From: Streptomonospora salina
Lineage (GTDB): Bacteria; Actinomycetota; Actinomycetes; Streptosporangiales; Streptosporangiaceae
Length of the DNA: 64,000 nt
Reading direction: 5' to 3'
Assembly (NCBI RefSeq): GCF_014204715.1
Contig: NZ_JACHLY010000001.1
Location: forward strand, 310,001-374,000
Shown here piece by piece: positions 1-64,000 of the stretch. The notes beneath the pieces are model-generated. The model had not been told where the DNA came from and made no database searches. It saw nothing but the letters and a program-made list of their open reading frames with translations. A program made the translations under genes and the position numbers. Each line of letters opens with the position of its first letter. Position 1 is the stretch's first letter.

Positions 1-65
1 ACGGCCGCGTCGCGGTCTTTCTGGATATCGCCGGAAATCGCTGGGACCTCCTCGGCCCCGAGTAA
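1..65 (+). CDS. C-terminal end of a VOC/glyoxalase-like protein (partial)
   Basis: The reading frame that is open from the window edge ends with residues reading VAVFLDIAGNRWDLLGPE and a TAA at 63-65. A phenylalanine-leucine-aspartate turn followed by GNRWDLLGP is the usual last strand of vicinal-oxygen-chelate (glyoxalase/bleomycin resistance) proteins. Only about 20 residues are inside the window, so the substrate cannot be told. The following gene starts 62 bases later on the same strand. Confidence 0.5.
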   Translation, partial: GRVAVFLDIAGNRWDLLGPE

Positions 66-127
66 GAGCCACCGAAAAGGGTGGAAGCTTAGCCTCGACC
101 GAAACTCATCGGAGCGAAAGGATTCCT

Positions 128-568
128 ATGGTGACGGCCTCTCCTCGGCGGCGCGAGGAAGTAACGGCGCTTCTCGCCTGGGCGTCAGGCTGGGCGCACC
201 GCCGCGGCGATGTCGCCGGCCTCCTGCTCGTCGGGTCCTGGGCGAGGGACGCGGCCCGCGACGACTCGGACGTGGACATGATCCTGTTGAGCGACGATCC
301 CACTTTGTACAACGCCGCTTTGCTGACCGCCCAGGAGCCGCTCACCTCACTCATCGCCAACCGCGTATGGGGACCGGTCACCGAATGGCGGTTCCGCAGC
401 AAATCCGGTCTGGAGATCGAGCTCGGCGTCGCTAGCCCGGAATGGGCCCGCACCTCGCCCGTGGACGCGGGCACCCGCCGTGTGGTGTCGGACGGGGTCC
501 GCACCCTGTACGACCCTCGTGGCCTGATAGCCGACCTCATCGCCGAATGCGCGCCGACGGACTCCTGA
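128..568 (+). CDS. Nucleotidyltransferase-domain protein (pol beta-like fold)
   Basis: A 146-residue protein with the minimal nucleotidyltransferase signature: GSWARDAARDDSDVDMILL near residues 37-55 holds the GS motif and the paired catalytic aspartates (DxD) that bind two metal ions. The rest fits a small stand-alone transferase domain related to the aminoglycoside nucleotidyltransferase/MNT group. ATG at 128 is preceded by AAGGA. There is no HEPN partner next to it, so a MNT/HEPN toxin-antitoxin role is not supported. The target molecule is unknown. The gene sits at the edge of an IS-rich stretch. Confidence 0.7.
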   Translation: MVTASPRRREEVTALLAWASGWAHRRGDVAGLLLVGSWARDAARDDSDVDMILLSDDPTLYNAALLTAQEPLTSLIANRVWGPVTEWRFRSKSGLEIELGVASPEWARTSPVDAGTRRVVSDGVRTLYDPRGLIADLIAECAPTDS

Positions 569-599
569 CTCGTCCGCGCCGTCACGCTGGGTGCGGCGC

Positions 600-749
600 A
601 CCGGCCCCGCGCCCAGCCACGTCACGATGTACATCGGGGACGGACACATGGTCAACGCCCCGTCTCCCGGGCAGACCGTGCGCACCCAACCCGTGCACAA
701 CGACTTCTACAGCCCGCGATTCATGGGCGCTGTTCGACCATCCACATAG
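600..749 (+). pseudogene. NlpC/P60 peptidase C-terminal remnant, copy 1
   Basis: Read in the frame that ends with TAG at 747-749, this gives PSHVTMYIGDGHMVNAPSPG and then a tail of about 25 residues. HVxMYIGDGxMVxAPxPG is the last-strand motif of NlpC/P60 cell-wall endopeptidases, with the histidine of the catalytic set. The catalytic cysteine half is absent and no start codon or upstream domain exists, so this is the broken 3' end of a gene. A second, frameshifted copy of the last about 95 bases lies at 7817-7913. Confidence 0.6.
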
Positions 750-1141
750 CAAGGCCGTAAGCACTAAGATTGGAGCTGGTCATCTTACCTTTCGTCTAGT
801 CAACATTGGTAGTGACCAGGGAGTGGCCGGTTCCGACCGGCCACTCCTTCTTTTGGGCCGAGCCATGTTCTGCAGCTTGCCCTGTCGGGTTTCTTCGTTT
901 CCGCCTCCCATCCCAGGTCTGCGGATGCCACTGTGACGCCGCCCTGGAGATGGCGTCGTGCTGCGCTGCAGGGTGGCCCCTGATTCGCTGTCTTGGCGTT
1001 TCCGTGATTGAGAGCGTCTGTGACGCGTCTCTGTGGACCCATCCGGAACCGCGCCGCGGATCTCCGTGGCCGGTGCGTACGCACGAGGCGCCTCGTCCGT
1101 ACGCACTACTTCCTCCCTGCGGATGCCCACGCCGTCGAACG
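750..1141. other. Non-coding spacer with one hairpin
   Basis: No convincing gene is seen. It holds the hairpin at 820-847 and a roughly 32-base stretch (789-820) that recurs with about 85 percent identity at 8969-9001. The remainder shows no recognisable domain on either strand. Confidence 0.5.
820..854 (+). terminator. Intrinsic terminator-like hairpin
   Basis: A perfect 11-bp stem (820-830 with 837-847, arm GGAGTGGCCGG) around a 6-base loop is followed by TTCTTTT at 848-854. This is a good Rho-independent terminator for plus-strand transcription. It now stands about 70 bases behind the broken NlpC/P60 gene and was probably that gene's terminator. Confidence 0.6.
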
Positions 1142-1668
1142 TCAGTCGGATGAGGCCTGCCGGCTGGGCGATGCGACGTCATCGCCAGCGGGGAGGGCTC
1201 CGGTACGCACGGCCCGCTCCATGCGGCGCCAGTCCGGTTCGGCCTCCTCCCAGATCACGCGGTCCACGAACCGGTGCACGGGCCGGTGGTCGGCCGTGTG
1301 AGAGGTGACCACCCGCATCCCCTCCGCGGTGAGCACGTAGGCCCACTCGATGTCGATGGGGCCGCATCCGTTCCGGTCGCGGGGGCAGCGGCACGTCAGG
1401 CGCTGGGGCGGCTCGTTGCGCTGGCCGTGGCAATAGCAATCCGGGTAGTGCCCTCGGATCGGCGAGGAGGCGCCGACGAAGCCGCTGAGGTCGAAGTCGG
1501 CGCGGGTGAACGGTCCCAAGGCGTCGGCACCGAGATAGAGCAGGCACGACCAGCCGGCCGGGTGGTCGGCGATCAGCGTTTGCGCCATCGCGGTGTGGTC
1601 GCGCTCGAAGGTGTGGTGATAGAGCCGGTACAGCCCGCGTCCCAGGCCGGCGGGGAAGCTGTCAGAGG
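1142..1668 (-). pseudogene. Conserved hypothetical protein, 5' end lost to an IS fragment
   Basis: The frame from about residue DSFPAGLGRGLYRLYHH to the stop at 1142 reads like a true protein of about 170 residues, with a Cys/His-rich patch (YPDCYCHGQ... CRCPRDRNGCG) that could bind metal. I do not recognise the family. Upstream the frame stays open to 1855, but that part lies over the start of an IS5 transposase on the other strand and looks like chance coding. The true start has therefore probably been removed by the insertion near 1670. It could still be translated from an internal ATG. Confidence 0.45.
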
Positions 1669-1765
1669 GCGTTTCGTGGGTTGACGCCCGCGGTGTCCTG
1701 GTGTGATGACGTGGATGTGTAACGTTACCCCTGCCTGGTCGGCTTGGACGTGCTCCGATAGCCGG

Positions 1766-2010
1766 GTGACGGAACGCAAGCCCTACCCCAGCGACGTATC
1801 CGACCAGCGATGGGCCCTGATCGAACCGGTGATCACGGCCTGGAAAACCACCCACCTTCGGCCGGCGGCCACCAGGGCGCCTACGACATGCGCGAGATCG
1901 TCAACGCGATCCTCTACCAGGGCCGAACCGGCTGCCAGTGGGCCTTCCTCCCCCACGACCTCCCGCCCCGCAGCGCCGTCTACTGCTACTCCGCCGTCCG
2001 GCGCGAGTGA
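1766..2010 (+). pseudogene. IS5-family transposase, N-terminal half, frameshifted
   Basis: The frame from GTG 1766 reads KPYPSDVSDQRWALIEPVI, the classic N-terminus of IS5-group transposases. Near 1850 it shifts to another frame that continues GAYDMREIVNAILYQGRTGC and FLPHDLPPRSAVYCY, then stops at 2010. The DDE catalytic part is missing. The matching C-terminal half of an IS5 transposase lies 5.4 kb away at 7405-7803, so one element may have been split, or two copies decayed at different ends. Confidence 0.75.
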
Positions 2011-2024
2011 GGGCAGGGCTTCGT

Positions 2025-2174
2025 TCAGTCCTGCTCGGAGGGCGGGGCCAGGGTCAGGTACAGGTTGTCTCCCCGGGGGTTGAGGCTAGCTGCCAACCAC
2101 TGGCCCTCGATCTCGACGACGAACCACCCGGACTTGTCCTGGTGGGGGCGCACGTTCACGTTCGGCTCGTCCAT
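2025..2174 (-). CDS. Small hypothetical protein, 49 residues
   Basis: An uninterrupted minus-strand frame runs from ATG at 2174 to TGA at 2025. The product begins MDEPNVNVRPHQDKSGWFVV and continues EIEGQWLAASLNP with a hydrophilic acidic end. Its regular alternation (WFVVEIEGQWLAAS... NLYLTLAPP) suggests a small beta-rich fold. No family is recognised. It lies between two transposase fragments and could be passenger DNA. Confidence rests on normal codon use and sensible composition rather than on homology. Confidence 0.4.
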   Translation of the reverse strand: MDEPNVNVRPHQDKSGWFVVEIEGQWLAASLNPRGDNLYLTLAPPSEQD

Positions 2175-2306
2175 CCGGCCACCCTAGCGAGAGGTGGCCA
2201 CGTCCCCAACGCCAACGGTGCGTACTCCAGCCAGGCCACCGAACTGGGCCGACATAATGGTCACGGACAGACCATCTGAGGTTCCCCCGCTTCGCCGGAG
2301 ACGTGA

Positions 2307-2480
2307 TTATCTGGCTCCGGTCGGGCTCCGATCGAGGGTACCGACCTTGCCCTGCCCTTCTCGGGTGCTGTAGGCCTCCTCGTACTCGCCCGGGGGCATG
2401 CCGCCGAGTCCTTCCTGGATGCGGAACAGCGCCGACTCAGCCTCGGATCGGGTGGCGAAAACCGGGTCTGTCAAGGTAAC
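2307..2480 (-). pseudogene. IS3-family transposase C-terminal remnant
   Basis: Minus-strand residues FATRSEAESALFRIQEGLGG then PGEYEEAYST match the end of IS3-group OrfB integrases, where the usual text is ALFRYIDGWYNPRRIQ followed by LSPxEYE. About ten residues (the YIDGWYNPR segment) are deleted inside it, so it is a decayed copy. It is cut at its upstream side by the ISL3 terminal repeat beginning at 2481. Confidence 0.65.
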
Positions 2481-3171
2481 GACTCTGTCCCGCTTTCGGT
2501 GGTGACGCAGAGTTGATCCACGCCACGCTCTGACGTGCATAGTGTGAACGAACTTGTGCAGATCGTGTTCAACGGCCTGTCTCCCTTGATCATCGACGAC
2601 GTCAGCAGTGAGGACGCAAGGATCCGAGTCCGAGCCCGCACCCCTGCGACACCGGCGCCCTGCCCCGTGTGCGGGACCGAATCGGCTCGTGTGCACGGCT
2701 ACGGCGAGCGCACCCTGGCGGATGTGCCGGTTGACGCTCGACGTGTAGTCGTCATCGTGCGGATCCGTCGCCTGGCATGTGCCACCCGCGGCTGTACACG
2801 CCAGACCTTCCGCGAACAGCTCCCCGGGCTGCTGGAGCGCCACCAGCGGCGCACACCGCGCATGGCCGCCCAGCTCGGCTCGGTCGTGCGCGAGCTGACG
2901 GGCCGAGCGAGCGCGCGCGTGCTGCCCTTCCTGGCCATGGGCGCCTCCACGAACACCGCCCTGCGGGCGCTGCGGCGCCTGGCGCTCCCGGCGAGGCCGG
3001 TGCCCCGGGTACTGGGCGTGGACGACTTCGCGCTGCGCACCGAGGGCGTGAACACACGCACGAAGATGATCCACCGGCAGATGTACGGGCGAGCCGGCTT
3101 CCCACTGCTCCGCCACCGCATCCTTCTCGGATAGCACCACCCTCAGTCACCACCGAAAGCGGGGCAGAGCC
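2481..3171. mobile_element. Internally deleted ISL3-family element
   Basis: Terminal inverted repeats of 26 bp face each other at 2481-2506 and 3146-3171 (inner sequence CCCGCTTTCGGTGGTGAC), about 92 percent identical. Between them lies one transposase frame fused from the two ends of the normal gene. The right end is followed by a second partial copy of the terminal sequence (3172-3189). The element is about 690 bp, against about 1.3-1.5 kb for complete ISL3 members, so it could move only with help from a complete copy. No target duplication was found. Confidence 0.7.
2535..3134 (+). pseudogene. ISL3-family transposase with internal deletion
   Basis: The 199-residue product keeps the ISL3 N-terminus: a zinc-finger-like CPVCGTESARVHGYGERTL, then LACATRGCTRQTF, a helix-turn-helix region, and the first DDE strand VLGVDDFALR near residue 160. 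It then jumps to TKMIHRQMYGRAGFPLLRHR, which is normally the extreme C-terminus. About 230-300 residues holding the remaining catalytic acids are missing with the frame kept, so the product cannot be an active transposase but may still bind the element ends. Confidence 0.75.
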
Positions 3172-3195
3172 GAAAGCGGGACAGAGCCGTTCTGT

Positions 3196-3816
3196 TTACA
3201 GTCCCGCGCGGCCCGCTTTGAGGCCGGTCGCGATCTCGGTGGTACGGCGCGCCTGGTAGCGGGCGCCCTCCAGGTGCGTCTCGGTGGGCGCGGCCGCCTC
3301 CATCCCGCTGACATGGGAGGTGCCGTAGGGGTTGCCGACCTCGAATTGGATCGGCGCGGTGTAGCCGGGCGGGACGATGACGCCGCCCCACCCGGCGAAG
3401 ACGGTGTACATCGACAGCAGGGTGCTTTCCTGGCCGCCGTGTGCGGAGATGGTCGAGGTGAAGGCGCCGTAGGCCTTGTCGGCGAGCAGTCCCTGCTGCC
3501 ACTCGGGGCCGGTGCTGTCGACGAACTGCTTGAGCTGGCTGGCCATCATGCCGTACCGCGTGGGGCTTCCCAGTAGGACGGCATCGGCCCACACCAGGTC
3601 GTGCACCGTCGCCTCGGCGATGTCGCGCGTCTGCCGCAGGTGCTCGGCCCAGGCGGGATTCTCGGCCACGGCCGATTCGGGGGCGAGCTCGGGTGCCCGG
3701 CGCAGGCGGACCTCGGCTCCGGCCTTTTCGGCGCCCTCGGCCGCCGCCACGGCCAAAGCGTGGACGTTACCGGTGGCGCTGTAGTAGACGACGGTGGCCT
3801 TCGTGGTTTCCGGCAT
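3196..3816 (-). CDS. wrbA: NAD(P)H:quinone oxidoreductase, WrbA/flavodoxin type
   Basis: A 206-residue cytoplasmic flavoprotein expected to reduce quinones by two electrons with NAD(P)H, avoiding semiquinone radicals. The FMN phosphate loop is YYSATGNVHALA (residues 11-22), SPTRYGMMASQLKQF is the second flavin-binding loop, and HGGQESTLLSMY is the third WrbA signature. ATG 3816 is preceded by a GGAGAGCACC ribosome site. It lies 45 bases behind the MFS transporter gene in the same direction, and its stop stands 7 bases from an IS remnant. A paralogue is at 39773. Confidence 0.88.
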   Translation of the reverse strand: MPETTKATVVYYSATGNVHALAVAAAEGAEKAGAEVRLRRAPELAPESAVAENPAWAEHLRQTRDIAEATVHDLVWADAVLLGSPTRYGMMASQLKQFVDSTGPEWQQGLLADKAYGAFTSTISAHGGQESTLLSMYTVFAGWGGVIVPPGYTAPIQFEVGNPYGTSHVSGMEAAAPTETHLEGARYQARRTTEIATGLKAGRAGL

Positions 3817-3861
3817 GGTGCTCTCCTTTGCGAATCGCGGTGTACGGGAGGGGTTCGGGGC

Positions 3862-5271
3862 TCAGCTCGGACGGTCGTAGCCGCCGGCCACGGCGGCAGG
3901 TGTCGGCATCGGGGGGCGGCGAGCGATGAGCAGCACCGCGAATGCGGCGAGGGCGCAGCCGGCCAGGGCCCACACTCCCGCGCGCAGGCCTGCCTCGCCG
4001 CTGCCGGCCATGGCCCAGGCCAGCGCGGCGATCGCGGGACCGACGGTGTTACCCAGGGTCCGGGCCAGGTTGGCGACACCTCCGGCCGTGCCCTCTTCTC
4101 CCACGGGCGCGGCGCCCAGCAGCGCGGTCATCACCGGCGCCATGAACAGGGCCATGGCCGCACCCACCAGCGCCATCCGCCAGGACAGGCTGTACAGGCC
4201 GCTGCCGGCATCGAGACCGAGCATGGTCAGCAGCGCGAGCGCGGTCAGCGCGCTGCCCAGGCGCGCGACGGCCAGCGGGGTGAAGCGGTCGGCCAGGAGC
4301 CCGCCCAGCGGAGAGAGCGCGGCCGCCGCGGCGGTGAACAGCATCATCGCCACCCCCAGGACCTCGGGGCTGCGTCCCATGACTTCGGAGACGAAGTAGG
4401 GCAGCGACACGATCGTCAGACCGGAGAGCGCGGCCACCAGCACCAGTGCCGCCGCCGCGGCTCCGAAGGCCGGGCGGCGCACCAGCGCCACTACGGGCGC
4501 GGCGGCGGGCAGTCGCAGCCAGACGGCGCCTCCGGCCGCCGCGGCGATTCCCAGAGCGAGGGAGATCGGCCAGGCTCCGCCGATCCGCTCCACGGCCAGC
4601 AGGCCCAGGCCTACGGCGCCGCCCAGCACGACCGCGTCGGTGAGCGCGGAGGCGGCGGGCGCCGGCAGCCGCGGCCCTGCCGCCCGCCGCGGCGGGATCG
4701 CGCGCCAGCCCCACCACAGCAGCGCGGCCAGCAGCGGAAGCTTGAACACGAAGACCGCGCGCCAGCCGAACGCCTCGGCGACCACGCCGCCGACGGGGGC
4801 CACGGCGATACTGCCGATCATCATGACCGTCTGGATGAGGCTCATCGCCCGCCCGCGCTGCTCAGCGCGCACGGCGTCGGCGACGACAGGCAGGTATACG
4901 GCGAGGTAGAGGGCCGAAGCGACGCCCTGGACGGCGCGCGCGGCCAGCAGCGCCCACAATGTCGGCGCCAGAGCGGCGAGGGCACCGGCCGCACCGACCC
5001 CCGCCAGCGACAGCGCGAAGACCGCCCGCAGGTCGGCCTGGTCGACCCAGCGGCCGGCGGGGATCGCCAGCGCCGCCAGCGGCAGCGCGTAGGCGAGCAC
5101 GACCCAGGCGGTGGTGGTGGCGCCGACCCCGAACTCCGCGCCGACGAGGGGAAGGGCGAAGGCGGCGAGGCTGGATTCGCTGGCCACCAGCAGTGTCGCC
5201 AAGCCGAAGGCGAGCACGGCGCTCCAGCGGGTCCGGGCGCGGGGCTGTTTCGGGGCGGGGTCGTCGCTCAC
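3862..5271 (-). CDS. MFS drug/solute exporter
   Basis: About 469 residues, with many hydrophobic helices and cytoplasmic-loop motif GRWVDQADLR near residue 70, typical of major-facilitator drug:H+ antiporters (DHA2-like, 12-14 helices). The second-half loop GGLLADRFTPLAVARLG repeats the motif. I place the start at GTG 5271 (VSDDPAPKQ) because the in-frame ATG at 5295 would reach into the promoter/operator region. It heads an operon with the quinone reductase and is divergent from the TetR gene, so it probably exports a toxic aromatic or quinone-like compound. The substrate is unknown. Confidence 0.85.
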   Translation of the reverse strand: MSDDPAPKQPRARTRWSAVLAFGLATLLVASESSLAAFALPLVGAEFGVGATTTAWVVLAYALPLAALAIPAGRWVDQADLRAVFALSLAGVGAAGALAALAPTLWALLAARAVQGVASALYLAVYLPVVADAVRAEQRGRAMSLIQTVMMIGSIAVAPVGGVVAEAFGWRAVFVFKLPLLAALLWWGWRAIPPRRAAGPRLPAPAASALTDAVVLGGAVGLGLLAVERIGGAWPISLALGIAAAAGGAVWLRLPAAAPVVALVRRPAFGAAAAALVLVAALSGLTIVSLPYFVSEVMGRSPEVLGVAMMLFTAAAAALSPLGGLLADRFTPLAVARLGSALTALALLTMLGLDAGSGLYSLSWRMALVGAAMALFMAPVMTALLGAAPVGEEGTAGGVANLARTLGNTVGPAIAALAWAMAGSGEAGLRAGVWALAGCALAAFAVLLIARRPPMPTPAAVAGGYDRPS

Positions 5272-5301
5272 GCCTGACAAACTAAACCCATACAAGCAAT
5301 C

Positions 5302-5314
5302 ATGTAAACTACAT
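5302..5314. promoter_or_regulatory. Putative TetR operator between MFS and TetR genes
   Basis: A perfect dyad ATGTA-AAC-TACAT lies in an AT-rich pocket (5273-5330) between the divergent transporter and regulator genes. Position and symmetry suit autoregulation by the TetR protein encoded at 5390. Confidence 0.55.
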
Positions 5315-5389
5315 AATGCAAATCAATGCGCGTTCCGCGACCGGCGCGCCGATAGACTGGCCCCTTCCGCAACGCCGATGGGAGCGACG

Positions 5390-6040
5390 ATGCTCAGGCA
5401 GGACGCCGCAGACGAGCGGCCCCGCCGCGGTCTGGCGGCCAAACATGCGGCCATCACCCACGCCGCGCGCCGCATCTTCGGCCGCGACGGCTACGCCGCC
5501 ACCAGCATCGATACGGTCGCCGCCGAGGCCGGAGTCTCCAAGCGGACCGTCTACAACCACTTCGCGGGCAAAGAGGACCTGTTCACGTCGGTCGTACAGG
5601 AAAGCGCGCGGCTGTGCGCCGAGGCACTGAGCGAGATCATCGAGCGCTGCCTGGACGACGCCGCCGACCTCGAAGCCGACCTCATCGCGCTGGGCCGTGC
5701 CTGGGCGGGAGTCCAGGCCGACTACGCCGACCACTTCACCCTGTCCCAGCGGATCAGCGCCGAGGGCGCCCACGTTCCCGCCGCGGTCCGGGACTCCTGG
5801 CACGAGACCGGACCGCAGCGGGCGCAGAACGCCCTCGCTCTGCGCATGCGCCTACTGGCCGAACGCGGTCTGTTGAGCACCGACGACGCCGCGCTCAGCG
5901 CCAACCACTACATCTGGCTGGTGCTGGGGGAGATCACGGCCCGCTCCCACTACGGCACCCGCCCGCTATCCGACACCGAAGTCACGGCGATGGTCACCGC
6001 CGGCGTGCGTGCCTTCCTCTACGGCTACCTCCCGCGCTGA
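5390..6040 (+). CDS. TetR/AcrR family regulator
   Basis: 216 residues. The N-terminal helix-turn-helix is complete: AARRIFGRDGYAATSIDTVA, then AEAGVSKRTVYNHFAGKEDLF (about residues 22-62). The C-terminal domain resembles the TetR_C group with a helical ligand pocket. ATG 5390 is chosen because GGGAG lies 5-10 bases before it; the in-frame ATG at 5378 is an alternative. Divergent arrangement with the MFS/WrbA pair and the dyad at 5302-5314 suggest it represses that operon and releases it when the exported compound is present. Confidence 0.88.
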   Translation: MLRQDAADERPRRGLAAKHAAITHAARRIFGRDGYAATSIDTVAAEAGVSKRTVYNHFAGKEDLFTSVVQESARLCAEALSEIIERCLDDAADLEADLIALGRAWAGVQADYADHFTLSQRISAEGAHVPAAVRDSWHETGPQRAQNALALRMRLLAERGLLSTDDAALSANHYIWLVLGEITARSHYGTRPLSDTEVTAMVTAGVRAFLYGYLPR

Positions 6041-6227
6041 ACCGGCGTCGACGCACGGAGCGTCCCCGCTTGAGGAGACGGGAGTCCAGCGGAACACGTG
6101 ACGCTCCCGCTGCCCCGCCGCCAGAAACCGGAACCGCGGATCACCGGGCCGAGCCCCGCTTGGCGGATCACCCACACACAGATACCGTCTTTCACGTAAG
6201 GGTAGAGTCGGGCCAGGAGGTGCGTAG

Positions 6228-6275
6228 GTCGCCCAACGCACGGGCCTGTCGCTGCGGACCATCCGCTACTGGTAG
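6228..6275 (+). pseudogene. Tiny MerR helix-turn-helix remnant
   Basis: The 15 codons before TAG at 6273-6275 read VAQRTGLSLRTIRYW, the recognition-helix segment of MerR-type regulators (AxxTGLSxRTIRYY). Nothing else of such a gene survives, and the IS701 fragment begins just after. It is likely the stump of a gene destroyed by the insertion. Confidence 0.4.
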
Positions 6276-6325
6276 TACTTCGTTAAGTTCCTGAATTCGC
6301 GGGCCGTTCTGGAACGATCGCAGAC

Positions 6326-7400
6326 GTGGATCCGGCCGCCGTCGACGAACTGCGCGAGGACCTCGACGCGTTCTGCGCCGAGGTCTTCGCCTCGATCCCC
6401 CGCCGCGACACCCGCGCGTGGGGCCACCGCTACCTGCGCGGACTCATGCTCGACGGTCGCCGCAAACCCATCCAACCCATGGCCGGTCGCCTGCCCGACG
6501 GCGGCATGCAGACCCTGCAGCGGTTCGTCGGCCAGTCGCCCTGGGACCCCGCCCCCGTCCAGCGCGGTATCGCCACCAAGGTCAGCCGGGCCATCAGCCC
6601 CGCCGCCCGGATCGTCGACGACACCACCGTGCCCAAGGCCGGCTCCCAGTCGGCGGGCGCGGCCCACCAGTGGTGCGGCGCGCTGGGCAGCAGGCCGTGT
6701 GCCAGGACTTCACCAGCCTGCACGCGGTCACCGACGCTGCCTCGGTCCCGCTCGCTGTCCTGGCGACTGTTCCTGCCCGAGTCCTGGGCCGATGCGGCCG
6801 ACGAGCGCCGCGCGAAGACGGGTGTGCCCGAGCATGCGGGTCACCGCGAGAAGTGGCGCCTGGCCCTGGACATGATCGACCAGGCCCGGTCGTGGGGGCT
6901 GTGGTCCCGCCGGTGGTGGGCGGTGACGCGGGCTATGGCAACAACCACGGCTTCCGCGCCGGGCTGGCCCGGCGCGGCCTGGACTACGTGGTGGCGGTGC
7001 GCGGTGACCTCAGCGCCCATGCCGGCGATGCGGTGCCCCAGGCGCCGGAACGCACCGGAGGCCGGGGGCCGGCGCCGCTGCCGCGCTACCGCGCCCCGGC
7101 CCGGTCGCTGAAGGACCTGGCCATCGCCCAGGGCCGGTCTGATGCTGCGGCGCTGCACCTGGCGCCGGGGCTCGCGCGGGTCGAAGCGGGGCCCGTTCCT
7201 GGTCATGGCGGTGCGTCCGGCCGGGGTGGCCGCACGCAGTGCGGCGCTGGAGCGCACGGGCGGGCGCACCGGCTGGGACGGGCTTCTGCCCGCCGAGACG
7301 CTCATCGCCGAATGGCCGCCCCACGAGCCCGAACCCACCGGGTACTGGCTGTCCAACCTGTCGGCCCACACGCCGCTGCGGCACCTGGCAGCGCATCGCC
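6326..7400 (+). pseudogene. IS701-family transposase with several frameshifts
   Basis: Pieces of one IS701-type DDE transposase appear in turn in two reading frames: VDELREDLDAFCAEVFASIP and RYLRGLMLDGRRKPIQPMA at the start, IVDDTTVPKAG (first catalytic region), SLHAVTDAASVPL in the next frame, SWRLFLPESW back in the first, GDAGYGNNHGFRAGL, and finally TGYWLSNLSAHTPLRHL. At least four shifts separate them, so the gene is dead. The C-terminal end is replaced at about 7400 by an IS5 fragment. Confidence 0.8.
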
Positions 7401-7404
7401 GACC

Positions 7405-7803
7405 GGCTGCGCATCGGCGCCGGCTCCGGCCAGCGGGGCGACGCTCCGATGTTCGCGCCGCTGATGGGCGATTCGCGGCTGCCCCGCAGCCGGGGCCGGC
7501 CGCGCACGCGCCCGGACCGGGTGCTGGGCGACACGGCCTACTCCTCGGCGGCCATCCGGTCCCACCTGCGCCGGCGCGCCATCACCGCGACGATCGCCCA
7601 GCCCGCCGACCAGCGCCAACGCCGCAGAAGCAAAGGCGCGGCGGGCGGCGATCCTACCGGGGCCGCACCACCGTGGAGCGGGCGATCAACCTGGTCAAGC
7701 AGAACCGGGCCGTGGCGACCAGGTACGACACGCGGGCCGCGGTCTATGACGGCACGATCCAACTCGCCGCGATCCGGATCCGGCTGCGCGACCTCACCCG
7801 TTC
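7405..7803 (+). pseudogene. IS5-family transposase, C-terminal half, frameshifted
   Basis: Residues VLGDTAYSSAAIRSHLRRR carry the second catalytic aspartate region of IS5 transposases (normally DKAYSSRAIRxHLRRR). After a shift near 7650 the other frame gives TTVERAINLVKQNRAVATRY with the last catalytic glutamate, ending IRLRDL. It is joined directly to the IS701 fragment on its left and to an NlpC/P60 tail on its right. Confidence 0.75.
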
Positions 7804-7816
7804 AACAAACACGCCC

Positions 7817-7913
7817 TACGCCCCGTCTCCCGGGCAGACCCGTGCACACCCGCCCCGTGCAGGACGACTGCTACAGCCCGCGGTTCATGGGCGCCGTCCG
7901 CCCATCCGAATAG
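7817..7913 (+). pseudogene. NlpC/P60 C-terminal remnant, copy 2
   Basis: This stretch repeats 656-749 with roughly 85 percent identity: APSPGQT in one frame, then, after a single inserted base, CYSPRFMGAVRPS and TAG at 7911-7913. It starts only a few bases after the IS5 end. Both copies probably come from the same cell-wall peptidase gene, broken by IS activity. Confidence 0.55.
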
Positions 7914-8059
7914 GGCCGATTCCGGCCATCACACAGGAAGATCCGCATCCCCACGATCCGCTTACGGTGTATACGGCTGTCGGGGGTCTACCGCACGCCG
8001 AAACGGGGCAGGCCCCACAGCGCTACTCCCCGCACCCCACCGATCGCTAGGAGCCCTCC

Positions 8060-8896
8060 GTGAGCGAATCCACCGGACTCGACGTACCGCCGGGGGTGGA
8101 TCCCACCACGGCCAGCTCGGCGCGGATCTACGACTACATGCTGGGCGGCAAGAACAACTACGCCGTCGACCGCCGGACCGGCGAGCAGATCCTGCAGGCT
8201 GTGCCCGAGACCCGCATGCTCGCCCACGCCAACCGCGCCTTCATGGGCCGGGCCGTGGACGCCATTGGCGAACTCGGCGTGGACCAGTTCCTGGACATCG
8301 GCGCCGGGCTGCCGGCCCAGAGCCCCGTCCACGAGGTCGCCCGACGCCGCCACCCCGACGCCCGCGTGGTCTACGTGGACCACGACCCCGTGGTGCGCGT
8401 GCACGCCGAGGCGCTGCTGGCCGAGAGGCCCGACATCACCGGGGTCGTCGAGGCCGACATGCGCGAACCGGAGACGATCTTCGCCCACCCCGAACTGACC
8501 GGACGTCTGGACCTCGGGCGCCCGGTCGGGCTCCTGCTGGTGTCGATGCTGCACTTCCTCACCGACGCCCAGCAGCCCTACTCCCTCATGCGGCGCTACC
8601 TGGATCATCTGCCGGCCGGCTCCTGTGTGGCGATCAGCCACATCGAGCACGACACCCATCCCGAGCGCGCCCGGTACCTCCAGCGGGTCTACGCGTCCAC
8701 GAGCTCGCCCGGCCAGTCCCGTTCCCTCTCCGAAATCCGGCGCTTGTTCTCCGGCACCACGCTGCTGGAGCCCGGCCTGGTGCATCTGGGCGACTGGCGC
8801 CCACGCAGCGACGAGCCGTACTACAGCTCGGAGCAGGTGTGGATGGTCGGCGCTCTCGGCCACTTGGAGGGCACGGATACCGCTGCCCGAGCGTGA
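8060..8896 (+). CDS. SAM-dependent methyltransferase, DUF574 (Methyltransf_19) family
   Basis: 278 residues of a Rossmann methyltransferase abundant in actinomycetes. The family hallmark ARIYDYMLGGKNNYAVDR is at residues 17-34. The SAM-binding motif I is FLDIGAGLPAQSPVHEVA (about residues 74-91), followed by VVYVDHDPVV with the acidic ribose-binding residue. GLLLVSMLHFL corresponds to motif IV. The GGAG site ends just before ATG. The physiological methyl acceptor of this family is not established. It stands alone among IS remnants, and no partner gene indicates its substrate. Confidence 0.85.
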   Translation: MSESTGLDVPPGVDPTTASSARIYDYMLGGKNNYAVDRRTGEQILQAVPETRMLAHANRAFMGRAVDAIGELGVDQFLDIGAGLPAQSPVHEVARRRHPDARVVYVDHDPVVRVHAEALLAERPDITGVVEADMREPETIFAHPELTGRLDLGRPVGLLLVSMLHFLTDAQQPYSLMRRYLDHLPAGSCVAISHIEHDTHPERARYLQRVYASTSSPGQSRSLSEIRRLFSGTTLLEPGLVHLGDWRPRSDEPYYSSEQVWMVGALGHLEGTDTAARA

Positions 8897-10246
8897 CCCG
8901 CGAGCCCGGGCGCCCAGGCGCCGCTCATGCTCGATCACCGTCCCGACCTCCCGGGACGGCAGCAGGCGCTTTCGTCCAGTCACCATTGGCAGTGACCCAG
9001 GAGGGACAGAGAGCTCGGGGCCAAAGCACTGCCCGCTGTGCTGGAGCAGGTATCCGGGACCGGCGTAGACACGGTGAATGGCGAGTAAGCGGTGGTCGAA
9101 GACACCTTCTGCGAGGTTGCAGACACCCCAGCCGGCGGGGATCCATCCCCACGGCACTCGGCAGGTCCATACCCGGGGGCGGTTCTTCGTGAAACGGGAA
9201 TAGAGGATGGCCAGCCCCACCGGCACGGTCCCGGGGAGCACGGGACTGCGCGGCCTGTCGCGTCCGGAGCCGGGTTTCCTCGCTATCCTCTCTCCACAGA
9301 AACTGACGGCTTCGTGCTCCCGAGTGAATCCGCCTGCCGACAGGTTCTGCCCGATCACGCCCGTCGGCTCCCGGCTGTTGTCGCCGAGCAACCACTGACC
9401 TCTCGGCTCGCGGGCATGCGTCCCGGCGATCCTCCGTCCGTGAAACCGGTCGTCACGTCCCGGTTGGTGCGGAACCCGCACCGGGCGCCGATTCAACGGC
9501 TGTCCCCATGTCGACCATGACCGCCGAGAACGCCGACGGCGTTCGCGGACGTGTGCAGGGGATCGCCCCAATCGCGGTGGGCGATACCGCGTGTGCCTTC
9601 GGCCCTGCTTGCGGGACCGACATCGCGCCGGACCTTGGCCATCAGGCGTGGCGCATTCACGACACGGTGCTGGACGGACCCGGCTCGCTTGAAGGTGGCG
9701 CGACGCCAACGGCGCGGCAGACGGGCCGTCGGTGACACCGATACCGACGACTCGCCGTCGCGAAGGTCGAGCGCCGTGGCGGTACGCACCTCCAGGCGCT
9801 CGTGGGCAGGGGCGCAGCTGCAGTCCCCCGCGCCGGCGCCTCTGCGTACACGGAAGCCCTTCGGCCTTGGCGAACATCCGAGGCCAGTACGCCGACGACT
9901 GGTTCCACCGCCTTACGTGCATGCGGGCACCGAACAGCGCTTCGCCCGCCTTCGGGGCTTCGCATGACGGAACCGCCCCGCCTCGACGCCCTTCCCGCCG
10001 ACTCCGCAGGGCCACGACGGCCGGCGGATCGCGTTAGCGGAGCCCCACTTCGCCACCCGCAAGGACAAATGTATTCTTCGGAGCCCTTTTTCGTGTTTGT
10101 CATATTTTGACCGAATCAACGAAAAGCCTGACACAGCAGTCCTTTCGCACCTCTACGCAGAAGCGTGTGATGACGCAGACACGGAGAGCAATCAATTTCC
10201 TCGTTGTAAACATGCTGTGACCAGGTGTTTTCTTGCACAACCCCCC
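8897..10246. other. Long gene-poor stretch, probably decayed coding DNA
   Basis: No intact gene is supported. On the minus strand, about 9000-9470, a frame reads plausible protein (GTVPVGLAILYSRFTKNRPR, VWTCRVPWGWIPAGWGVCN, YLLQHSGQCFGPE), perhaps a degraded gene of unknown family, but it runs on into nonsense at both ends. The remaining part to about 10040 shows no recognisable domain. From 10040 the base composition drops markedly toward A/T, marking the upstream region of the catabolic operon. Confidence 0.4.
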
Positions 10247-10275
10247 TTGACTCCCCAGTTCTCGGTTCTTAGCGT
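10247..10275 (+). promoter_or_regulatory. Promoter of the pyridine-degradation operon
   Basis: TTGACT (10247-10252) and TAGCGT (10270-10275) are separated by 17 bases in an AT-rich stretch, fitting a housekeeping sigma-70 promoter. It is the only strong candidate upstream of the ABC transporter gene at 10360. Confidence 0.55.
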
Positions 10276-10280
10276 AGTGA

Positions 10281-10312
10281 CTCTAATAGGAGGTTATTAG
10301 AGAGTAATAACC
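10281..10312. promoter_or_regulatory. Two overlapping dyads after the promoter, likely operator
   Basis: Two perfect inverted repeats share sequence: CTCTAATA/TATTAGAG with a 6-base centre (10281-10302) and GGTTATTA/TAATAACC with a 5-base centre (10292-10312). They sit right at the expected transcription start, so a bound repressor would block the operon. The IclR protein of this locus (18284) is the obvious candidate, but a GntR-type protein encoded elsewhere is also possible. As RNA the two hairpins would be mutually exclusive. Confidence 0.55.
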
Positions 10313-10359
10313 CTTGGAGCGCTGCTGTCGTCCGATCAGCACACGGAAGGACCGGCCGC

Positions 10360-11142
10360 ATGGAATCGAGATTCATCTCCGCACATGGCATCGGGATGCG
10401 CTTCGGCGGAACCAGCACCGCACAGCCCGTCCTGGAGGCCCTCGACCTGACCGTCGCCCCCGGAGCCTTCGTCACCCTGCTCGGACCGTCGGGCTGCGGC
10501 AAGAGCACACTGCTGAAGATCCTGGGCGGCCTCCTGGAACCCACCGACGGAGAGATTTCGATCGGGGGCCGACCGCCCTCGGAAGCAGTCGACCGGCGCC
10601 AGATCGGCCTCGTTCCGCAGCGGCCGGCCCTGCTGCCGTGGAAGACCGCTCTGCAGAACACATGTGTACTGCGCGACGTCGCCACCGGAAAGGGCCGCAG
10701 CGCCGAGTCCCTCCGGGCGGCCGAGAACGCGCTCGCCTTGGTCGGCCTACAGGACGCGGCCGACAAGCTGCCTCATCAACTCTCAGGCGGTATGGCCCAG
10801 CGGGTCTCTATCGCCCGCGCGCTGGCCATGGACCCCGAGATCCTGCTGATGGACGAGCCCTTCGGTGCCCTCGATGCCATCACCCGCGACGAGATGAACG
10901 AGAAGCTCGCCGAAATCTGGGCCCAGACGGGAAAGACCATCGTCTTCGTTACCCACGCGATCGGCGAAGCGGTCTTCCTTTCCGACACGGTGCACGTCAT
11001 GGGCGCCGATCCCGGGCGGCTCGTGAAGACGCTCGATATCGCCCTCCCCCGCCCGCGCGACCGCGACGTGTTCGACGACCCGGTGTTCACCGACTACACC
11101 TCCCGGCTGCGCGACCTGCTCGAACCGAAAGCGACGGTGTGA
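10360..11142 (+). CDS. ABC importer ATP-binding subunit (SsuB/TauB-like)
   Basis: 260-residue nucleotide-binding subunit of an importer of the nitrate/sulfonate/taurine-thiamine-precursor type. Walker A GPSGCGKST is at 42-50, the Q-loop at VPQRPALLPWK, signature LSGGMAQR at 141-148 and Walker B ILLMDEP at 161-167, followed by the switch histidine VTHAIGEA. GGAAGG precedes ATG 10360. It is the first gene of a nine-gene row in one direction. The next start lies 2 bases after its stop, so the subunits are translationally linked. Confidence 0.9.
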   Translation: MESRFISAHGIGMRFGGTSTAQPVLEALDLTVAPGAFVTLLGPSGCGKSTLLKILGGLLEPTDGEISIGGRPPSEAVDRRQIGLVPQRPALLPWKTALQNTCVLRDVATGKGRSAESLRAAENALALVGLQDAADKLPHQLSGGMAQRVSIARALAMDPEILLMDEPFGALDAITRDEMNEKLAEIWAQTGKTIVFVTHAIGEAVFLSDTVHVMGADPGRLVKTLDIALPRPRDRDVFDDPVFTDYTSRLRDLLEPKATV

Positions 11143-11144
11143 CC

Positions 11145-11984
11145 ATGGCGACCGCAGCACCCAGCGTTCCCGCCCGCGGCCGTAGCCGACCGGGCCCGAC
11201 CGCCCCCGGTCGGCTACGGCAGTGGTACTCCCGTACCTGGCCCAGCGCCCTCCTGCTCCTGGCCGTGCTCGCGGTGTGGGAACTGGCGGTAGCCCTTTTC
11301 GGGGTCTCGGAGTTCGTCGTCGCCCCGCCGAGCGCCTTCGCCGCCGAGACCTGGAACTCCCGCGAGTTGCTGCTCGCAGCCGCCTGGATCACCACCCAGG
11401 AGATCCTCTACGGATTCCTGATCAGCATCGCAGTAGGTGTAGGCCTGGCCGTGGTGATCGCGCGGTTCAGCTGGGTCGACCGGGCCGTCTACCCGCTCGT
11501 GGTCCTGTTCCAAGTGGTCCCCAAGGTGGCGCTGGCCCCGATCTTCATCCTCTGGTTCGGCTACGGCATGACACCCAAACTGCTGCTGGTCGTGGTGATC
11601 GCATTCTTCCCGATCACACTCAACATGCTCGTAGGGCTGCGCAGCATCGACCCGGACCTGCTGCTGCTGATGAAGTCGGTCGGCGCCACCCGCAACCAGA
11701 TCCTCGCCCGGATCCAGATCCCCACCTCACTGCCCTATCTCTTCGCGGGGATGCGGATCGCCATCACGTTGGCGGTGATCGGCGCCGTCGTCGCCGAGTT
11801 CGCCGGAGCCTCCGACGGCCTCGGCTACCTCATCCAGTTCGCCTCGACCCAGCTCGACACGCCGCTCATGTTCTCCGCCCTGATCCTCGTATCGCTGCTG
11901 GGACTGGTCCTGTACTACGGGATGTCGCTCGCCGAGTTCACCCTGGCGCGCCGGTTCCCCCACATCACGGCCGAATCCCACTAG
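11145..11984 (+). CDS. ABC importer permease (BinI/SsuC-like)
   Basis: 279 residues with about six membrane helices starting near residue 30 (SALLLLAVLAVWELAVALF). The EAA loop that docks on the ATPase is visible as LLLMKSVGATRNQILARIQIP (about residues 185-205). ATG 11145 lies 2 bases behind the ATPase stop. Together with the ATPase and the lipoprotein at 12069 it forms a complete importer. Since the downstream genes degrade a pyridine ring, vitamin B6 or one of its pyridine-carboxylate breakdown products is the likely cargo (inference). Confidence 0.88.
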   Translation: MATAAPSVPARGRSRPGPTAPGRLRQWYSRTWPSALLLLAVLAVWELAVALFGVSEFVVAPPSAFAAETWNSRELLLAAAWITTQEILYGFLISIAVGVGLAVVIARFSWVDRAVYPLVVLFQVVPKVALAPIFILWFGYGMTPKLLLVVVIAFFPITLNMLVGLRSIDPDLLLLMKSVGATRNQILARIQIPTSLPYLFAGMRIAITLAVIGAVVAEFAGASDGLGYLIQFASTQLDTPLMFSALILVSLLGLVLYYGMSLAEFTLARRFPHITAESH

Positions 11985-12068
11985 GCCCGGCGCGGTCGTC
12001 GCCGCGTATCCGGCCCCCCGCACCGACATCCCCGAGCGCTCCCTGCGCATGCCCTTTTGGAGTACGCC

Positions 12069-13139
12069 ATGCCATACACCGCCTACCACCGCTCACCGAT
12101 CCGATCCGTGCTGCGCGCGAGCACCGCCATGGCCGCCTCGGCGCTACTGCTGGCCGCCGCGGCCTGCGGGGCCGACGGCGCCGAAGACCAGGGCTCCACA
12201 ACGGTCACCGTGCAGCTCGACTACCAACTGCGCGGCAATCACGGCATGTTCCACGTCGCCCAAGAGGAGGGCTACTTCGAGGACGCCGGGATCGAGGTCG
12301 AGGAGATCACCACCGGCTCCGGCTCGCCCGACGCCCTGCGCACCGTCGGCAAGGGCCAGGCCGACTTCGGCTTCGCCGACCTGCCCTCCCTGGTCACAGC
12401 ACGTTCCCAAGGTGTTCCCGTGCAAGCCCTCGCCGCGGTCAACCAGGTCTCGCCGCTGGGCATGTGCACGCTCGAGGACAACGTGCAGCTGAGCTCGGTC
12501 ACGGACCTGCGCGGCCTGAAGATCGGGGTGCACCCCGCCGGATCGACCTACATCTTCTACGAGGCCATGATGGCCGCCAACGACCTCGGCCGGGACCAGG
12601 TCGAGGAGGTCACCGTGACCCCGCCCTACGAGAACTATTTGCTCGAAGGGCAGGTTGACGCCGTCATCTGCTACGTCGACGCCGAAGTTCCCCTTCTGCG
12701 CCAGCATGCCGGCGGCGAAGGCTCGCTCAGTGTCCTGCTCGGTGCCGACGCCGGCTACGACGCCTACGGATCCGGCCTGACCACCAATGACGACATGATC
12801 GAACAGAACCCCGAAACGGTGCAGGCGTTCACCGACGCCTACCTCAAGGCCTTCGAGTACGTCGCCGACCACCCGGATGAAACCGCGGAGATCCTGGCGG
12901 CTTCCGCACCGGAGCAATCAGACAACGCCGCTCTCTTCCAGAAACAGCTGCAGGCCGACATCGATCAGACCTTCACCAGCCCCGCTACCGAGGAGAACGG
13001 TCTGGGAGCGATGGAACAGCAGCGGTGGCAGGCGACCGTCGACATCCTCGCCGAACAGGACGCCCTGAAGGGACAGGCTCCGCCGGTGGAGGAGGTTTAC
13101 GACCCCTCGTTCCAGGAGTCCTACCACTCCGGGAGCTGA
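12069..13139 (+). CDS. ABC importer substrate-binding lipoprotein, NMT1/THI5-like
   Basis: 356 residues. A signal peptide ends in the lipobox LLAAAAC (cysteine about residue 32), so the mature protein is a membrane-anchored binding lipoprotein. The fold is NMT1/THI5-like: VQLDYQLRGNHGMFHVAQEE(GYF) then GSPDALRTVGKGQADFGFAD. This family binds thiamine pyrimidine precursors, and its eukaryotic THI5 relatives use pyridoxal phosphate as a precursor, which fits a B6-type ligand. ATG 12069 is chosen because GGAG stands 6 bases before it; an in-frame TTG at 12057 lacks such a site. Confidence 0.87.
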   Translation: MPYTAYHRSPIRSVLRASTAMAASALLLAAAACGADGAEDQGSTTVTVQLDYQLRGNHGMFHVAQEEGYFEDAGIEVEEITTGSGSPDALRTVGKGQADFGFADLPSLVTARSQGVPVQALAAVNQVSPLGMCTLEDNVQLSSVTDLRGLKIGVHPAGSTYIFYEAMMAANDLGRDQVEEVTVTPPYENYLLEGQVDAVICYVDAEVPLLRQHAGGEGSLSVLLGADAGYDAYGSGLTTNDDMIEQNPETVQAFTDAYLKAFEYVADHPDETAEILAASAPEQSDNAALFQKQLQADIDQTFTSPATEENGLGAMEQQRWQATVDILAEQDALKGQAPPVEEVYDPSFQESYHSGS

Positions 13140-13193
13140 CCGGATCGCAACGCGCCGCACGCTGAACGCCGACACGAAGAGGCGAAGAACCTG

Positions 13194-14345
13194 ATGACAC
13201 ACACCACCGGCGGCCGCGGCCGCCACGCCGAGATCGCGGGCGCGGGGTTCGCAGGGCTGACCGCGGCAGCGGCCCTGGCCCGTCTCGGCTGGACGGTACG
13301 CGTCCACGAGAAGGGCGAACATCTCCGCGAGCAGGGCGCCGGCATCGTGCTCTGGCACAACAGCATCCGCGTCCTGGAGGCGATCGGGGCCTACGAGGAG
13401 GCCGCGGCGGACTCCATGACTCCCCCGTACTACGAAACGCGGATGCACGGCCAGACCGTGTCCAAGGAGGACTTCGGTGGCCTGCCCTGGCGGACCATGA
13501 GCCGCCCGCACCTGCACCGCTGCCTGCTGGAGGCGGCGCGGCAGGCCGGGGCGGAGATCCGCAGCGGCTCGGAAGCGGTGGCCGCCGACCCCGCCGGGAC
13601 CCTCACTCTGGCTTCCGGGGAGACCCGGGAGGCCGACCTGGTCGTCGGCGCCGACGGAGTGCGCTCCCGAGTGCGCGACTCGATCGGTTTCGAGCAGGAC
13701 CGGTGGAAGTCCACCGACGGGATCATCCGCTTTCTCGTACCGCGGCACAAGACCGAATTGGGGCCCGGCGAGTGGGACAACGTGATCGATTTCTGGAATC
13801 TGGAGCCGCGCTACCTGCGCGTCCTCTATGTGCCCTGCAACGAGCGCGAACTCTACATCGCACTGGGAGCTCCCCGGTCCGATGAGCAGGGCAGCCGCAC
13901 CCCCATCGACCTCGACCTGTGGACCTCGGTCTTTCCGGACCTGGCTCCGGTGCTGCGCTCGGCTGCCGTCGCCGAGGACGCCCGTTACTACGGCTACCAG
14001 ACCACGCAGCTGCACAGCTGGACCAGCGGGCGGGTCGCGCTGGTCGGGGACTCGGCCCACGCCATGTGCCCGGCGCTGGCCCAGGGCGCAGGGACCGCGA
14101 TGGCCAACGCCTACACCCTCGCCCAGGCTGCGACCGCCGCAGACCCCGGCTCCGCGGCGGTCACCGGCGCCCTGGCCGAGTGGGAGCGGCGGGAACGGCC
14201 CATCACCGACCGCTGCCAGCGCCGCTCCGCCGATTACGCCGCCACACGCCGGATGTCACAGGGCCATCAGTTCGGCCCCGAAAACCTGGAAACCGCTGTT
14301 TACGACCCCACCGATCCCCGACGCCACACCGCCGGGGCGCACTAG
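13194..14345 (+). CDS. 2-methyl-3-hydroxypyridine-5-carboxylate oxygenase (MHPCO)
   Basis: 383-residue FAD monooxygenase predicted to add O2 to 2-methyl-3-hydroxypyridine-5-carboxylate and open the ring to (2-acetamidomethylene)succinate with NAD(P)H. FAD sites: GAGFAG (16-21), DG motif GADGVRSRVRDS (152-163), GD motif VALVGDSAHAMCPALAQGAG (281-300). Beyond these common hydroxylase motifs, stretches such as GAGIVLWHNSIRVLE, QTVSKEDFGGLPWR and GFEQDRWKSTDG agree closely with the Mesorhizobium loti enzyme as I remember it, and the length is nearly the same (379). Plain salicylate hydroxylases lack these stretches. It is the central ring-opening step. Confidence 0.85.
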   Translation: MTHTTGGRGRHAEIAGAGFAGLTAAAALARLGWTVRVHEKGEHLREQGAGIVLWHNSIRVLEAIGAYEEAAADSMTPPYYETRMHGQTVSKEDFGGLPWRTMSRPHLHRCLLEAARQAGAEIRSGSEAVAADPAGTLTLASGETREADLVVGADGVRSRVRDSIGFEQDRWKSTDGIIRFLVPRHKTELGPGEWDNVIDFWNLEPRYLRVLYVPCNERELYIALGAPRSDEQGSRTPIDLDLWTSVFPDLAPVLRSAAVAEDARYYGYQTTQLHSWTSGRVALVGDSAHAMCPALAQGAGTAMANAYTLAQAATAADPGSAAVTGALAEWERRERPITDRCQRRSADYAATRRMSQGHQFGPENLETAVYDPTDPRRHTAGAH

Positions 14346-14416
14346 CCGGACCGTTCCGGCACTTCGCCTGCGGCCCGCCGACCGCAGCGACAGCCATCGT
14401 GAGAGGAGCACCGGCC

Positions 14417-15016
14417 ATGACCGGCGCAGCTGAAGTCGAAAAGCACTACCGGGTTCGCCGCTGGGTGGGCACCGTCGAGGAGATCGTGCACGAGAACGGG
14501 CCCCGGCCCGACGAACCCCTGGTCAAGGCGGCCTGCGGCGTCGTGATCGGCAATCCTTTCGCCGGCTCCTATGCCACGGACCTTTCGGCGCTGACCGCTC
14601 CCAGCGCCGCCCTGGGCACGGAGCTGGGTCGGCGGGCCGCCGCGCTGCTGGGCGACCGCGAGGTGCAGAGCTACGGCAAGGGCGGCATCGCCGGAGTCAA
14701 CGGCGAGCAGGAGCACGTTGTGGCCTGCGTGACCACCGTCTTCGGCGATGCCCTGCGGGCGGCGGTGGGCGGAGGCACCGCCTGGATCTCATCGGCTACC
14801 AAGACCGCTGCGCCGGGTACTCCCATCGACATCCCGCTGGCGTTCAAGGACGAGATCTACGTGCGCTCCCACTACGACGCGATCACGCTGAGCGCGCCCG
14901 ACGCTCCACGCCCCGACGAACTGCTGATCTGCGTCGCCGTGGCCACCCGCGGGCGCGTTCACCACCGCGTCGGCGGCCTCGACGCCGAAGAGGCTCGGGC
15001 GGCGTCCTCCTCCTGA
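14417..15016 (+). CDS. Amino acid synthesis (AA_synth, DUF1185) family protein
   Basis: 199 residues, start ATG 14417 with GAGAGGAG upstream. The sequence HENGPRPDEPLVKAACGVVI, then NPFAGSYATDLSAL and YGKGGIAGVNGEQEHVVA, is characteristic of the AA_synth family, whose biochemical function is not established. Such genes often accompany ring-cleavage and amidohydrolase operons. Here it lies between the ring-opening oxygenase and the decarboxylase, in the same direction and with short gaps, so it probably acts on or near a pathway intermediate. I do not assign a reaction. Confidence 0.75.
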   Translation: MTGAAEVEKHYRVRRWVGTVEEIVHENGPRPDEPLVKAACGVVIGNPFAGSYATDLSALTAPSAALGTELGRRAAALLGDREVQSYGKGGIAGVNGEQEHVVACVTTVFGDALRAAVGGGTAWISSATKTAAPGTPIDIPLAFKDEIYVRSHYDAITLSAPDAPRPDELLICVAVATRGRVHHRVGGLDAEEARAASSS

Positions 15017-15069
15017 GCACGGTTCGAAACCACAGTTCCATTCGCACCACCCCGCACGGAAGGTCCGCC

Positions 15070-15810
15070 ATGTCCCACAGCGACGCCCTGTACAGCCAGG
15101 ACGAGTCGATCGGCAACGTGCTGTGCGAACTCGCCCGTGCCCACCGGATCCTCGAGTTGGAGGGGCACGGCGACATGTCCATGGGCCACCTCTCCTACCG
15201 CGATCCCCACGGCCGCGGACTCTGGCTCAAACAGGGCAATCTCGGCTTGGAGGAGGTCGAGGGCCACCACTTCGTCCTGATCGACTTCGACGGCAACGTG
15301 CTGGAGGGCCAAGGGCTGCGGCACCTGGAGTGGCCGCTGCACGCCGAGATCATGCGCGCCAGGCCCGACGTGGCCGTGGTCGGGCACTCCCACGCCTTCT
15401 ACGCCACCGTGTTCGGCGCAACGGACGGCGAAATCGGCCCCTACGTCAACCACGCGGTGTGGTTCGCCGACCACGGCGTGCCCCGATTCAGCGAGACCAG
15501 CCACATCGTCACCACGCCGGAGCTGGGCAGGGCCGTGGCCGCCGCCCTCGGCCCGGCCGAGGCCGTCCTGCTGGCCAACCATGGGATCGCCTTCGTCGGC
15601 AAGGACGTCGGCGACGCCACCCTCGCCGGGATCTTTTTGGAGTGGGCGGCCAAGGCGCAACTGGCGCTGCGCTCGTCCGGACTGGCACACACGCCTCCCG
15701 ACGCTGCGGAGACCGTCGACAAGCACCGGCGGATCTACCCCCAGCGAGCCCGCAACAACTACTGGATGTACTTCAACCGAAAGCTCGACGCGCACGAGAC
15801 CCGGCGCTGA
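15070..15810 (+). CDS. 3-hydroxy-2-methylpyridine-4,5-dicarboxylate 4-decarboxylase
   Basis: 246-residue class II aldolase-fold enzyme. The metal site is built by the HSH of VVGHSHAFYATVF (about residue 108) and a later histidine, probably in LLANHGIAFVG; the acidic residue in LEWPLHAEIM lies nearby. In vitamin B6 degradation a member of this fold removes the 4-carboxylate from the dicarboxylate to give the substrate of the ring-opening oxygenase encoded two genes upstream. Length fits the M. loti enzyme (234). Alone, the fold could also be a sugar-phosphate aldolase; the company of the other three pathway enzymes makes the decarboxylase the best call. Confidence 0.78.
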   Translation: MSHSDALYSQDESIGNVLCELARAHRILELEGHGDMSMGHLSYRDPHGRGLWLKQGNLGLEEVEGHHFVLIDFDGNVLEGQGLRHLEWPLHAEIMRARPDVAVVGHSHAFYATVFGATDGEIGPYVNHAVWFADHGVPRFSETSHIVTTPELGRAVAAALGPAEAVLLANHGIAFVGKDVGDATLAGIFLEWAAKAQLALRSSGLAHTPPDAAETVDKHRRIYPQRARNNYWMYFNRKLDAHETRR

Positions 15811-15860
15811 AAGCGTCCGCGGCGCCCCGCGCCGACACGACTCGCATAGGAGGAACCGCC

Positions 15861-16793
15861 ATGAACGTCCCCGGCATCTGCGCCGTAATCGGCTCGGGCA
15901 CCATGGGCCCCGGCATCGCCGCGCTGCTGGCACGCCACGGAGCCGACGTCCGCCTCAACGACATCAGCCGGGAGGCCCTCGACCGCGCCGAATCCGCATG
16001 CACGGCCGCCGCCGGCGCACTCGACCAACTCGGCACGCCCGTCACCGAGGGCGGATCGGTCTCCTTCGAGCTGGACGCGGCGGCGGCCCTCGACAGCGCC
16101 GAACTGGTCATCGAGGCCGTACCCGAAGAGATCGGACTCAAGCGCCGCGTTCTAGAACAGATCGAGGCCGCTGTGGGCACCGACGTCGTGATCGCGACCA
16201 ACACCTCCGGCATCCCGATCTCGGACATGGCCGCCGCCATGGAACACCCGCAGCGCCTGATCGGCATGCACTGGTCCAACCCGCCGCACCTGATCCCGAT
16301 GATCGAGGTGATCCGCGGCGAGCGGACCGACTCCGCAGTCGAGACGGCGACCGTGGCGATCGTCGAGGCGCTCGGCTATAAGGCGGTGATGGAAAAGGAG
16401 GTCCCCGGATTCGTGGAGAACCGGGTGCTCTACGCGATCATGCGCGAGTGCCTGTCCCTGCTCGAACAGGGCGTGGCCACCCAGGAAGACATCGACACCT
16501 GCGTGAAGTGGGGTATCGGCTACAAGCTGGCCGTGATCGGCCCCATGCGTCTGCTGGACATGGCCGGCCTCGACATCTACTCGTCGGTGTCGGGCTACCT
16601 CAATCCCGACCTGTCCGATGAGAAGGGGATCTCCCCCATGGTGACGAAGCTTACGGAGCAGAACCGCCTCGGGATGAAGACGGGGGACGGGATGTACCCC
16701 TACGCCGAGGGAGAGGTCGCCGCCAAGCGCACCGACATCCTGCGCGGCCTTGTCACCGTGCGCAAGGCGCTCTCCGAGATCACGCCGGTCTGA
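15861..16793 (+). CDS. 5-formyl-3-hydroxy-2-methylpyridine-4-carboxylate dehydrogenase
   Basis: 310 residues, 3-hydroxyacyl-CoA dehydrogenase fold but working on a pyridine aldehyde: NAD+-dependent oxidation of the 5-formyl group to the 4,5-dicarboxylate. The NAD loop is GSGTMGPGIA (11-20). The catalytic histidine is in GMHWSNPPHLIPMIEVI (H137). Long stretches, such as VPGFVENRVLYAIMREC and WGIGYKLAVIGPM then LLDMAGLDIYSSVSGYLN, match the M. loti enzyme as remembered and differ from fatty-acid HADs. AGGAGG lies 7 bases before ATG. It supplies the decarboxylase encoded just upstream. Confidence 0.85.
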   Translation: MNVPGICAVIGSGTMGPGIAALLARHGADVRLNDISREALDRAESACTAAAGALDQLGTPVTEGGSVSFELDAAAALDSAELVIEAVPEEIGLKRRVLEQIEAAVGTDVVIATNTSGIPISDMAAAMEHPQRLIGMHWSNPPHLIPMIEVIRGERTDSAVETATVAIVEALGYKAVMEKEVPGFVENRVLYAIMRECLSLLEQGVATQEDIDTCVKWGIGYKLAVIGPMRLLDMAGLDIYSSVSGYLNPDLSDEKGISPMVTKLTEQNRLGMKTGDGMYPYAEGEVAAKRTDILRGLVTVRKALSEITPV

Positions 16794-16802
16794 GGCGGAC
16801 CG

Positions 16803-17681
16803 ATGACCGAACCCCTGTCGTTCACCCGATCCGCGCCCGCCGAGCTGTGCTATCGCGAGCAAGGCTCGGGGCCGAACGTGGTACTGCTGCACGGCACTAC
16901 CGCCAGCCTGGGCGTATGGGATCCGGTGGTGGAGCTGCTGGGCAGCGGTGTCCGCACGATCGCACTCGACCAACGCGGGCACGGCCGCAGCGCCAAGCCC
17001 GCCGACGGTTACACCGCCGACCGCTTCTGCGCAGACGTAGGCGCCCTCCTCGACGAACTCGGCTGCGACAGGGCGGTGCTCTGCGGCCACTCGCTGGGCG
17101 CCCGCAACGCGGTGGCGCTCGCCGCCGAGCGGCCCGAGCGCGTGGCGGGTGTGGTCGCGGTCGACTACACGCCCTACGTCGAGCCCGCCGTGCTCGACGA
17201 CCTCGAATCGCGCGTACGCGGGGGCGACCGGCTCTTCGATTCCGCGACCGAAGTCGAGGAATACCTGCGCAACCGCTACCCGCGCACACCCCGCGAGGCC
17301 CTGCGACGCAGAATCGCCTACGGCTATACCCGCGTCGACGGCGGCCTGCGCGCACTGGCCGACCCCGACGCGATGCACCAGACGGTCCAAGGTCTGCGTA
17401 CCGACTTCGCCGAGGCGATGCGCGACGTGGCCGTCCCCGTCACCCTCCTGCGCGGCGAAGCGAGCCGGATCGTCTCCGAGCGCGCCTTCGCCGCAACCAG
17501 GCGATTACGTCCCGACCTGCGGGCGCTGGAGGTGGCCGAGGCCGACCACTACGTTCCCGAGCAGCATCCGCGGACCGTCGCCGACGAGATCACCCGCCTG
17601 CTGGAGGAAGCGGAGCGAGGCACCGCGCCGCTCTCGCTATCCGACACCGACCACCGAATAGGAGACGAACCATGCCTTTGA
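16803..17681 (+). CDS. (2-acetamidomethylene)succinate hydrolase
   Basis: 292-residue alpha/beta hydrolase expected to cut the ring-opened product to succinic semialdehyde, acetate, ammonia and CO2. The nucleophile is Ser97 in GHSLGARNAV, preceded by DQRGHGRSAKPADGY. The histidine is H249 in ADHYVPEQ. VAVDYTPYVEPAVLDDLESR and VDGGLRALADPDAMHQTVQG agree with the M. loti hydrolase at positions that ordinary hydrolases do not keep. It starts 9 bases after the dehydrogenase stop and overlaps the next gene by 10 bases, so it belongs to the same transcript. Confidence 0.84.
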   Translation: MTEPLSFTRSAPAELCYREQGSGPNVVLLHGTTASLGVWDPVVELLGSGVRTIALDQRGHGRSAKPADGYTADRFCADVGALLDELGCDRAVLCGHSLGARNAVALAAERPERVAGVVAVDYTPYVEPAVLDDLESRVRGGDRLFDSATEVEEYLRNRYPRTPREALRRRIAYGYTRVDGGLRALADPDAMHQTVQGLRTDFAEAMRDVAVPVTLLRGEASRIVSERAFAATRRLRPDLRALEVAEADHYVPEQHPRTVADEITRLLEEAERGTAPLSLSDTDHRIGDEPCL

Positions 17682-18133
17682 ACATCCGCGACCTCTCGAT
17701 CGCCGCCGATCAGTTCGAACAGGGTGAGCGGATCCCCGACGTCCACGTCGGAAACGGCGGCGATACCGCACCCGACCTGGAGATCTCCGGAGTCCCGGAC
17801 GGGACCGTGGAGCTCGCCGTCGTCTGCCACGATCCCGACGCGCCGCTCCCGCGCGGGTTCACGCACTGGACGGTTTACGGGATCGCGCCTTCCACCGCCC
17901 GTATCGGCGGGAACGGCGGAGGCTCCGACCGCCGCGAAGGCCCCAACACACTCGGGGAGAACGCCTACACCGGTCCCAACCCTCCCCCCGGCCACGGCAC
18001 GCACCACTACTACTTCTGGGTCTACGCGCTCGACACCCGAGTCGACGGCGCACCCTCGCGCGAGGCGTTCCTCGCCGACTACGCCGGAAACATCATCGAG
18101 CAGAACCGGATCGTCGGCATCTACTCGGCCTGA
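17672..18133 (+). CDS. YbhB/YbcL-like PEBP family protein
   Basis: 153 residues of the phosphatidylethanolamine-binding-protein fold: VCHDPDAPLPRGFTHWTVYG contains the conserved DPDxP and HW pocket residues, and GPNPPPGHGTHHYYFWVYAL is the second signature. ATG 17672 has AGGAG 7 bases before it and overlaps the hydrolase gene. Bacterial members bind small anionic ligands, but no enzymatic role is established. Its place as the last gene of the pyridine operon suggests it handles an anionic intermediate or protects a protein; this is inference. Confidence 0.85.
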   Translation: MPLNIRDLSIAADQFEQGERIPDVHVGNGGDTAPDLEISGVPDGTVELAVVCHDPDAPLPRGFTHWTVYGIAPSTARIGGNGGGSDRREGPNTLGENAYTGPNPPPGHGTHHYYFWVYALDTRVDGAPSREAFLADYAGNIIEQNRIVGIYSA

Positions 18134-18137
18134 GGCC

Positions 18138-18178
18138 GGGTGGAGGTGCGCCCGCCCCGTGCGGGCGCACCTCCACCC
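18138..18178 (+). terminator. Strong terminator hairpin ending the operon
   Basis: An 18-bp perfect stem (18138-18155 with 18161-18178, outer arm GGGTGGAGGTGCGCCCGC) closes a 5-base loop, 5 bases behind the PEBP stop. There is no long T-run, as is common in high-GC actinomycetes. It separates the nine-gene operon from the regulator. Confidence 0.75.
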
Positions 18179-18283
18179 GCATCGGAGCTTCCCGGTCCCC
18201 GGCCTCTGGCACTCTGTGAATGCCCGCCAGCGCGGCCCGGACGCCGCACGACCAAACAGGAATGAAGAGAGGAGGGGGACGCA

Positions 18284-19048
18284 GTGACAGAGGTGCGAGG
18301 CCGCACCCCCGGCGTGGACAGCGCGCGCCGGGTCCTGAAGGCACTGCTCCAGTTCTCCGAGCAGTCTCCCGAGCTCACCGTAGACGACGTCGCCCAGGGC
18401 GTCGGCATCTCCACACCCTCCGCCTACCGGTTCCTGTCCCTGCTGCGCGAGCTGGACCTCGTCGAAGACAACGACGCGGGCGGCTACGTCCTCACCCCGC
18501 GCATCCTCGCCCTCGCCGAGACCGCCGAACGCAGCATGCGCATGTCCCACGTCCTGCGCCCCATGGTGGAACGCCTTTCCTCGGTCACCGGGGAGACCGC
18601 TCTGGTCATCCGTCGCGCCGGCGACTTCGCCACCTGCACGGAGATATCCCAAGCCGACCGGTCCATCCGGCTGTCGTTCCGACCCGGCCAGACCATGAGT
18701 CTGCACCATGGCGCGGGTCCCAAGGCGCTGCTCGCCGGTATGGGCCGGGAGTGGGCCGAGCGCTACTTCGACCGGCTGGACAACCGGCCTCCTCCCGCCG
18801 AACGCGATGCGGTGCTGGCCGAGCTGCCGCTCATCACGGCGCAGGGCTGGTCGCAAAGCGTTTCGGAGGTGGACGAGGACGTCTGGGCGGTAGCGGCACC
18901 CATCACGGTGTCGAACCGGATGGTGGCGGTGATCAGCGTCGCCGGCCCCCAGTACCGAATCGACGAGGAACGCGCCGCCCGCATCCGCGAGGAAGTCGTC
19001 AACGACGCCGCCGAGGTCTCACGCAAGTTGAGCACCTGGCGTGATTGA
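18284..19048 (+). CDS. IclR family transcriptional regulator
   Basis: 254 residues. The N-terminal winged helix reads SARRVLKALLQFSEQSPELT, VDDVAQGVGISTPSAYRFLS, then LRELDLVEDNDAGGYVLTPRIL. The C-terminal IclR effector domain includes RPGQTMSLHHGAGPKALLAG and AVAAPITVSNRMVAVISVAGP. GTG 18284 is preceded by GAGGAGGGGG. It lies between the pyridine-degradation operon and the aldehyde dehydrogenase gene on the same strand, and is the natural candidate to sense a pathway compound and act at the dyads near 10281-10312. Confidence 0.9.
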   Translation: MTEVRGRTPGVDSARRVLKALLQFSEQSPELTVDDVAQGVGISTPSAYRFLSLLRELDLVEDNDAGGYVLTPRILALAETAERSMRMSHVLRPMVERLSSVTGETALVIRRAGDFATCTEISQADRSIRLSFRPGQTMSLHHGAGPKALLAGMGREWAERYFDRLDNRPPPAERDAVLAELPLITAQGWSQSVSEVDEDVWAVAAPITVSNRMVAVISVAGPQYRIDEERAARIREEVVNDAAEVSRKLSTWRD

Positions 19049-19184
19049 GCCCGCAGAGGCGCCGACCGCCCGCCGCCCTTACCCCTGGCCTGGAGCACGC
19101 ACCGGGCCCTGGCGAGCGGGGGGGTTCCGAACATGCGGCACCGCCCGCTTCACGGCTACGGCACAACACCGAAGGCAGGATGGT

Positions 19185-20627
19185 ATGAGTACACCGGTTC
19201 CGTTCTGGGTCGCGGGCACCCCACGCCACAGCACCGAGTCCACACCCATCACCCACCCTTACGACAACGCCCCCGTCGCCCGCGCCTCCATCGCCACCGA
19301 CGCCGACGCGGCCGAAGCGACCGCGGCCGCACACGCCGCCGCCGAACCCTTCGCCCGCGCCAGTGCAGCACAACGCTCCCGCTCCCTGGACCATGTCGCC
19401 CGCCGCCTCACCGAACGCACCGACGAAATCGCCGAGCTCATCACCGCCGAAAACGGAAAGCCCCTGCGCTGGGCACGGGCGGAGACCGGCCGTGCCGCCT
19501 CGGTATTCCACTGGGCGGCCGAGGAAGCTCGCCGCTTCGGCGGAGAGTGGCAACGCCTCGACACCGACCCCCAGTCACCCGGCGGAGTCGCTTTGGTCGC
19601 CCGGCACCCGCGGGGACCCGTCCTGGGCATCACCCCCTTCAATTTCCCCCTCAACCTCGTGGCGCACAAGGTCGCACCGGCACTGGCTGTGGGCGCCCCC
19701 ATCATCGTCAAACCCGCCCCGGCCACGCCCTTGAGCGCGCTGCTTCTAGGAGAACTGCTGGCCGAAACCGCCCTTCCCTCCGGTTCCTGGTCGATCCTGC
19801 CTCTGCCCAACGACCGCATGCCCAGACTCGTCGCCGATACGCGCCTTCCGGTGGTGTCCTTCACCGGATCAGGACCCGTCGGCCGATCCATCCGCGAGGC
19901 CGTTCCGCACAAGCACGTCACCCTGGAGCTGGGCGGCAACGCCGCAGCGGTCGTTTGCGACGACTGGTCCACCCCCGCAGACCTCGCCTGGGCCGCCGAC
20001 CGCATCGCGGTATTCGCCACCTACCAAGCCGGCCAGTCCTGCATCGCGGTGCAACGCGTCTTCGCCGACAGCACGATCGCCGCCGAACTCACCGAGCGGG
20101 TGGTGCAGCGTGTCGCGACGCTGGCGACGGGAGACCCGCGCGATGAGCACACCCAGGTCGGGCCGCTCATCGACGAGGAGGCCGCCCGCCGCGTGGAGCA
20201 GTGGGTCGCCGAGGCCGCCGACGCAGGCGCGCGCATCCGTACCGGCGGTCACCGCACCGGCGCCGAATATGCGCCCACCGTGCTCACCGGTGTGCCGTCC
20301 ACGGCCAGACTGGCCTGCGAGGAGGTCTTCGGCCCGGTCCTCACGATCGACGAGGTCGACGGGCTCGACGAGGCGTTCGACCGGGTCAACGACTCCCGGT
20401 TCGGGTTGCAGACCGGGGTGTTCACCCACCGCAGCGACTCCGCCTTCGCCGCGCTCGCCCGGCTGCACGTGGGCGGCGTCGTCATCGGCGACGTGCCCAG
20501 CGTCCGCGCCGAACACGTGCCCTACGGCGGCGTGAAGGAATCGGGCGTGGGCCGCGAAGGGGTAATGGCCGCCATGACCGACCTCACCGAACCACGTGTC
20601 CTGGCCTTCCCCGGCGTATCCCTGTAG
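19185..20627 (+). CDS. Aldehyde dehydrogenase, probable succinic semialdehyde dehydrogenase
   Basis: 480 residues, NAD(P)+-dependent aldehyde dehydrogenase. GITPFNFPLNLVAHKVAPAL and IVKPAP form the cofactor site, E248 in TLELGGN is the general base and C286 in YQAGQSCIAVQ the nucleophile. FGPVLTI and the C-terminal VKESGVGREG are also standard. ATG 19185 is chosen at the start of homology, with GGCAGGATGG before it; the frame is open further upstream without meaning. Placed after the B6 operon and its regulator, it most likely oxidises the succinic semialdehyde released by the hydrolase, feeding succinate to the TCA cycle. The aldehyde preference is inferred from context. Confidence 0.82.
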   Translation: MSTPVPFWVAGTPRHSTESTPITHPYDNAPVARASIATDADAAEATAAAHAAAEPFARASAAQRSRSLDHVARRLTERTDEIAELITAENGKPLRWARAETGRAASVFHWAAEEARRFGGEWQRLDTDPQSPGGVALVARHPRGPVLGITPFNFPLNLVAHKVAPALAVGAPIIVKPAPATPLSALLLGELLAETALPSGSWSILPLPNDRMPRLVADTRLPVVSFTGSGPVGRSIREAVPHKHVTLELGGNAAAVVCDDWSTPADLAWAADRIAVFATYQAGQSCIAVQRVFADSTIAAELTERVVQRVATLATGDPRDEHTQVGPLIDEEAARRVEQWVAEAADAGARIRTGGHRTGAEYAPTVLTGVPSTARLACEEVFGPVLTIDEVDGLDEAFDRVNDSRFGLQTGVFTHRSDSAFAALARLHVGGVVIGDVPSVRAEHVPYGGVKESGVGREGVMAAMTDLTEPRVLAFPGVSL

Positions 20628-20654
20628 GGACGGCGGAATGCTCAGCTCACGATC

Positions 20655-20951
20655 ATGAGGCCCATAGCAAGGCAGCACGTACCTCATAATCCGGTCATCG
20701 GCGAGATCGCCCGAGCGCACGCCGAAACCCCGGCCCAGGTGATGCTGCGCTGGCACCTCCAGCAGAACCGGCAGGTCATCCCCAAGTCTGTCACGCCCTC
20801 GCGCATCGCCGAGAACTTCGACGTCGTCGACGTCGCACTCACCGCCGACCGGCTCACCGCCATCGACCGGCTCGACACCGGCGTGCGCGGCGGGCCCGCA
20901 CCCGAAGACGTCACCCGCCAGAACTTCGGAGTCGACATCCCGCAAGCCTGA
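20655..20951 (+). pseudogene. Aldo/keto reductase, C-terminal fragment
   Basis: About 90 residues match the end of aldo/keto reductases of the 2,5-diketo-gluconate reductase type: GEIARAHAETPAQVMLRWHL, QVIPKSVTPSRIAENFDV (NADPH-binding IPKS/R motif) and LTAIDRLDTG. The barrel's first two thirds with the catalytic Tyr/Lys/Asp are missing, and the text before VIGEIA is not reductase-like. It is a gene stump. Pyridoxal reductases also belong to this superfamily, but this fragment cannot support that role. Confidence 0.7.
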
Positions 20952-21039
20952 CCCCGCCCGACCCGCCCCACGAAGACCGGGCGGGCCGGAACCCGGGCAG
21001 AACCGGTACCGTGCCGCACCGCGCGGTCCGGCGCCGGCA

Positions 21040-21897
21040 TCACTCCGCCGGCGCCGCCTTGGGCCGGCCCAGCTGCGCGCCTCCGGCCGCGAGGTCGGCG
21101 ACGGCGCCCACGGTGGCGAACTCGACACCGTAGGCCGCGATGCGGTCCAGCCACTCCTCCAAGCGCAGCAGCCGGTGGCCGCGGCCGATCACCTGGGGGT
21201 GGCAGGTGACCGTGAGCACGCCCTGCTCGGTCTCGCGCAGCATGTAGCGCAGGTCCGCCTCCCAGTCGGCGAACATCCGCTCGGCGTCGCCCAGTCCGGG
21301 CAGGGTGCGCGCGGGCGAGCTGAGGAACTCCAGGTGCGGCAGATCGTCGAGGGTCCAGCTGACCGGAACCTCCACCAGCGGGGTCTCCTCTCCCCACCGC
21401 GCGCTGTCGGCGTCCACCCGGTCGCCGATGCGGCACCGGTAGGGGGCGTAGTCGTGGCCCATCAAACTGCTGTCGTAGCGCAGCCCGCGCTCGTTGAGCA
21501 GCGCCACGGAGTTCTCCGACAGGTCCCAGGCCGGCGCGCGGAACCCCGCGGGCTCGACGCCCGCCGCTTCCCGCAGCGCCTCGACCGAGCGGTCCAGAAC
21601 CGCCCGTTCGGCGCCCTCGTCCAGGGCGGCGACGTTCTCGTGGGCGTAGCCGTGCAGGGCGATCTCGTGTCCGCGGTCGCGGATCCGGCGGCACAGGTCG
21701 GGGTAGGTGCGGGCGGTGTGGCCGGGCACGAACCAGGTCGCCGGCAGACCGCGCCGCGACAGCAGGTCCAGCAGGCGGGGCACGGCCACCGCGCCGAACT
21801 CCCCGCGCGAGCGCGGTGTCGCCGACAGCTGGCCGCGGTCGACCCACACCGACAGCGCGTCGAAGTCGAACGTGAGGCAGACGTATCCGTGCGGCAT
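21040..21897 (-). CDS. Polysaccharide deacetylase-family (NodB) hydrolase, PuuE-like
   Basis: 285 residues. NodB motifs in order: TFDFD (residues 9-13, metal-binding aspartates), then HGYAHENVA (H82, H86), then FRAPAWDLSENSV. Members of this cytoplasmic type without a signal peptide include the PuuE allantoinases and other cyclic-imide or amide hydrolases, not only chitin deacetylases. ATG 21897 follows AAAGGAG. It is the last gene of a minus-strand operon with an SDR and an M20 amidohydrolase under a PucR regulator, which favours a ring-amide or N-acyl substrate over a polysaccharide. The exact substrate is unknown. Confidence 0.78.
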   Translation of the reverse strand: MPHGYVCLTFDFDALSVWVDRGQLSATPRSRGEFGAVAVPRLLDLLSRRGLPATWFVPGHTARTYPDLCRRIRDRGHEIALHGYAHENVAALDEGAERAVLDRSVEALREAAGVEPAGFRAPAWDLSENSVALLNERGLRYDSSLMGHDYAPYRCRIGDRVDADSARWGEETPLVEVPVSWTLDDLPHLEFLSSPARTLPGLGDAERMFADWEADLRYMLRETEQGVLTVTCHPQVIGRGHRLLRLEEWLDRIAAYGVEFATVGAVADLAAGGAQLGRPKAAPAE

Positions 21898-21910
21898 CGC
21901 GCGGCTCCTT

Positions 21911-22669
21911 TCAGGCCGGCGGGAGCGCGGCGTTGCCGGCTCCCACTCCACCGTCGACGGCGACGGTCGTACCGGTGATCCACTCGGCGCCCGCCGAGCA
22001 CAGGTACGCCACGGCCGAGGCGACGTCGTCGGGCACGCCGGGCCGCGGCCAGGGCCGCCCGGCCTCGACGGTCCGCACGTACTCGGCGCTGAGCGGGTTG
22101 AGGTCGCTGCCGACCTCGACGAAGCCCGGGGAGACGGCGTTGGCGCGGATGCGGTGCTCGGCGAACTCCAGGGCCAGCGCCCTGGTGAGCATGGTCAGCC
22201 CGGCTTTGGAGGTGCAGTAGTGCGCCGCTCCCCGCCGCGCCCGGTCTCCGGCGCCGGAGGTGATGTTGACGATGTCTCCCGGCCGGCCTTCGGCGACCAG
22301 CGCGCGGGCGAACTCGGTGGACAGGGCGAAGGGGCCGTCGAGGTTGGTCGCGAGCACATCCCGCCACTCGGCGTCGCTCATCTCCAGAAGCGGCCGACTG
22401 GGATACATTCCCGCCGCGTTTACCAGCACGTCCAGCCCGTCGGCGTGCTCCCAGGCGGTGCGCACGCAGGAGCGGGCCGATTCGGGGTCGGCGACGTCGG
22501 CCGCGACGGTGCTGACACGCTCGGGAGCCGCGAGCTCCTCGGCCGTGCGGGCGCATCGCGCCTCGTCGCGGTCGCTGAGCACGACCCGCGCGCCCTCGGC
22601 GAGGAACCGGCGGGCGATCGCCCTTCCGATGCCGCCCGACGCCCCGGTGACCAGCACTGTGCGACTCAC
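21911..22669 (-). CDS. SDR family oxidoreductase
   Basis: 252 residues of a classical short-chain dehydrogenase. TGASGGIGRAIA binds the cofactor, NAAG supports the fold, and the catalytic set is Ser in NITSGAG, Tyr and Lys in YCTSK. The end reads ITGTTVAVDGGVGAGN, typical of FabG-like members. Start GTG 22669 overlaps the stop of the upstream amidohydrolase by 4 bases, so the two are co-translated. It likely oxidises or reduces a hydroxyl of the same compound that the hydrolases process; the substrate cannot be read from sequence. Confidence 0.87.
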   Translation of the reverse strand: MSRTVLVTGASGGIGRAIARRFLAEGARVVLSDRDEARCARTAEELAAPERVSTVAADVADPESARSCVRTAWEHADGLDVLVNAAGMYPSRPLLEMSDAEWRDVLATNLDGPFALSTEFARALVAEGRPGDIVNITSGAGDRARRGAAHYCTSKAGLTMLTRALALEFAEHRIRANAVSPGFVEVGSDLNPLSAEYVRTVEAGRPWPRPGVPDDVASAVAYLCSAGAEWITGTTVAVDGGVGAGNAALPPA

Positions 22670-24018
22670 GCTTCCTCCTGGATCTCGTGGCGGTTCATGC
22701 CCCGGCGCAGGGCCAGGTACTGCGGTAGCGACAACGGCGGCGGCGACGCGTGCAGCACCCGGCGGGCCTCGCGGGCGCCGTCGGCGAGCAGGTCGACGAC
22801 GGCGCCCGCGAGGTAGAGCGCGGGCTCGACGGCGGCGGCGCGGTGGTCGACGATCCGGTAGCCGGTGCTGTGGTGGTCGCCCTCGGCGCCGCCGCTGTAG
22901 GGGTGGGAGACGGGCATGACGTGGGCGAGGTCGCCCATGTCGGTGCAGGCTCCCAGGTGGCGGCCGCGTGCGGTCGCCTCCGCGCCCATGAGGGGGTGGG
23001 CGTTGCGCGCGACGACGTCGTCCAGCCCCGGTGCGGACGTCAGCGGGAGGTAGGCGAGCAGGGTGTCGGTCTCCACCCGGGCGCCCAGCGCGAGCGCTCC
23101 GGCGCGTGCCGCGCGGGTGAGTGCCTCGGCGGCCCGCTCCAATCCCTCGACGGTGCGGGCGCGGACCATGGTGTGCAGCACGGCCGATGCGGGCACCGAG
23201 CCGAGTGCGCCCGCGTCGCCGGTGATCCGGTAGTTCAGCCGCACGTCGTCGCCGTCGGGGAACGTCTCGCGCTGAGCGTCGACGGCGTGGGCGGCCACGG
23301 TGGCGGCCTTGAGGGCGTTGACGCCCAGCCACGGACTGGAGCCTGCGTGGGCGGAGCGGCCGGTGAAGCGGGCGCGCACCACGCAGGAACCGTTGAGGGT
23401 GTCGCCCACGGAGAAGCGCGGGCCGCCGCCGCGCCCGGTGTGGGCGAGCAGGGCCATATCGACGTCGTCGAAGGCGCCCAGGCGCAGCAGTTCGGCCTTG
23501 CCGACGGGGAACTCGACGCGGTCGGAGCCGCCGGCGGGTGCGCCGGCGGCGTCCATGATCCCGTCGACGTCGCCCAACTCTTCGGCGGGGGCCGCGATCA
23601 GCGCGGCGGAACCGTCGAGTTCGGCCATGACCTCGCCCAGTCCGATCGCGGCTCCGGCGACCGCCGCGAGCTGGGCGTGGTGGCCGCAGGCGTGCGCCGC
23701 ACCGGTGGCGGGGTCGGCCAGCGGGTGCTCGGGCAGGGTGAGCGCATCGAGTTCGCCGACCAGCGCCACGCGCGGGCCCGCACCGCCGCCGGGCAGTACC
23801 GCCTTGACCCCGGTGCGGGCCAGCCCGGTACGCGGCTGCAGACCCGCTTCGGTCAGCCAGGCGGCGAAGCGCTCCGCGGTGGCGTGCTCGGCATAGCCCG
23901 GTTCGGGGCGGCGCATCAGCTCGTCGCTCAGGGCGGCGATCTCCTCGGCGCGGCGTTCGACGGCAGCGTGCGCGGCCGCCTTCAGGCGCGGGGCGGTACC
24001 GCTCATGGGCGCCCGCAT
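22666..24018 (-). CDS. M20 family amidohydrolase
   Basis: 450 residues of a metal-dependent M20D-type amidohydrolase. HACGHHAQLAA (zinc/metal ligands) near residue 107, PAEELGD with the catalytic glutamate about residue 143, and RFTGRSAHAGSSPWLGVNAL in the lid domain. The family hydrolyses N-acyl or N-aminobenzoyl amino acids and peptide-like amides. It is the first enzyme gene behind the PucR regulator (86-base gap) and overlaps the SDR by 4 bases. Start ATG 24018 is the first in frame; ATG 24006 (MSGTAP) is equally possible because neither has a clear ribosome site. Confidence 0.85.
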   Translation of the reverse strand: MRAPMSGTAPRLKAAAHAAVERRAEEIAALSDELMRRPEPGYAEHATAERFAAWLTEAGLQPRTGLARTGVKAVLPGGGAGPRVALVGELDALTLPEHPLADPATGAAHACGHHAQLAAVAGAAIGLGEVMAELDGSAALIAAPAEELGDVDGIMDAAGAPAGGSDRVEFPVGKAELLRLGAFDDVDMALLAHTGRGGGPRFSVGDTLNGSCVVRARFTGRSAHAGSSPWLGVNALKAATVAAHAVDAQRETFPDGDDVRLNYRITGDAGALGSVPASAVLHTMVRARTVEGLERAAEALTRAARAGALALGARVETDTLLAYLPLTSAPGLDDVVARNAHPLMGAEATARGRHLGACTDMGDLAHVMPVSHPYSGGAEGDHHSTGYRIVDHRAAAVEPALYLAGAVVDLLADGAREARRVLHASPPPLSLPQYLALRRGMNRHEIQEEA

Positions 24019-24104
24019 CGGCGGGCGGGCGCGCCGCCGAACGCCGCGTGCTCAGCTCGGATGATCACGGCAGCCAGTATGGGGGCGGCGGGTGCCGCGT
24101 GGCC

Positions 24105-25730
24105 TCATGCCGGGCTCCGAACTTCCGGCGTGCTCCTTGTCCGCAGGTCCAAACCGGCGCGGCGCAGGCACACGGCTGCGACCAGCCGATCGTCGGGGTC
24201 GTCCAGGTCGATCCCGCAGATGGGATGCATCCGGCGCATCCGGTAGCGCAGCGTGTTGGGGTGTACGTGCAGTGCCCGCGAGGCGGCGATGATGTCGCCG
24301 AAGGCGTCGAAGTAGGCCGCCAGGCTCGCGGCGTAGGAGGTGTGGTGCCGGCTGTCGTAGTCGAGCAGCCGGGGCACCGGCCCCTCGGAGAAGCGCGGGT
24401 CGGCGGCCGCCGCGTCGGCGAGCACCAGTGCGCCGGCGGCGGAGCGCACGTCGTCGAACACCGCCACGCAGGTGTGCGCGGCGCCCCGGTTGCGCAGCAC
24501 CCGCAGCACGAGGTCGGCTTCGGCGAGGGAGTCGGGCGCTCTGCCGGTTTCGGGTACGACTCCGCCCAGCGCGCCCAGCACCGCGCAGCCGGCCGCAGCC
24601 GCGGCGCGGTCGAGGACCTCGCGGGCGGCGCGGGCGAGCTCGGCGCAGCCGCGCCCCGCCACCCCGCACAGCAGCACGTCCACGCGCCCGCGCGAGGGCA
24701 CCGGCACTGCGGCGCAGTCCAGGGCGGGCAGATGCACGCACAGCAGGTCGGCGAACGCGCGCGCGTCGTGGGTCCGTTCGCCGGCGAAGACGCAGCTGAG
24801 GACGGCGCAGGGACCGTCCGCGCCGATGTCGAGCCACTCCAGGGCCTCGTTCTCGGTGGTGGTTCCGGCCAGAAGGCGGCGGGCGACGGACTCGGCGGCG
24901 CGGCGGCGGGTCTGGGTGCGCACGCCCAGCCGGGACAGGTACTGGCCGGCCGAGGCTGCGGCGCGGCGCAGCACCAGCGCCGCGTCGTCGGGAAGCGGGG
25001 TGTCGCGCTCGGCCACCCAGATCGACCCGAGGATCTCGTCGCCCGAGCGCACCGCCACCGCGATGCGCCGGTTGACGCCCTCTTCGGGCACGGCCGGGAT
25101 GTCGACGACGTCGTCGCCGCGCCACAGGCGGCGGTAGACGCCCTGATCGCGCAGCCGCGCCCGGTACCAGGTGGGGCCGCGCTGGTCGAGGGCGGCCTGG
25201 CGGCGCATCGCGTCGTCGGACTCCACGAGCCGGGAGGAGGCCAGTACCTCCTGCTGCGGGTTGAAGATCATGACCGAGCCGCCGACCGACTCGCACAGGG
25301 CGTTGGCGAAGACCGCGAGCTCGCGGGCGGGCGGCCCCGACGAATCGGCGTCCAACTCGGCTCCGGTGGTGGTGAGCAGACCGCGCAGCTGTCCGGAGAA
25401 CTGCGCCCAGCCGATGCCCGGCTCCAAGCCCAGCAACGCGACCCCGGCGCGCCGGGCCGGCGCGCTCAGGCGCTCGCGCAGCTCGGCCGTGCCCCGTACG
25501 ACCACCGCCGCGACGCCGCACCGGGCGGCCTCCTCCAGCACCGCTTCGGCGCCCGATTCGTCGAGGCCCACAGCGAGCAGCAGGTCGCCGGGCCCGGCGG
25601 AGAACGTGTCGGCGGCGTCGTGGATCACGACGTCGTGGCAGCACACGTCCGCGTCAGGCGCGTCGGCCCACACCGACAGCACGCTCACGCCGATGGCGTC
25701 CAGGACGGTGCTCAGCGGCGGCCCCTGCAT
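24105..25730 (-). CDS. PucR family transcriptional regulator
   Basis: 541 residues. The C-terminal PucR helix-turn-helix is clear: AYFDAFGDIIAASRALHVHP then NTLRYRMRRM (about residues 480-512). The N-terminal part resembles the PucR effector-sensing domain. Such proteins often activate purine, hydantoin or amino-acid catabolism. It lies between two divergent gene groups: amidohydrolase/SDR/deacetylase on its own strand, and M20 peptidase/DUF997/symporter on the other. One regulator for both halves is likely. The dyad at 25742-25759 lies just before its start. Confidence 0.85.
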   Translation of the reverse strand: MQGPPLSTVLDAIGVSVLSVWADAPDADVCCHDVVIHDAADTFSAGPGDLLLAVGLDESGAEAVLEEAARCGVAAVVVRGTAELRERLSAPARRAGVALLGLEPGIGWAQFSGQLRGLLTTTGAELDADSSGPPARELAVFANALCESVGGSVMIFNPQQEVLASSRLVESDDAMRRQAALDQRGPTWYRARLRDQGVYRRLWRGDDVVDIPAVPEEGVNRRIAVAVRSGDEILGSIWVAERDTPLPDDAALVLRRAAASAGQYLSRLGVRTQTRRRAAESVARRLLAGTTTENEALEWLDIGADGPCAVLSCVFAGERTHDARAFADLLCVHLPALDCAAVPVPSRGRVDVLLCGVAGRGCAELARAAREVLDRAAAAAGCAVLGALGGVVPETGRAPDSLAEADLVLRVLRNRGAAHTCVAVFDDVRSAAGALVLADAAAADPRFSEGPVPRLLDYDSRHHTSYAASLAAYFDAFGDIIAASRALHVHPNTLRYRMRRMHPICGIDLDDPDDRLVAAVCLRRAGLDLRTRSTPEVRSPA

Positions 25731-25741
25731 ATGCCCACCCC

Positions 25742-25759
25742 CTTGTCGCCGACGACAAG
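25742..25759. promoter_or_regulatory. Dyad in the PucR/M20 divergent promoter region
   Basis: CTTGTCG-CCGA-CGACAAG is a perfect 7-bp inverted repeat 11 bases upstream of the PucR start, in the 121-base gap between divergent genes. It may be the PucR binding site. Confidence 0.4.
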
Positions 25760-25851
25760 TCCCGACCCGTTCTTCATATCAGCGCATCATTACAGCGCGA
25801 TGATCACTCGCCGACACTGGCGGCCAGGTTTCGGCGAAGGAGGCAAGGTCC

Positions 25852-26967
25852 ATGGTGGAGGGGTTCACCGCAGCACTGCGCGCACTGGTCGAGGCGGAGT
25901 CGCCGTCAGCGGACCTGCTCGCGGTCGAGGAGTGCGGGGATCGCCTGGCCGCTGTCGGCGAGTCGATCACCGGCGCGGCACCGGAGCGCATCCCCCTGGA
26001 GGGCGGCCCTTCGGCGCTGATGTGGCGCCGGGGCGAGGAGGACGCGCCCGGACGGGTCCTGCTGCTGGGCCACCGCGACACCGTGTGGCCGCGGGGCACG
26101 GCCGCGCAGCGCCCGATGGCCGCCGAAGGCGGTCGGATCCGCGGCCCCGGCGTCTTCGACATGAAGGCGGGACTGCTCGTGGGCCTGTACGCCCTGGCGC
26201 GGCTGGATCCGCGGGTGCCGGTCACACTGCTGGTCACCGGCGACGAGGAGATCGGCTCAGCGTCCAGCCGCGAGCTGATCGAGGCCCAGGCGCGCGAATG
26301 CCAGGCGGTGCTCGTGCTCGAAGGGGCGGCCGAGGGGGGCGCGCTCAAACGCGCCCGCAAGGGATGGTCGATCTACACCCTGCGCTGCCGGGGCCGCTCG
26401 GCCCACGCCGGGTTGGAGCCGCACAAGGGCGCCAACGCCCTGGTGCGCATGGCCGAGCTCGTCGCCGAGGCGGCGCGCATCGAGGCCCCCGACCGGGGGC
26501 TGACCGTCACACCGACGCTGGCGCAGGCCGGCCAGACCGTCAACACCGTCCCGGACTGCGCCGAGCTCCACCTGGACGTGCGCGCCGCCCGCTCCGCCGA
26601 CCAGCACAGCGTCGACGGCACCATCCGCGCCCTGGCCGCAGCTCCGGGCGAGGTCGCGGTGGAGGTCGAGGGCGGGCGCAACCGGCCGCCGATGGAGGAG
26701 GACGCGGCGGCCGCGTTGCTGGAGAGGGCCGCTCGCCACGCCCGCGAGCTGGGCGAGCGGCCGTTGGAGTCGGCAGCCGTGGGCGGCATCTCCGACGCCA
26801 ACCTCTGCGCCGCCATGGGGGTGCCCACCCTCGACGGCCTGGGCGCTGTGGGCGGGGGACCCCACGCCGAACACGAGTGGGTGGACATCGACGCCACCCT
26901 GCACCGGATTCCGCTGATCTCGGCGCTGGTGGACGGCCTTGCCGAACACCCGCTTCCGGACCGCTGA
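25852..26967 (+). CDS. M20 family peptidase, carboxypeptidase G2-like
   Basis: 371 residues. The metal-binding core reads LLLGHRDTVWPRGTA (His-x-Asp), GPGVFDMKAGLLVGL (bridging Asp) and VTGDEEIGS (catalytic Glu and metal Glu). The lid has RGRSAHAGLEPHKGANALV. This is the carboxypeptidase G2/glutamate carboxypeptidase branch, which releases a C-terminal acidic amino acid from an acylated substrate; no signal peptide is seen. GAAGGAGG precedes ATG 25852. Being the first gene of the plus-strand half and 17 bases from the next, it probably cleaves an imported acyl-amino acid. Confidence 0.86.
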   Translation: MVEGFTAALRALVEAESPSADLLAVEECGDRLAAVGESITGAAPERIPLEGGPSALMWRRGEEDAPGRVLLLGHRDTVWPRGTAAQRPMAAEGGRIRGPGVFDMKAGLLVGLYALARLDPRVPVTLLVTGDEEIGSASSRELIEAQARECQAVLVLEGAAEGGALKRARKGWSIYTLRCRGRSAHAGLEPHKGANALVRMAELVAEAARIEAPDRGLTVTPTLAQAGQTVNTVPDCAELHLDVRAARSADQHSVDGTIRALAAAPGEVAVEVEGGRNRPPMEEDAAAALLERAARHARELGERPLESAAVGGISDANLCAAMGVPTLDGLGAVGGGPHAEHEWVDIDATLHRIPLISALVDGLAEHPLPDR

Positions 26968-26984
26968 AGGGACGTGAGAGTCAA

Positions 26985-27305
26985 ATGCCCGACACCGAAC
27001 CCCCCGTTCGCGACGCCGGATTCGAGGAGGACCCCCGCTACCGCACGGCCAAGCGGGAACTCGCCATCGCGCTGGCCTACTGGGTCGCGTTCACCACGGC
27101 CGTCACCGCGACGGCCTGGCTCCTGGGCGGCCACAAGACCGCCGACGAGTTGACCTTCGTACTGGGCTTCCCCGCCTGGTTCTTCTGGTCCGTACCGGTG
27201 ACTTGCCTGGTCTTCTCCGGCATCGCCTACGTGCTCGTCCGCCGCTTCTTCACCGACATCCCCCTTTCCGCCGACGGCGACGCCGGCGGGCCCGAAGAAA
27301 GGTAG
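26985..27305 (+). CDS. DUF997 (YhdT-like) small membrane protein
   Basis: 106 residues with two membrane helices (LAIALAYWVAFTTAVTATAW and FWSVPVTCLVFSGIAYVLV) connected by GFPAWFFW. YhdT-like proteins are regularly encoded directly before a sodium:solute symporter of the PanF type, as here, where the symporter starts 5 bases after the stop. It is likely a symporter accessory subunit. ATG 26985 follows a weak GGGACGTGAG site. Confidence 0.85.
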   Translation: MPDTEPPVRDAGFEEDPRYRTAKRELAIALAYWVAFTTAVTATAWLLGGHKTADELTFVLGFPAWFFWSVPVTCLVFSGIAYVLVRRFFTDIPLSADGDAGGPEER

Positions 27306-27310
27306 TCGCC

Positions 27311-28816
27311 ATGCGCTGGGGCATTCTCATCCCGATCCTGCTTTACGCCGTCGTGCTCCTGGCGATCGCCTGGTGGAGCTTCCGGCGGCGCCAGGCGGTC
27401 GCCGAAGGACGCAAGACCGAGCACTACTACATGGGCGGCCGCTCGCTGGGCTGGATGCTGCTGATGTTCACGCTCCTGGCCAGCGGCGCCAGTGCGGGCA
27501 CGTTCATCGGCGGTCCCGGGCTCGTCTACGGCGAGGGCTACGGCTGGATCCTGGTGTCGGTCTTCCAGGTGCCCACGGCTTTCATCGCGCTGGCGGTGCT
27601 CGGCAAGAAGTGGGCCATCGTGGGGCGCAAGCTGGGCGCGCTGTCGATCGTGGAAATGCTGCGCCACCGCTACGAGAACCCGGTCGTGGTCGTCCTCAGC
27701 TCGCTGGGCATCGTGGTCTTCCTGTCCGCGTACATGGTGCCCCAGTTCGTCGGCGGCTCCCGGTTGCTGGAGGCGGCCACCGGCGCCGACTACCGGGTGG
27801 TGCTCATCTGCCTGGCGGCGCTCGTCGCGGTCTACACGACCTTCGGCGGCTTCCTCGCCGACGCCATGAGCGACGTGCTGCAGGGCGTCATCATGCTCGT
27901 GGGCGCCGTAGTGGTGTGGGTGGCGCTGCTCAGCGCCGCCGGCGGCATGGGCGCCGTCAACGACCAGGTGATGAGCACAGCGCCGGAGCTGTTCACGCTG
28001 CCCGGTCCGGGCGGGTTCACGCCGCAGATGATCGCCTCCTACTCGCTGCAGCTGGGCCTGATGTTCGGCGTCCTTCCGCACCTGGCGGTGCGGGCGATGA
28101 GCTACCGCGATTCCCGCTCGGTGCACACCGCGATGAAGGTCGGCCCGCTGGTGATGACCGTCATCACGCTGGGTTTTCTGACCATGGGCATGATGGCGCG
28201 CTACTACCACCCCGACATGGAGGTCGGCGACCTGGCGCTGCCGACGACCATCGTCGAGGTGCTGCCCGCGGGCGTCGCCGGCGTGCTCTTCGCTGCGCCG
28301 CTCGCCGCGGTGATGTCCACGGTCGACGCGATGATCCTGGTCGTCGCCGGCACCATCATCCGCGACCTCTACACCGCCTACGTCAATCCGCGCGTCAGCG
28401 ACGGCCGCACTTCGGCGATCACCTCGGCGACCACGCTGGGTCTGACGGCACTGGTCCTCGTGCTGGCCCTGAATCCGCCCGACTACCTGGAACTGCTGGT
28501 CATTTACGCCATCGGCGGCCTGGAGACGGCGTTCTTCTTCCCGCTGGTGCTGGGGCTGTACTGGAAGCGCGCCAACGCGCTGGGCGCCGGGCTGGGGATG
28601 GCCGGCGGGATGGCCTGGTACACGGTCGTCAACAACTGGGCGCCGGAGCTGGCCCTGGGAATGTTCCCGATCGCGACGTCCTCGGCCGTCGCCTTGGCAC
28701 TGTTCCTGCTGGGCAGCTACCTGGGGCCGCCGCCGCGACGCGAGGTCCTGGTGAAGTTCTGGGGCACTCAGGCCGAGATCGACAGACTGGGCGACGCCGC
28801 ACGTCCCGCCCGCTGA
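27311..28816 (+). CDS. Sodium:solute symporter (SSS family, PanF-like)
   Basis: 501 residues with about 13 membrane helices. EHYYMGGRSLGWMLLMFTLL is the SSS N-terminal signature, followed by ASGASAGTFIGGPGLVY lining the sodium and substrate path; FAAPLAAVMSTVDAMILV contains the conserved Na+-site serine/threonine segment. It is the last gene of the three-gene plus-strand unit and, with DUF997, forms the uptake system for the compound hydrolysed by the M20 enzymes. Cargo is unknown; acyl-amino acids or cyclic amides fit the neighbours. Confidence 0.88.
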   Translation: MRWGILIPILLYAVVLLAIAWWSFRRRQAVAEGRKTEHYYMGGRSLGWMLLMFTLLASGASAGTFIGGPGLVYGEGYGWILVSVFQVPTAFIALAVLGKKWAIVGRKLGALSIVEMLRHRYENPVVVVLSSLGIVVFLSAYMVPQFVGGSRLLEAATGADYRVVLICLAALVAVYTTFGGFLADAMSDVLQGVIMLVGAVVVWVALLSAAGGMGAVNDQVMSTAPELFTLPGPGGFTPQMIASYSLQLGLMFGVLPHLAVRAMSYRDSRSVHTAMKVGPLVMTVITLGFLTMGMMARYYHPDMEVGDLALPTTIVEVLPAGVAGVLFAAPLAAVMSTVDAMILVVAGTIIRDLYTAYVNPRVSDGRTSAITSATTLGLTALVLVLALNPPDYLELLVIYAIGGLETAFFFPLVLGLYWKRANALGAGLGMAGGMAWYTVVNNWAPELALGMFPIATSSAVALALFLLGSYLGPPPRREVLVKFWGTQAEIDRLGDAARPAR

Positions 28817-28867
28817 ACCGCCGCCTTCGGCACCTCGCCGAGGCCGGTCCGGACGGCCTCCTCACCC

Positions 28868-28950
28868 GGTGCCCGGGGGCGTGGCGTTCCCTCTCGCGCC
28901 CCCGGGCACCGGGCCGCGGCTCCCCCGCCGGAAGAAGCGGCGGGGGAGCC
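28868..28950. terminator. Two tandem terminator hairpins
   Basis: A 14-bp perfect stem (28868-28881 with 28897-28910) and a 12-bp perfect stem (28918-28929 with 28939-28950, arm GGCTCCCCCGCC) follow the symporter gene and precede the convergent gene ending at 29066. Being symmetric they can stop transcription from both sides. Confidence 0.7.
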
Positions 28951-29065
28951 GCCGCCTCGGCCGGCGGGAGCCTGATCCGGAATGTGCCGCTGCACGAGGT
29001 CGCGCAGCCAGACGTCGACCGGCGACATCGCCACCGCTTGGACGGAGGCGAGCCGCGGCCCGCGC

Positions 29066-29479
29066 TCAGTCCGCGCCGGACGGACCGCCGCCGCGCCGGT
29101 CGAGCTGCTCACGCAGAGCCTCCCAGTCGCTCCTGCGCGCCATGACTCGATATACCGGCAGCGACGTGGTCGTTCGCCGCCCCACCGTCATCGTCAGCCG
29201 TGTGCCGCCGGCATCGAGGCGCGCCTGCGGACGGATCCCGGTCCGGGCCAGTCGGCCCCGCATCATGGGCACTATCAGTTCCGTCGGAGTCAGGATGAAA
29301 TAGGGCATGCGGACGTAAAGGATCCCGAAGAACAGGGCGATCACACCGGGGACGAGCGCGGACATCCCCTCATTACCGCCGACGGTCGCCCAGAGCCAGA
29401 TGCCGAGACCGCAAGTGCCGATGCCCAGCGCCAGGAACATGCCGCAAAGCCACCAGGCGATCCGTACCGTGACCGTCAC
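29066..29479 (-). CDS. Membrane protein with PH-like domain
   Basis: 137 residues. Two hydrophobic helices at the N-terminus (WLCGMFLALGIGTCGLGIWL and LVPGVIALFFGILYV) are followed by a cytoplasmic domain with PYFILTPTELIVPMMRGR and a TRLTMTVGRRTTTSLPVYRV pattern, like bacterial PH (bPH) domains of small actinomycete membrane proteins. The function is unknown. It is convergent with the symporter and stops the chromosomal part before the CRISPR array. Confidence 0.65.
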   Translation of the reverse strand: MTVTVRIAWWLCGMFLALGIGTCGLGIWLWATVGGNEGMSALVPGVIALFFGILYVRMPYFILTPTELIVPMMRGRLARTGIRPQARLDAGGTRLTMTVGRRTTTSLPVYRVMARRSDWEALREQLDRRGGGPSGAD

Positions 29480-29623
29480 GCTCTTCTCACCGCTTCCACG
29501 GGCGACCGGCTCCGCCGATCAGGGACCTTCAGGCAAAGCCTGATTCTAAGGGAGGCCGGAACCCCGTCGCCACCCGGCCCCGACCGCTTCCGGTCATGGT
29601 GGCGACGCGCCATCGCCCCACCT

Positions 29624-29898
29624 GGGACCGTCCCCCGGGTGTGCGGGGAGCACGGCCGTATGCGCAGCCTTCTCAACCGGCGCGAGGGACCATCCCCGCG
29701 TGCACGGGGAGCACGGCCGCCACCGGCGCGTGCGTGCTGGTGCTGCTGGGACCATCCCCGCGTGCACGGGGAGCACGCCAGCCCTTCGCCGGCGAGCACG
29801 TTGGCGGCGGGACCATCCCCGCGTGCACGGGGAGCACTCCCCGCCGTCCTGCCTGCTGGCGGTGTAGTCGGGACCATCCCCGCGTGCACGGGGAGCAC
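29624..29898 (-). CRISPR. Short type I-E CRISPR array, 5 repeats and 4 spacers
   Basis: Four identical 29-base repeats lie at 29686-29714, 29748-29776, 29809-29837 and 29870-29898. On the plus strand each starts GGGACCATCCCCGCGTGC and ends CGGGGAGCAC. A degenerate 30-base repeat with several changes lies at 29624-29653. Spacers are 32, 33, 32 and 32 bases. The internal CCCCGCG/CGGGG dyad is typical of I-E repeats. The worn repeat marks the trailer, so the leader is on the right and the array is read on the minus strand. No cas gene is present in the window. Confidence 0.95.
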
Positions 29899-29931
29899 AC
29901 TGAATGACCTGCGCCTTCGCCAACCCTATAG
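29899..29931 (-). promoter_or_regulatory. CRISPR leader-proximal sequence
   Basis: The 33 bases next to the youngest repeat recur with one mismatch beside the solo repeat at 32924-32952 (positions 32953-32985). Conservation directly at the repeat border is what the integration machinery needs, so this is most likely the functional leader edge. Beyond it the two loci share nothing. Confidence 0.65.
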
Positions 29932-30115
29932 GCCGTTTTCCTTCACTTCCCCAGAAACCGACAAAAGCCCCACGCTGCTGCAGCTCGCTCCGCCCCGGCC
30001 CCGTTCCGGTCGCTGCAGCGCGAATGGAGGCGCCGCCGCCCGGTCGAAGCTCCCCTCCTGTCCCCATCGCTTGATCGAGCCGCCCCAACGGTCTCCGTGA
30101 TCGCGGGGGACGCGA

Positions 30116-30242
30116 TCCCGCCGCCGGTGGGGCCGGAGTCGTTGTAGCAGTGGGTGCACTCCAGCGGGCATTTGCGCGTGAGGTCCAGCCAGAGTGTGTC
30201 CAGAGGGGGTGTGGTCGCCGGTTCGGGAAGAGCGGTGGTCAT
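30116..30242 (-). pseudogene. Truncated radical SAM protein, N-terminus only
   Basis: From ATG 30242 (with AACGAGG directly before it) the product reads LDTLWLDLTRKCPLECTHCY then NDSGPTGG. CPLECTHC is the CxxxCxxC iron-sulfur motif of radical SAM enzymes, and this start is typical of SPASM peptide-modifying members found beside actinomycete XRE/ATPase gene sets. After about 42 residues the family pattern stops and the frame becomes meaningless. The rest of the gene (about 300 residues) was lost between here and the CRISPR leader. Confidence 0.7.
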
Positions 30243-30407
30243 TCCTCGTTCCTCTCGCTGTGATGACCGGGCCGCGACGCGGGGATGGCAGCGGCGCGGT
30301 CCCGGCGGCCGGACGGCCCTCGTCGCGCCCGGCCGGTGCGCTCGGTCTCTCGGTCGGCGCGTACTCCTTTCGTCATGGCCCGGGAGCGGACGTGTCGGCG
30401 GTGGGGG

Positions 30408-30686
30408 CTAATTCGGGTGCTGCGTGTCGTGCCAGTGCTGCCAGGCGGTTTCCTGCTCCTCCAGCCACGTCCACAGTTCGGCGGGGCGTATCCATCCCGC
30501 GTGCCGGTCGCACACGCCGTGAGCGGTGGCGTCGGCGGGGGCGGGCCAGCGGCGGGTGGCGGTCCAGTACCACCCGCCGGGGGTGGGTTCGCACGTGATG
30601 TGCCAGGTGGCGCCGAAGCGGTGGTTGAGGTATCCGTGCGGGTCGTGGCCGCCGGGGCCGAGTTGGGCGTCGGGGATAGCGATCAT
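30408..30686 (-). CDS. Small hypothetical protein, 92 residues
   Basis: The frame starts with ATG 30686, overlapping the stop of the ATPase gene (ATGA). The product is rich in Trp and His (HGYLNHRFGATWHITCEPTP, GGWYWTATRRWPAP, AELWTWLEEQETAWQHWHD). The family is unrecognised, but such short Trp-rich proteins are common in the XRE/ATPase gene sets of actinomycetes. Coupling to the ATPase supports that it is real. Confidence 0.6.
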   Translation of the reverse strand: MIAIPDAQLGPGGHDPHGYLNHRFGATWHITCEPTPGGWYWTATRRWPAPADATAHGVCDRHAGWIRPAELWTWLEEQETAWQHWHDTQHPN

Positions 30687-31153
30687 CGCGCGTGCTCCCG
30701 TGCCGTGCGGGCGCTTGCGCTGTCGGGCGTGCCGGTCGGTGTCGGGGTGAGGCTGAGCGTGAAGGAGATCCCGTTGCCTCCCGGCAGTGGTTGCCAGGTG
30801 TCGGCGAAGGCCTCGACCAGTGCCAGGCCGCGCCCGTGATCGTCGGTGATAGAGGTTCGTGCGCGCTCGGGCCGGGTGGTGGCGCCCGCGTCCTGGACGA
30901 CGAGGGTCAGGGTGTGCCGGTCGGCGTGGACGTGGACGGTGAAGGTGGATCCGGGGGCGCCGCTGGGCGTGTGGGCGAGCGCGTTGGTGGCGGTTTCCGA
31001 CAGCAGGAGCACGGATGTGGCGGTGGTCGCGTCGGGGATGCGTCCGGGGGTGCGGGTGAGGGTGTCCTCCAGCCAGCGGCGGGCGGTGCCGACCTGGTCC
31101 GGGGTGCCGGGGAAGGTGCGGGCGACCAGGATTCCGGGGGGCGTGAGTGTCAT
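30683..31153 (-). CDS. ATP-binding anti-sigma-like protein (HATPase_c_2)
   Basis: 156 residues of a GHKL-type ATPase domain like RsbW/AbaA-neighbour proteins. The N box is LLLSETATNALAHTPSGAPG, G1 is LVVQDAG and G2 is DDHGRGLALVEAFADTW. It has no kinase phospho-acceptor domain. Start ATG 31153 overlaps the upstream gene by 4 bases, and its stop overlaps the downstream gene. Together with the divergent XRE/DUF397 pair it makes the WhiJ-type gene set spread through Streptomyces and relatives, usually tied to developmental control. Confidence 0.82.
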   Translation of the reverse strand: MTLTPPGILVARTFPGTPDQVGTARRWLEDTLTRTPGRIPDATTATSVLLLSETATNALAHTPSGAPGSTFTVHVHADRHTLTLVVQDAGATTRPERARTSITDDHGRGLALVEAFADTWQPLPGGNGISFTLSLTPTPTGTPDSASARTAREHAR

Positions 31154-31458
31154 CGGTGCACTCCCGCCGTGGTGGGGGCCGGGTGGGCCAGGTCGGGGCG
31201 GGTGGCCAGCAGTCGCCGGACCGCGCTGCACAGCTCGGCCGTGCCGTCGTCGGAGACGGGCAGCACAGGGGGCTCGGGGGCGGGCTGCATCGCCAGGTAC
31301 GGACGTGCACCGCGCGGACGGCGAGCGCGGCGTCGGCGCCAGGGCGCTGGGGAGACGGACCGTTGGTGGGGTCGCCATCCGGGCGCGGCCTCGTTCTCGG
31401 CTTTCGCGGCTTCCCGGACGGTCCAGCACGCCGGGACCGCTGCTGCAAAGTTCGTCAT
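31150..31458 (-). CDS. Hypothetical protein, 102 residues, first gene of the ATPase set
   Basis: The frame begins ATG 31458 (TNFAAAVPACWTVREAAKAE) and ends in an ATGA overlap with the ATPase gene, which is the main support. The middle is arginine-rich; the second half (VSDDGTAELCSAVRRLLATR PDLAHP) looks like a short helical domain. No family is recognised. Its promoter must lie in the 99-base gap shared with the XRE gene. Confidence 0.5.
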   Translation of the reverse strand: MTNFAAAVPACWTVREAAKAENEAAPGWRPHQRSVSPAPWRRRRARRPRGARPYLAMQPAPEPPVLPVSDDGTAELCSAVRRLLATRPDLAHPAPTTAGVHR

Positions 31459-31486
31459 GCTGTCCAGCCTGAAGACAGGAAGGTAG

Positions 31487-31516
31487 ATCCCATAGATCTC
31501 ACAAAGATCGTGGGAT
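31487..31516. promoter_or_regulatory. Imperfect dyad between divergent XRE and ATPase genes
   Basis: ATCCCATAGATCT (31487-31499) and AGATCGTGGGAT (31505-31516) are near mirror images around a short centre. They lie between the divergent genes, 42 bases before the XRE start, a fitting place for autoregulation by the XRE protein. Confidence 0.45.
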
Positions 31517-31557
31517 TTGCCGTACGAACATGGGATCGCGCCGGTAGCGTTTGAGGC

Positions 31558-32322
31558 ATGCCCCCTACTTTGTTCTCCGCTGCCCTCACCAAGTTTCGCG
31601 AACTGGCAGGGTTAACACAGCTCCAGCTGGCCGGCCGGAGCGGCACCGCGCATTCCAGCGTCAACCGCTGGGAAAACGGCGGTTCGCTGCCCAAGCGGGA
31701 TAATGCGGAAAGCCTTGATGCTGCCCTAGACGCCAACGGGGAGTTGCTTGCCGCGTGGCGTCGTTCGACTACTGGAACGGGGCTACCGGAGTGGGCTCGC
31801 ACGCTGGACGCGATCGAGCGCGGAGCGCGTCACCTCTCCATTGCCGCACCGTCCTTGGTACCTGGCTACTTGCAGTGTGAGGAGTACGCGCGGTTCGTTT
31901 TCGCCTCCGGTCAGCCGTTCGCGGAATCTGATGAGCTAGACCGGCTTACCAACCTGAGATGCCAGCGGCTCAGGGATCTTCCCCAGCTCAGCATCACCGC
32001 TGTGTTCCCACTGTCCGCTGTGGCGGGCGTCCCTACCGCAATCGCTCAACAGCAGGCCCGGTACCTGGTGGAATGGGCTGATACCGATAGGGTTGCGGTC
32101 CATGTGGTACCGAGCGGTTCGACGATGCCCGTTCCCACGTCGCCGCTCATGCTCTTCCGCCTTCGTAGCGGGGAACAGGTCGTCACTAGTGACTACGCGG
32201 ACGGTAGTGTGACCTTGGATCCCGACACGCACGAGCGCATGGGCACGCTGTTCACGACGGCTTTGGCTGCCTCCCTACCGGGCGATCTATCAGTTGCAGC
32301 ATTGAAGGACATCTACTCATGA
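31558..32322 (+). CDS. XRE family regulator with DUF5753 (WhiJ/Scr1-like)
   Basis: 254 residues. The Cro/C1 helix-turn-helix spans about 8-60 (KFRELAGLTQLQLAGRSGTA then HSSVNRWENGGSLPK). The rest is DUF5753, marked by SLVPGYLQCEEYARFVF, LRCQRLRD and the C-terminal LFRLRSGEQVVTSDYADGSV. This pair of domains defines the large WhiJ-like family. The stop overlaps the start of the DUF397 gene (ATGA). Base composition is noticeably less G/C-biased than the neighbours, consistent with acquisition by transfer. Confidence 0.9.
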   Translation: MPPTLFSAALTKFRELAGLTQLQLAGRSGTAHSSVNRWENGGSLPKRDNAESLDAALDANGELLAAWRRSTTGTGLPEWARTLDAIERGARHLSIAAPSLVPGYLQCEEYARFVFASGQPFAESDELDRLTNLRCQRLRDLPQLSITAVFPLSAVAGVPTAIAQQQARYLVEWADTDRVAVHVVPSGSTMPVPTSPLMLFRLRSGEQVVTSDYADGSVTLDPDTHERMGTLFTTALAASLPGDLSVAALKDIYS

Positions 32323-32495
32323 GTGACTGGCACACCTCTAGCTACTCCCCCAACGGTTCCAACTGCGTAGAGGTCCGGGAGACGCCTGAAACCGTGGACG
32401 TCCGGGACACTCAGAACCGCGCGGTCGGGCATCTCACCTTCGATGCGGCGGAGTGGACGGCGTTCCTGGACGAGGTTCGTTCCGGTCGGCTGTAG
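32319..32495 (+). CDS. DUF397 protein
   Basis: 58 residues: WHTSSYSPNGSNCVEVRETP, VDVRDTQNR and FDAAEWTAFLDEVRSG are the three signatures of DUF397. These small proteins are nearly always encoded directly after a WhiJ-type XRE gene, as here with a 4-base overlap, and are thought to act as its partner. It ends before a clear terminator at 32519. Confidence 0.93.
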   Translation: MSDWHTSSYSPNGSNCVEVRETPETVDVRDTQNRAVGHLTFDAAEWTAFLDEVRSGRL

Positions 32496-32518
32496 ACCTC
32501 CCTCCTGGCTCGACCTGA

Positions 32519-32545
32519 CCCCTTCGGCTTCGGCTGAGGGGGTTT
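32519..32545 (+). terminator. Terminator after the XRE-DUF397 pair
   Basis: A 10-bp stem (32519-32528 with 32533-32542, including G-T pairs) is capped by a TTCG tetraloop and followed by TTT. It stands 24 bases behind the DUF397 stop. Confidence 0.65.
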
Positions 32546-32677
32546 CGTCATGCCAGGGGGTGTGTGCGGCGTCGGGTGCGGGTCCGCGCAGGTCCCGGGA
32601 AAGTCGTCGTTGACCCTGGGTGCGGCTGATCGAAGGATCGGGGGTGTCGGTTCGCCGGTTGTGGGGCGAGGGTTGGC

Positions 32678-32920
32678 GTGGATCTGTCGGCGGGTATGCG
32701 GGCGGTGCTGGACCGGGTGGAAGCGGCGGACTATCCGGCCTGGCGGCGACAAGTCGAGCGGGCGGGCCACTGTGGGGCGCCGGTGCGGGTGCGGAGCTCG
32801 GCTGCGGCGGTGGATCGGGCTACGGGTCAGGTGCGGGCGGAGTACTCCTCGGCCGATCAGCCGGACGGGACGCTTCTGGTGGCGTGCGGGGATCGGCGGG
32901 CGCGGGATGTAGACGCTGTC
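32678..32920 (+). pseudogene. Replication initiator (RepSA-like), N-terminal fragment
   Basis: From GTG 32678 the text MRAVLDRVEAADYPAWRRQV, ERAGHCGAPVRV, AAVDRATGQVRAEYSSADQP and GTLLVACGDRRA matches the N-terminus of actinomycete rolling-circle replication initiators of integrated plasmids (usual pattern: W..Q....GGC..PI.L......D..TG......T...P.G.L...C.NRRA). The gene stops making sense right after the CGDRRA zinc-binding start and runs into a solo CRISPR repeat at 32924. About 400 residues are missing. Confidence 0.6.
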
Positions 32921-32923
32921 GCT

Positions 32924-32952
32924 GGGACCATCCCCGCGTGCACGGGGAGCAC
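32924..32952 (-). CRISPR. Solo CRISPR repeat with duplicated leader edge
   Basis: The 29 bases are identical to the repeats of the array at 29624-29898 but stand alone: no second repeat is found 61 bases to the left. The right side carries the same leader edge (32953-32985, one mismatch). It is either a collapsed array or a leader with one repeat awaiting spacers. Confidence 0.9.
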
Positions 32953-33011
32953 ACTGAACGACCTGCGCCTTCGCCAACCCTATAGATCGGTGATGGGGGT
33001 TTGCCGAGGGG

Positions 33012-33835
33012 CTGCGGACCGAGGAGGCACCCTCCGGGAACCACAAGCATCGCCGCCACCACAGAGGTTGCGGCAATGGGGCGCAGCTCGCCCCGCGAGC
33101 GAGCCGGCTTGCCGCCGAGCGCACGCCGCACACGGCAACGGGACCCGCCGCCGCCCACTGGAGACGCTTCGCGTCGCGTGCGTGTCCGGGGCCGCCGAGC
33201 GCACGCCGCACACGGCAGCGGGACCCACCACCGCCCAGGGCTGGTTCACAGTCGTTCGGTGAGTGCGATGAGGCAGGTCACGGCATCATGACGGTTGCGG
33301 CGATCGACCGACACACGACACCGGAACACGCGCTGCTGTGCGGGTCCCGCTCGCTGCGCGCGATCGGCCGGTGGGCCGCCGACACGCCCCGGCACACCCG
33401 CACCCGCCTGGGCCGCCGCATCGCCGGTCCTGAACCGGCCGTGCGCATCGCGCCCGGCACCTCCACGATCCGGCGGGTCCGGCAAAGCCCCCACGGGCCA
33501 CGGGCCACGGGCCGACCGACCTCGCCGCGTCGCGCGGCCCGGCCGCGCTGCCGCTCTCCGCGCCGGGACGCCCGACCGCCCCCGATGCGATCCGGCGGGT
33601 CACCTACGCGTACCTCATCCGCCCGCTCGATCTCATCGGGATCGCCTGACCGGCGAGAACCCGCACGATCACCGACGTTGCATCACCCCTGGGCGGCGGC
33701 GGGTCCCGCTGCCGTGTGCGGCGTGCGCTCGGCGGCAAGCCGGCTCGCTCGCGGGGCGAGCTGCGCCCCATTGCCGCAACCTTTGTGGTGGCGGTGATGT
33801 TTGTGGTTCCCGAGGGGTGCCTCCACAGTCCGCAC
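33012..33835. repeat. 146-bp inverted repeat pair enclosing an IS remnant
   Basis: 33012-33157 and 33690-33835 are inverted copies, about 92 percent identical, with the inner core (about 80 bases) almost unchanged. A third, shorter direct copy of the first arm's last 47 bases lies at 33191-33237. No convincing gene is seen in the arms. Between them are an ISAs1-type transposase fragment and filler. The arms are much longer than usual IS ends, so this may be a composite or palindromic repeat family of this genome. Confidence 0.75.
33288..33486 (+). pseudogene. ISAs1-like transposase N-terminal remnant
   Basis: The frame reads ALLCGSRSLRAIGRWAADTP then HTRTRLGRRI and TSTIRRV, the helical N-terminal domain of ISAs1 (H-repeat-associated) transposases: GARSxxAIGEWxADAP... 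LG... ATIRR. It breaks off before the DDE domain. It lies between the two inverted-repeat arms. Confidence 0.5.
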
Positions 33836-33943
33836 CCCGGCGGCGGGAGCCGTGTGCGGTGGCAGGGTGGCGGCACGGCACCGTCACGGGAGAGGCTCGT
33901 ACGTAAAGCCGACCAGTCCGACGACACGTAGGAAACACCCCGT

Positions 33944-34117
33944 ATGGCCGCACGAAAGAAGAGCAAGCGCACGTCCCGTCCGGGCAAAGGCGCCCAGGAC
34001 ATCCATCTGGGCCCGACCCGCGATCCCGGGCCGACCGGCAGCGTCGGCTGCTCCATCGTCCTGATCGCCCTGGTGGTGATCGGCGTCGCCGTCGTGCTAC
34101 TCGAAACGCTGGGCTGA
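33944..34117 (+). CDS. Small single-helix membrane protein, 57 residues
   Basis: ATG 33944 has AGGA 10-13 bases before it. The product has a basic start (MAARKKSKRTSRPGKGAQD), a Gly/Pro linker, and one C-terminal membrane helix (SIVLIALVVIGVAVVLLETL). The basic head would remain in the cytoplasm. No family is recognised. Normal codon use and a sensible start support it as a gene. Confidence 0.6.
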   Translation: MAARKKSKRTSRPGKGAQDIHLGPTRDPGPTGSVGCSIVLIALVVIGVAVVLLETLG

Positions 34118-34345
34118 GGCGGGGACCGGCCCCGGGCTCCTCGGCTCCGGGCCTCCCCCGCCGGCTGCGCGGGCCGACCGGCGGTGGCCGGTGTCGGCCA
34201 GCGGATCCCCGGCATCGGGCCACATACGGAGAGGCACTCCGGGCACGGAACCGGGAGTCGGGCCGCATCGGCGGCAGCCGCACCTACCGCACGCGGCGGC
34301 CGTCGAACGGCCCGGTGCCCTGGTTCCGGGTGCGGGGAGTCGTCC

Positions 34346-35569
34346 GTGGCAGTGTCCGTTCCGCTCGCGATCGGGTCCGCCTTCACGCTGATCGCGCTGT
34401 GCTATGCCCTCACCGCGGCGCGGATCCACCGGGCACGCCGCGCCGCCCCGTCCGATCCCCCGCCCGGTATGGCCGGGCTCGACCACTATGAGGTCGCGCT
34501 GCTGGCAAGCGGCCGCCGGCGCGTGGGCGAGCTCGCGCTGGCCCAGGCGTATCTGGACGGGCTCGTCCATGTGGAGCGCGACGCCGGGATGGTGCTGGAC
34601 GCTCTGCTGCGGCCCGCCCCGGAGGCCGCGGCCACCCGGATCGACCGCCACCCGGTCGTGTCCCGGGCGCTGCGCGAATGCCTGCGCCGGTCCCGCGGCC
34701 CCACCGGGTTCGCACCGGACGCGCTGGTGGCGGTGGCCGCTGCCAGGTCCGTCTGGGTCACGCAGGCGCTGGCGCGGCTGCGCGCGCACGGCCTCCTGCT
34801 GCCCGAGCGGATCGGCCGGGCCCAGGCCCTGCGGCGGTTCGCCGCGGCCGTGCAGATCGCACCGCTGGTGCCGATGGGGCTTGTCGCCACGCTGGTCGCC
34901 GGGATACTGCTGTTCTCGCTGGCCGTGCGCTTCCCCGGTGCCCCGCTGTTGGCACTGGCGGGTATCGCCGGGTTCTTCGGCACCGGCGTCGGCCTCTACC
35001 TGCTGTTCTTCCGGGTCGGCCCGCCGGCGGCCATGGCGGTGGTCACCGCGATCGCGGCCCTCGCCGCGGCGGCGGGGCTGATCCCGTGGGAGGCCGGCGC
35101 GTGGGTGCTCAGCGGGTGCGGCACGTGGTTCGCGGTCTACGGGATCTTCGCCGCCACGAACCGCTACTGCGGGTCGCGCACGATCGCCGGCGACGCCGCG
35201 CTGGCCGCTGCGCGGGCCGAACTGCGTTCGGGGGCGGGGACCGCGGAGGAACGGGCGCATGCCGCCGTGGCGCTGTACGGGCTCGCCCACGTGGCCAAGC
35301 ACGCACGCGGGGACACCGCGGCCGGCTCGGGGGCGGCCGGGGGCGCGATCGAGCGGGTGGGCGCGTTCGCCCGGAGGTGCGGCCGGGTGCGTGACCGCGC
35401 GGCCGGTCCGTCGGGCGACGGCGGGCCCGGCGGCTGTGTCGCCGCCGACGGCGGGCCCGGCGGGTTCGGCGGAGGCGACGGCGTCGGCGGGGCTGGCATG
35501 GGCGGCGGCTCGGGCGGAGACGGTGGTGGCGGCGCCGACGGAGGAGGCGGCGGGGGTGGCGGCGACTGA
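34346..35569 (+). CDS. TIGR04222 domain membrane protein
   Basis: 407 residues. The family core is GLDHYEVALLASGRRRVGEL ALAQAYLDGLV (about residues 35-66), then three to five membrane helices between about 165 and 280. The last 60 residues are almost pure Gly/Ala/Asp (GGxG repeats), a low-complexity tail common in this family. Start GTG 34346 follows GGGGAG. Function is unknown; in many actinomycetes these genes come in multiples. It stands alone here, on the same strand as a DinB gene 280 bases further. Confidence 0.75.
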   Translation: MAVSVPLAIGSAFTLIALCYALTAARIHRARRAAPSDPPPGMAGLDHYEVALLASGRRRVGELALAQAYLDGLVHVERDAGMVLDALLRPAPEAAATRIDRHPVVSRALRECLRRSRGPTGFAPDALVAVAAARSVWVTQALARLRAHGLLLPERIGRAQALRRFAAAVQIAPLVPMGLVATLVAGILLFSLAVRFPGAPLLALAGIAGFFGTGVGLYLLFFRVGPPAAMAVVTAIAALAAAAGLIPWEAGAWVLSGCGTWFAVYGIFAATNRYCGSRTIAGDAALAAARAELRSGAGTAEERAHAAVALYGLAHVAKHARGDTAAGSGAAGGAIERVGAFARRCGRVRDRAAGPSGDGGPGGCVAADGGPGGFGGGDGVGGAGMGGGSGGDGGGGADGGGGGGGGD

Positions 35570-35846
35570 AAGACGGTCGGGTGTCCGTCCGCGCACGGCG
35601 AGTAATTCCGGGATCGCCGAACGGGTGCCGGGTGCCCCGGAAAACGAGAACGATCTCGGGGTTTTCACCGTTCTCCGGCACTGCGCCGGTAATGACCCCG
35701 CGCCCGGCGGGACCGGGTCCGGGCGTGGACCTCTGGCACCGGGGCCGGGCGCGGGCCGCCGGGGCGGTGCGGGGCGGGGCGGTGTGCGGCGGTGCACATC
35801 GCGGGCGCGCACCGAATGTCGGCCCCTGCTGTCAGGATCGTTTCCC

Positions 35847-36359
35847 ATGGACGACTCCGACCGGCCGATGCCGCTTCTGAACGCCGACGAACGCACCAAC
35901 CTGGAGGGATGGCTCGACTTCTACCGCACGACCCTGGACATCAAATGCCGCGGCCTCACCGAAGCGCAGCTGCGCGAGGCCTCCGCCGCGCCGTCGCCGC
36001 TGACGCTGCTGGGCCTCGTCCAGCACATGGCCGAGGTCGAGCGGAACTGGTTCAGCGGCGTGCTGCTGAGCGAAGAGGCGTCTCCCCTGTTCGCCTCGTC
36101 GGATGATCCCGAGGGCCGCACGAAGGGCTTCGACCTCTCCGACGGTGTCGGATTCGCGGCGGTCCGCGGCATCTGGCACGACGAGATCACCCGGGCACGC
36201 GAGAACTGCGCCGCGCGGTCGCTGGAGGACACGGTTCCGTCCATGGGGGCCGAGGTGAGCCTGCGGTGGATCTACACCCACATGATCGGCGAGTACGCCC
36301 GGCACGACGGCCACGCCGACCTCATCCGCGAGCGCATCGACGGCGCCACCGGCGTCTGA
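35847..36359 (+). CDS. DinB family protein (DUF664)
   Basis: 170 residues of a four-helix bundle metal-binding protein. LEGWLDFYRTTLDIKCRGLT, LLGLVQHMAEVERNWFSGVL (first metal histidine) and IYTHMIGEYARHDGHADLIR (second and third histidines) are the three signatures of the DUF664 branch, related to mycothiol/bacillithiol-dependent transferases. Substrate and cofactor thiol are not established. It is convergent with the SARP regulator gene. Confidence 0.85.
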   Translation: MDDSDRPMPLLNADERTNLEGWLDFYRTTLDIKCRGLTEAQLREASAAPSPLTLLGLVQHMAEVERNWFSGVLLSEEASPLFASSDDPEGRTKGFDLSDGVGFAAVRGIWHDEITRARENCAARSLEDTVPSMGAEVSLRWIYTHMIGEYARHDGHADLIRERIDGATGV

Positions 36360-36361
36360 CG

Positions 36362-36401
36362 GCGGCCGGGGCGGCCCGGGTTCCGTAGCGGGCCCGGCCG
36401 C
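36362..36401. terminator. Bidirectional hairpin between convergent genes
   Basis: GCGGCCGGG (36362-36370) pairs perfectly with CCCGGCCGC (36393-36401) in the 42-base gap between the DinB stop and the SARP stop. Confidence 0.5.
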
Positions 36402-39400
36402 TCACTCGGCTCCGCTCCCGCGGGCGAAGGCCGCGTCGAACTCCGCGCCGCCGATCGCCCTGCGGGATGCGGCCGAGATCCGGTCCACGTCGCCGCGCTC
36501 CGCGCCGGGCAGCGGCGCATCGGCCGAGGCCCGGGCCGCGGTCGCCTCGCCCAGCAGGTGGGCCGCGCGGCGGTGGTCGCCGGCGAGGGCCGCCGCGCCG
36601 GCTGTGCCCTCCAGGGCGAGTGCCACCGCCCGGGGGTTTCCGGTCTCGCGGGCCACCGCCAGCCCTTCGGCGTGCAGCGCGGCGGCGGCGCCGGCGTCGC
36701 CGCGCTGCTCGGCCACGAATCCCAGCTCGGCCAGCACCAGCGCGGTCCCCGGTTGGTAGCCGGTGCGGCGGTTCCAGGCCAGCAGCCGGCGCAGGTGGGC
36801 CTCCGCGGTGTCGAGTCGGCCCCGGCGCCGGGCGCCGAGTGCGAGCCCGGTGGCGGCGAACGCCTCCCCCGATCCGTCGCCCTGCTCGGCGGCCAGCAGC
36901 CGCGCCTGCTCATGCAGCTCGTCCGCGTCGTCGACGTCGCCGGCGAGCAGGGCCAGCCGGCCGAGTGCGGCGGTCTGCACGGATACCAGGGGCCAGAGTT
37001 TCAGTTCCTCGGCCAGCCCGAGTACGCTGCGATGCGCCCGCTCGGCCGCGTCGTAGTCGCCGGCGATCTCGGCGAGGAGGCCGCGGGTACGGGTGGCCTG
37101 GACCTGGCCCCAGCGGTCCCCGACCTCCTGGAACAGCGACTCCGCGGCCTCGCTGTCGCGCCGGGCCGCCGCCAGGCAGCCCCGGGCCAGGGCGGTCTCG
37201 GCGCGGGTACTCCTGGCCGCGGCGATGCCCCACCGGTTCCCGCGGGCGCGGAAGGTGCTCAGTGCCTGTTCGACCAGTTTCTCGCTGCCCGCCAGGTCGC
37301 CGGAGCCTTGCCGGGCGAAGGCCAGCAGCCACTGGGCGTGCGCGCGCCCGTCGGGGTCGTCGAGGCGGTCGTAGGCCTCCAGCGCGTCGCGGGCCCGTTC
37401 GTCGGCATCGGCGCCGCCGAGGGTCGTAAAGCCGAGCGCCGCCAGCCAGGACAGCGCTGCCGCCCGGTCCGGCCCCGCCGGCGCACCGGGCAGCTCCAGT
37501 GCCGCCCGCAGCGATTCGCAGGCCTGGCCGTAGCGTCCGCGGAGGATCAGATACCAGGCCAGCGCGTTGACCAGGCGCAGCGCAACGGATGCGGCGCCGA
37601 GACGCACGGCGGTGTCCAGGGCCGCACGCATGTTGGCGGACTCGGTGTCCATGCGCTCCAGCCACGCGTGCTGGCCGCTGCCCCGAAGCCGGGGCCGGGC
37701 CTGCTCGGCGAGGCGGGTGTAGTAGTGGGCGTGCCGGTGCCGCACGGCGTCGGTCTCGCCGGCCTCGTCGGCGCGCTCCAGGCAGTAGGCGGCGACGGAC
37801 TCCAAAAGCCGGTAGCGAGGCGAGGGGCGGGCTGCGGTCCCGTGCTCCGCGCCGCCTCCCGCCCGGGTTCCGGGTGCGGTCTCGGCGACCACCAGGGAGC
37901 GGTCCACCAGCCGGGAAAGCAGGTCGAGGACGTCGGCGGCGGCCACCTCGCCGCCGGAGCAGACGTCTTCGGCCGCCTCCAGGGTGCAACCGTCGGCGTG
38001 CACGGCCAATCGGCGCAGCACGGCGCGTTCGGGCTCGGGTAGCGGCTCCCAGCTCCAGTCGATCATCGCCCGCAGTGTCCGCTGCCGGGCCGGGGCGTCG
38101 CGGTTTCCGGCGGTGAGGATCCGGAACCGGTCGTCCAGCCGCGCGGCGAGCTCGCGGACTCCCAGCGACCGGACCCGCGTGGCGGCCAGCTCCAGCGCGA
38201 GAGGGATCCCGTCAAGGCGCCGGCAGATCGACGCCACTGCCGCGGCGTTGTCCGGATCGAGGGCGAATCCCGGTGCGGCGGCGGCGGTCCGGTCGACGAA
38301 CAGCCGCACGGCGGGGGTGTGCTCCATGGCGTGCACGTCGGCGTCCGGGTCGGGCAGCTGCAGCGGCGGCACCGGGTACAGCAGTTCTCCGGTGATCCCT
38401 AGGGGCTCCTGCGCGGTGGCCAGGATGTGCACGTGGGGCGCCGCGGCCAAGAGGACCTGCGCCAGCTCGGCTGCCGCCTCGACCACGTGTTCGCAGTTGT
38501 CGAGGATGAGCAAGGGCCTCTCGGCCTGCAGCGCCGCCGTGAGCCGGTCGAGGGGGCCGGTGTACTCCCGGCCGGCGGCCGCCCCGACGCCGGCGTCCTC
38601 GCGGATGCCCAGCGCCGCCAGCACCGCCCCGGCCAGTGCCTGGGCCGTGTCGGTCGGGTGGTGCGCGGCCAGTTCCACGAGCCAGGTGCCGCCGGGGAAG
38701 TCTTCGGCCGCTCGGGCGGCCGTCTCGACCGCCAGCCGGGTCTTGCCCACCCCGCCCGGACCGGTGAGGGTGACCAGCCGGCCGGCCGCCAACCGGGTGC
38801 GCACGTCGGCGGTGTCGCCGTCGCGCCCCACCAGGCCGCCATCCGCCAGCAGTGGGGCGGGCAGGTTGGTCCGGGGGCGGGCGGCGGCCTGGTGGGGCGG
38901 GTCCGGCCGGAGAGCGGGATCCTGCTGCAGGACCGCCTGGTGGAGCCGGACGAGCTCGGGGCCGGGGTCCGCCCCCAGCTCCGTCCGCAGCCGCACGCGC
39001 ATGCGCTCGTAGCTCGCGAGGGCGTCGCTCTGGCGGCCGGACTGGTACAGGGCGCGGATGTGGGCGCCACGCAGCCGCTCCCGGAGCGGGTGCTGCTCCA
39101 CCAGCGCGTCGAGTTCGCCGGCCAGTGGCCGGTACTCGCCCAGCTCCAGGCGCGCGTCGGCGAGGTCTTCCAGCGCCGTCGTCCGCTGTTCCTCCAGGCG
39201 GGCGATCTCGGTGCGGGCGAACTCCGCGTCGGCGAAGTCGGCGTAGGCCGGGCCGCGGAAGAGCTCCAGGGCGTCGGTGAGCAGGGCGGTCCGGGCGCGG
39301 GGGGCGCCGCTGTCGCGCGCTTGGGCGGTGATCCGCGCGAACCGTCCGGCGTCCACGTGCGAGCTCTCGACGCGCAGCAGGTAGCCGGGGGTGCGCCATT

Positions 39401-39656
39401 CAACCAGGGCCCGGCCGCCCGGTTCGGCGTCCTCCAGGGACCGCCTCAGCTGGGAGACCTTGGCCTGCAGCGCTCCCGCCGGGTTGGCCGGCGGCTCTTC
39501 GCCCCACAGGTCGGCGACCAGCCGGTCGGCCGATACGGGCCGGCCCGCGTGCGCGAGGAGGTCGGCCAGCAGGGTCCGCACTTTCACTCCGGGCACCTGG
39601 ACGGCCGTGCCCTCGTCCGTCCAGACCGCGAGCGGCCCGAGCACCCCGAATCGCAT
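36402..39656 (-). CDS. AfsR/SARP family regulator with NB-ARC and TPR
   Basis: 1084 residues. Domains in order: OmpR-like winged helix (1-95: VKVRTLLADLLAHAGRPVSA), bacterial transcriptional activator domain (about 96-245), NB-ARC ATPase with Walker A GPGGVGKTRLAVE (about 280-292) and GxP/MHD-like regions, and many TPR helices up to the end. This layout is that of AfsR-type antibiotic regulators, where ATP and the TPR part control DNA binding by the head. It is divergent from the WrbA gene at 39773, with only 116 bases between, so it may control it. No pathway genes for it lie nearby; the lanthipeptide locus is 10 kb away. Confidence 0.88.
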   Translation of the reverse strand: MRFGVLGPLAVWTDEGTAVQVPGVKVRTLLADLLAHAGRPVSADRLVADLWGEEPPANPAGALQAKVSQLRRSLEDAEPGGRALVEWRTPGYLLRVESSHVDAGRFARITAQARDSGAPRARTALLTDALELFRGPAYADFADAEFARTEIARLEEQRTTALEDLADARLELGEYRPLAGELDALVEQHPLRERLRGAHIRALYQSGRQSDALASYERMRVRLRTELGADPGPELVRLHQAVLQQDPALRPDPPHQAAARPRTNLPAPLLADGGLVGRDGDTADVRTRLAAGRLVTLTGPGGVGKTRLAVETAARAAEDFPGGTWLVELAAHHPTDTAQALAGAVLAALGIREDAGVGAAAGREYTGPLDRLTAALQAERPLLILDNCEHVVEAAAELAQVLLAAAPHVHILATAQEPLGITGELLYPVPPLQLPDPDADVHAMEHTPAVRLFVDRTAAAAPGFALDPDNAAAVASICRRLDGIPLALELAATRVRSLGVRELAARLDDRFRILTAGNRDAPARQRTLRAMIDWSWEPLPEPERAVLRRLAVHADGCTLEAAEDVCSGGEVAAADVLDLLSRLVDRSLVVAETAPGTRAGGGAEHGTAARPSPRYRLLESVAAYCLERADEAGETDAVRHRHAHYYTRLAEQARPRLRGSGQHAWLERMDTESANMRAALDTAVRLGAASVALRLVNALAWYLILRGRYGQACESLRAALELPGAPAGPDRAAALSWLAALGFTTLGGADADERARDALEAYDRLDDPDGRAHAQWLLAFARQGSGDLAGSEKLVEQALSTFRARGNRWGIAAARSTRAETALARGCLAAARRDSEAAESLFQEVGDRWGQVQATRTRGLLAEIAGDYDAAERAHRSVLGLAEELKLWPLVSVQTAALGRLALLAGDVDDADELHEQARLLAAEQGDGSGEAFAATGLALGARRRGRLDTAEAHLRRLLAWNRRTGYQPGTALVLAELGFVAEQRGDAGAAAALHAEGLAVARETGNPRAVALALEGTAGAAALAGDHRRAAHLLGEATAARASADAPLPGAERGDVDRISAASRRAIGGAEFDAAFARGSGAE

Positions 39657-39772
39657 ACCGGACACGCTAGGCCATGGCGGCGGGGCAGCCGACCGTAAGC
39701 CGACGGGCAGCGTCCGGTAAGCGCGGGCGAGCACGGTGGGACCGCACCGCAACGACGAAAGGAACCGCTCCG

Positions 39773-40405
39773 ATGAACACCCACGACGCCCGGATCGCGA
39801 TCATCTACTACTCCTCCACCGGCAACATGCACCGCATCGCGGAGGCGTTCGCCGAAGGAGCCGCCGACGCGGGGGCCGAGGTGCGGCTGCGCCGGGTCGC
39901 GGAGCTGGCGCCGGCGGAGGCCGTGGACGCCAACCCGGCCTGGCGCGCCCATCTGGACGCCACCGCGCACGTTCCCGAAGCCGGCCACGCCGACCTCACC
40001 TGGGCGGACGGCTACGCGTTCGGCACGCCGACCCGCTTCGGCAACATGGCGTCCCAGCTGCGGCAGTTCCTGGACACGACCGCGTCGCTGTGGGAGGCCG
40101 GGGAACTCGCCGACAAGCCGGCCACCGGGTTCACGGGGTCCTACGAGCACCACGGCGGTCAGGAGTCCACCCTGCTCTCGCTGTACCACACGATGTACCA
40201 CTGGGGTGCGCTGGTGCTGCCGACCGGCTACGTCGACTACGACGCCGTCCACGCAGCGGGCGGCAACCCCTACGGGGTCAGCCAGACCGAGGCGCTTGCG
40301 GCCGAGGACCCCGCCCACGCCAAGGCGGTGCTGGTGGCCGCCCGCTCCCAGGGCGGGCGGCTGGCCCGGGCGGCTGCGGCGCTGGCCGCCGCGCACGGCC
40401 GGTAG
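39773..40405 (+). CDS. wrbA: NAD(P)H:quinone oxidoreductase, WrbA type (second copy)
   Basis: 210 residues, paralogue of the protein at 3196-3816. YYSSTGNMHRIAEAF is the FMN phosphate loop, GTPTRFGNMASQLRQFLDTT the second flavin loop, HGGQESTLLSLYHTMYHWGA the third signature, and GGNPYGVS the conserved end motif. ATG 39773 is preceded by GAAAGGA. It is expected to reduce quinones in the cytosol. Divergence from the SARP regulator distinguishes its control from that of the TetR-linked first copy. Confidence 0.88.
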   Translation: MNTHDARIAIIYYSSTGNMHRIAEAFAEGAADAGAEVRLRRVAELAPAEAVDANPAWRAHLDATAHVPEAGHADLTWADGYAFGTPTRFGNMASQLRQFLDTTASLWEAGELADKPATGFTGSYEHHGGQESTLLSLYHTMYHWGALVLPTGYVDYDAVHAAGGNPYGVSQTEALAAEDPAHAKAVLVAARSQGGRLARAAAALAAAHGR

Positions 40406-40574
40406 CCGCAGGCGGCCCCCGCGCCCGGGCCGCCGCAGCGGGGTGCCCCCGGGGCGCAGAGACCCGTGCGCCCCGCGGGCGTTTCGAGCGATCCGGTGAC
40501 CGCCGTCACTCCTTCCGGTGATCCGACCGGTGTTGCCTTCGGGCGGTGGAGGGCTAGTCTGGACGTGCTGGTGG

Positions 40575-40800
40575 TTCGTCCTCCCGCGGAACACGCCTGA
40601 GACGGCGGTCCGGGGCGGACGAGGCAAGAGGGAACCCGGTGCGAGTCCGGGACTGCCCCGCAGCGGTGAGCGGGAACGAACGCCGCCCCCGGTTCCCAGG
40701 GACCGGGCAGCACTGGACCGAGGAGTCTGGGAAGCAGGCGGCCGGTAGGACGATCCGTCCGACGGACGGAAGGTGCCCGCGAGTCCGAAGACCTGCCACC
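40575..40800 (+). promoter_or_regulatory. Cobalamin riboswitch
   Basis: The leader of metE shows the conserved cobalamin aptamer elements in order: AGGGAACCCGGTGCGAGTCC then GGGACTGCCCCGCAGCGGTG (about 40630-40668) and, near the end, the B12 box AGTCCGAAGACCTGCC (40782-40797). A 9-bp hairpin (40804-40812 with 40817-40825) directly after the aptamer is a good candidate for the switching element. Bound B12 should shut off the B12-independent enzyme encoded next. Outer limits are approximate. Confidence 0.93.
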
Positions 40801-40958
40801 CGCACGCGCACCTGCCGGTGCGCGTCGGTCCCGAGGTCTCGCGGGAGGACCTGGCGGACGATCGGCCCGCAGGGGCGTCGCACGCGCCGCTGCTCGCTGG
40901 TCGGCCTCTGGCCGCCGCAGCCCTCGGAGCCTGCCGTCGAGCTCGCGAGGAGAGAGCG

Positions 40959-43247
40959 TTGACCAGCATGATCGGATCGACTGTACTGGGCTATCCCCGG
41001 ATCGGACCCGACCGGGAGCTCAAGCGTGCGCTGGAGAGTTACTGGTCGGGGCGCAGCAGCGAGGCGGAGCTGCGCGAGGAGGCGCGCCGGGTCCGCACGG
41101 ACACGTGGCGCACGCTCGCCGACGCCGGACTGGACTCGGTACCGGGCAACACGTTCTCGTTCTACGACCAGGTGCTGGACACCGCGGTCACGTTCGGTGC
41201 GGTGCCCCCGCGCTTCAGCGGACTGGGGCTGGGCCCCCTGGACACCTACTTCGCCATGGCGCGCGGCGCGGACTCCGCGGTGCCGCTGGAGATGACGAAG
41301 TGGTTCGACACGAACTACCACTACCTGGTGCCGGAGATCGGGCCGGACACGCGGTTCCGGCTCGCCGACCGCACCCCCGTCGAGCAGTACCGGGAGGCGC
41401 TGGAACTGGGCGTGGCGACCCGTCCGGTGCTGGTGGGGCCGGTGACGTTCCTACTGCTGTCCAAGCCCGCCGAGCAGGCGCCGGAGGGATTCCGGCCGCT
41501 GGACCGGCTGGAGGACGTCCTGGACGCCTACGCCGAACTGCTGTCGGAGCTGCGCGACGCCGGTGTGGAGTGGATCCAGCTCGACGAGCCGGCGTTCGCG
41601 GCCGACCGCTCGGAATCGGAGCTGGACGCGCTGCGGGCGGCCTACCGCAGGCTCGGCGAGCTGCGGGAGCGCCCGCGCCTCATGGCGGCGGGCTACTTCG
41701 GCGATCTCGGTGAAGGGCTCGGCGTGCTCGCCTCTTCGCCCGTCGAGGCGCTGGGGCTGGACCTGGTCGCCGGCCGGTCCGCGCTGGAGAGGCCGGCGGC
41801 GCTGTACGGCCTGCGCGACAAGACGCTGGTCGCCGGGCTGGTCGACGGCCGCAACGTCTGGCGCACCGACCTCGATGCGGCCCTGACGACAGCGGCAACG
41901 CTGCTGGGCCTGGCCGGTGAGGTGGCGGTGGGCACGTCGTGCTCGCTTCTGCACGTGCCCTACGACGTCGAGGCCGAATCCGGGATCGATCCGCAGGTGA
42001 AGTCGTGGCTGGCTTTCGCCCGGCAGAAGGTGGACGAAGTCGTCACCCTGGGCCGGGCGCTGCGCGAGGGCCGCGACGCCGTCGCCGGAGAACTGGCCGC
42101 CGCTTCCGCAGCGGTCGCCGACCGGATGCGTGCGGAGGGTGTGCGCAACCACCGCGCGCAGGAGCGGGTGGCGTCGCTGCGGCCGGAGCACGCGCGCCGC
42201 ACGGACTACGAGGCCCGGCGGCGGGCCCAGGAGGAGTCGCTGCGGCTGCCGCCGCTGCCGACGACGACGATCGGCTCCTTCCCGCAGACGGCCGGGGTCC
42301 GCGAGGCCCGCGCCGCGGCGCGCACGGGCGGCATCGACCGGGCGGCCTACATCCGGCGGATGCGGGAGGAGATCGCGGGCGTCGTCGAGCTGCAGGAGCG
42401 GCTGGGTCTGGACGTCCTGGTGCACGGCGAGCCCGAGCGCAACGACATGGTGCAGTACTTCTCCGAGCACATGGAGGGTTTCGCCGCCACCGACCAGGGG
42501 TGGGTGCAGTCCTACGGTTCCCGGTGCGTGCGCCCGCCGATCCTCTTCGGCGACGTCGCGCGGCCGGAGGCGATCACCGTGGAGTGGGCCGAATACGCCC
42601 AAAGCCTGACGGACAAGCCGGTCAAGGGTATGCTCACCGGCCCGGTGACCATTCTGGCGTGGTCGTTCGTGCGCGACGACCAGCCGCTGGCCGATACGGC
42701 CGCGCAGGTGGCGCTGGCGATCCGGGACGAGGCCGGTGATCTGGAGGCGGCCGGGATCCGCGTGGTTCAGGTCGACGAACCGGCGCTGCGGGAGCTGCTG
42801 CCCCTGCGCGCGGACCACCGCCGGCAGTACCTGGACTGGGCGGTGGAGGCGTTCCGGTTGGCGACTTCCGGGGTCGCCGACTCCACGCAGATCCACACCC
42901 ACCTGTGCTACTCCGAGTTCGGCGACGTGATCGACGCGATCGTCGCTTTGGACGCCGACGTGACCAGTATCGAGGCGGCGCGCTCCCGTATGGAGGTGCT
43001 CGACGACCTGAACGCGGTCGGCTTCGCCCGCGGGGTGGGGCCCGGCGTCTACGACATCCATTCGCCGCGGGTTCCCGAGGCCGAGGAGGTCGCCGATCTC
43101 CTGCGCGCCGCGCTGAAGGCCGTTCCTGCGCAGCGGCTGTGGGTCAATCCCGACTGCGGGCTCAAGACCCGCGGCTACGCCGAGGTCGAGTCGGCTCTGC
43201 ACAGCATGGTCGGCGCGGCGGCAGCGGTGCGCCGCTCCCTGCGCTGA
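40959..43247 (+). CDS. metE: Cobalamin-independent methionine synthase
   Basis: 762 residues, 5-methyltetrahydropteroyltriglutamate-homocysteine methyltransferase; it makes methionine by direct methyl transfer without B12. The N-terminal barrel begins [20 protein letters not shown]. The C-terminal barrel contains [19 protein letters not shown] and the zinc ligands HTHLCYSEF (His, Cys), a glutamate, and [10 protein letters not shown] (Cys). TTG 40959 is preferred because AGGAGA stands 6 bases before it; ATG 40968 is the alternative. The preceding B12 riboswitch fits perfectly. Confidence 0.95.
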
Positions 43248-43254
43248 TCTGAGC

Positions 43255-43301
43255 CGCGGGCGGTGCCGACGGAGAGTCGAGACTCCGGCGCCGCCCGCGG
43301 C
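43255..43301 (+). terminator. Terminator after metE
   Basis: A 14-bp stem with one G-T pair (43255-43268 with 43288-43301) stands 8 bases behind the metE stop. Confidence 0.65.
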
Positions 43302-43399
43302 GGCGCCCCCTCCCGGTGCGCCGCATCCGCCGGCGTCCCGGAGCCGGATCGCGCGGCCTCCCGCGCCGGCCCGTGGCGCGGGTGCGGCGGCCGTGCCCG

Positions 43400-44965
43400 T
43401 CAGCCGCCTCCGGAGGTGCGGGTCTGCGCCGGATCGCCGGAGGGGCGGGACGGTGCCGGGGACTCGCCGGGCGGGTCCTGCTCGGGTGCGGCGTCCGGTG
43501 CGATGGTCCCGGCCGTGTTGAGTTCGGTTGCGGCCTGGCGGCTCAGGCCGAAGAAGTAGGTCAGCGCGAAGCCGGCGATATAGCCCACCACCAGGCCCAG
43601 GCCGTAGACCGCGACCGCGGCGCCGATGCCTTGGCTGCCCTGCACCAGGGGGAACAGGGTCCATCCGGAGGGGCCGATCGCCGTCGACCCGGCACTGACC
43701 CCGAGCTGGTTGGCCAGGCCGAGGAAGCCGCCGGCCACCGCGCCGCCGGCGCAGGCGGTCACGAACGGCCGGCCCAACGGCAGCGTCACCCCGTAGATCA
43801 GCGGCTCCCCCACCCCGAGCAGGCCCGCGGGCAGTGCCGAGCGGATGGTGGCGCGGATGCCCGCGTTGTTCTTGAGCCGCAGGTACAGCGCGAAGGCGGC
43901 GCCCACCTGGCCCGCGCCGGCCATCGCCAGCACCGGAAGCAGCACGGTGAATCCGTCGACGCCGATCAGGGTGGTGTGGATGGGGATGAGGGCCTGGTGC
44001 AGCCCCAGCATCACCAGCGGCAGGAACGTCCCGCCCAGCAGGAATCCGGCCGGCGCTCCCGCGTAGCCCAGCAGCCAGTTCGCCGCCACACCGATGGCCG
44101 CGGAGACCTCTCCGGCCACCGGCATCAGCCCGTAAACGGTGACCAGGCCCGATACCAGGACGGCGACGGTGGGTGTGACGAGGATGTCCAGGTTCTCGGG
44201 CACCCACCGGCGTGTCCGGCGTTCGACGCAGGCGCACAGCACCGCTGCGCCCAGGGCGCCCAGCACACCGCCCTGCCCGGGTTCGAGGTCGACGCCGAAC
44301 GCCTGGACGTCGGCCACCCCGGCGAAGGGGATGATGGCGGCGACGGCGCCGCCCAGCACCGGAGTGCCGCCGAACTCCTTGGCGGCGTTCATCCCGACGA
44401 ACACCATGATCAGGGACATGAAGCCCTTGGCGATCGCGTCCAGCGCGGGCAGCACCGGGCCCAGCCAGCCGAGGTTGGTCAGCACTCCGGTGACGCCGGC
44501 GAGGATGCCGCAGGCGATCAGTGCGGGGATCAGCGGCACGAAGATGTCGGCGATGCGCCGCAGAAGCAGCTTGAACGGTGTGGCGTTGCGCCTCGTGTTC
44601 GCCGCCCGGATCGCCTCGCCTTCGGCGGCCAGCGCTTCGGCGTCGCCGTCCGGGGCGTCGGCGGCGGGCGCGGCCCCGGCCGCTCGGCCGCCCGCGCGCT
44701 CGGCCTCGACCGCGCGGGAGAACTCCTCGGCGACCGTGGAGACCGCTCCGGGGCCCAGCACGATCTGGAAGGTCTCGTCCTCGACCACGCCGAGCACCTT
44801 CGGGTGGTCGCGGATCTCCTGATCCCGGACGAGCGCGCGGTCGGCGACGCCGATCCGCAGCCGGCTGATGCAGTTGGCGGCGGAGGTGACGTTGCGCTCG
44901 CCGCCGACGAGCGCGAGGAGGTCGTAGGCCGTGGCCGCGTGGCCGGCGGCACCCGGGTCGCTCAT
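43400..44965 (-). CDS. murP: PTS EIIBC component, N-acetylmuramic acid type
   Basis: 521 residues. EIIB domain first (1-90), with phospho-accepting cysteine in SAANCISRLRIGV; then a linker and EIIC with about ten membrane helices, including GVGEPLIYGVTLPLGRPFVT. It has no EIIA, so a separate glucose-type EIIA must supply phosphate, as for E. coli MurP. Start ATG 44965 overlaps the murQ stop by 4 bases. Pairing with murQ makes MurNAc the cargo: it enters as MurNAc-6-phosphate. The acidic C-terminal tail of about 35 residues is disordered. Confidence 0.88.
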   Translation of the reverse strand: MSDPGAAGHAATAYDLLALVGGERNVTSAANCISRLRIGVADRALVRDQEIRDHPKVLGVVEDETFQIVLGPGAVSTVAEEFSRAVEAERAGGRAAGAAPAADAPDGDAEALAAEGEAIRAANTRRNATPFKLLLRRIADIFVPLIPALIACGILAGVTGVLTNLGWLGPVLPALDAIAKGFMSLIMVFVGMNAAKEFGGTPVLGGAVAAIIPFAGVADVQAFGVDLEPGQGGVLGALGAAVLCACVERRTRRWVPENLDILVTPTVAVLVSGLVTVYGLMPVAGEVSAAIGVAANWLLGYAGAPAGFLLGGTFLPLVMLGLHQALIPIHTTLIGVDGFTVLLPVLAMAGAGQVGAAFALYLRLKNNAGIRATIRSALPAGLLGVGEPLIYGVTLPLGRPFVTACAGGAVAGGFLGLANQLGVSAGSTAIGPSGWTLFPLVQGSQGIGAAVAVYGLGLVVGYIAGFALTYFFGLSRQAATELNTAGTIAPDAAPEQDPPGESPAPSRPSGDPAQTRTSGGG

Positions 44966-45951
44966 TGCCGACTTCCTTCCGAACTCAGGGGGGTCGGGCG
45001 GATCCGGTCCCCGCGAGCGGCCGTTTCGACCGCGTCGCGGAGTCGGCCGCCGCAGGCGTCCAGGAGGCGGCCGGCTTCCTCGGCACCGACGCGGCCGAGG
45101 ATGGTGAGGATCGCCGTCTTGACGTCCCCGGCGCCGGCGGACAGGGCCCGGTCCACCTCGTCGTCGTCGGCACCGGTGGCCATCCCGACGATGCGGTGGG
45201 CACGCGCCCGCAGTTTCTCGTTCGTGCTGAGCAGGTCGACCATGAGGTTTCCGTAGGTTTTGCCCAGGCGGATCATGGTGACGGTGGAGAGCGTGTTCAG
45301 GACCAGCTTCTGTGCGGTTCCGGCCTTGAGCCGGGTGGAGCCGGTGATCAGCTCGGGGCCGGTGTCGACCTCGATGGCGTGGTCGGCGGCGTCTCCCAGG
45401 GGCGAGCCGGGGTTGGAGGACACGCCGACGGTCAAAGCGCCGCGTCCGGCGGCGCAGCATACCGCCGCGACCGAGTACGGGGTCCGCCCGGAGGCGGAGA
45501 CGCCCACGACGGCGTCCTCGGGGGAGAGCTCCAGTCCGTCCAGGTCGGCCGCAGCGGCGCGGGTGTCGTCCTCGGCGTTCTCCACGGCTCCGCGGATCGC
45601 AGCGGGGCCGCCGGCGATCAGCCCGATCACCTGCTCGGGATCGGTGTTGAAGGTGGGCGGGCACTCGGAGGCGTCCAGCACGCCCAGGCGTCCCGCGGTA
45701 CCGGCGCCGGCGTAGACGAGCCGTCCGCCGCGGGCCATCCGCGCGGCGACGGCGTCGACGGCCGCGGCGATGGCCGCAGCGGCGGCGGCGACCGCGGGGG
45801 CCACCGTGCGGTCCTCGGCGTTCATGGTGCGCACGATGGCCTCGGTGGCCATCTCGTCGATCCCGCTCAGGTCGTCGCGCCGGGCCTCGGTCGCCAGACC
45901 GGCGAGGTCGGTGCGCCGGCCGCCGGGGCCGGTGGTGTCGGTGGTGGCCAT
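44962..45951 (-). CDS. murQ: N-acetylmuramic acid 6-phosphate etherase
   Basis: 329 residues with a SIS domain. It removes the lactyl ether from MurNAc-6-phosphate, giving GlcNAc-6-phosphate and D-lactate. Signatures: GRLVYAGAGTAGRLGVLDAS ECPPTF near residues 75-100 and VGVSASGRTPYSVAA. The C-terminal part is a UBA-like helical domain (DVKTAILTILGRVGAEEAGR). ATG 45951 (MATTDTTG) is the likely start; the frame runs 17 codons further into the promoter region. First gene of the murQP unit, for recycling or scavenging cell-wall sugar. Confidence 0.93.
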   Translation of the reverse strand: MATTDTTGPGGRRTDLAGLATEARRDDLSGIDEMATEAIVRTMNAEDRTVAPAVAAAAAAIAAAVDAVAARMARGGRLVYAGAGTAGRLGVLDASECPPTFNTDPEQVIGLIAGGPAAIRGAVENAEDDTRAAAADLDGLELSPEDAVVGVSASGRTPYSVAAVCCAAGRGALTVGVSSNPGSPLGDAADHAIEVDTGPELITGSTRLKAGTAQKLVLNTLSTVTMIRLGKTYGNLMVDLLSTNEKLRARAHRIVGMATGADDDEVDRALSAGAGDVKTAILTILGRVGAEEAGRLLDACGGRLRDAVETAARGDRIRPTPLSSEGSRQ

Positions 45952-46001
45952 GGGCAGGAGCGATCCTTCCGACGCGTGCGCCCGGCGGGCGGTCCGTGGC
46001 A

Positions 46002-46034
46002 TGGAAAATTTTCACCTGATGTGGCGAATGTCAA
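46002..46034 (-). promoter_or_regulatory. murQP promoter with MurR/RpiR-type operator
   Basis: On the minus strand TTGACA (46034-46029) is followed after 16-17 bases by an A-rich -10 that lies inside the dyad GAAAATTTTC (46004-46013). The dyad core AAAATTTT is like operators bound by RpiR/MurR regulators. A repressor there would cover the -10. The surrounding region is strikingly AT-rich for this genome. Confidence 0.6.
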
Positions 46035-46191
46035 TTAAAAAACCTTCATGCCCAGCGCACGGGGGTGGGCGCGCACACGGGAGCGGCCGCGGCGCGGACG
46101 CCCACTCGGCCACCGCGCACCGCAGGCCCCTCCGCGAATCCGCGCCGGCCTCCTCGCCCCGCGGCGGGTGCGCCCGCTCGGGCCGCCCCGG

Positions 46192-46590
46192 TCACCGCTC
46201 GGATACCGCCGGATCGGCCCGGGCCGCCGCGGCGTCCACGATCACCTCCGTCCACCCGAGTTCGGCGGGGGCTTCAGCCGCCACCGCACGGTGCAGCCGC
46301 GGCCACACGTGCGCCCGCGTCCAGGCCGTGAACCGGCGGTGGGCGGTCGCGGGCGACACGGCGAACTCCGCCGGCAGCCGGCGCCATACGCATCCGCTGG
46401 TCAGCACGTAGACCACCGCGGTGAACGCGGCACGGTCGTCGACCGGCGCCGTACCGCCTCCCTGGCGCCGCGCCCCGAACGATGGGAGCAGGGGCACGGC
46501 GAGCTCCCACAGGCTGTCCGACACCAGCCGCCGGGACAGCCCGGAATCGCAGCGGACAGAATTCTCCGCAGTGGAACCGCGATGAGACAC
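46192..46590 (-). pseudogene. IS5-family transposase N-terminal remnant
   Basis: The minus-strand frame reads LVSDSLWELAVPLLPSF, QGGGTAPVDDRAAFTAVVYV, LTSGCVWRRLPAEFAVSPAT and AHRRFTAWTRA, ending IVDAAAARA: the complete N-terminal half (DUF4096 and first catalytic aspartate) of an IS5-group transposase. The DDE remainder is missing. Confidence 0.75.
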
Positions 46591-47202
46591 GAACGGGAAT
46601 CCCCAACTAGCACTTCTTATACCGACAGGTGACGCATGGAAACCAACATATCCGATGTCTCACCGTATTCCCGTTAAGCCGCTACGCGAGGAATCGCGAA
46701 TCCTTCCGCTCCGCGATTCGCATTCCGGTTCCCCGCCGGCAGGCACCTCCCGGGCGGCCCCGAACCCGCCGCCCGGGAGGCGGGACCCGTCGACCGTTCT
46801 GCCGCCGCGCCCCACGCCGTTCCTCCCGGCACCGCCGAACCCGGTATCCGCCTGCGACACGCCACAGCGGAACCGGCCGCGGACGCCGCTTCCGGCCAGC
46901 CGGCGGCGCGTCCGGAACCGGTATCGGATATAGGCGCGAACGGACTCCGAACTGCGCGGACTCCGCGTTCCGGGATCCGCGGGGACGCCGCTCCCCTCGA
47001 AAGCCGGTGCCCGGTCACGCCCCCGCGTACCTGCGTCGGATATTTCAGAAGGAGGGGAACGCCTATCCTGTCCCGGTCCGCGCGAACGCTCCCCCGCCGC
47101 CGTTCCCGCACCGCCGATATCCGCGGACAGGGGACCCCGGTTGCGCGAAATCGAGAACGTCGGCGAACGCACGGGGACCGCACCGCGCCCGACGACGTGA
47201 GC
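46591..47202. other. Gene-free stretch between IS remnants
   Basis: No gene is supported on either strand. It contains a 12-bp hairpin (46746-46757 with 46769-46780, arm CCTCCCGGGCGG) and otherwise unassigned GC-rich sequence, probably decayed. Confidence 0.5.
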
Positions 47203-47448
47203 GAGCCTTTGCCAACCTGGTGTTCGGGCTGCTCGGAGGGTGTACGGCGCGGCGCGGCCACGAACAAGCGAAGCTCCCGGCAGACGGGCGATTGCCGAGA
47301 TCAAACCGTCCGACCGGGAACTCCACGTGCTGCCCTACCCCTCCGGATGAATGTTCCAGCCGCGCGCTCGGCGTGCTCGCCGACGCGCTGCGGGCCCACC
47401 GCAAACAGGTCGGAACCCGGTGGCGCCGGCTCTCCGCCGGCCGCCAGG
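47203..47448 (+). repeat. 246-bp direct repeat, copy 1 (transposase remnant)
   Basis: This segment recurs at 49023-49269 with about 97 percent identity. Its end encodes ALGVLADALRAHRKQVGTRW RRLSAGRQG, the helix-turn-helix N-terminus of a DDE transposase of the type with RRL..GRQALL.LAYL. One base is missing relative to copy 2 near 47347. The two copies flank the oxidoreductase/MerR pair. Confidence 0.8.
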
Positions 47449-47583
47449 GGCTGAGCTGCCTGGACCCGAAGAACTCCTAACGCAATGATCTCCGAGGTGG
47501 TCGGATCGCTCCAGGACCGGTGATCCGGAGGTGCGGGCTGCCCGCGGCCGCAGCCGTGGGCAGCCCCGAACGGTGGGACAAGC

Positions 47584-48489
47584 TCACATACAGACCACGA
47601 TCTTCCCCCGCGTGTGTCCCCGCTCGGCGTATGCGTGCGCTTCCGCGATCCGTTCGAGCGGGTAGGTCCGCTCGATGCGCGGTGTGTAGCGGGCTTGCCG
47701 GCCGAGTTCGCCCGCTTCGGCGAGGAGCGCGGAATCGTTTTCCGCGTTGGCCAAATGCACACCCAGGCGATGCGCGTTGGCGTAGTCGGCGATCGTCGAC
47801 ACGCGGACAGGGTCGCCCACGATCGCGATGAGATCGGCCAGAGACCCGGAGGCCGCAGTGTCGAGGGCGATGTCGACACCGTCCGGAGCCAGGGCGGCGA
47901 GGCGTTCCGCGAGGCCAGTGCCGTAGGTGGTGGGAACGGCTCCGAGAGAGGTAAGAAACGCGTGATTGCGCTCGCTGGCCGTCCCGATCACGGTGGCGCC
48001 CTGAGCCACCGCGATCTCGACCGCAGCACTGCCCACTCCTCCGGCGGCGCCCTCGATGAGCAGAGTGCGCCCCCGCAGGGGACCGAGCGCCTTCAGTCCG
48101 CCCATCGCGGTCACGGATCCCAGACCGGCGCCGGCGGCCTCCTCGTCGGTCCACGTGGTGGGCGCGTGGGCCCAGGCCGAGAGCACGGCCAGCTCCGCCG
48201 TCGCGCCGGTGACGCCGCCCAGCCCGAAGACACGGTCGCCGATGCTCACGCCCTGCACACTCTCACCGGTCTCGTCGACCACGCCGACGGCATCACGCCC
48301 AGGAATCGCGGGCAAGTCCACGGGGAGCACCTCGTGCACCGCACCGGAACGCACCTTCCAGTCGACGGGATTGACGCCGGCCGCCGCAACGCGGATGCGG
48401 ATCTCGCGGGCCCCGGGATGCGGGTCCGACACCTGCTCGACCATGAGAGTCTCGACACCGCCGTACTCGTGATAACGGACTGCGCGCAT
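47584..48489 (-). CDS. NADPH:quinone reductase-like zinc-less alcohol dehydrogenase superfamily
   Basis: 301 residues of the quinone oxidoreductase branch of the MDR superfamily. AAGVNPVDWKVRSG is the N-terminal signature, EGAAGGVGSAAVEIAVAQGA the NADPH Rossmann loop, and ERGHTRGKIVV the usual end. Zinc-binding cysteines are absent. ATG 48489 lies divergent to a MerR gene with a perfect dyad between them. Likely a detoxifying enone or quinone reductase induced through the MerR protein. Both genes lie between 246-bp direct repeats. Confidence 0.88.
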   Translation of the reverse strand: MRAVRYHEYGGVETLMVEQVSDPHPGAREIRIRVAAAGVNPVDWKVRSGAVHEVLPVDLPAIPGRDAVGVVDETGESVQGVSIGDRVFGLGGVTGATAELAVLSAWAHAPTTWTDEEAAGAGLGSVTAMGGLKALGPLRGRTLLIEGAAGGVGSAAVEIAVAQGATVIGTASERNHAFLTSLGAVPTTYGTGLAERLAALAPDGVDIALDTAASGSLADLIAIVGDPVRVSTIADYANAHRLGVHLANAENDSALLAEAGELGRQARYTPRIERTYPLERIAEAHAYAERGHTRGKIVVCM

Positions 48490-48581
48490 GACGTTCTGCC
48501 TTTCAACACGGCCTGCACCGGCCGTTCGTGAAATCAGTGGGGTGAATGTTCGGCGAGTGCCGACGCCCGCTACGCTAGAAC

Positions 48582-48597
48582 CTGACGTCGACGTCAG
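48582..48597. promoter_or_regulatory. MerR operator palindrome
   Basis: CTGACGTCGACGTCAG is a perfect 16-bp palindrome between the divergent oxidoreductase and MerR genes, like the spacer dyads bound by MerR activators. Confidence 0.65.
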
Positions 48598-48634
48598 ATG
48601 CAAGTCGGGCGGGCCGCCCGATAGAGGAGGACCG

Positions 48635-49006
48635 GTGCGCATCGGTGAGGTCGCCGAGAAGGCGGGAGTGAGCGTCCGGGCGCTGCGCTATTACGAGGAA
48701 CAGGGTCTACTCCAGGCAAGCCGCAGTCCCGGCGGCCAGCGGCATTACCCCGACACTGCCGTCGACCGAGTCCGGCTGATCCAACAGCTGTATGCCGCGG
48801 GCCTCCCGAGCAGAGTGGTCCGCAAGGTGCTGCCGTGCGTGGACTCGGGTGAAGTGAAAGCGTCCCCGGAACTCCTGGACCAGATGGCGGCCGAGCGTGT
48901 CCGCGTCGACCAGCGGATCACCGACCTGCTCGCTGTGCGCGACCGGCTCGACGACGTGATCGCCGTCGCGCGGGACCCTGATTCCGACTGCTCTCACGTG
49001 AGGTGA
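48635..49006 (+). CDS. MerR family regulator
   Basis: 123 residues. The winged helix reads RIGEVAEKAGVSVRALRYYE then EQGLLQASRSPGGQRHYPD, followed by the coiled-coil dimer helix RITDLLAVRDRLDDVIAVAR. The only cysteines are at 87 (VLPCVD) and near the end, so metal sensing is possible but not clear. GTG 48635 has GAGGAGG 5 bases before it. It probably controls the divergent quinone reductase through 48582-48597. Confidence 0.9.
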   Translation: MRIGEVAEKAGVSVRALRYYEEQGLLQASRSPGGQRHYPDTAVDRVRLIQQLYAAGLPSRVVRKVLPCVDSGEVKASPELLDQMAAERVRVDQRITDLLAVRDRLDDVIAVARDPDSDCSHVR

Positions 49007-49022
49007 AGGCTACTGCCGCACT

Positions 49023-49269
49023 GAGCCTTTGCCAACCTGGTGTTCGGGCTGCTCGGAGGGTGTACGGCGCGGCGCGGCCACGAACAAGCGAAGCTCCCGG
49101 CAGACGGGCGATTGCCGAGATCAAACCGTCCGACCGGGAACTCCACGTGCTGTCCTACCCCTCCGGGATGAATGTTCCAGCCGCGCGCTCGGCGTGCTCG
49201 CCGACGCGCTGCGGGCCCACCGCACACAGCGCGGAACCCGGTGGCGCCGACTCTCCGCCGGCCGCCAGG
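49023..49269 (+). repeat. 246-bp direct repeat, copy 2, continuing into a transposase stub
   Basis: Second copy of 47203-47448. Here the transposase frame goes on to about 49318: RALGVLADALRAHRTQRGTR, RWRRLSAGRQALLAIAYLHK, GATCAEAG. It then breaks, 45 bases before the stop of the lanthipeptide transporter gene. So this remnant forms the left border of the lanthipeptide cluster. Confidence 0.8.
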
Positions 49270-49363
49270 CCCTGCTCGCGATCGCCTACCTGCACAAAGG
49301 CGCGACCTGCGCCGAAGCGGGTGACCGGGTTCCTCGGCCCGACGGCGCCCCTGCCCGCCGTGC

Positions 49364-51526
49364 CTATCCCCGTCCGACCGGCTCCTCGCGCTCGGCGCTC
49401 TGGCGCCGGTGCAGCTGGGCGTACTCGCCCCCGCCGGCGATCAGTTCGCCGTGCGTGCCGCGCTCGACGACCTCGCCGTCGCGCATCACGTAGATCACGT
49501 CCGCGTCCTCGATCGTCGAAAGGCGGTGGGCGATCACGACCCGGACCGCTTCCCGGTCGTCGAACTCGGCGGCGATCGCGCGCTCGTTGACCGTGTCGAG
49601 CGAACTCGTCGCCTCGTCGAGGATCACGATTCGGGGGTTCTTCAGCAGAGCCCGGGCGAGCAGGATCCGCTGGCGCTGGCCGCCGGATATGCCCTCGCCG
49701 AACTGGCTGATCAGCGTCTCGTAGCCCATCGGCATCGCCAGGATCTCGTCGTGGATGCGCGCGCGTCGGGCGGCGTGCTCGACCGATCCGGGGTCCGCGC
49801 GCCCGGTCCCCCAGCTGACGTTCTCCCGGATCGTCTTGTTCTGCAGGACGACTTCCTGGTGCACGAAGGCCACCGAGTCGAAGAACGCGCTCTTGCGGTA
49901 CTCGCCGATCGCGCGGCCCGAGTAGCGGATGCGCCCGTCCGTGGGGCGGTAGAGACCCGCCAGCAGCCGGGCCAGGGTGCTCTTGCCCGACCCCGATGCT
50001 CCGACGATCCCGACCTTCTGGCCAGGGGCGACGTCGAGGTCGACGCCGCGCAGAACGGGCGCGCTGTAGCGCGAGTAGGAGAACCAGACGTCCCGCAGCT
50101 CGATGCGGCCGTCCAGGGTCTCCAGCGTGCCGTCGCCGAACGTCGCGTCCTCGGGCGTATCCAGAATGTCGCCGATGCGGTAGAGGAGCGCTTTGACCTC
50201 GAACAGTTTCGTCACCGTGGTGAACGTCGTCGACGCCTGAGCGAAGAACGACGACGCCGCCACCTGGAACGCCATCACCTCGCCCAGGGACATGCCCGCG
50301 GCGGGCGCCAGCCGCAGGCCCGCAGCGACGACGAGCAGCGGGCCCAACGTCTGCACCGCTTGGATGCCGGCCCCGGTCATCCCCTGCCACCAGGCCCTGC
50401 GGTGGTAGCGGTCCAGGATCCGGTGGTTGGCCTGCTCCCAGGCCCGGACGAACTCGTCCTCGGCTCCGCTGGTCTTGATGGTGGAGACGGCGCCGACCGC
50501 CTCGACCTGGACGGCCTGCCCTTTGGCCTGCTCTTCGACCTCCGACAGCGACGCCTGCGAGATCCGCGCCCGCGTGGCGAACAGCAGCGCCAGGGCGAGC
50601 GCGAAGAGCGCGAACGCCACCGCCGCGAGCATCGGCGACCGCGCCAGCATGTAGCCGGCCAGGACCAGGGTCAGCAGCACGCTCATCGTCCCGCTGACCA
50701 GGTCGTTGGCGAGGAAGTCGCGCAGCCGGGTGACGTTGTTCAGCCGGAACAGCAGGTCCCCGGTGGAGCGCATGGCGAAGAACTTGTACGGCAGGCGCAG
50801 CAGGTGCTCGAAGACCGAGTCCGCCATGAACCGGCCCATGCGCTTGACCGAGCGGATCGTCAGCAGCACCTTTCCGGTCTGGGCCGCCAGGTAGCCCGCC
50901 GCGGTCGCGGCGAACACGAGCACCAGCAGCCCGGCTCCGCCGGGACCGGCTCCCCCCTGCCCGGCGGTATAGGCGTCCACGAGGGCCTGGGTCAGCATCG
51001 GAACGGCCAGGACCGCGCCGAACGCGACCAGCGAAACGGCGACGAGCAGGGCGAGGGGGCCGGCCGCGAAGCGTACGTAGGGCAGCAGCCGCCACCACTC
51101 GCTGCGCGGACGCTCCCGGCTCTCGGCGAATCCCGGCGCCGGTTCCGCCGTGACGGCGATTCCGGAGAACTCCGCGTCGAACTCGTCGGCGCCGATCTCG
51201 ATCCTGCCGCGCCCCGGATCGACGATCCGGGCCCCCTGGTCGCCGACCTTCTCCACCACCACGAAGTGGCGCCGGCCCCAGAACGCGATGAAGGGGGTCG
51301 GGACCCCGCCGGCGCCTCCGGGCTTGACCCGCAGGGCCCGGACGCGCAGACCGCGGTCCCGCAGGACGCCGACGATGTCGCGGACGGCCATGCCGTCGCG
51401 CCCGACTTCGTAGGTCTGCCGGAACCGCGCCATCGAGAAGTTGCGGTCGTGGACCGAGATGAGCATGCCGCAGCAGCACAGGCCGCATTCGGTCTGCACG
51501 TTCTGGTACAGCGGACTGACTCTCAC
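49364..51526 (-). CDS. lanT: Lanthipeptide ABC transporter with C39 leader peptidase (LanT)
   Basis: 720 residues. C39 peptidase domain at 1-140: catalytic C14 in VQTECGLCCCG, H87 in GRRHFVVVEKV and D103 in RIVDPG. Then six membrane helices (about 150-430) and an ABC ATPase: GASGSGKSTLAR (Walker A, about 510), ISGGQRQRILLARALLKNPR (signature) and IVILDEATSS (Walker B). It should cut the leader of the modified LanA after a double glycine and export the core. GTG 51526 with GGAGAGGA upstream, 67 bases behind lanM. Confidence 0.92.
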   Translation of the reverse strand: MRVSPLYQNVQTECGLCCCGMLISVHDRNFSMARFRQTYEVGRDGMAVRDIVGVLRDRGLRVRALRVKPGGAGGVPTPFIAFWGRRHFVVVEKVGDQGARIVDPGRGRIEIGADEFDAEFSGIAVTAEPAPGFAESRERPRSEWWRLLPYVRFAAGPLALLVAVSLVAFGAVLAVPMLTQALVDAYTAGQGGAGPGGAGLLVLVFAATAAGYLAAQTGKVLLTIRSVKRMGRFMADSVFEHLLRLPYKFFAMRSTGDLLFRLNNVTRLRDFLANDLVSGTMSVLLTLVLAGYMLARSPMLAAVAFALFALALALLFATRARISQASLSEVEEQAKGQAVQVEAVGAVSTIKTSGAEDEFVRAWEQANHRILDRYHRRAWWQGMTGAGIQAVQTLGPLLVVAAGLRLAPAAGMSLGEVMAFQVAASSFFAQASTTFTTVTKLFEVKALLYRIGDILDTPEDATFGDGTLETLDGRIELRDVWFSYSRYSAPVLRGVDLDVAPGQKVGIVGASGSGKSTLARLLAGLYRPTDGRIRYSGRAIGEYRKSAFFDSVAFVHQEVVLQNKTIRENVSWGTGRADPGSVEHAARRARIHDEILAMPMGYETLISQFGEGISGGQRQRILLARALLKNPRIVILDEATSSLDTVNERAIAAEFDDREAVRVVIAHRLSTIEDADVIYVMRDGEVVERGTHGELIAGGGEYAQLHRRQSAEREEPVGRG

Positions 51527-51593
51527 CGGGCGTCCTCTCCTGCCGGTCCGGGCGGCGGTGCGGTGCGGCCCCCGTCCCGATGCGGCCGCCGGA

Positions 51594-54500
51594 TCACCGG
51601 AGGAACCACAGCACCGGCGGAACGGTGTCGGGGCGCAGCCGCCGCAGCAGGGTCAGGCCGATCCCCGCGCGGCCCGCCATCACGCTCTCGGCCAGCACAT
51701 GCCGGCTGCCCTCCCGGTCGAGGAGGCCGGGAAGCGTGTCGCGGGCGAAATCGTCCAGGCGCCTCTCGGCGCGGTCCTGCAACGCGGTGTCGCCGAGGAC
51801 GCCGGCCGCGAAGGAGACGATCTGCAGGTTTCCGAGGTCGCCGTGGCACAGGGTGAGGTTGTGCCCGAACGAGGAGGACAGGACGGTGTCGAGCAGCAGC
51901 CGGATCTCGGAGCGGAACCCGTCCAGCAACGCCGGCGCGAACGTCGCGGCGAGGCACTTGGCCAGCAGCATGCCCGGCGCCCCGTGGCACCACCCGTGCG
52001 CCGCGTTCTCGCTGTCGTTGCCGATCGCCCACGTGCCCGTCGCCTCGTCGAACAGCGCCCGCTCCCGGTCGAGGAGGAACTCGACCAGGCCGGCGCAGGC
52101 CGGGTGGCCCACCTCGGCGTCATAGCGCAGAAGGTAGGGGTACACGCCCGACACGCCGTGGGCGAAGCCCGAGTAGTAGGTCGCCCCGGGGTCGGCCCGC
52201 AGGTGCTCGACGGCGCTGCGGGTCCGTTCGTAGAAGGCGGTCGCGGTCTCCAGGCAGTGGGCCTCGTACTCGGTGCCCCGCAGTCGCTCCGCCAGGGTCA
52301 GGGACGCGCCCAGCAGCCCGGCGGCACCGCCCAGGACGTCGAGCTCGGGCGTCTCCGGCAGCGCCTCGGGAAGACGCCGCCACAGCCCGTCGGCGAGGTG
52401 GCGCAGTTCGGGGTCCGCGGCGGTGTCGGCCAGGTTGTGCATCGCGTAGGCGATGCCGCCGGCCCCGGTGTACATGCCGGGCAGGAGGTTCTCGATATCG
52501 GAGATCCCGTGCTCGACGAGCCGTCGGGACAGGCGGGTGAAGTACCGCATCGCCGGTGCGGTCCACTCGTCGCGCTCCAGGACGCCGCCGGCCTGGCCCA
52601 GGAAGTAGGCGAGTCCGGGAGAACCGGAGTAGAAGTCCGTACCGAGCTCCTCGACCTTCCAGTACTGCAGCGCCGTCGGCGAGATGCGCGCGCCGATCCA
52701 GGTGGGCGGCAGCGGGGCGGTGCCGTCGATGCGCTGGGACACGATGCCGTCGGCGATGCGCCCGACGGTGTCCCGGGCCACGTCGCCCGCCGCCTGCCCG
52801 CCGCCGGCGGAGGGGCCGGCGAAGGCGAAGCCGGTGCGGTCGTTCGCGCGGCGGAGCTTGGACACGTAGGACAGCCGGATGATGGAGGAGTTGCGGTCGC
52901 GGTCGGCGTCCGAGCTGGAGGCGACGAGTTCGCGCGCCGTGTCGATCGGCGGCCGGGCGAGGTGCCGGCCGAGGCTTCGCCCTCGGGAGTCGAAGACGTC
53001 GGCGGAGCCGCTCCGCAGCTCGAAGTAGGGGACGTCGCCTTCCAGCAGGTCCTCGATCTCCGCGCGCAGGATCGGTGCGGGTACGTCCGGGCGCCCCACC
53101 CCCACGCGGTGGAAGAGCAGCCGTCCCGCGCCGTCGGCGCCCTGGAGCTTCGGGTGGGTGGCCATCCGCAGCAGTTGGGAGTAGAAGTGCGTGTTCTCGG
53201 CGACGAACCGGACGGAGACGTCGCCGAAGAGTTCGCCGATCCAGTGCGAGAACTCGGTCCGGTGGCCCGAGATCCAGTCGTAGGCGGTTTCGAACCCCGC
53301 GACGACCTCGTCGATCTCCTCTTCGGAGGTGTCCAGACGCGGGGCGGGCGCCGGGTCCCCGACGGGCAGGTTGCGAAACTCCAGGCGCATGTCGTCGCGC
53401 CCGTGGCCGACCACGACCAGGGACTTGAACGGCGACGTCTGTCCCCGGGTGTAGCCGAGGAGCCCGACGTCGATCACGCCGAGTTCGTCACTGGGATTCT
53501 CGATGACCGAGGGCAGCAGCCCGATCATCTTGACCGAGCGGCTCAGCGCCTCGGAGGCGCGCTTGTCGGCGCCGCCGCCGTCGTCGGCGGAGGGGTTGAT
53601 CGCCAGGAGGGTCTCGGCGTCGACCAGGCAGGGAACGGCTCCGCGGCAGACGATGTTCTGGTAATGGACGTCCATCGCGCGCAGGAAGTAGAGCAGGCAG
53701 ACGAGTGATCCGGTGTTGCGGTAGAACCCGGCGGCGCTGCGGGTGTCCTGCGGCGGGTCGGATTCGGCGTACTCCTCCCAGCCGCAGTCCTCGCCCGCGA
53801 CGACGTCCAGCGATCCGAAGGGGATTCCGGACGCGCGGCTCGTCCTGCGCGCCAGCTCGTGGTAGGCGCGCTCGACTTCCATCGGCCGGGGCTTGTAGAC
53901 GATCCGGGTGCCGCCGGCGAAATCGAGGAAGGCCACGGCCCGTCCGCCTCGGTGGGTATCGCCCATTCCGGCCCGGATCCCGGTGATCTCGGGTGCCTCG
54001 CCGAGGCCGAACACCCGGCTCAGCTCCGGCATCTTCTGCTGTGTGTCGGCGAGGATCCGGCCGATGCCGCCGACGAACCGCCCGGCGGTCCTCCGCAGCG
54101 ATTCGAAGAGTCCGGGGAAGCGCTGCGCCAGCGATTCGGTGTAGGCGGGCGACGCCGCGATCCGCTCGAAGTGCGCGTAGCGTTCCCGGCTGTCGGATCC
54201 CGACAGCAGTGACCGTTCGCGGTAATCGTGGAGGTCGGTGACCAGTGTGCGCAGGCACAGTCCCCGCACCTGTTCGTGCAGTTGCTGCGAAAGCGTTTCG
54301 ACGAGTCCGTCGCAGTCGGAGCCGACCAGCGGCGAGGAGCGCACGGTGCGGTCGAGGTCGGCGAGTTCGCCGGCGAGCACGGCGGCTAGGAAGCCGGAGA
54401 ACAGGCCGCCGTCCGGCCCCGCCGGCGCGGATCCGTCATCCGGTCCGGGAACCGGAGGCGAAGCGGGCCGCGCCTGCGCCGGCGATGCCAGCACCCGCTC

Positions 54501-54599
54501 CGCTTCGGATCCGGAGATGCGCCGGACGAGCGAATACACATCGTCCTCCGATGCGAGTTCCGGAAAGAATTCCATCCGGCGGTCGCCGACCCGAAGCAA
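51594..54599 (-). CDS. lanM: Type II lanthipeptide synthetase LanM
   Basis: 1001 residues, bifunctional. The N-terminal dehydratase (about 90-600; VYKPRPMEVERAYHELARRT, AMDVHYQNIVCRGAVPCLVD AETLL) phosphorylates and eliminates Ser/Thr. The C-terminal LanC-like cyclase (about 650-1000) has the zinc ligands in AHGWCHGAPGMLLA (Cys) and LTLCHGDLGNLQI (Cys, His). It forms the thioether rings of LanA. Start TTG 54599 is preferred because GAGGAGAA precedes it; ATG 54575 (MEFFPEL) is possible. It lies between lanA and lanT. Confidence 0.95.
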   Translation of the reverse strand: MLRVGDRRMEFFPELASEDDVYSLVRRISGSEAERVLASPAQARPASPPVPGPDDGSAPAGPDGGLFSGFLAAVLAGELADLDRTVRSSPLVGSDCDGLVETLSQQLHEQVRGLCLRTLVTDLHDYRERSLLSGSDSRERYAHFERIAASPAYTESLAQRFPGLFESLRRTAGRFVGGIGRILADTQQKMPELSRVFGLGEAPEITGIRAGMGDTHRGGRAVAFLDFAGGTRIVYKPRPMEVERAYHELARRTSRASGIPFGSLDVVAGEDCGWEEYAESDPPQDTRSAAGFYRNTGSLVCLLYFLRAMDVHYQNIVCRGAVPCLVDAETLLAINPSADDGGGADKRASEALSRSVKMIGLLPSVIENPSDELGVIDVGLLGYTRGQTSPFKSLVVVGHGRDDMRLEFRNLPVGDPAPAPRLDTSEEEIDEVVAGFETAYDWISGHRTEFSHWIGELFGDVSVRFVAENTHFYSQLLRMATHPKLQGADGAGRLLFHRVGVGRPDVPAPILRAEIEDLLEGDVPYFELRSGSADVFDSRGRSLGRHLARPPIDTARELVASSSDADRDRNSSIIRLSYVSKLRRANDRTGFAFAGPSAGGGQAAGDVARDTVGRIADGIVSQRIDGTAPLPPTWIGARISPTALQYWKVEELGTDFYSGSPGLAYFLGQAGGVLERDEWTAPAMRYFTRLSRRLVEHGISDIENLLPGMYTGAGGIAYAMHNLADTAADPELRHLADGLWRRLPEALPETPELDVLGGAAGLLGASLTLAERLRGTEYEAHCLETATAFYERTRSAVEHLRADPGATYYSGFAHGVSGVYPYLLRYDAEVGHPACAGLVEFLLDRERALFDEATGTWAIGNDSENAAHGWCHGAPGMLLAKCLAATFAPALLDGFRSEIRLLLDTVLSSSFGHNLTLCHGDLGNLQIVSFAAGVLGDTALQDRAERRLDDFARDTLPGLLDREGSRHVLAESVMAGRAGIGLTLLRRLRPDTVPPVLWFLR

Positions 54600-54622
54600 C
54601 GTGGTGTTCTCCTCATTCTACG

Positions 54623-54657
54623 GACGGGAGACCGCCGCCGCAGCGGGGCCTCCCGTC
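54623..54657 (-). promoter_or_regulatory. Hairpin between lanA and lanM
   Basis: GACGGGAG (54623-54630) pairs with CTCCCGTC (54650-54657) in the 97-base gap. Such hairpins behind precursor genes let most transcripts stop after lanA, so that precursor is made in excess over the enzyme. No long U-run follows, so termination would be partial. Confidence 0.45.
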
Positions 54658-54696
54658 GTTTTCCCCAGCGGATTCGCCGGTCGGCGGAATGCGCTC

Positions 54697-54876
54697 TTAG
54701 TTGCCGCAGACCGTTCCGCCGTTGCACTCCCAGGAGATCGTGCAGACGGCGCCGATCGTATGGGTTCCGGGGACCGTCCACAGGCCGCCCGACTGGCCGC
54801 CCTCCTTCCCCGAAAGGTCCTGGTCGGTGAGCTCCTCGATCATGCTGCCGGCGGGGTCGAGAACGTGGGAGTCCAC
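54697..54876 (-). CDS. lanA: Lanthipeptide precursor LanA (mersacidin/actagardine-like)
   Basis: 59 residues from GTG 54876 (AAGGAG 5 bases before) to TAA 54697. The leader MDSHVLDPAGSMIEELTDQD LSGKEGGQSGG has the ELxDxDL type II motif and two double-glycine sites. The likely core is LWTVPGTHTIGAVCTI followed by SWECNGGTVCGN. CTISWEC matches the lipid-II-binding CTxTxEC ring of mersacidin and actagardine (CTLTIEC), including the essential glutamate. Three cysteines allow three rings: by analogy T15-C20 and S17-C26 (core numbering from LW), and T9 or T7 to C14. First gene of the cluster. Confidence 0.9.
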   Translation of the reverse strand: MDSHVLDPAGSMIEELTDQDLSGKEGGQSGGLWTVPGTHTIGAVCTISWECNGGTVCGN

Positions 54877-55382
54877 AGCTTCTCCTTCTGTCGATGGGGT
54901 GTGCACAAAGGTGCCGTCGAAGCACCGGAAGAAACAAAACACACAATCCCGTAAAGCACAACCGGTATCGGTGCAGTCCGTCCGAAAACGGCCAGCCCAT
55001 CGGAAATACGGACTTACCTGGAGAAACGCACCGCGTATTCTGTGGCGGAAGTCGGCCACGTGAAACAGCCGGTCTTTCGGGGGTCGGGGACCGGCGCGCC
55101 CGGCCGGGCCCGGCACGGGACGCGTCCGCGGAGGCCGGGTCCGGCCTCCGCGTGAGACGGTGCCGGGCGGGTCGGCACCCCGCCCCGTCTCATGTGGCCG
55201 CGGGGCGCCCGGGCGGGCGCGCCGCGCCCGGGCAGTACCGGCGGCACCCGGAAGCGGCTGCATCGTTCCTGCTCACCGGAGGAGGCGGGCCGACCGCTCG
55301 GGGCGGGGGCCCGGCCCGCGGCGGGGTGCACCGAACCGGGCCCGCTGCGGCGCTGCGGATCCGTGGCCGGGACCGGCCAACG
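54877..55382. other. Upstream region of lanA and GC-rich hairpins
   Basis: No gene is supported. The first 120 bases before lanA are less G/C-rich and must hold its promoter, though no clear -35/-10 pair stands out. At 55127-55152 a stem of 10-12 bp (CGCGGAGGCC / GGCCTCCGCG) is probably a second terminator for the LacI gene. The remainder shows nothing recognisable. No immunity (LanFEG/LanI) or regulator gene of the lanthipeptide cluster is found here. Confidence 0.55.
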
Positions 55383-55410
55383 GCGGTACCCGCCGGACGG
55401 CGGGTACCGC
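55383..55410 (-). terminator. Terminator after the LacI gene
   Basis: A perfect 12-bp stem (55383-55394 with 55399-55410, arm GCGGTACCCGCC) with a 4-base loop directly behind the LacI stop codon. Confidence 0.7.
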
Positions 55411-55412
55411 GG

Positions 55413-56414
55413 TCAGGCCGACTCGCGCACGACCAGTTCGGTGGGCAGGACCACGCGGTCGCGTGTGCGCTCCTCGGGCGGAGTGAGGACCAGGCCGACC
55501 ATGGCGGTGGCCTGGTCGACGACGGGGTGGCGGAGCGTGGTCAGCGGAGGGTCGGTGAAGTCGGCCGCTTCGATGTCGTCGAAGCCGATCACGGCTACGT
55601 CGTCGGGCACGCGCCGCCCCGCTTTGCGCAGGGTCTGCAGGGCGCCGACGGCCATCAGGTCGTTGGCCGCGAACACGGCGTCGAGGCCGGGGTCGTCTTC
55701 GAGCAGGTGGCGCATGGCCGCCGCGCCGGAGGCGCGGGTGAAGTCGCCCTCCGCCACGATCGACCGGCGGTCGGATGCGCGCAGCGCGTCGCGGTAGCCG
55801 GTGAGGCGGTCCTGGCCCGCGGTCATGTCCTGCGGACCGGCGATGGCGGCGATGCGGCGGCGGCCGGTGTCGAGCAGGTGGCGCACGGCCTGCTCCGCGC
55901 CGCCCACGTTGTCGTTGTCGACGTGGGCCAGGTCCACCGCGACGGCGGGGCGGCCGTAGGACACCACGGGCACCGGCATGCGCGCGAGAGCGCCCGGGAG
56001 CGGATCGGCTCCGTGCATGGACAGCAGCATGACCCCGTCCACGTGTCCCCCGGAGACGTAGCTCTCGGCCCGCGCCTGGGCCCGCTGCGAGCCGGCGAGC
56101 ATCAGCACCGCCTGTTTGCCGGCCCGCTCCAGCTCGCTACTGGCGGTGCGGATGACCAGGGAGAAAAGCGGATCGTCGGAGAACACGCGGGTGGGCGCTT
56201 CGGAGACGACGAGGGCGATCGAGTCGGTCTGGCGCGTGACCAGGCTGCGCGCCGCCGAGTTGGGGACGTAGCCCAGTTCTTCGACGGCGCGCAGCACGGC
56301 GGCCCGGATCTCCGGGTCGACGGTGTTCTGCCCGTTGACCACACGGGACACGGTCGCGCGGGACACCCGCGCCCGAGCGGCCACCGCCTCCAAGGTGGGA
56401 CGTCTGCTACCCAA
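55413..56414 (-). CDS. LacI family transcriptional regulator
   Basis: 333 residues. The HTH and hinge are complete: PTLEAVAARARVSRATVSRV, VNGQNTVDPEIRAAVLRAVE, ELGYVPNSAARSLVTRQT. The periplasmic-binding-protein-like sensor domain follows (SIALVVSE... to ...RVVLPTELVVRESA). Start TTG 56414 is chosen at the beginning of homology, with GGGAGG 4 bases before it. Palindromes in its own promoter (56449-56460) and in front of the GH16 gene (56721-56740) indicate that it represses both until a beta-glucan oligosaccharide appears. Confidence 0.9.
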   Translation of the reverse strand: MGSRRPTLEAVAARARVSRATVSRVVNGQNTVDPEIRAAVLRAVEELGYVPNSAARSLVTRQTDSIALVVSEAPTRVFSDDPLFSLVIRTASSELERAGKQAVLMLAGSQRAQARAESYVSGGHVDGVMLLSMHGADPLPGALARMPVPVVSYGRPAVAVDLAHVDNDNVGGAEQAVRHLLDTGRRRIAAIAGPQDMTAGQDRLTGYRDALRASDRRSIVAEGDFTRASGAAAMRHLLEDDPGLDAVFAANDLMAVGALQTLRKAGRRVPDDVAVIGFDDIEAADFTDPPLTTLRHPVVDQATAMVGLVLTPPEERTRDRVVLPTELVVRESA

Positions 56415-56448
56415 TGATCCTCCCTGCCGTCCGTGCCGCCGCTCTGCG

Positions 56449-56460
56449 GAGAGCGCTCTC
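56449..56460. promoter_or_regulatory. LacI operator, regulator side
   Basis: GAGAGCGCTCTC, a perfect palindrome with the CG centre typical of LacI operators, 35 bases upstream of the LacI start. It shares its core with the stronger site at 56721-56740. Confidence 0.65.
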
Positions 56461-56720
56461 ACCGGTGCGGCTCCGCGCAGGCGGCGACGCCGGCGGGCGA
56501 CCGCAGCGAGTCCCGCCGGTCCGTCCGCTCGCGAACGCGTGCGGCGGTCGCGCACGGAAGCGGTCGCGCCGACGCCGATGATCCGCTCGCTCGGCGGATT
56601 CTCCGCCACAGTCCATCATTCCAGTTCCGCGGGCCCGTCCGGAAGCAATGCGGCGGCGACCGGTGAACCGGCGGCCTTCGCGGTCTTGCCTGACGGTGCG
56701 GCGTGTGCCATGTTCGATGC

Positions 56721-56740
56721 GTGAGAGAGCGCTCTCTCAC
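56721..56740. promoter_or_regulatory. LacI operator before the GH16 gene
   Basis: GTGAGAGAGCGCTCTCTCAC is a perfect 20-bp palindrome 104 bases upstream of the glucanase start. It contains the same GAGAGCGCTCTC core as 56449-56460, so one regulator should bind both. Confidence 0.8.
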
Positions 56741-56843
56741 GCCGAGGCCGCCCCGCACGGATCCCCCGGCTCCTGCGGTGCGGTACGCACAGCCACTGAC
56801 CGAGCGCATCCCCCACCTGCGAACCGTATGGAAAGAGGTCAGC

Positions 56844-58268
56844 ATGGAGAGCCCCCAGCCCTCCAGGAACTCACGCCCGCGCAGACTCCTCGCCGCCCTC
56901 GCCGCCCTCGTCCTGCCCCTCACCCTGGTGAGCACGGCGAGCGCGCCCGCCCAGGCCGACACGCCACCGCCACCGGACGGCTGGAACCTGGTCTGGAGCG
57001 ACGACTTCGACGGTCAGGCGGGCGCACTGCCCGACTCCGACAAGTGGATCGTCGACACCGGCACGTCCTACCCCGGCGGACCCGCCAACTGGGGCACCGG
57101 AGAGGTGCAGACCTACACGGACGACCCCGAGAACATCGGTCTCGACGGGCAAGGCAACCTGCGCATCACACCCCGGCGCGACGCGTCCGGGGAGTGGACC
57201 TCCGCGCGGATCGAGACCCGGCGGGCCGACTTCAAGCCCGCCGACGGCGAGACCCTGCGCATCGAAAGCCGGCTCCAGGTACCCGACATCACCGGCGAGG
57301 AGGCCCTGGGCTACTGGCCGGCGTTCTGGGCGCTGGGCGAGCCCTACCGCGGCGAATACTGGAACTGGCCCGGCGTGGGCGAGTTCGACATCATGGAGAA
57401 CGTCAACGGGATCGACTCGGTCTGGGGTGTGCTGCACTGCGGGGTCGACCCCGGCGGCCCCTGCAACGAGACCGAAGGCCTCGGCGACAGCCGGACCTGC
57501 CCCGATTCGACCTGCCAGTCGGGCTTTCACACCTACAGCTTCGAGTGGGACCGCAGCGGCTCCTCCAGCCAGCTGCGCTGGTACGTCGACGGTCAGCAGT
57601 ACCACAGCGTCGACGAGGGCCGGATCGGTTCGTCGGCGTGGAGCGACATGACCGACCACGCCGGTTACTTCCTCCTGCTCAACGTCGCCATGGGCGGCGC
57701 CTTCCCCGACGGAGTGCAGGGAAGCGCCACCCCCACCGACGCCACGCGTCCCGGCGAGCCCATGACCGTGGACTACGTCGGAGTGTGGGAGAGCGGATCC
57801 GGCTCCGGCGGCGGAGACGACGGCGGCGGCGACCCCGACCCGCCCGAAGGCGGGGTGGACGCCCGCTCCACCATCCAGGCCGAGGACTACCAGCAGCAGT
57901 CGGGCACGGCGCTGGAGACGACGTCGGACACGGGCGGCGGGCAGAACGTCGCCCAGATCGGCGACGGCGACCGGCTGCGCTTCGACGGCGTCGACTTCGG
58001 CGACACCGCCGCCGGCCATTTCGAGGCGCGCGTCGCCTCGGGCGCACCCGAGGGGGTGAGCGGCTTGGTCGAGGTCCGGTTGGACAGCCCCACGGCCGAT
58101 CCGGTCGCCGACTTCGCGGTGGCCGACACCGGCGGATGGCAGAACTGGCAGACCGTTCCGATGAACATGAGCCCGGTGACCGGGACGCACACCGTCTACG
58201 TGACCTTCGCCAGCGGCCAGCCGGCCGACTTCGTGAACCTGAACTGGTTCACCTTCTCGACCGTCTGA
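56844..58268 (+). CDS. Secreted GH16 endo-beta-1,3-glucanase (laminarinase-like) with CBM6
   Basis: 474 residues. A signal peptide ends near residue 38 (APAQA). The GH16 domain is 45-315: NLVWSDDFDG at the start, GYWPAFWALG, and the catalytic GEFDIMEN with nucleophile E180, D182 and acid/base E185. A Gly/Asp linker (about 317-340) is followed by a C-terminal CBM6-like beta-sandwich (STIQAEDYQQQSG... YVTFASGQPADFVNLNWF). It should hydrolyse laminarin or fungal beta-1,3-glucan outside the cell. Controlled by the adjacent LacI protein. Confidence 0.92.
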   Translation: MESPQPSRNSRPRRLLAALAALVLPLTLVSTASAPAQADTPPPPDGWNLVWSDDFDGQAGALPDSDKWIVDTGTSYPGGPANWGTGEVQTYTDDPENIGLDGQGNLRITPRRDASGEWTSARIETRRADFKPADGETLRIESRLQVPDITGEEALGYWPAFWALGEPYRGEYWNWPGVGEFDIMENVNGIDSVWGVLHCGVDPGGPCNETEGLGDSRTCPDSTCQSGFHTYSFEWDRSGSSSQLRWYVDGQQYHSVDEGRIGSSAWSDMTDHAGYFLLLNVAMGGAFPDGVQGSATPTDATRPGEPMTVDYVGVWESGSGSGGGDDGGGDPDPPEGGVDARSTIQAEDYQQQSGTALETTSDTGGGQNVAQIGDGDRLRFDGVDFGDTAAGHFEARVASGAPEGVSGLVEVRLDSPTADPVADFAVADTGGWQNWQTVPMNMSPVTGTHTVYVTFASGQPADFVNLNWFTFSTV

Positions 58269-58294
58269 CGCCGCTTGGACTCCTGGCCCCGCTC

Positions 58295-58331
58295 GCCGGC
58301 GCACCGCCCCGAACCCGGGCGGTGCGCCGGC
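58295..58331. terminator. Bidirectional terminator between GH16 and FGGY genes
   Basis: A 15-bp perfect stem (58295-58309 with 58317-58331, arm GCCGGCGCACCGCCC) with a 7-base loop lies between the two convergent genes. Confidence 0.75.
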
Positions 58332-58367
58332 TCTTCCCGCCGCACGGCCGAGACCGTGCGGTCCGGG

Positions 58368-59828
58368 TCAGGCGGGCGCGTCCGAAGCCCAGAGGCGGCG
58401 GGCGCTGTCCAGGTGCGCCCGGTAGCGTGCGTAGCCCTCCGCGTAGCGGGCGCTGGTCGCGCGACGCGGCGATATCCGCTCGCCGTGGGCGAGCCACCGG
58501 GCCTCGTCGGGTGCCTCCCCCAGAGCGCGCCAGGCCGCGGCGGTGGCGCCGCGGACGCCGATCGCGTCGTCGGAAGGCAGAATCACCGGCCGCCCCAGTA
58601 CGTCGGCGAAAACCTGCATCCACGCCCGCGACCGGCTTCCGCCGCCGCAGACGGCGAGGTCGCCGCTCAACCCGGCCGCCTCCAGGCAGTGCCGGGCCGC
58701 ATACGCGATGCTCTCGCAGACCGCGCGGACGACGTCGGCACGCTCGGTGCCCAGATTGACGCCGGTGAGCTGGCCGCGAGCCCACGGGTCCACGAACGGA
58801 GCCCGCTCGCCCGACTCCGCCAGAAACGGCAGGGCCGACACGCCGCGGGCACCGGGCGGGCTCGCTTCGAGCAGCGTCTCCACATCGTCGATGCCCAGCC
58901 CGAGGAGGTCCAGCAGCCAGTCCAGGCCCGCCGTGCCGACCATGGCCGGCATCGCGCGCGAGAACCGGTCCGGCCGGTCGGTGCACAGCCACATGCCCGC
59001 GGGTTCGGCGTCCGGTTCCACGCTCACCCGGTCGGCGATCACCTGGCAGGCCAGGGTGGTGCCCACCGTGAGCAGCCCGTCGCCGACCTCGCTGAGGCCG
59101 CTGCCCAGCAGGCAGGCGGGCAGGTCGAACGGACCTCCGGTGACGGGGGTCTGCTCCGGCAGGTCCAGCAGCCCGGCGCCGCGCCCGTCCAGCGCGAACA
59201 GGCGATGGGGCTCGGCGGGTTCGGCCAGCAGTCCGCGCCGGTGGGCGACACCGCACTGCTCCAGCGCATCGGAGTTGTAGGTGCGGGTGCCGACGTCCAG
59301 GAAGGGCAGTGACGCGTCGGAGGCGTCCACGGTGATCTCGCCGGTCAGCTGCTGCACGATCGCGTCGACGCAGTAGCCGGCCACCGCGGAGCGCCCGAGC
59401 GTCTCGGGCTCCTCGCGGTCCAGGGCCGCCAGGAGCGGTCCGTGCGCGCCCGGGAACATCCCTTGTCCGGTCAGCCCGTGGACCCTGCCCATGGTGCCGT
59501 CGTCGTACCACTGCCGCACCAGCGGGCCGGCGCGCCCGTCCAGCCAGGAGACGGCGCGCCGGGTGGGGCGGCCGTCGGCGTCGCGCAGCCACAGCCCGTC
59601 GCCCTGGCCGGTCAGGGCGACGGCGGTGACCGGTTCCGACTGCGTGGCGGCGGCCTTGCGCACCACCGAGGAGACGGTCGCCAGCACTTCGTCCAGGTCC
59701 TGCTCGACACGCGCGCCGCCGGGGCGGTGCAGCGTGGTCGGTTCGTCGGCCTCGGCCACCGCCCGGCCGTCCCGGTCGAAGACGGCGGCTTTGGTCACCG
59801 TCGTACCCACGTCGACGCCGATGATCAT
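58368..59828 (-). CDS. FGGY family carbohydrate kinase
   Basis: 486 residues. The N-terminal phosphate loop IIGVDVGTTVTKAAVFDRDG, the sugar-site WLDGRAGPLV region, the FGGY signature around PFLAESGERAPFVDPWARG, and the ATP-binding AVCGGGSRSRAWMQVFADVL are all visible. It phosphorylates a ketose or polyol related to xylulose/ribulose/erythritol; the sugar cannot be told. Start ATG 59828 overlaps the dehydrogenase stop by 4 bases. Last gene of a five-gene minus-strand operon. Confidence 0.88.
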   Translation of the reverse strand: MIIGVDVGTTVTKAAVFDRDGRAVAEADEPTTLHRPGGARVEQDLDEVLATVSSVVRKAAATQSEPVTAVALTGQGDGLWLRDADGRPTRRAVSWLDGRAGPLVRQWYDDGTMGRVHGLTGQGMFPGAHGPLLAALDREEPETLGRSAVAGYCVDAIVQQLTGEITVDASDASLPFLDVGTRTYNSDALEQCGVAHRRGLLAEPAEPHRLFALDGRGAGLLDLPEQTPVTGGPFDLPACLLGSGLSEVGDGLLTVGTTLACQVIADRVSVEPDAEPAGMWLCTDRPDRFSRAMPAMVGTAGLDWLLDLLGLGIDDVETLLEASPPGARGVSALPFLAESGERAPFVDPWARGQLTGVNLGTERADVVRAVCESIAYAARHCLEAAGLSGDLAVCGGGSRSRAWMQVFADVLGRPVILPSDDAIGVRGATAAAWRALGEAPDEARWLAHGERISPRRATSARYAEGYARYRAHLDSARRLWASDAPA

Positions 59829-60877
59829 GCGTGCACCTCCCGGACCTCGGGGTTGGCGAGGTGGCGGGGCGGTTCCCCGCGCAGGTAGCGCCCCGCCTCG
59901 CCGGCGACGATACGAGCGGCCCGCTCGGCGGTCTGGCGGGTGGCCCCGGCCAGGTGCGGTGTGGTGACCACGTTGTCCAGCCCGCGCAGCGGCCAGTCGG
60001 CGGGCGGCGGTTCGACGTCGTAGACGTCCAGTGCCAGCGCGCCCAGGCGGCCGCTGCGCAGCGCTTCGGGCAGCGGGGCGTGGTCGAGCAGGCCGCCGCG
60101 CGCCGTGTTCACCAGAACCGCTCCGCGCGGCATGAGGGCGATCCGGTCGCCGTCGATCATGGCGCGGGTCTCCTCGGTCAGCCGTGCGTGCAGGCTGACA
60201 ACGGAGCACGCGGACAGCAACTCCTCCAGCCCGACCAGTCCAACGCCGTCCTCGGCAGCGGTGCTCTCGTCGGTGTAGGGGTCGCTGACCAGCACCTCGG
60301 CTTCGAAGGCACGCAGGATGCGGGCCACGATCCGCCCGATGGCACCGTAGCCCACCAGACCCACCGTGGTGCCCCGCAGCTCCACGCCCGCCTGATCGTA
60401 GGCGTAGAAATCGCCGCGCCAGCGGCCCTCGCGCAGTTCGGCGTCGGCCGCGGGCACCCGGCGCAGCGCGGCGAGGATCATCGCGATCGCGTACTCGGCG
60501 GCGGCGGTGGCGTTGCGGCCGGGGGCGTAGGTCACGGCGACACCGGCGCGGGTGGCGGCTTCCAGGTCGACGTTGACCGGCCCGCCCCGGCACACCGACA
60601 CCAGGCCCAGGTCGGGGCAGGCGTCGATGACCCGCGAGGTCACCGGGGCCATCTGGGTCATGCAGACCTCGGCCCCGCGCAGGGCCTCGATCATCTGTTC
60701 CTCGGTCCCGCTCGCCTCCTCGACCCCGCCGACGGGGCCGAACGGCTCGACGGGCCAGGGCAGTTTCAGCCGGGCTTCCTGCGGCGCCGCCGGCGGGCCG
60801 TCGCCGATCTCCTCTTCCAAGGCGGCCACCAGCAGGTCCGGGCTCACGAAGTGGTCGCCCGCGGCCAGTACTCGCAT
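59825..60877 (-). CDS. D-isomer-specific 2-hydroxyacid dehydrogenase
   Basis: 350 residues, NAD(P)-dependent. The Rossmann loop is VGLVGYGAIGRIVARILRAF (about 168-187), VCRGGPVNVD is the catalytic-domain border, and the catalytic set is Arg in NTARGGLLD, Glu in DVYDVEPP and His in TTPHLAGAT. It likely handles a sugar acid (tetronate- or glycerate-like) made in the same pathway. It starts 100 bases behind the isomerase gene and overlaps the kinase gene. Confidence 0.88.
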   Translation of the reverse strand: MRVLAAGDHFVSPDLLVAALEEEIGDGPPAAPQEARLKLPWPVEPFGPVGGVEEASGTEEQMIEALRGAEVCMTQMAPVTSRVIDACPDLGLVSVCRGGPVNVDLEAATRAGVAVTYAPGRNATAAAEYAIAMILAALRRVPAADAELREGRWRGDFYAYDQAGVELRGTTVGLVGYGAIGRIVARILRAFEAEVLVSDPYTDESTAAEDGVGLVGLEELLSACSVVSLHARLTEETRAMIDGDRIALMPRGAVLVNTARGGLLDHAPLPEALRSGRLGALALDVYDVEPPPADWPLRGLDNVVTTPHLAGATRQTAERAARIVAGEAGRYLRGEPPRHLANPEVREVHA

Positions 60878-60977
60878 GTCGGCTCCTTTTCACGTTCGGT
60901 CGGTCGGAGCCCCGTCGGGGGCCGGGATCGGCGGGGCCGGGATCGGCGGTCGGCCCGATGCGGCCGCCCGCCGCGGC

Positions 60978-61430
60978 TCAGGCCTGCTCGTAGTCGCTGA
61001 TGCGGGCGACCTTGGCCGCACTCGCGGAGCCGGGGTCGAATACGTGGCCGATCCACTCGGTGGCGATCCGCTTCGCCAACTCCGGCCCGATCACCCGTGC
61101 TCCCATGGTGAGCACCTGGCAGTCGTTGGACATGACCGAGCGCTCGGCGGAGTAGGAGTCGTGGGCGACGGTAGCGCGCACCCCGGCGACCTTGTTCGCC
61201 GAGATGCACATGCCGATTCCGGTGCCGCACACCAGAACGGCGCGTTCGACTTCGCCCGCGGCCACCTCCTCGGCGGCCGCGATACCCAGCAGGGGGTAGG
61301 CCCGGTCGTCGGCGGCATCGGGGACGCCGAGGTCGCGGACCTCGGTGATGCGTCCGTCCGCGCGCAACAGGTCTCTCAGTTCGTCCTTCAGCGCCACCCC
61401 GGCGCTGTCGGCGGCGACGGCGATCTTCAC
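60978..61430 (-). CDS. RpiB/LacAB-type sugar-phosphate isomerase
   Basis: 150 residues. AVAADSAGVALKDELRDLLR is the family start (usual text is SDHAG), and VLVCGTGIGMCISANKVAGV RA holds the catalytic cysteine (C68 or C75) and the phosphate loop. It interconverts aldose and ketose phosphates; in tetrose pathways related proteins isomerise erythrulose 4-phosphate. Beginning 7 bases after the DhaKL gene, it most likely works on that kinase's product. Confidence 0.87.
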   Translation of the reverse strand: MKIAVAADSAGVALKDELRDLLRADGRITEVRDLGVPDAADDRAYPLLGIAAAEEVAAGEVERAVLVCGTGIGMCISANKVAGVRATVAHDSYSAERSVMSNDCQVLTMGARVIGPELAKRIATEWIGHVFDPGSASAAKVARISDYEQA

Positions 61431-61437
61431 AGCGTGT

Positions 61438-63216
61438 TCACCGGCTTTCGGGGTCGGATTCGGCGGTGGTGCTGCGGGCGCTGAGGACGTCGGCCGCGGC
61501 CGCGGCCATCAGCGCCAGCGAGGTGGCTCCGGGGTCGGCGTGGCCCCGGCCGCGTTCGCCCAGGCGGGCGGCGCGTCCGCGTTTGGCGGGCATGTCGGCG
61601 GTGGCGCGGGCGGCGCCGGTGGCCGCGTCGGCGGCCGCCGACCACGCGGCCGCAAGCGGCGCGCCGGCGGCCGCGTGCTCGACCAGGGTGTCGCGGAAGG
61701 GGGCGAGCGCGTCGAGCATGGTCTTCTCGCCGGGGGCGCCGCCGCCGAGCTCGCACACCGCGTCGAATGCGGCCTCGACCGACGGGGCGATCAGTTTCGC
61801 CGTGACCGGTACGGGCCCGGCCTCGGCCAGCCCGCCGCCGATCTCGGTGAGCAACAGTCCGTAGAGCGCCCCCGAGGCGCCGCCGGCCGCGTCGGCCAAG
61901 GCCGTTCCCGCCAGCAGCAGCGCCCGGCCCGACGCCTCGGCGTCGTCGCCGGGTCCGGCGGTCCGGGCCGCCGCGGCGGCCGCGTGCAGTCCGCGCACGA
62001 TGCCCTGGCCGTGGTCGCCGTCTCCGGCGACCGCGTCGAGCCGGCCCAGTTCCTGCTCCTGGGACTCCACGGCGGCCAGCGCGGCCGCCAGCGCCTCGGC
62101 CGCGGCGCCGCCGGAGGCCGGTTGCGTCGCGGAGGTGTGCTCGGGGCCGACGGCGGTGCCGACGTCGGCGCCGGGTGCGGGGCGGCTCCGGGGGACGGCG
62201 GGCTCGGCGTCGGGCGCCATGGTGTAAGCCGGGCTCTGGCACGGTTGGCCGTAGAGGTCGGCCAGTTCGTCGTCGAGGATCATCAGCGACAGTGACAGTC
62301 CCGCCATGTCCAGGGATGTGACGAACTCGCCCACCTCGGGGCGGTGCGCGGCGATGCCCGCTTGGGCCAAGCGGCGGTGCACCCGGTCGTAGCAGATGAA
62401 CAGGTCCTCGTAGGGGGTCTGGCCGAGTCCGTTGAGCAGCACCGCAGCGCGCGGGCCGCCGGCTCCGGACGGCTCGGGCAGCTCGGGCAGCAGGGTTTCG
62501 ACGAGCACGTCGGCGAGTCCGGCCGGATCCTGTGCGGGGACCCGCCGCAGCCCGGCCTCGCCGTGGATGCCCAGTCCCAGCTCCATGGTCCCCGCCGGCA
62601 CGGTGAACAGCGGCTCGTCTCGGCCGGGCAGGGTGCACCCGCTGAAGGCCGCGCCGAAGGTGCGGGTCATGGCGTTGGCGCGGGCCGCCACCCGGGCGAC
62701 GCCGTCGAGGTCGTAGCCGCGCGCCGCGGCGGCCGCGGCGATCCGGAAGACGAAGAAGCCGCCGGCGACTCCGCGGCGCTGTGCGCTGTCCTGGGCGGAA
62801 CCGCTGGCGACGTCGTCGGTCACCAGCACGGTGCGGGAGTCGACGCCCTCGGCGGCCAGCCGCCGGGCGGCCAGTCCGAAGTGCATCACGTCCCCGGAGT
62901 AGTTGCCGTAGCCGAAGAACACGCCGGCACCGCCGTCCACCGCGCTCGCGGTGCGGTAGACCTGTTCGGCGCTGGGGCTGGTGAACACGTCGCCCACGAC
63001 GGCCGCGTCGGCGAGGCCGGGCCCCACCAGTCCCGCGAAGGCCGGGTAGTGGCCGCAGCCGCCGCCGATGACGACGCTGACGCGGCCCTGCTCGGGCGAG
63101 CGGGCGCTCATCACGCCGTAGGCGTCGGGAACGGGCGCGACGAGCCGGGAGTAGGAGCCGACCAGGCCCCGGATCCACGAGGATTTGAAAGCGGCGGGGT
63201 CCTCGACCGACGGCAT
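61438..63216 (-). CDS. DhaK-DhaL fused ketose kinase (dihydroxyacetone/erythrulose kinase type)
   Basis: 592 residues. DhaK (1-330): GGGCGHYPAFAGLVGPGLAD AAVVGDVF, and H218 in GLGIHGEAG which bonds covalently to the ketose. DhaL (about 375-580): VAGDGDHGQGIVRGL with the ATP/Mg aspartates, and GASGALYGLLL. The fusion uses ATP directly and needs no PTS protein. Together with an RpiB-type isomerase this resembles the erythrulose kinase genes of actinobacterial tetritol pathways; apulose-type ketoses are an alternative. ATG 63216 overlaps the HAD stop by one base. Confidence 0.87.
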   Translation of the reverse strand: MPSVEDPAAFKSSWIRGLVGSYSRLVAPVPDAYGVMSARSPEQGRVSVVIGGGCGHYPAFAGLVGPGLADAAVVGDVFTSPSAEQVYRTASAVDGGAGVFFGYGNYSGDVMHFGLAARRLAAEGVDSRTVLVTDDVASGSAQDSAQRRGVAGGFFVFRIAAAAAARGYDLDGVARVAARANAMTRTFGAAFSGCTLPGRDEPLFTVPAGTMELGLGIHGEAGLRRVPAQDPAGLADVLVETLLPELPEPSGAGGPRAAVLLNGLGQTPYEDLFICYDRVHRRLAQAGIAAHRPEVGEFVTSLDMAGLSLSLMILDDELADLYGQPCQSPAYTMAPDAEPAVPRSRPAPGADVGTAVGPEHTSATQPASGGAAAEALAAALAAVESQEQELGRLDAVAGDGDHGQGIVRGLHAAAAAARTAGPGDDAEASGRALLLAGTALADAAGGASGALYGLLLTEIGGGLAEAGPVPVTAKLIAPSVEAAFDAVCELGGGAPGEKTMLDALAPFRDTLVEHAAAGAPLAAAWSAAADAATGAARATADMPAKRGRAARLGERGRGHADPGATSLALMAAAAADVLSARSTTAESDPESR

Positions 63217-63911
63217 CAGCTGCTCCCCTGGGCCTGAGTGCGGCCGAGCAGCCGCAGGAGGCGGTCGCGGACGTCGGCGAGGTCGCCGGCCTCTTCCGCG
63301 GCCATTTCGAGCGCGTCGGGGGCCGGGCGGTAGCCGGGGGCCGGGTTGGGCAGCGCGATCACGGTCATCGTGGCGGCGTAGGCGGCCCTGATGCCGTTGG
63401 AGGAGTCCTCGACCGCCGCGCAGTCGCTACTCGGATGCCCGATCCGCGAGGCCGCCTCCAGGTAGACGTCGGGGTGGGGCTTGCCGCGCTCGACCTCGGC
63501 GCTGGAGACGGTCGCGGAGAAGCTGTCGTCGAGGGCGTGGCCGCGCAGCACGGCGTCGATGAGCCGGCGCGGTGCGGAGGAGGCGAGCGCGATGTCGGCC
63601 TCGGCGCTGACGGCCTGCACGGTTTCGCGCGCTCCGGGCAGCAGGTCCACGCGCCCCTGTTCGAAAGCGCCGACCATGCCGTCGACGACGGAGCGTTCGG
63701 TGTCGGCCTCGCTCTCGGCGGCCCCTGCCATCCGGTTGAGGTAGTGCGACCATTCGCGGGAGCTCATGCCCTGCACGGTCGCGGTGTCCTCGGAGGACCA
63801 CCGGGCGCCGTGGCGGGCGGCGTAGTCCGACCACATCTCTTCCCACAGGTGGTCGCTCTCGATCAGTACGCCGTCGAGGTCGAACACCACGGCGCTGAGT
63901 CTGCTGCTCAT
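63216..63911 (-). CDS. HAD-superfamily phosphatase (beta-phosphoglucomutase-like)
   Basis: 231 residues. FDLDGVLIESDHLWEEMWSDY holds the nucleophile aspartate and acid/base of HAD subfamily I; LASSAPRRLIDAVL is motif II, ERGKPHPDVYLEAASR motif III and CAAVEDSSNGIRAA motif IV. The helical cap is of the beta-PGM/phosphatase kind. It is the first gene of the sugar operon and probably removes phosphate from a dead-end intermediate or is itself the isomerising mutase. Start ATG 63911. Confidence 0.87.
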   Translation of the reverse strand: MSSRLSAVVFDLDGVLIESDHLWEEMWSDYAARHGARWSSEDTATVQGMSSREWSHYLNRMAGAAESEADTERSVVDGMVGAFEQGRVDLLPGARETVQAVSAEADIALASSAPRRLIDAVLRGHALDDSFSATVSSAEVERGKPHPDVYLEAASRIGHPSSDCAAVEDSSNGIRAAYAATMTVIALPNPAPGYRPAPDALEMAAEEAGDLADVRDRLLRLLGRTQAQGSS

Positions 63912-63946
63912 CGCGTCCTCTCATCCACCTTCATGACATCGATGGC

Positions 63947-63957
63947 GTTAATTTAAC
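63947..63957. promoter_or_regulatory. AT-rich dyad upstream of the sugar operon
   Basis: GTTAA-T-TTAAC, a perfect short dyad, lies 36 bases before the HAD start in the only AT-rich stretch here. It is a likely operator for a GntR- or DeoR-type regulator encoded beyond the window. Confidence 0.45.
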
Positions 63958-64000
63958 ACGATCGACGTTATTCGACCATGCCTTCGTGTTACCTCTGCTG

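Follow-up and report, generated by a model that had tools for sequence, protein, structure and literature searches.

4-Pyridoxate is the end product of vitamin B6 breakdown elsewhere. The sections of PMC3538738 used here describe two bacterial routes of B6 degradation; in Arthrobacter the final product is 2-(hydroxymethyl)-4-oxobutanoate. MHPCO, the ring-opening oxygenase of Mesorhizobium loti, belongs to a family that also includes the hydroxylase KnmB1, 45% identical to MHPCO, and according to the relevant part of PMC9838390 the catalytic residues of MHPCO and HpxO could not be identified in KnmB1 and KnmB2. In Acinetobacter, TgnF, a protein homologous to AA_synth, reportedly stimulates the oxidation of succinic semialdehyde that depends on TgnE, while the same authors saw no TgnF-like effect with the AA_synth protein HcdD (PMC7913881, pertinent sections). 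Among the papers listed in searches of open-licence literature, none has an actinomycete gene cluster for B6 degradation as its topic, and nothing in them contradicts the original prediction that such an operon is little described.

We analysed a window of 64,000 nt from Streptomonospora salina (assembly GCF_014204715.1, contig NZ_JACHLY010000001.1, positions 310,001-374,000, forward strand). Ten genes on the plus strand between 10360 and 19048 form an operon encoding three importer components (together 10360-13139), a FAD oxygenase, an AA_synth protein, a class II aldolase-fold protein, a dehydrogenase, an alpha/beta hydrolase, a PEBP-like protein and an IclR regulator (Table 1). The importer, the regulator and the main enzymes, together with an aldehyde dehydrogenase (ALDH), all lie on the plus strand where they had originally been placed; the AA_synth and PEBP-like genes had been overlooked. 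Among 345 genomes from this taxonomic order, five, representing four genera, retain the arrangement of all ten genes, which is therefore beyond chance. A scan of genome contigs with one protein as query returned Streptomonospora alba and 12 distant relatives (31-39%). The oxygenase, dehydrogenase and hydrolase correspond to successive steps of one pathway and lie in one conserved block, which supports the reading of the locus as a B6 operon. On this reading, a pathway already known occurs in a new lineage, together with two conserved partners. We consider it probable that the ten genes constitute a single catabolic operon, controlled by IclR, whose substrate is a 3-hydroxy-2-methylpyridine carboxylate, with 4-pyridoxate the likeliest one.

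Table 1. Features of the S. salina locus, in window coordinates.
Feature	Position	Strand	Remarks
Promoter-like pair TTGACT - 17 nt - TAGCGT	10247..10275	+	Read by eye
Operator candidate TCTAATA-N6-TATTAGA, then GAGTAATAA	10282..10310	+	Palindrome; probable IclR site
ABC importer ATPase, NitT/TauT type	10360..11142	+	PF00005; first gene of the block in five genomes
ABC importer permease	11145..11984	+	PF00528
ABC importer substrate-binding protein, NMT1/THI5-like	12069..13139	+	PF09084 (1.8e-45); lipobox-like N terminus by eye
FAD oxygenase, MHPCO-like	13194..14345	+	61.2% identity to M. loti MHPCO 3alj
AA_synth protein (former DUF1185)	14417..15016	+	PF06684
Class II aldolase-fold protein, probable HMPDC decarboxylase	15070..15810	+	PF00596
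FHMPC 5-dehydrogenase-like protein, 3-hydroxyacyl-CoA dehydrogenase fold	15861..16793	+	49.7% identity to 4om8
AAMS hydrolase-like alpha/beta hydrolase	16803..17681	+	48.6% identity to 3kxp
PEBP / YbhB-YbcL-like protein	17672..18133	+	PF01161 (111 bits)
IclR-family regulator	18284..19048	+	PF01614 and PF09339; closes the conserved block in five genomes
Aldehyde dehydrogenase	19185..20627	+	Adjoins the operon in S. salina only, among five genomes

The oxygenase scored 486.9 bits against 3alj and 88.2 bits against the next PDB molecule; its nearest solved structure is MHPCO, and it lies far from the other group A flavoprotein monooxygenases. It retains Y82, R211, Y223 and Y270 as well as the CPA at 294-296, with Y54 replaced by V. 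The predicted stretch GAGIVLWHN is present, the M. loti chain reading GAGIYLWHN. The four first-named residues, which we take to line the substrate pocket of MHPCO, are also retained in the four orthologues. When seven relatives of about 40% identity were aligned, in a comparison that covered three of the eight relatives at 42-43% and four of the 12 plasmid records, but not the Sinorhizobium locus (L050), positions 82 and 270 were found altered in all seven and R211 and Y223 retained. Kinship and pocket together suggest that the oxygenase performs the MHPC ring opening.

For the dehydrogenase, the score against 4om8 was 308 bits, as compared to 158 bits (34.4%) for the next PDB match, 9fbd, and the motif HWSNPPH that it has in common with 4om8 reads HFFNPVP in 9fbd, placing it closest to FHMPC 5-dehydrogenase. 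The longer stretch GMHWSNPPH is, as foreseen, identical in the M. loti chain. The gene had been announced as a HAD-fold dehydrogenase; it is present, but its fold is that of 3-hydroxyacyl-CoA dehydrogenases and not of haloacid dehalogenases. Since its score of 399.1 bits against NF042925 (FHMPC_DH) falls below the cut-off of 500, we file it as a probable functional counterpart and not as a member of the equivalog. The hydrolase is nearest to 3kxp, at 242.7 bits as against 70.6 bits for the PDB entry that follows. It retains S106, D130 (which we take to belong to the catalytic triad), R146, R167, Y168, R179, H258, Y259 and E262, and the stretch GHSLGARN is identical in the M. loti chain, where the predicted DYTPY reads DFTPY. 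Thr stands here in place of Ile41, an oxyanion-hole residue that binds via its main chain. All eight active-site residues considered are thus present: S106, D130 and H258 for catalysis, and R146, R167, Y168, R179 and Y259 for binding the substrate. D130 apart, they are as named for the AAMS hydrolase in the sections of PMC3538738 used here, which give its gene as mlr6786 and not the mlr6787 assumed originally. At E 1e-20, none of 72,556 plasmid records carried a relative of the AAMS hydrolase.

The original prediction expected identities above about 40% to the M. loti enzymes. One-way best hits in the PDB bear this out by wide margins for the oxygenase (61.2%), the dehydrogenase (49.7%) and the hydrolase (48.6%), but not for the aldolase-fold protein, which reaches 30.0% to mlr6791 (2z7b). 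The claim of a complete lower pathway is thus sustained for three enzymes and falls short of its own threshold at the decarboxylase step, so that we grade a complete lower B6 pathway in the operon as likely only. The best PDB matches of the aldolase-fold protein are three pyruvic oxime dioxygenase chains at 68.6, 68.2 and 67.2 bits (8iqa, 8il8 and 8ix6), followed by a fuculose aldolase (56.6 bits) and, in fifth place, by mlr6791 (55.7 bits), which is therefore not its nearest relative. Closer kinship to the fuculose aldolase family had been named beforehand as a refutation; it came about in part, for the decarboxylase only and by less than 1 bit. At the level of single residues, the protein and mlr6791 have in common H40, E87, H91, E93, H106, H108, H128 and H171, all invariant in five orthologues. 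H40, E87, E93 and H128 are absent in 8iqa, to which the identity is 26.6%, while H135 is common to 8iqa and absent in 2z7b. The three histidines H106, H108 and H171, presumably those binding the metal, are retained together with E87, which we take to be the active-site acid of the fold. Their retention supports the claim that the protein works like HMPDC decarboxylase, and that claim only; the 15070-15810 product is probably HMPDC decarboxylase.

The imported substrate is likely to be 4-pyridoxate or a later intermediate. With a verified query, no full-length match to 4-pyridoxolactonase was found in any of the five genomes; at E 1e-5 there was no match in the S. salina genome or in one other (G620), and partial matches only in the remaining three. 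The S. salina genome thus lacks a recognisable enzyme expected of the whole M. loti pathway I. This absence, which concerns the sole upper B6 enzyme tested, would agree with a related, non-B6 substituted 3-hydroxypyridine as substrate and with a dioxygenase or true aldolase in place of the decarboxylase, as would the ranking of 8iqa, 8il8 and 8ix6 and the presence in the oxygenase family of the 45%-identical hydroxylase KnmB1 (PMC9838390, in part). We regard such a substrate as unlikely: H40, E87, E93 and H128 side with mlr6791 against 8iqa, H135 alone doing the opposite; the oxygenase and hydrolase retain the checked M. loti residues except Y54 and Ile41; and the relevant section of PMC11841055 gives E < 1e-60 for matches of POD-group proteins to AfPOD, whereas the aldolase-fold protein reaches 6.1e-18 and 26.6% identity to 8iqa. 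Alternatively, the operon could serve the 5-pyridoxate route, the second of the two bacterial routes and that of Arthrobacter (PMC3538738, in part), with the oxygenase opening 5-pyridoxate, the hydrolase giving 2-(hydroxymethyl)-4-oxobutanoate, and the ALDH or the aldolase-fold protein acting thereafter. The weak match of the latter to the known decarboxylase and the V in place of MHPCO Y54 would fit, but the nearest named relative of the dehydrogenase is a pathway I enzyme, and to our knowledge the 5-pyridoxate route needs neither a decarboxylation nor an FHMPC-type 5-dehydrogenase; we hold it to be quite improbable. That the cluster is biosynthetic, its oxygenase hydroxylating a natural-product pyridine as do KnmB1 (45% identical to MHPCO) or CaeB6, is barely credible, for the ten genes include no assembly-line family but an importer, a hydrolase for the ring product and an IclR regulator, and the MHPCO residues are retained here, while the catalytic residues of MHPCO and HpxO could not be identified in KnmB1 and KnmB2 (PMC9838390, in part).

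Under the favoured reading of a pyridine carboxylate catabolic operon, the ABC importer would take up the substrate, most likely 4-pyridoxate, and the FHMPC-dehydrogenase-like enzyme would oxidise the position-5 carbon to an acid, yielding HMPDC. If the substrate is 4-pyridoxate, this enzyme must also carry out the alcohol step, because we recognise no further gene in the operon for a 4-pyridoxate dehydrogenase. The aldolase-fold metal protein would then strip the 4-carboxylate from HMPDC to give MHPC, the FAD oxygenase would open the ring to 2-(acetamidomethylene)succinate, and the hydrolase would release acetate, ammonia, CO2 and succinic semialdehyde, to be oxidised to succinate by an ALDH adjoining the operon or encoded elsewhere. 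The basis of this scheme in the sequence is kinship and retained active-site residues for the oxygenase, dehydrogenase and hydrolase, together with the conservation of gene order and of the promoter palindrome. Most likely, a compact and separately regulated gene set imports a B6 leftover and degrades the ring, with a common metabolite as end product.

A TTGAC box, read by eye, precedes the palindrome in all five genomes. The operator pattern, allowing up to 3 mismatches, matched once per genome and always upstream of the ATPase gene (5/5; reversed-pattern control 0), a result which, the pattern having been derived from these very sites, amounts to the lack of a second copy in each genome. Within its own genome, the 20-nt palindrome (up to 2 mismatches) occurs at the operon and in one other place. 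We infer that the IclR protein binds this palindrome and regulates the operon. The neighbouring ALDH had been counted as part of the unit, a view that does not hold beyond S. salina: none of the other four genomes has a close relative of it next to the operon. At one locus (L038) a gene of the ALDH family, with 35% identity, is found on the opposite strand at a distance of 0.6 kb. S. alba carries its nearest relative (87-89%) on a different contig, within a cluster that is colinear with a second AA_synth cluster of S. salina. Absence beside the four other operons and this location in S. alba lead us to reject the ALDH as an ancestral member; it may have been recruited in this lineage.

The AA_synth protein scored over the Pfam gathering threshold and has the fold of the solved members, and the PEBP-like protein, whose gene shares its first 10 bases with the end of the hydrolase gene, reached 82.4 bits against TIGR00481 (cut-off 57.75). 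Both genes are retained in all five operon copies found. A search of plasmids matched AA_synth in 385 records, and three of the five regions opened (H14, H16 and H18; not H13 or H15) have an annotated NAD-dependent succinate-semialdehyde dehydrogenase within 8 kb. Of 16 further AA_synth loci from the phylum, ten had an amidohydrolase as direct neighbour, while only five had an ALDH and one a FAD monooxygenase within the stretch. AA_synth probably assists the step that forms succinic semialdehyde or a later one, and the PEBP-like protein may have a role in the operon; PEBP proteins acting as pericyclases were not found in the literature searched. It is conceivable, if doubtful, that both genuinely take part in breaking down the 3-hydroxypyridine ring, as catalysts or as accessory proteins, AA_synth acting after amide cleavage on an aminomethylene- or formyl-succinate that leads to succinic semialdehyde and is shared with the trigonelline route, and PEBP as partner of MHPCO-type oxygenases. 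If true, two protein families so far unassigned in catabolism would gain functions, and final steps of B6 breakdown held to be spontaneous would be enzyme-assisted. As they are present in every copy, known substrates can be used to test directly what these two poorly understood families do. The analysis also attaches gene sequences to B6-ring degradation in actinomycetes and sets a conserved ten-gene module apart from the neighbouring ALDH.

Four clusters of the same taxonomic order with a 49-50% MHPCO relative (L041-L044) have the same checked oxygenase residues, and a PEBP gene adjoins the oxygenase in three of them, being absent from that place in L043. The stretches fetched gave no match to FHMPC dehydrogenase, AAMS hydrolase, AA_synth or the aldolase-fold protein, and carry instead MBL-fold, CMD, 3-hydroxyisobutyrate-dehydrogenase-like and ALDH genes. 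The trigonelline (tgn) pathway of Acinetobacter baylyi has a different substrate and different ring-opening enzymes. It resembles the S. salina system, by description only, in handling succinic semialdehyde and in its AA_synth protein TgnF (PMC7913881, in part). Pathway II of Arthrobacter Cr-7 and Pseudomonas IA (5-pyridoxate), likewise compared by description only, is also a B6 degradation, and Arthrobacter is also an actinobacterium (PMC3538738, in part). As to pathway I of M. loti MAFF303099 (3alj, 4om8, 3kxp and 2z7b), its 4-pyridoxolactonase was not found in the S. salina genome, three enzymes are 49-61% identical with most checked residues retained, and the fourth step could be filled by the same fold (2z7b), though the S. 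salina candidate is divergent. On the S. salina side of this comparison, AA_synth, PEBP and a NitT-type importer all belong to a single operon.

The predicted vitamin B6 operon comprises ten closely spaced genes, followed by an aldehyde dehydrogenase gene. The gene list of the original prediction, which included the importer, the aldehyde dehydrogenase and the IclR regulator, has to be extended by AA_synth and PEBP, both of which it lacked. All ten genes are found in the same order and orientation in five genomes of four genera, one of which (G690, Streptomonospora alba) shares the genus of the window. Among 345 genomes of the order, the FHMPC dehydrogenase was detected at 1e-70 or better in these same five only, and relatives of MHPCO, taken at a threshold of E 1e-60, in 17, which fall by identity into five at 77-100% (including the window genome), four at 49-50% and eight at 42-43%. 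In a wider phylum sample, MHPCO relatives were present in 2 of 396 genomes, the window genome counted.

Features of the locus (window positions)
Feature	Position	Strand	Content
Possible decayed transposase gene, upstream of operon	6326-8050		overlapping open frames (resemblance judged by eye)
Ten-gene block	10360-19048	+	ABC ATPase, permease, NMT1/THI5-like binding protein, MHPCO-like oxygenase, AA_synth (PF06684), class II aldolase-fold protein, FHMPC-dehydrogenase-like enzyme, AAMS-hydrolase-like enzyme, PEBP-like protein, IclR regulator
Aldehyde dehydrogenase	starts 19185		follows the ten-gene block
Possibly a separate catabolic cluster	21040-28816		by eye: polysaccharide-deacetylase-like gene, SDR, two M20-type peptidase-like genes, PucR-like regulator, sodium/solute symporter

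The operon enzymes were compared with all PDB chains, and Mesorhizobium loti counterparts led the matches for three of them: MHPCO for the oxygenase (486.9 bits, 61.2% over 366 aligned residues; next other molecule 88 bits), FHMPC 5-dehydrogenase for the dehydrogenase (308 bits, 49.7% over 298; next 158 bits) and AAMS hydrolase for the hydrolase (242.7 bits, 48.6% over 253; next 71 bits). Oxygenase residues Y82, R211, Y223 and Y270 and the CPA motif at 294-296, which line the MHPCO pocket, are kept in the window and its four orthologues, as well as in four relatives 44-46% identical to M. loti; Y54 is replaced by V in the window. In all seven aligned relatives at 37-41%, positions 82, 270 and CPA are altered while R211 and Y223 are kept. 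Aligned with the M. loti enzyme, the hydrolase retains the catalytic residues S106, D130 and H258 and five substrate-binding residues, with the oxyanion-hole Ile41 changed to Thr. S106, H258 and those five residues are named in PMC3538738.

The decarboxylase is the weak link of the B6 assignment. When the aldolase-fold protein is compared with the PDB, the M. loti decarboxylase mlr6791 comes only fifth (55.7 bits, 30.0%), behind three chains at 68.6, 68.2 and 67.2 bits, recognised through PMC11841055 as pyruvic oxime dioxygenases, and a fuculose aldolase (56.6 bits). The best NCBIfam match of the window protein is the unspecific subfamily PRK06208 (102.6 bits against a cut-off of 255), and the dihydroxyphthalate decarboxylase PhtC model reaches 74.3 bits against 200. 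The metal histidines are common to mlr6791 and the dioxygenase 8iqa, and H135, shared with 8iqa and not with mlr6791, counts against a decarboxylase. On the other hand, H40, E87, E93 and H128 match mlr6791 but not 8iqa, which favours the decarboxylase; the positions in common with mlr6791 do not vary across the five orthologues. It is the sole gene of the block with a fold known for the decarboxylation step and, given the rest of the operon, is quite probably the decarboxylase.

Of the upper pathway we queried only 4-pyridoxolactonase (a sequence identical to 3aj3), which at 1e-5 matched nothing in the window genome or in G620, another operon genome, and gave only partial matches in the remaining three. 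As none of the five genomes gave a full match, the bacterium may well take up a pyridine acid that is already formed. A natural guess is 4-pyridoxate, the intermediate preceding the lower steps, which is described from rats and humans (PMC6253932); the FHMPC dehydrogenase would then carry out both of its oxidations.

Ahead of the first gene, all five genomes carry a TTGAC box, the palindrome TCTAATA-N6-TATTAGA and then GAGTAATAA, with variation between genomes. Allowing up to 3 mismatches, the pattern, derived from these same sites, matched once per genome and its reversed control never; with up to 2 mismatches, the 20-nt palindrome occurs at one further place in the window genome. We infer that the IclR regulator binds it.

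The aldehyde dehydrogenase, which could oxidise succinic semialdehyde, scores under all NCBIfam cut-offs, its best models being lactaldehyde and phosphonoacetaldehyde dehydrogenases and not the succinic semialdehyde enzyme. Its closest S. alba relative (87-89%) sits in a cluster colinear with a second AA_synth cluster of the window genome (751-771 kb), whose own aldehyde dehydrogenase is 83% identical to the one beside the operon. The gene beside the operon therefore appears to be a copy that this lineage has recruited. The second cluster (L092, G000:C1:751000-770999), partly colinear with S. alba stretch L109, holds transporter genes, AA_synth, amidohydrolase, FrsA-like esterase, aldehyde dehydrogenase, Rieske ring-hydroxylating oxygenase, TPP enzyme and DHDPS-family genes. 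Another aldehyde dehydrogenase relative, at G000:C1:2562739-2564067, contains one in-frame TGA.

The AA_synth fold is solved and a role in amino-acid metabolism has been suggested (PMC2954203). The homologue TgnF reportedly stimulates succinic semialdehyde oxidation in Acinetobacter (cited in PMC7913881), an effect that the authors of PMC7913881 did not see with their own AA_synth protein. In five opened plasmid regions (H13-H16 and H18, of 385 records), an annotated succinate-semialdehyde dehydrogenase lies within 8 kb in three and an amidohydrolase or alpha/beta hydrolase is adjacent in four; H15 has neither. In the phylum survey, 21 of 396 genomes carry AA_synth, at 28 places in all. Seventeen stretches outside the operon were fetched (one from the window genome, three from one other genome) and 16 scored, L100 being left out as no AA_synth gene was called there. 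By raw counts, an amidohydrolase directly adjoins AA_synth in 10 of the 16, and aldehyde dehydrogenase (anywhere), related permease and FAD monooxygenase genes occur in 5, 3 and 1. From these surroundings we conclude that the family is broadly catabolic; its link with succinic semialdehyde is suggestive and not general.

PEBP likewise adjoins the oxygenase relative in three of four 49-50% clusters (L041, L042, L044), whose other genes differ from the operon's, and is missing there in the fourth, the 5-kb contig L043. These clusters, possibly another 3-hydroxypyridine pathway, come from the same order and share the checked oxygenase residues; they carry amidohydrolase, EutQ-like cupin, MBL-fold, CMD, 3-hydroxyisobutyrate-dehydrogenase-like and aldehyde dehydrogenase genes, and an ABC importer of another type, as judged by eye. 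On Rhodococcus and Arthrobacter plasmids (L022, L023), an MHPCO relative 38-39% identical to M. loti adjoins an amidohydrolase, a sugar-type ABC importer and a gene annotated TorT; because positions 82, 270, 294 and 296 differ, it probably acts on another substrate.

The locus is of moderate interest, as a known B6 pathway in a new lineage, and the partnerships of AA_synth and PEBP, kept alongside the predicted pathway enzymes, are its most interesting facts. Compared with the pathway already known, what is new is the lineage, the compact form, the two conserved partners and the divergent decarboxylase candidate.
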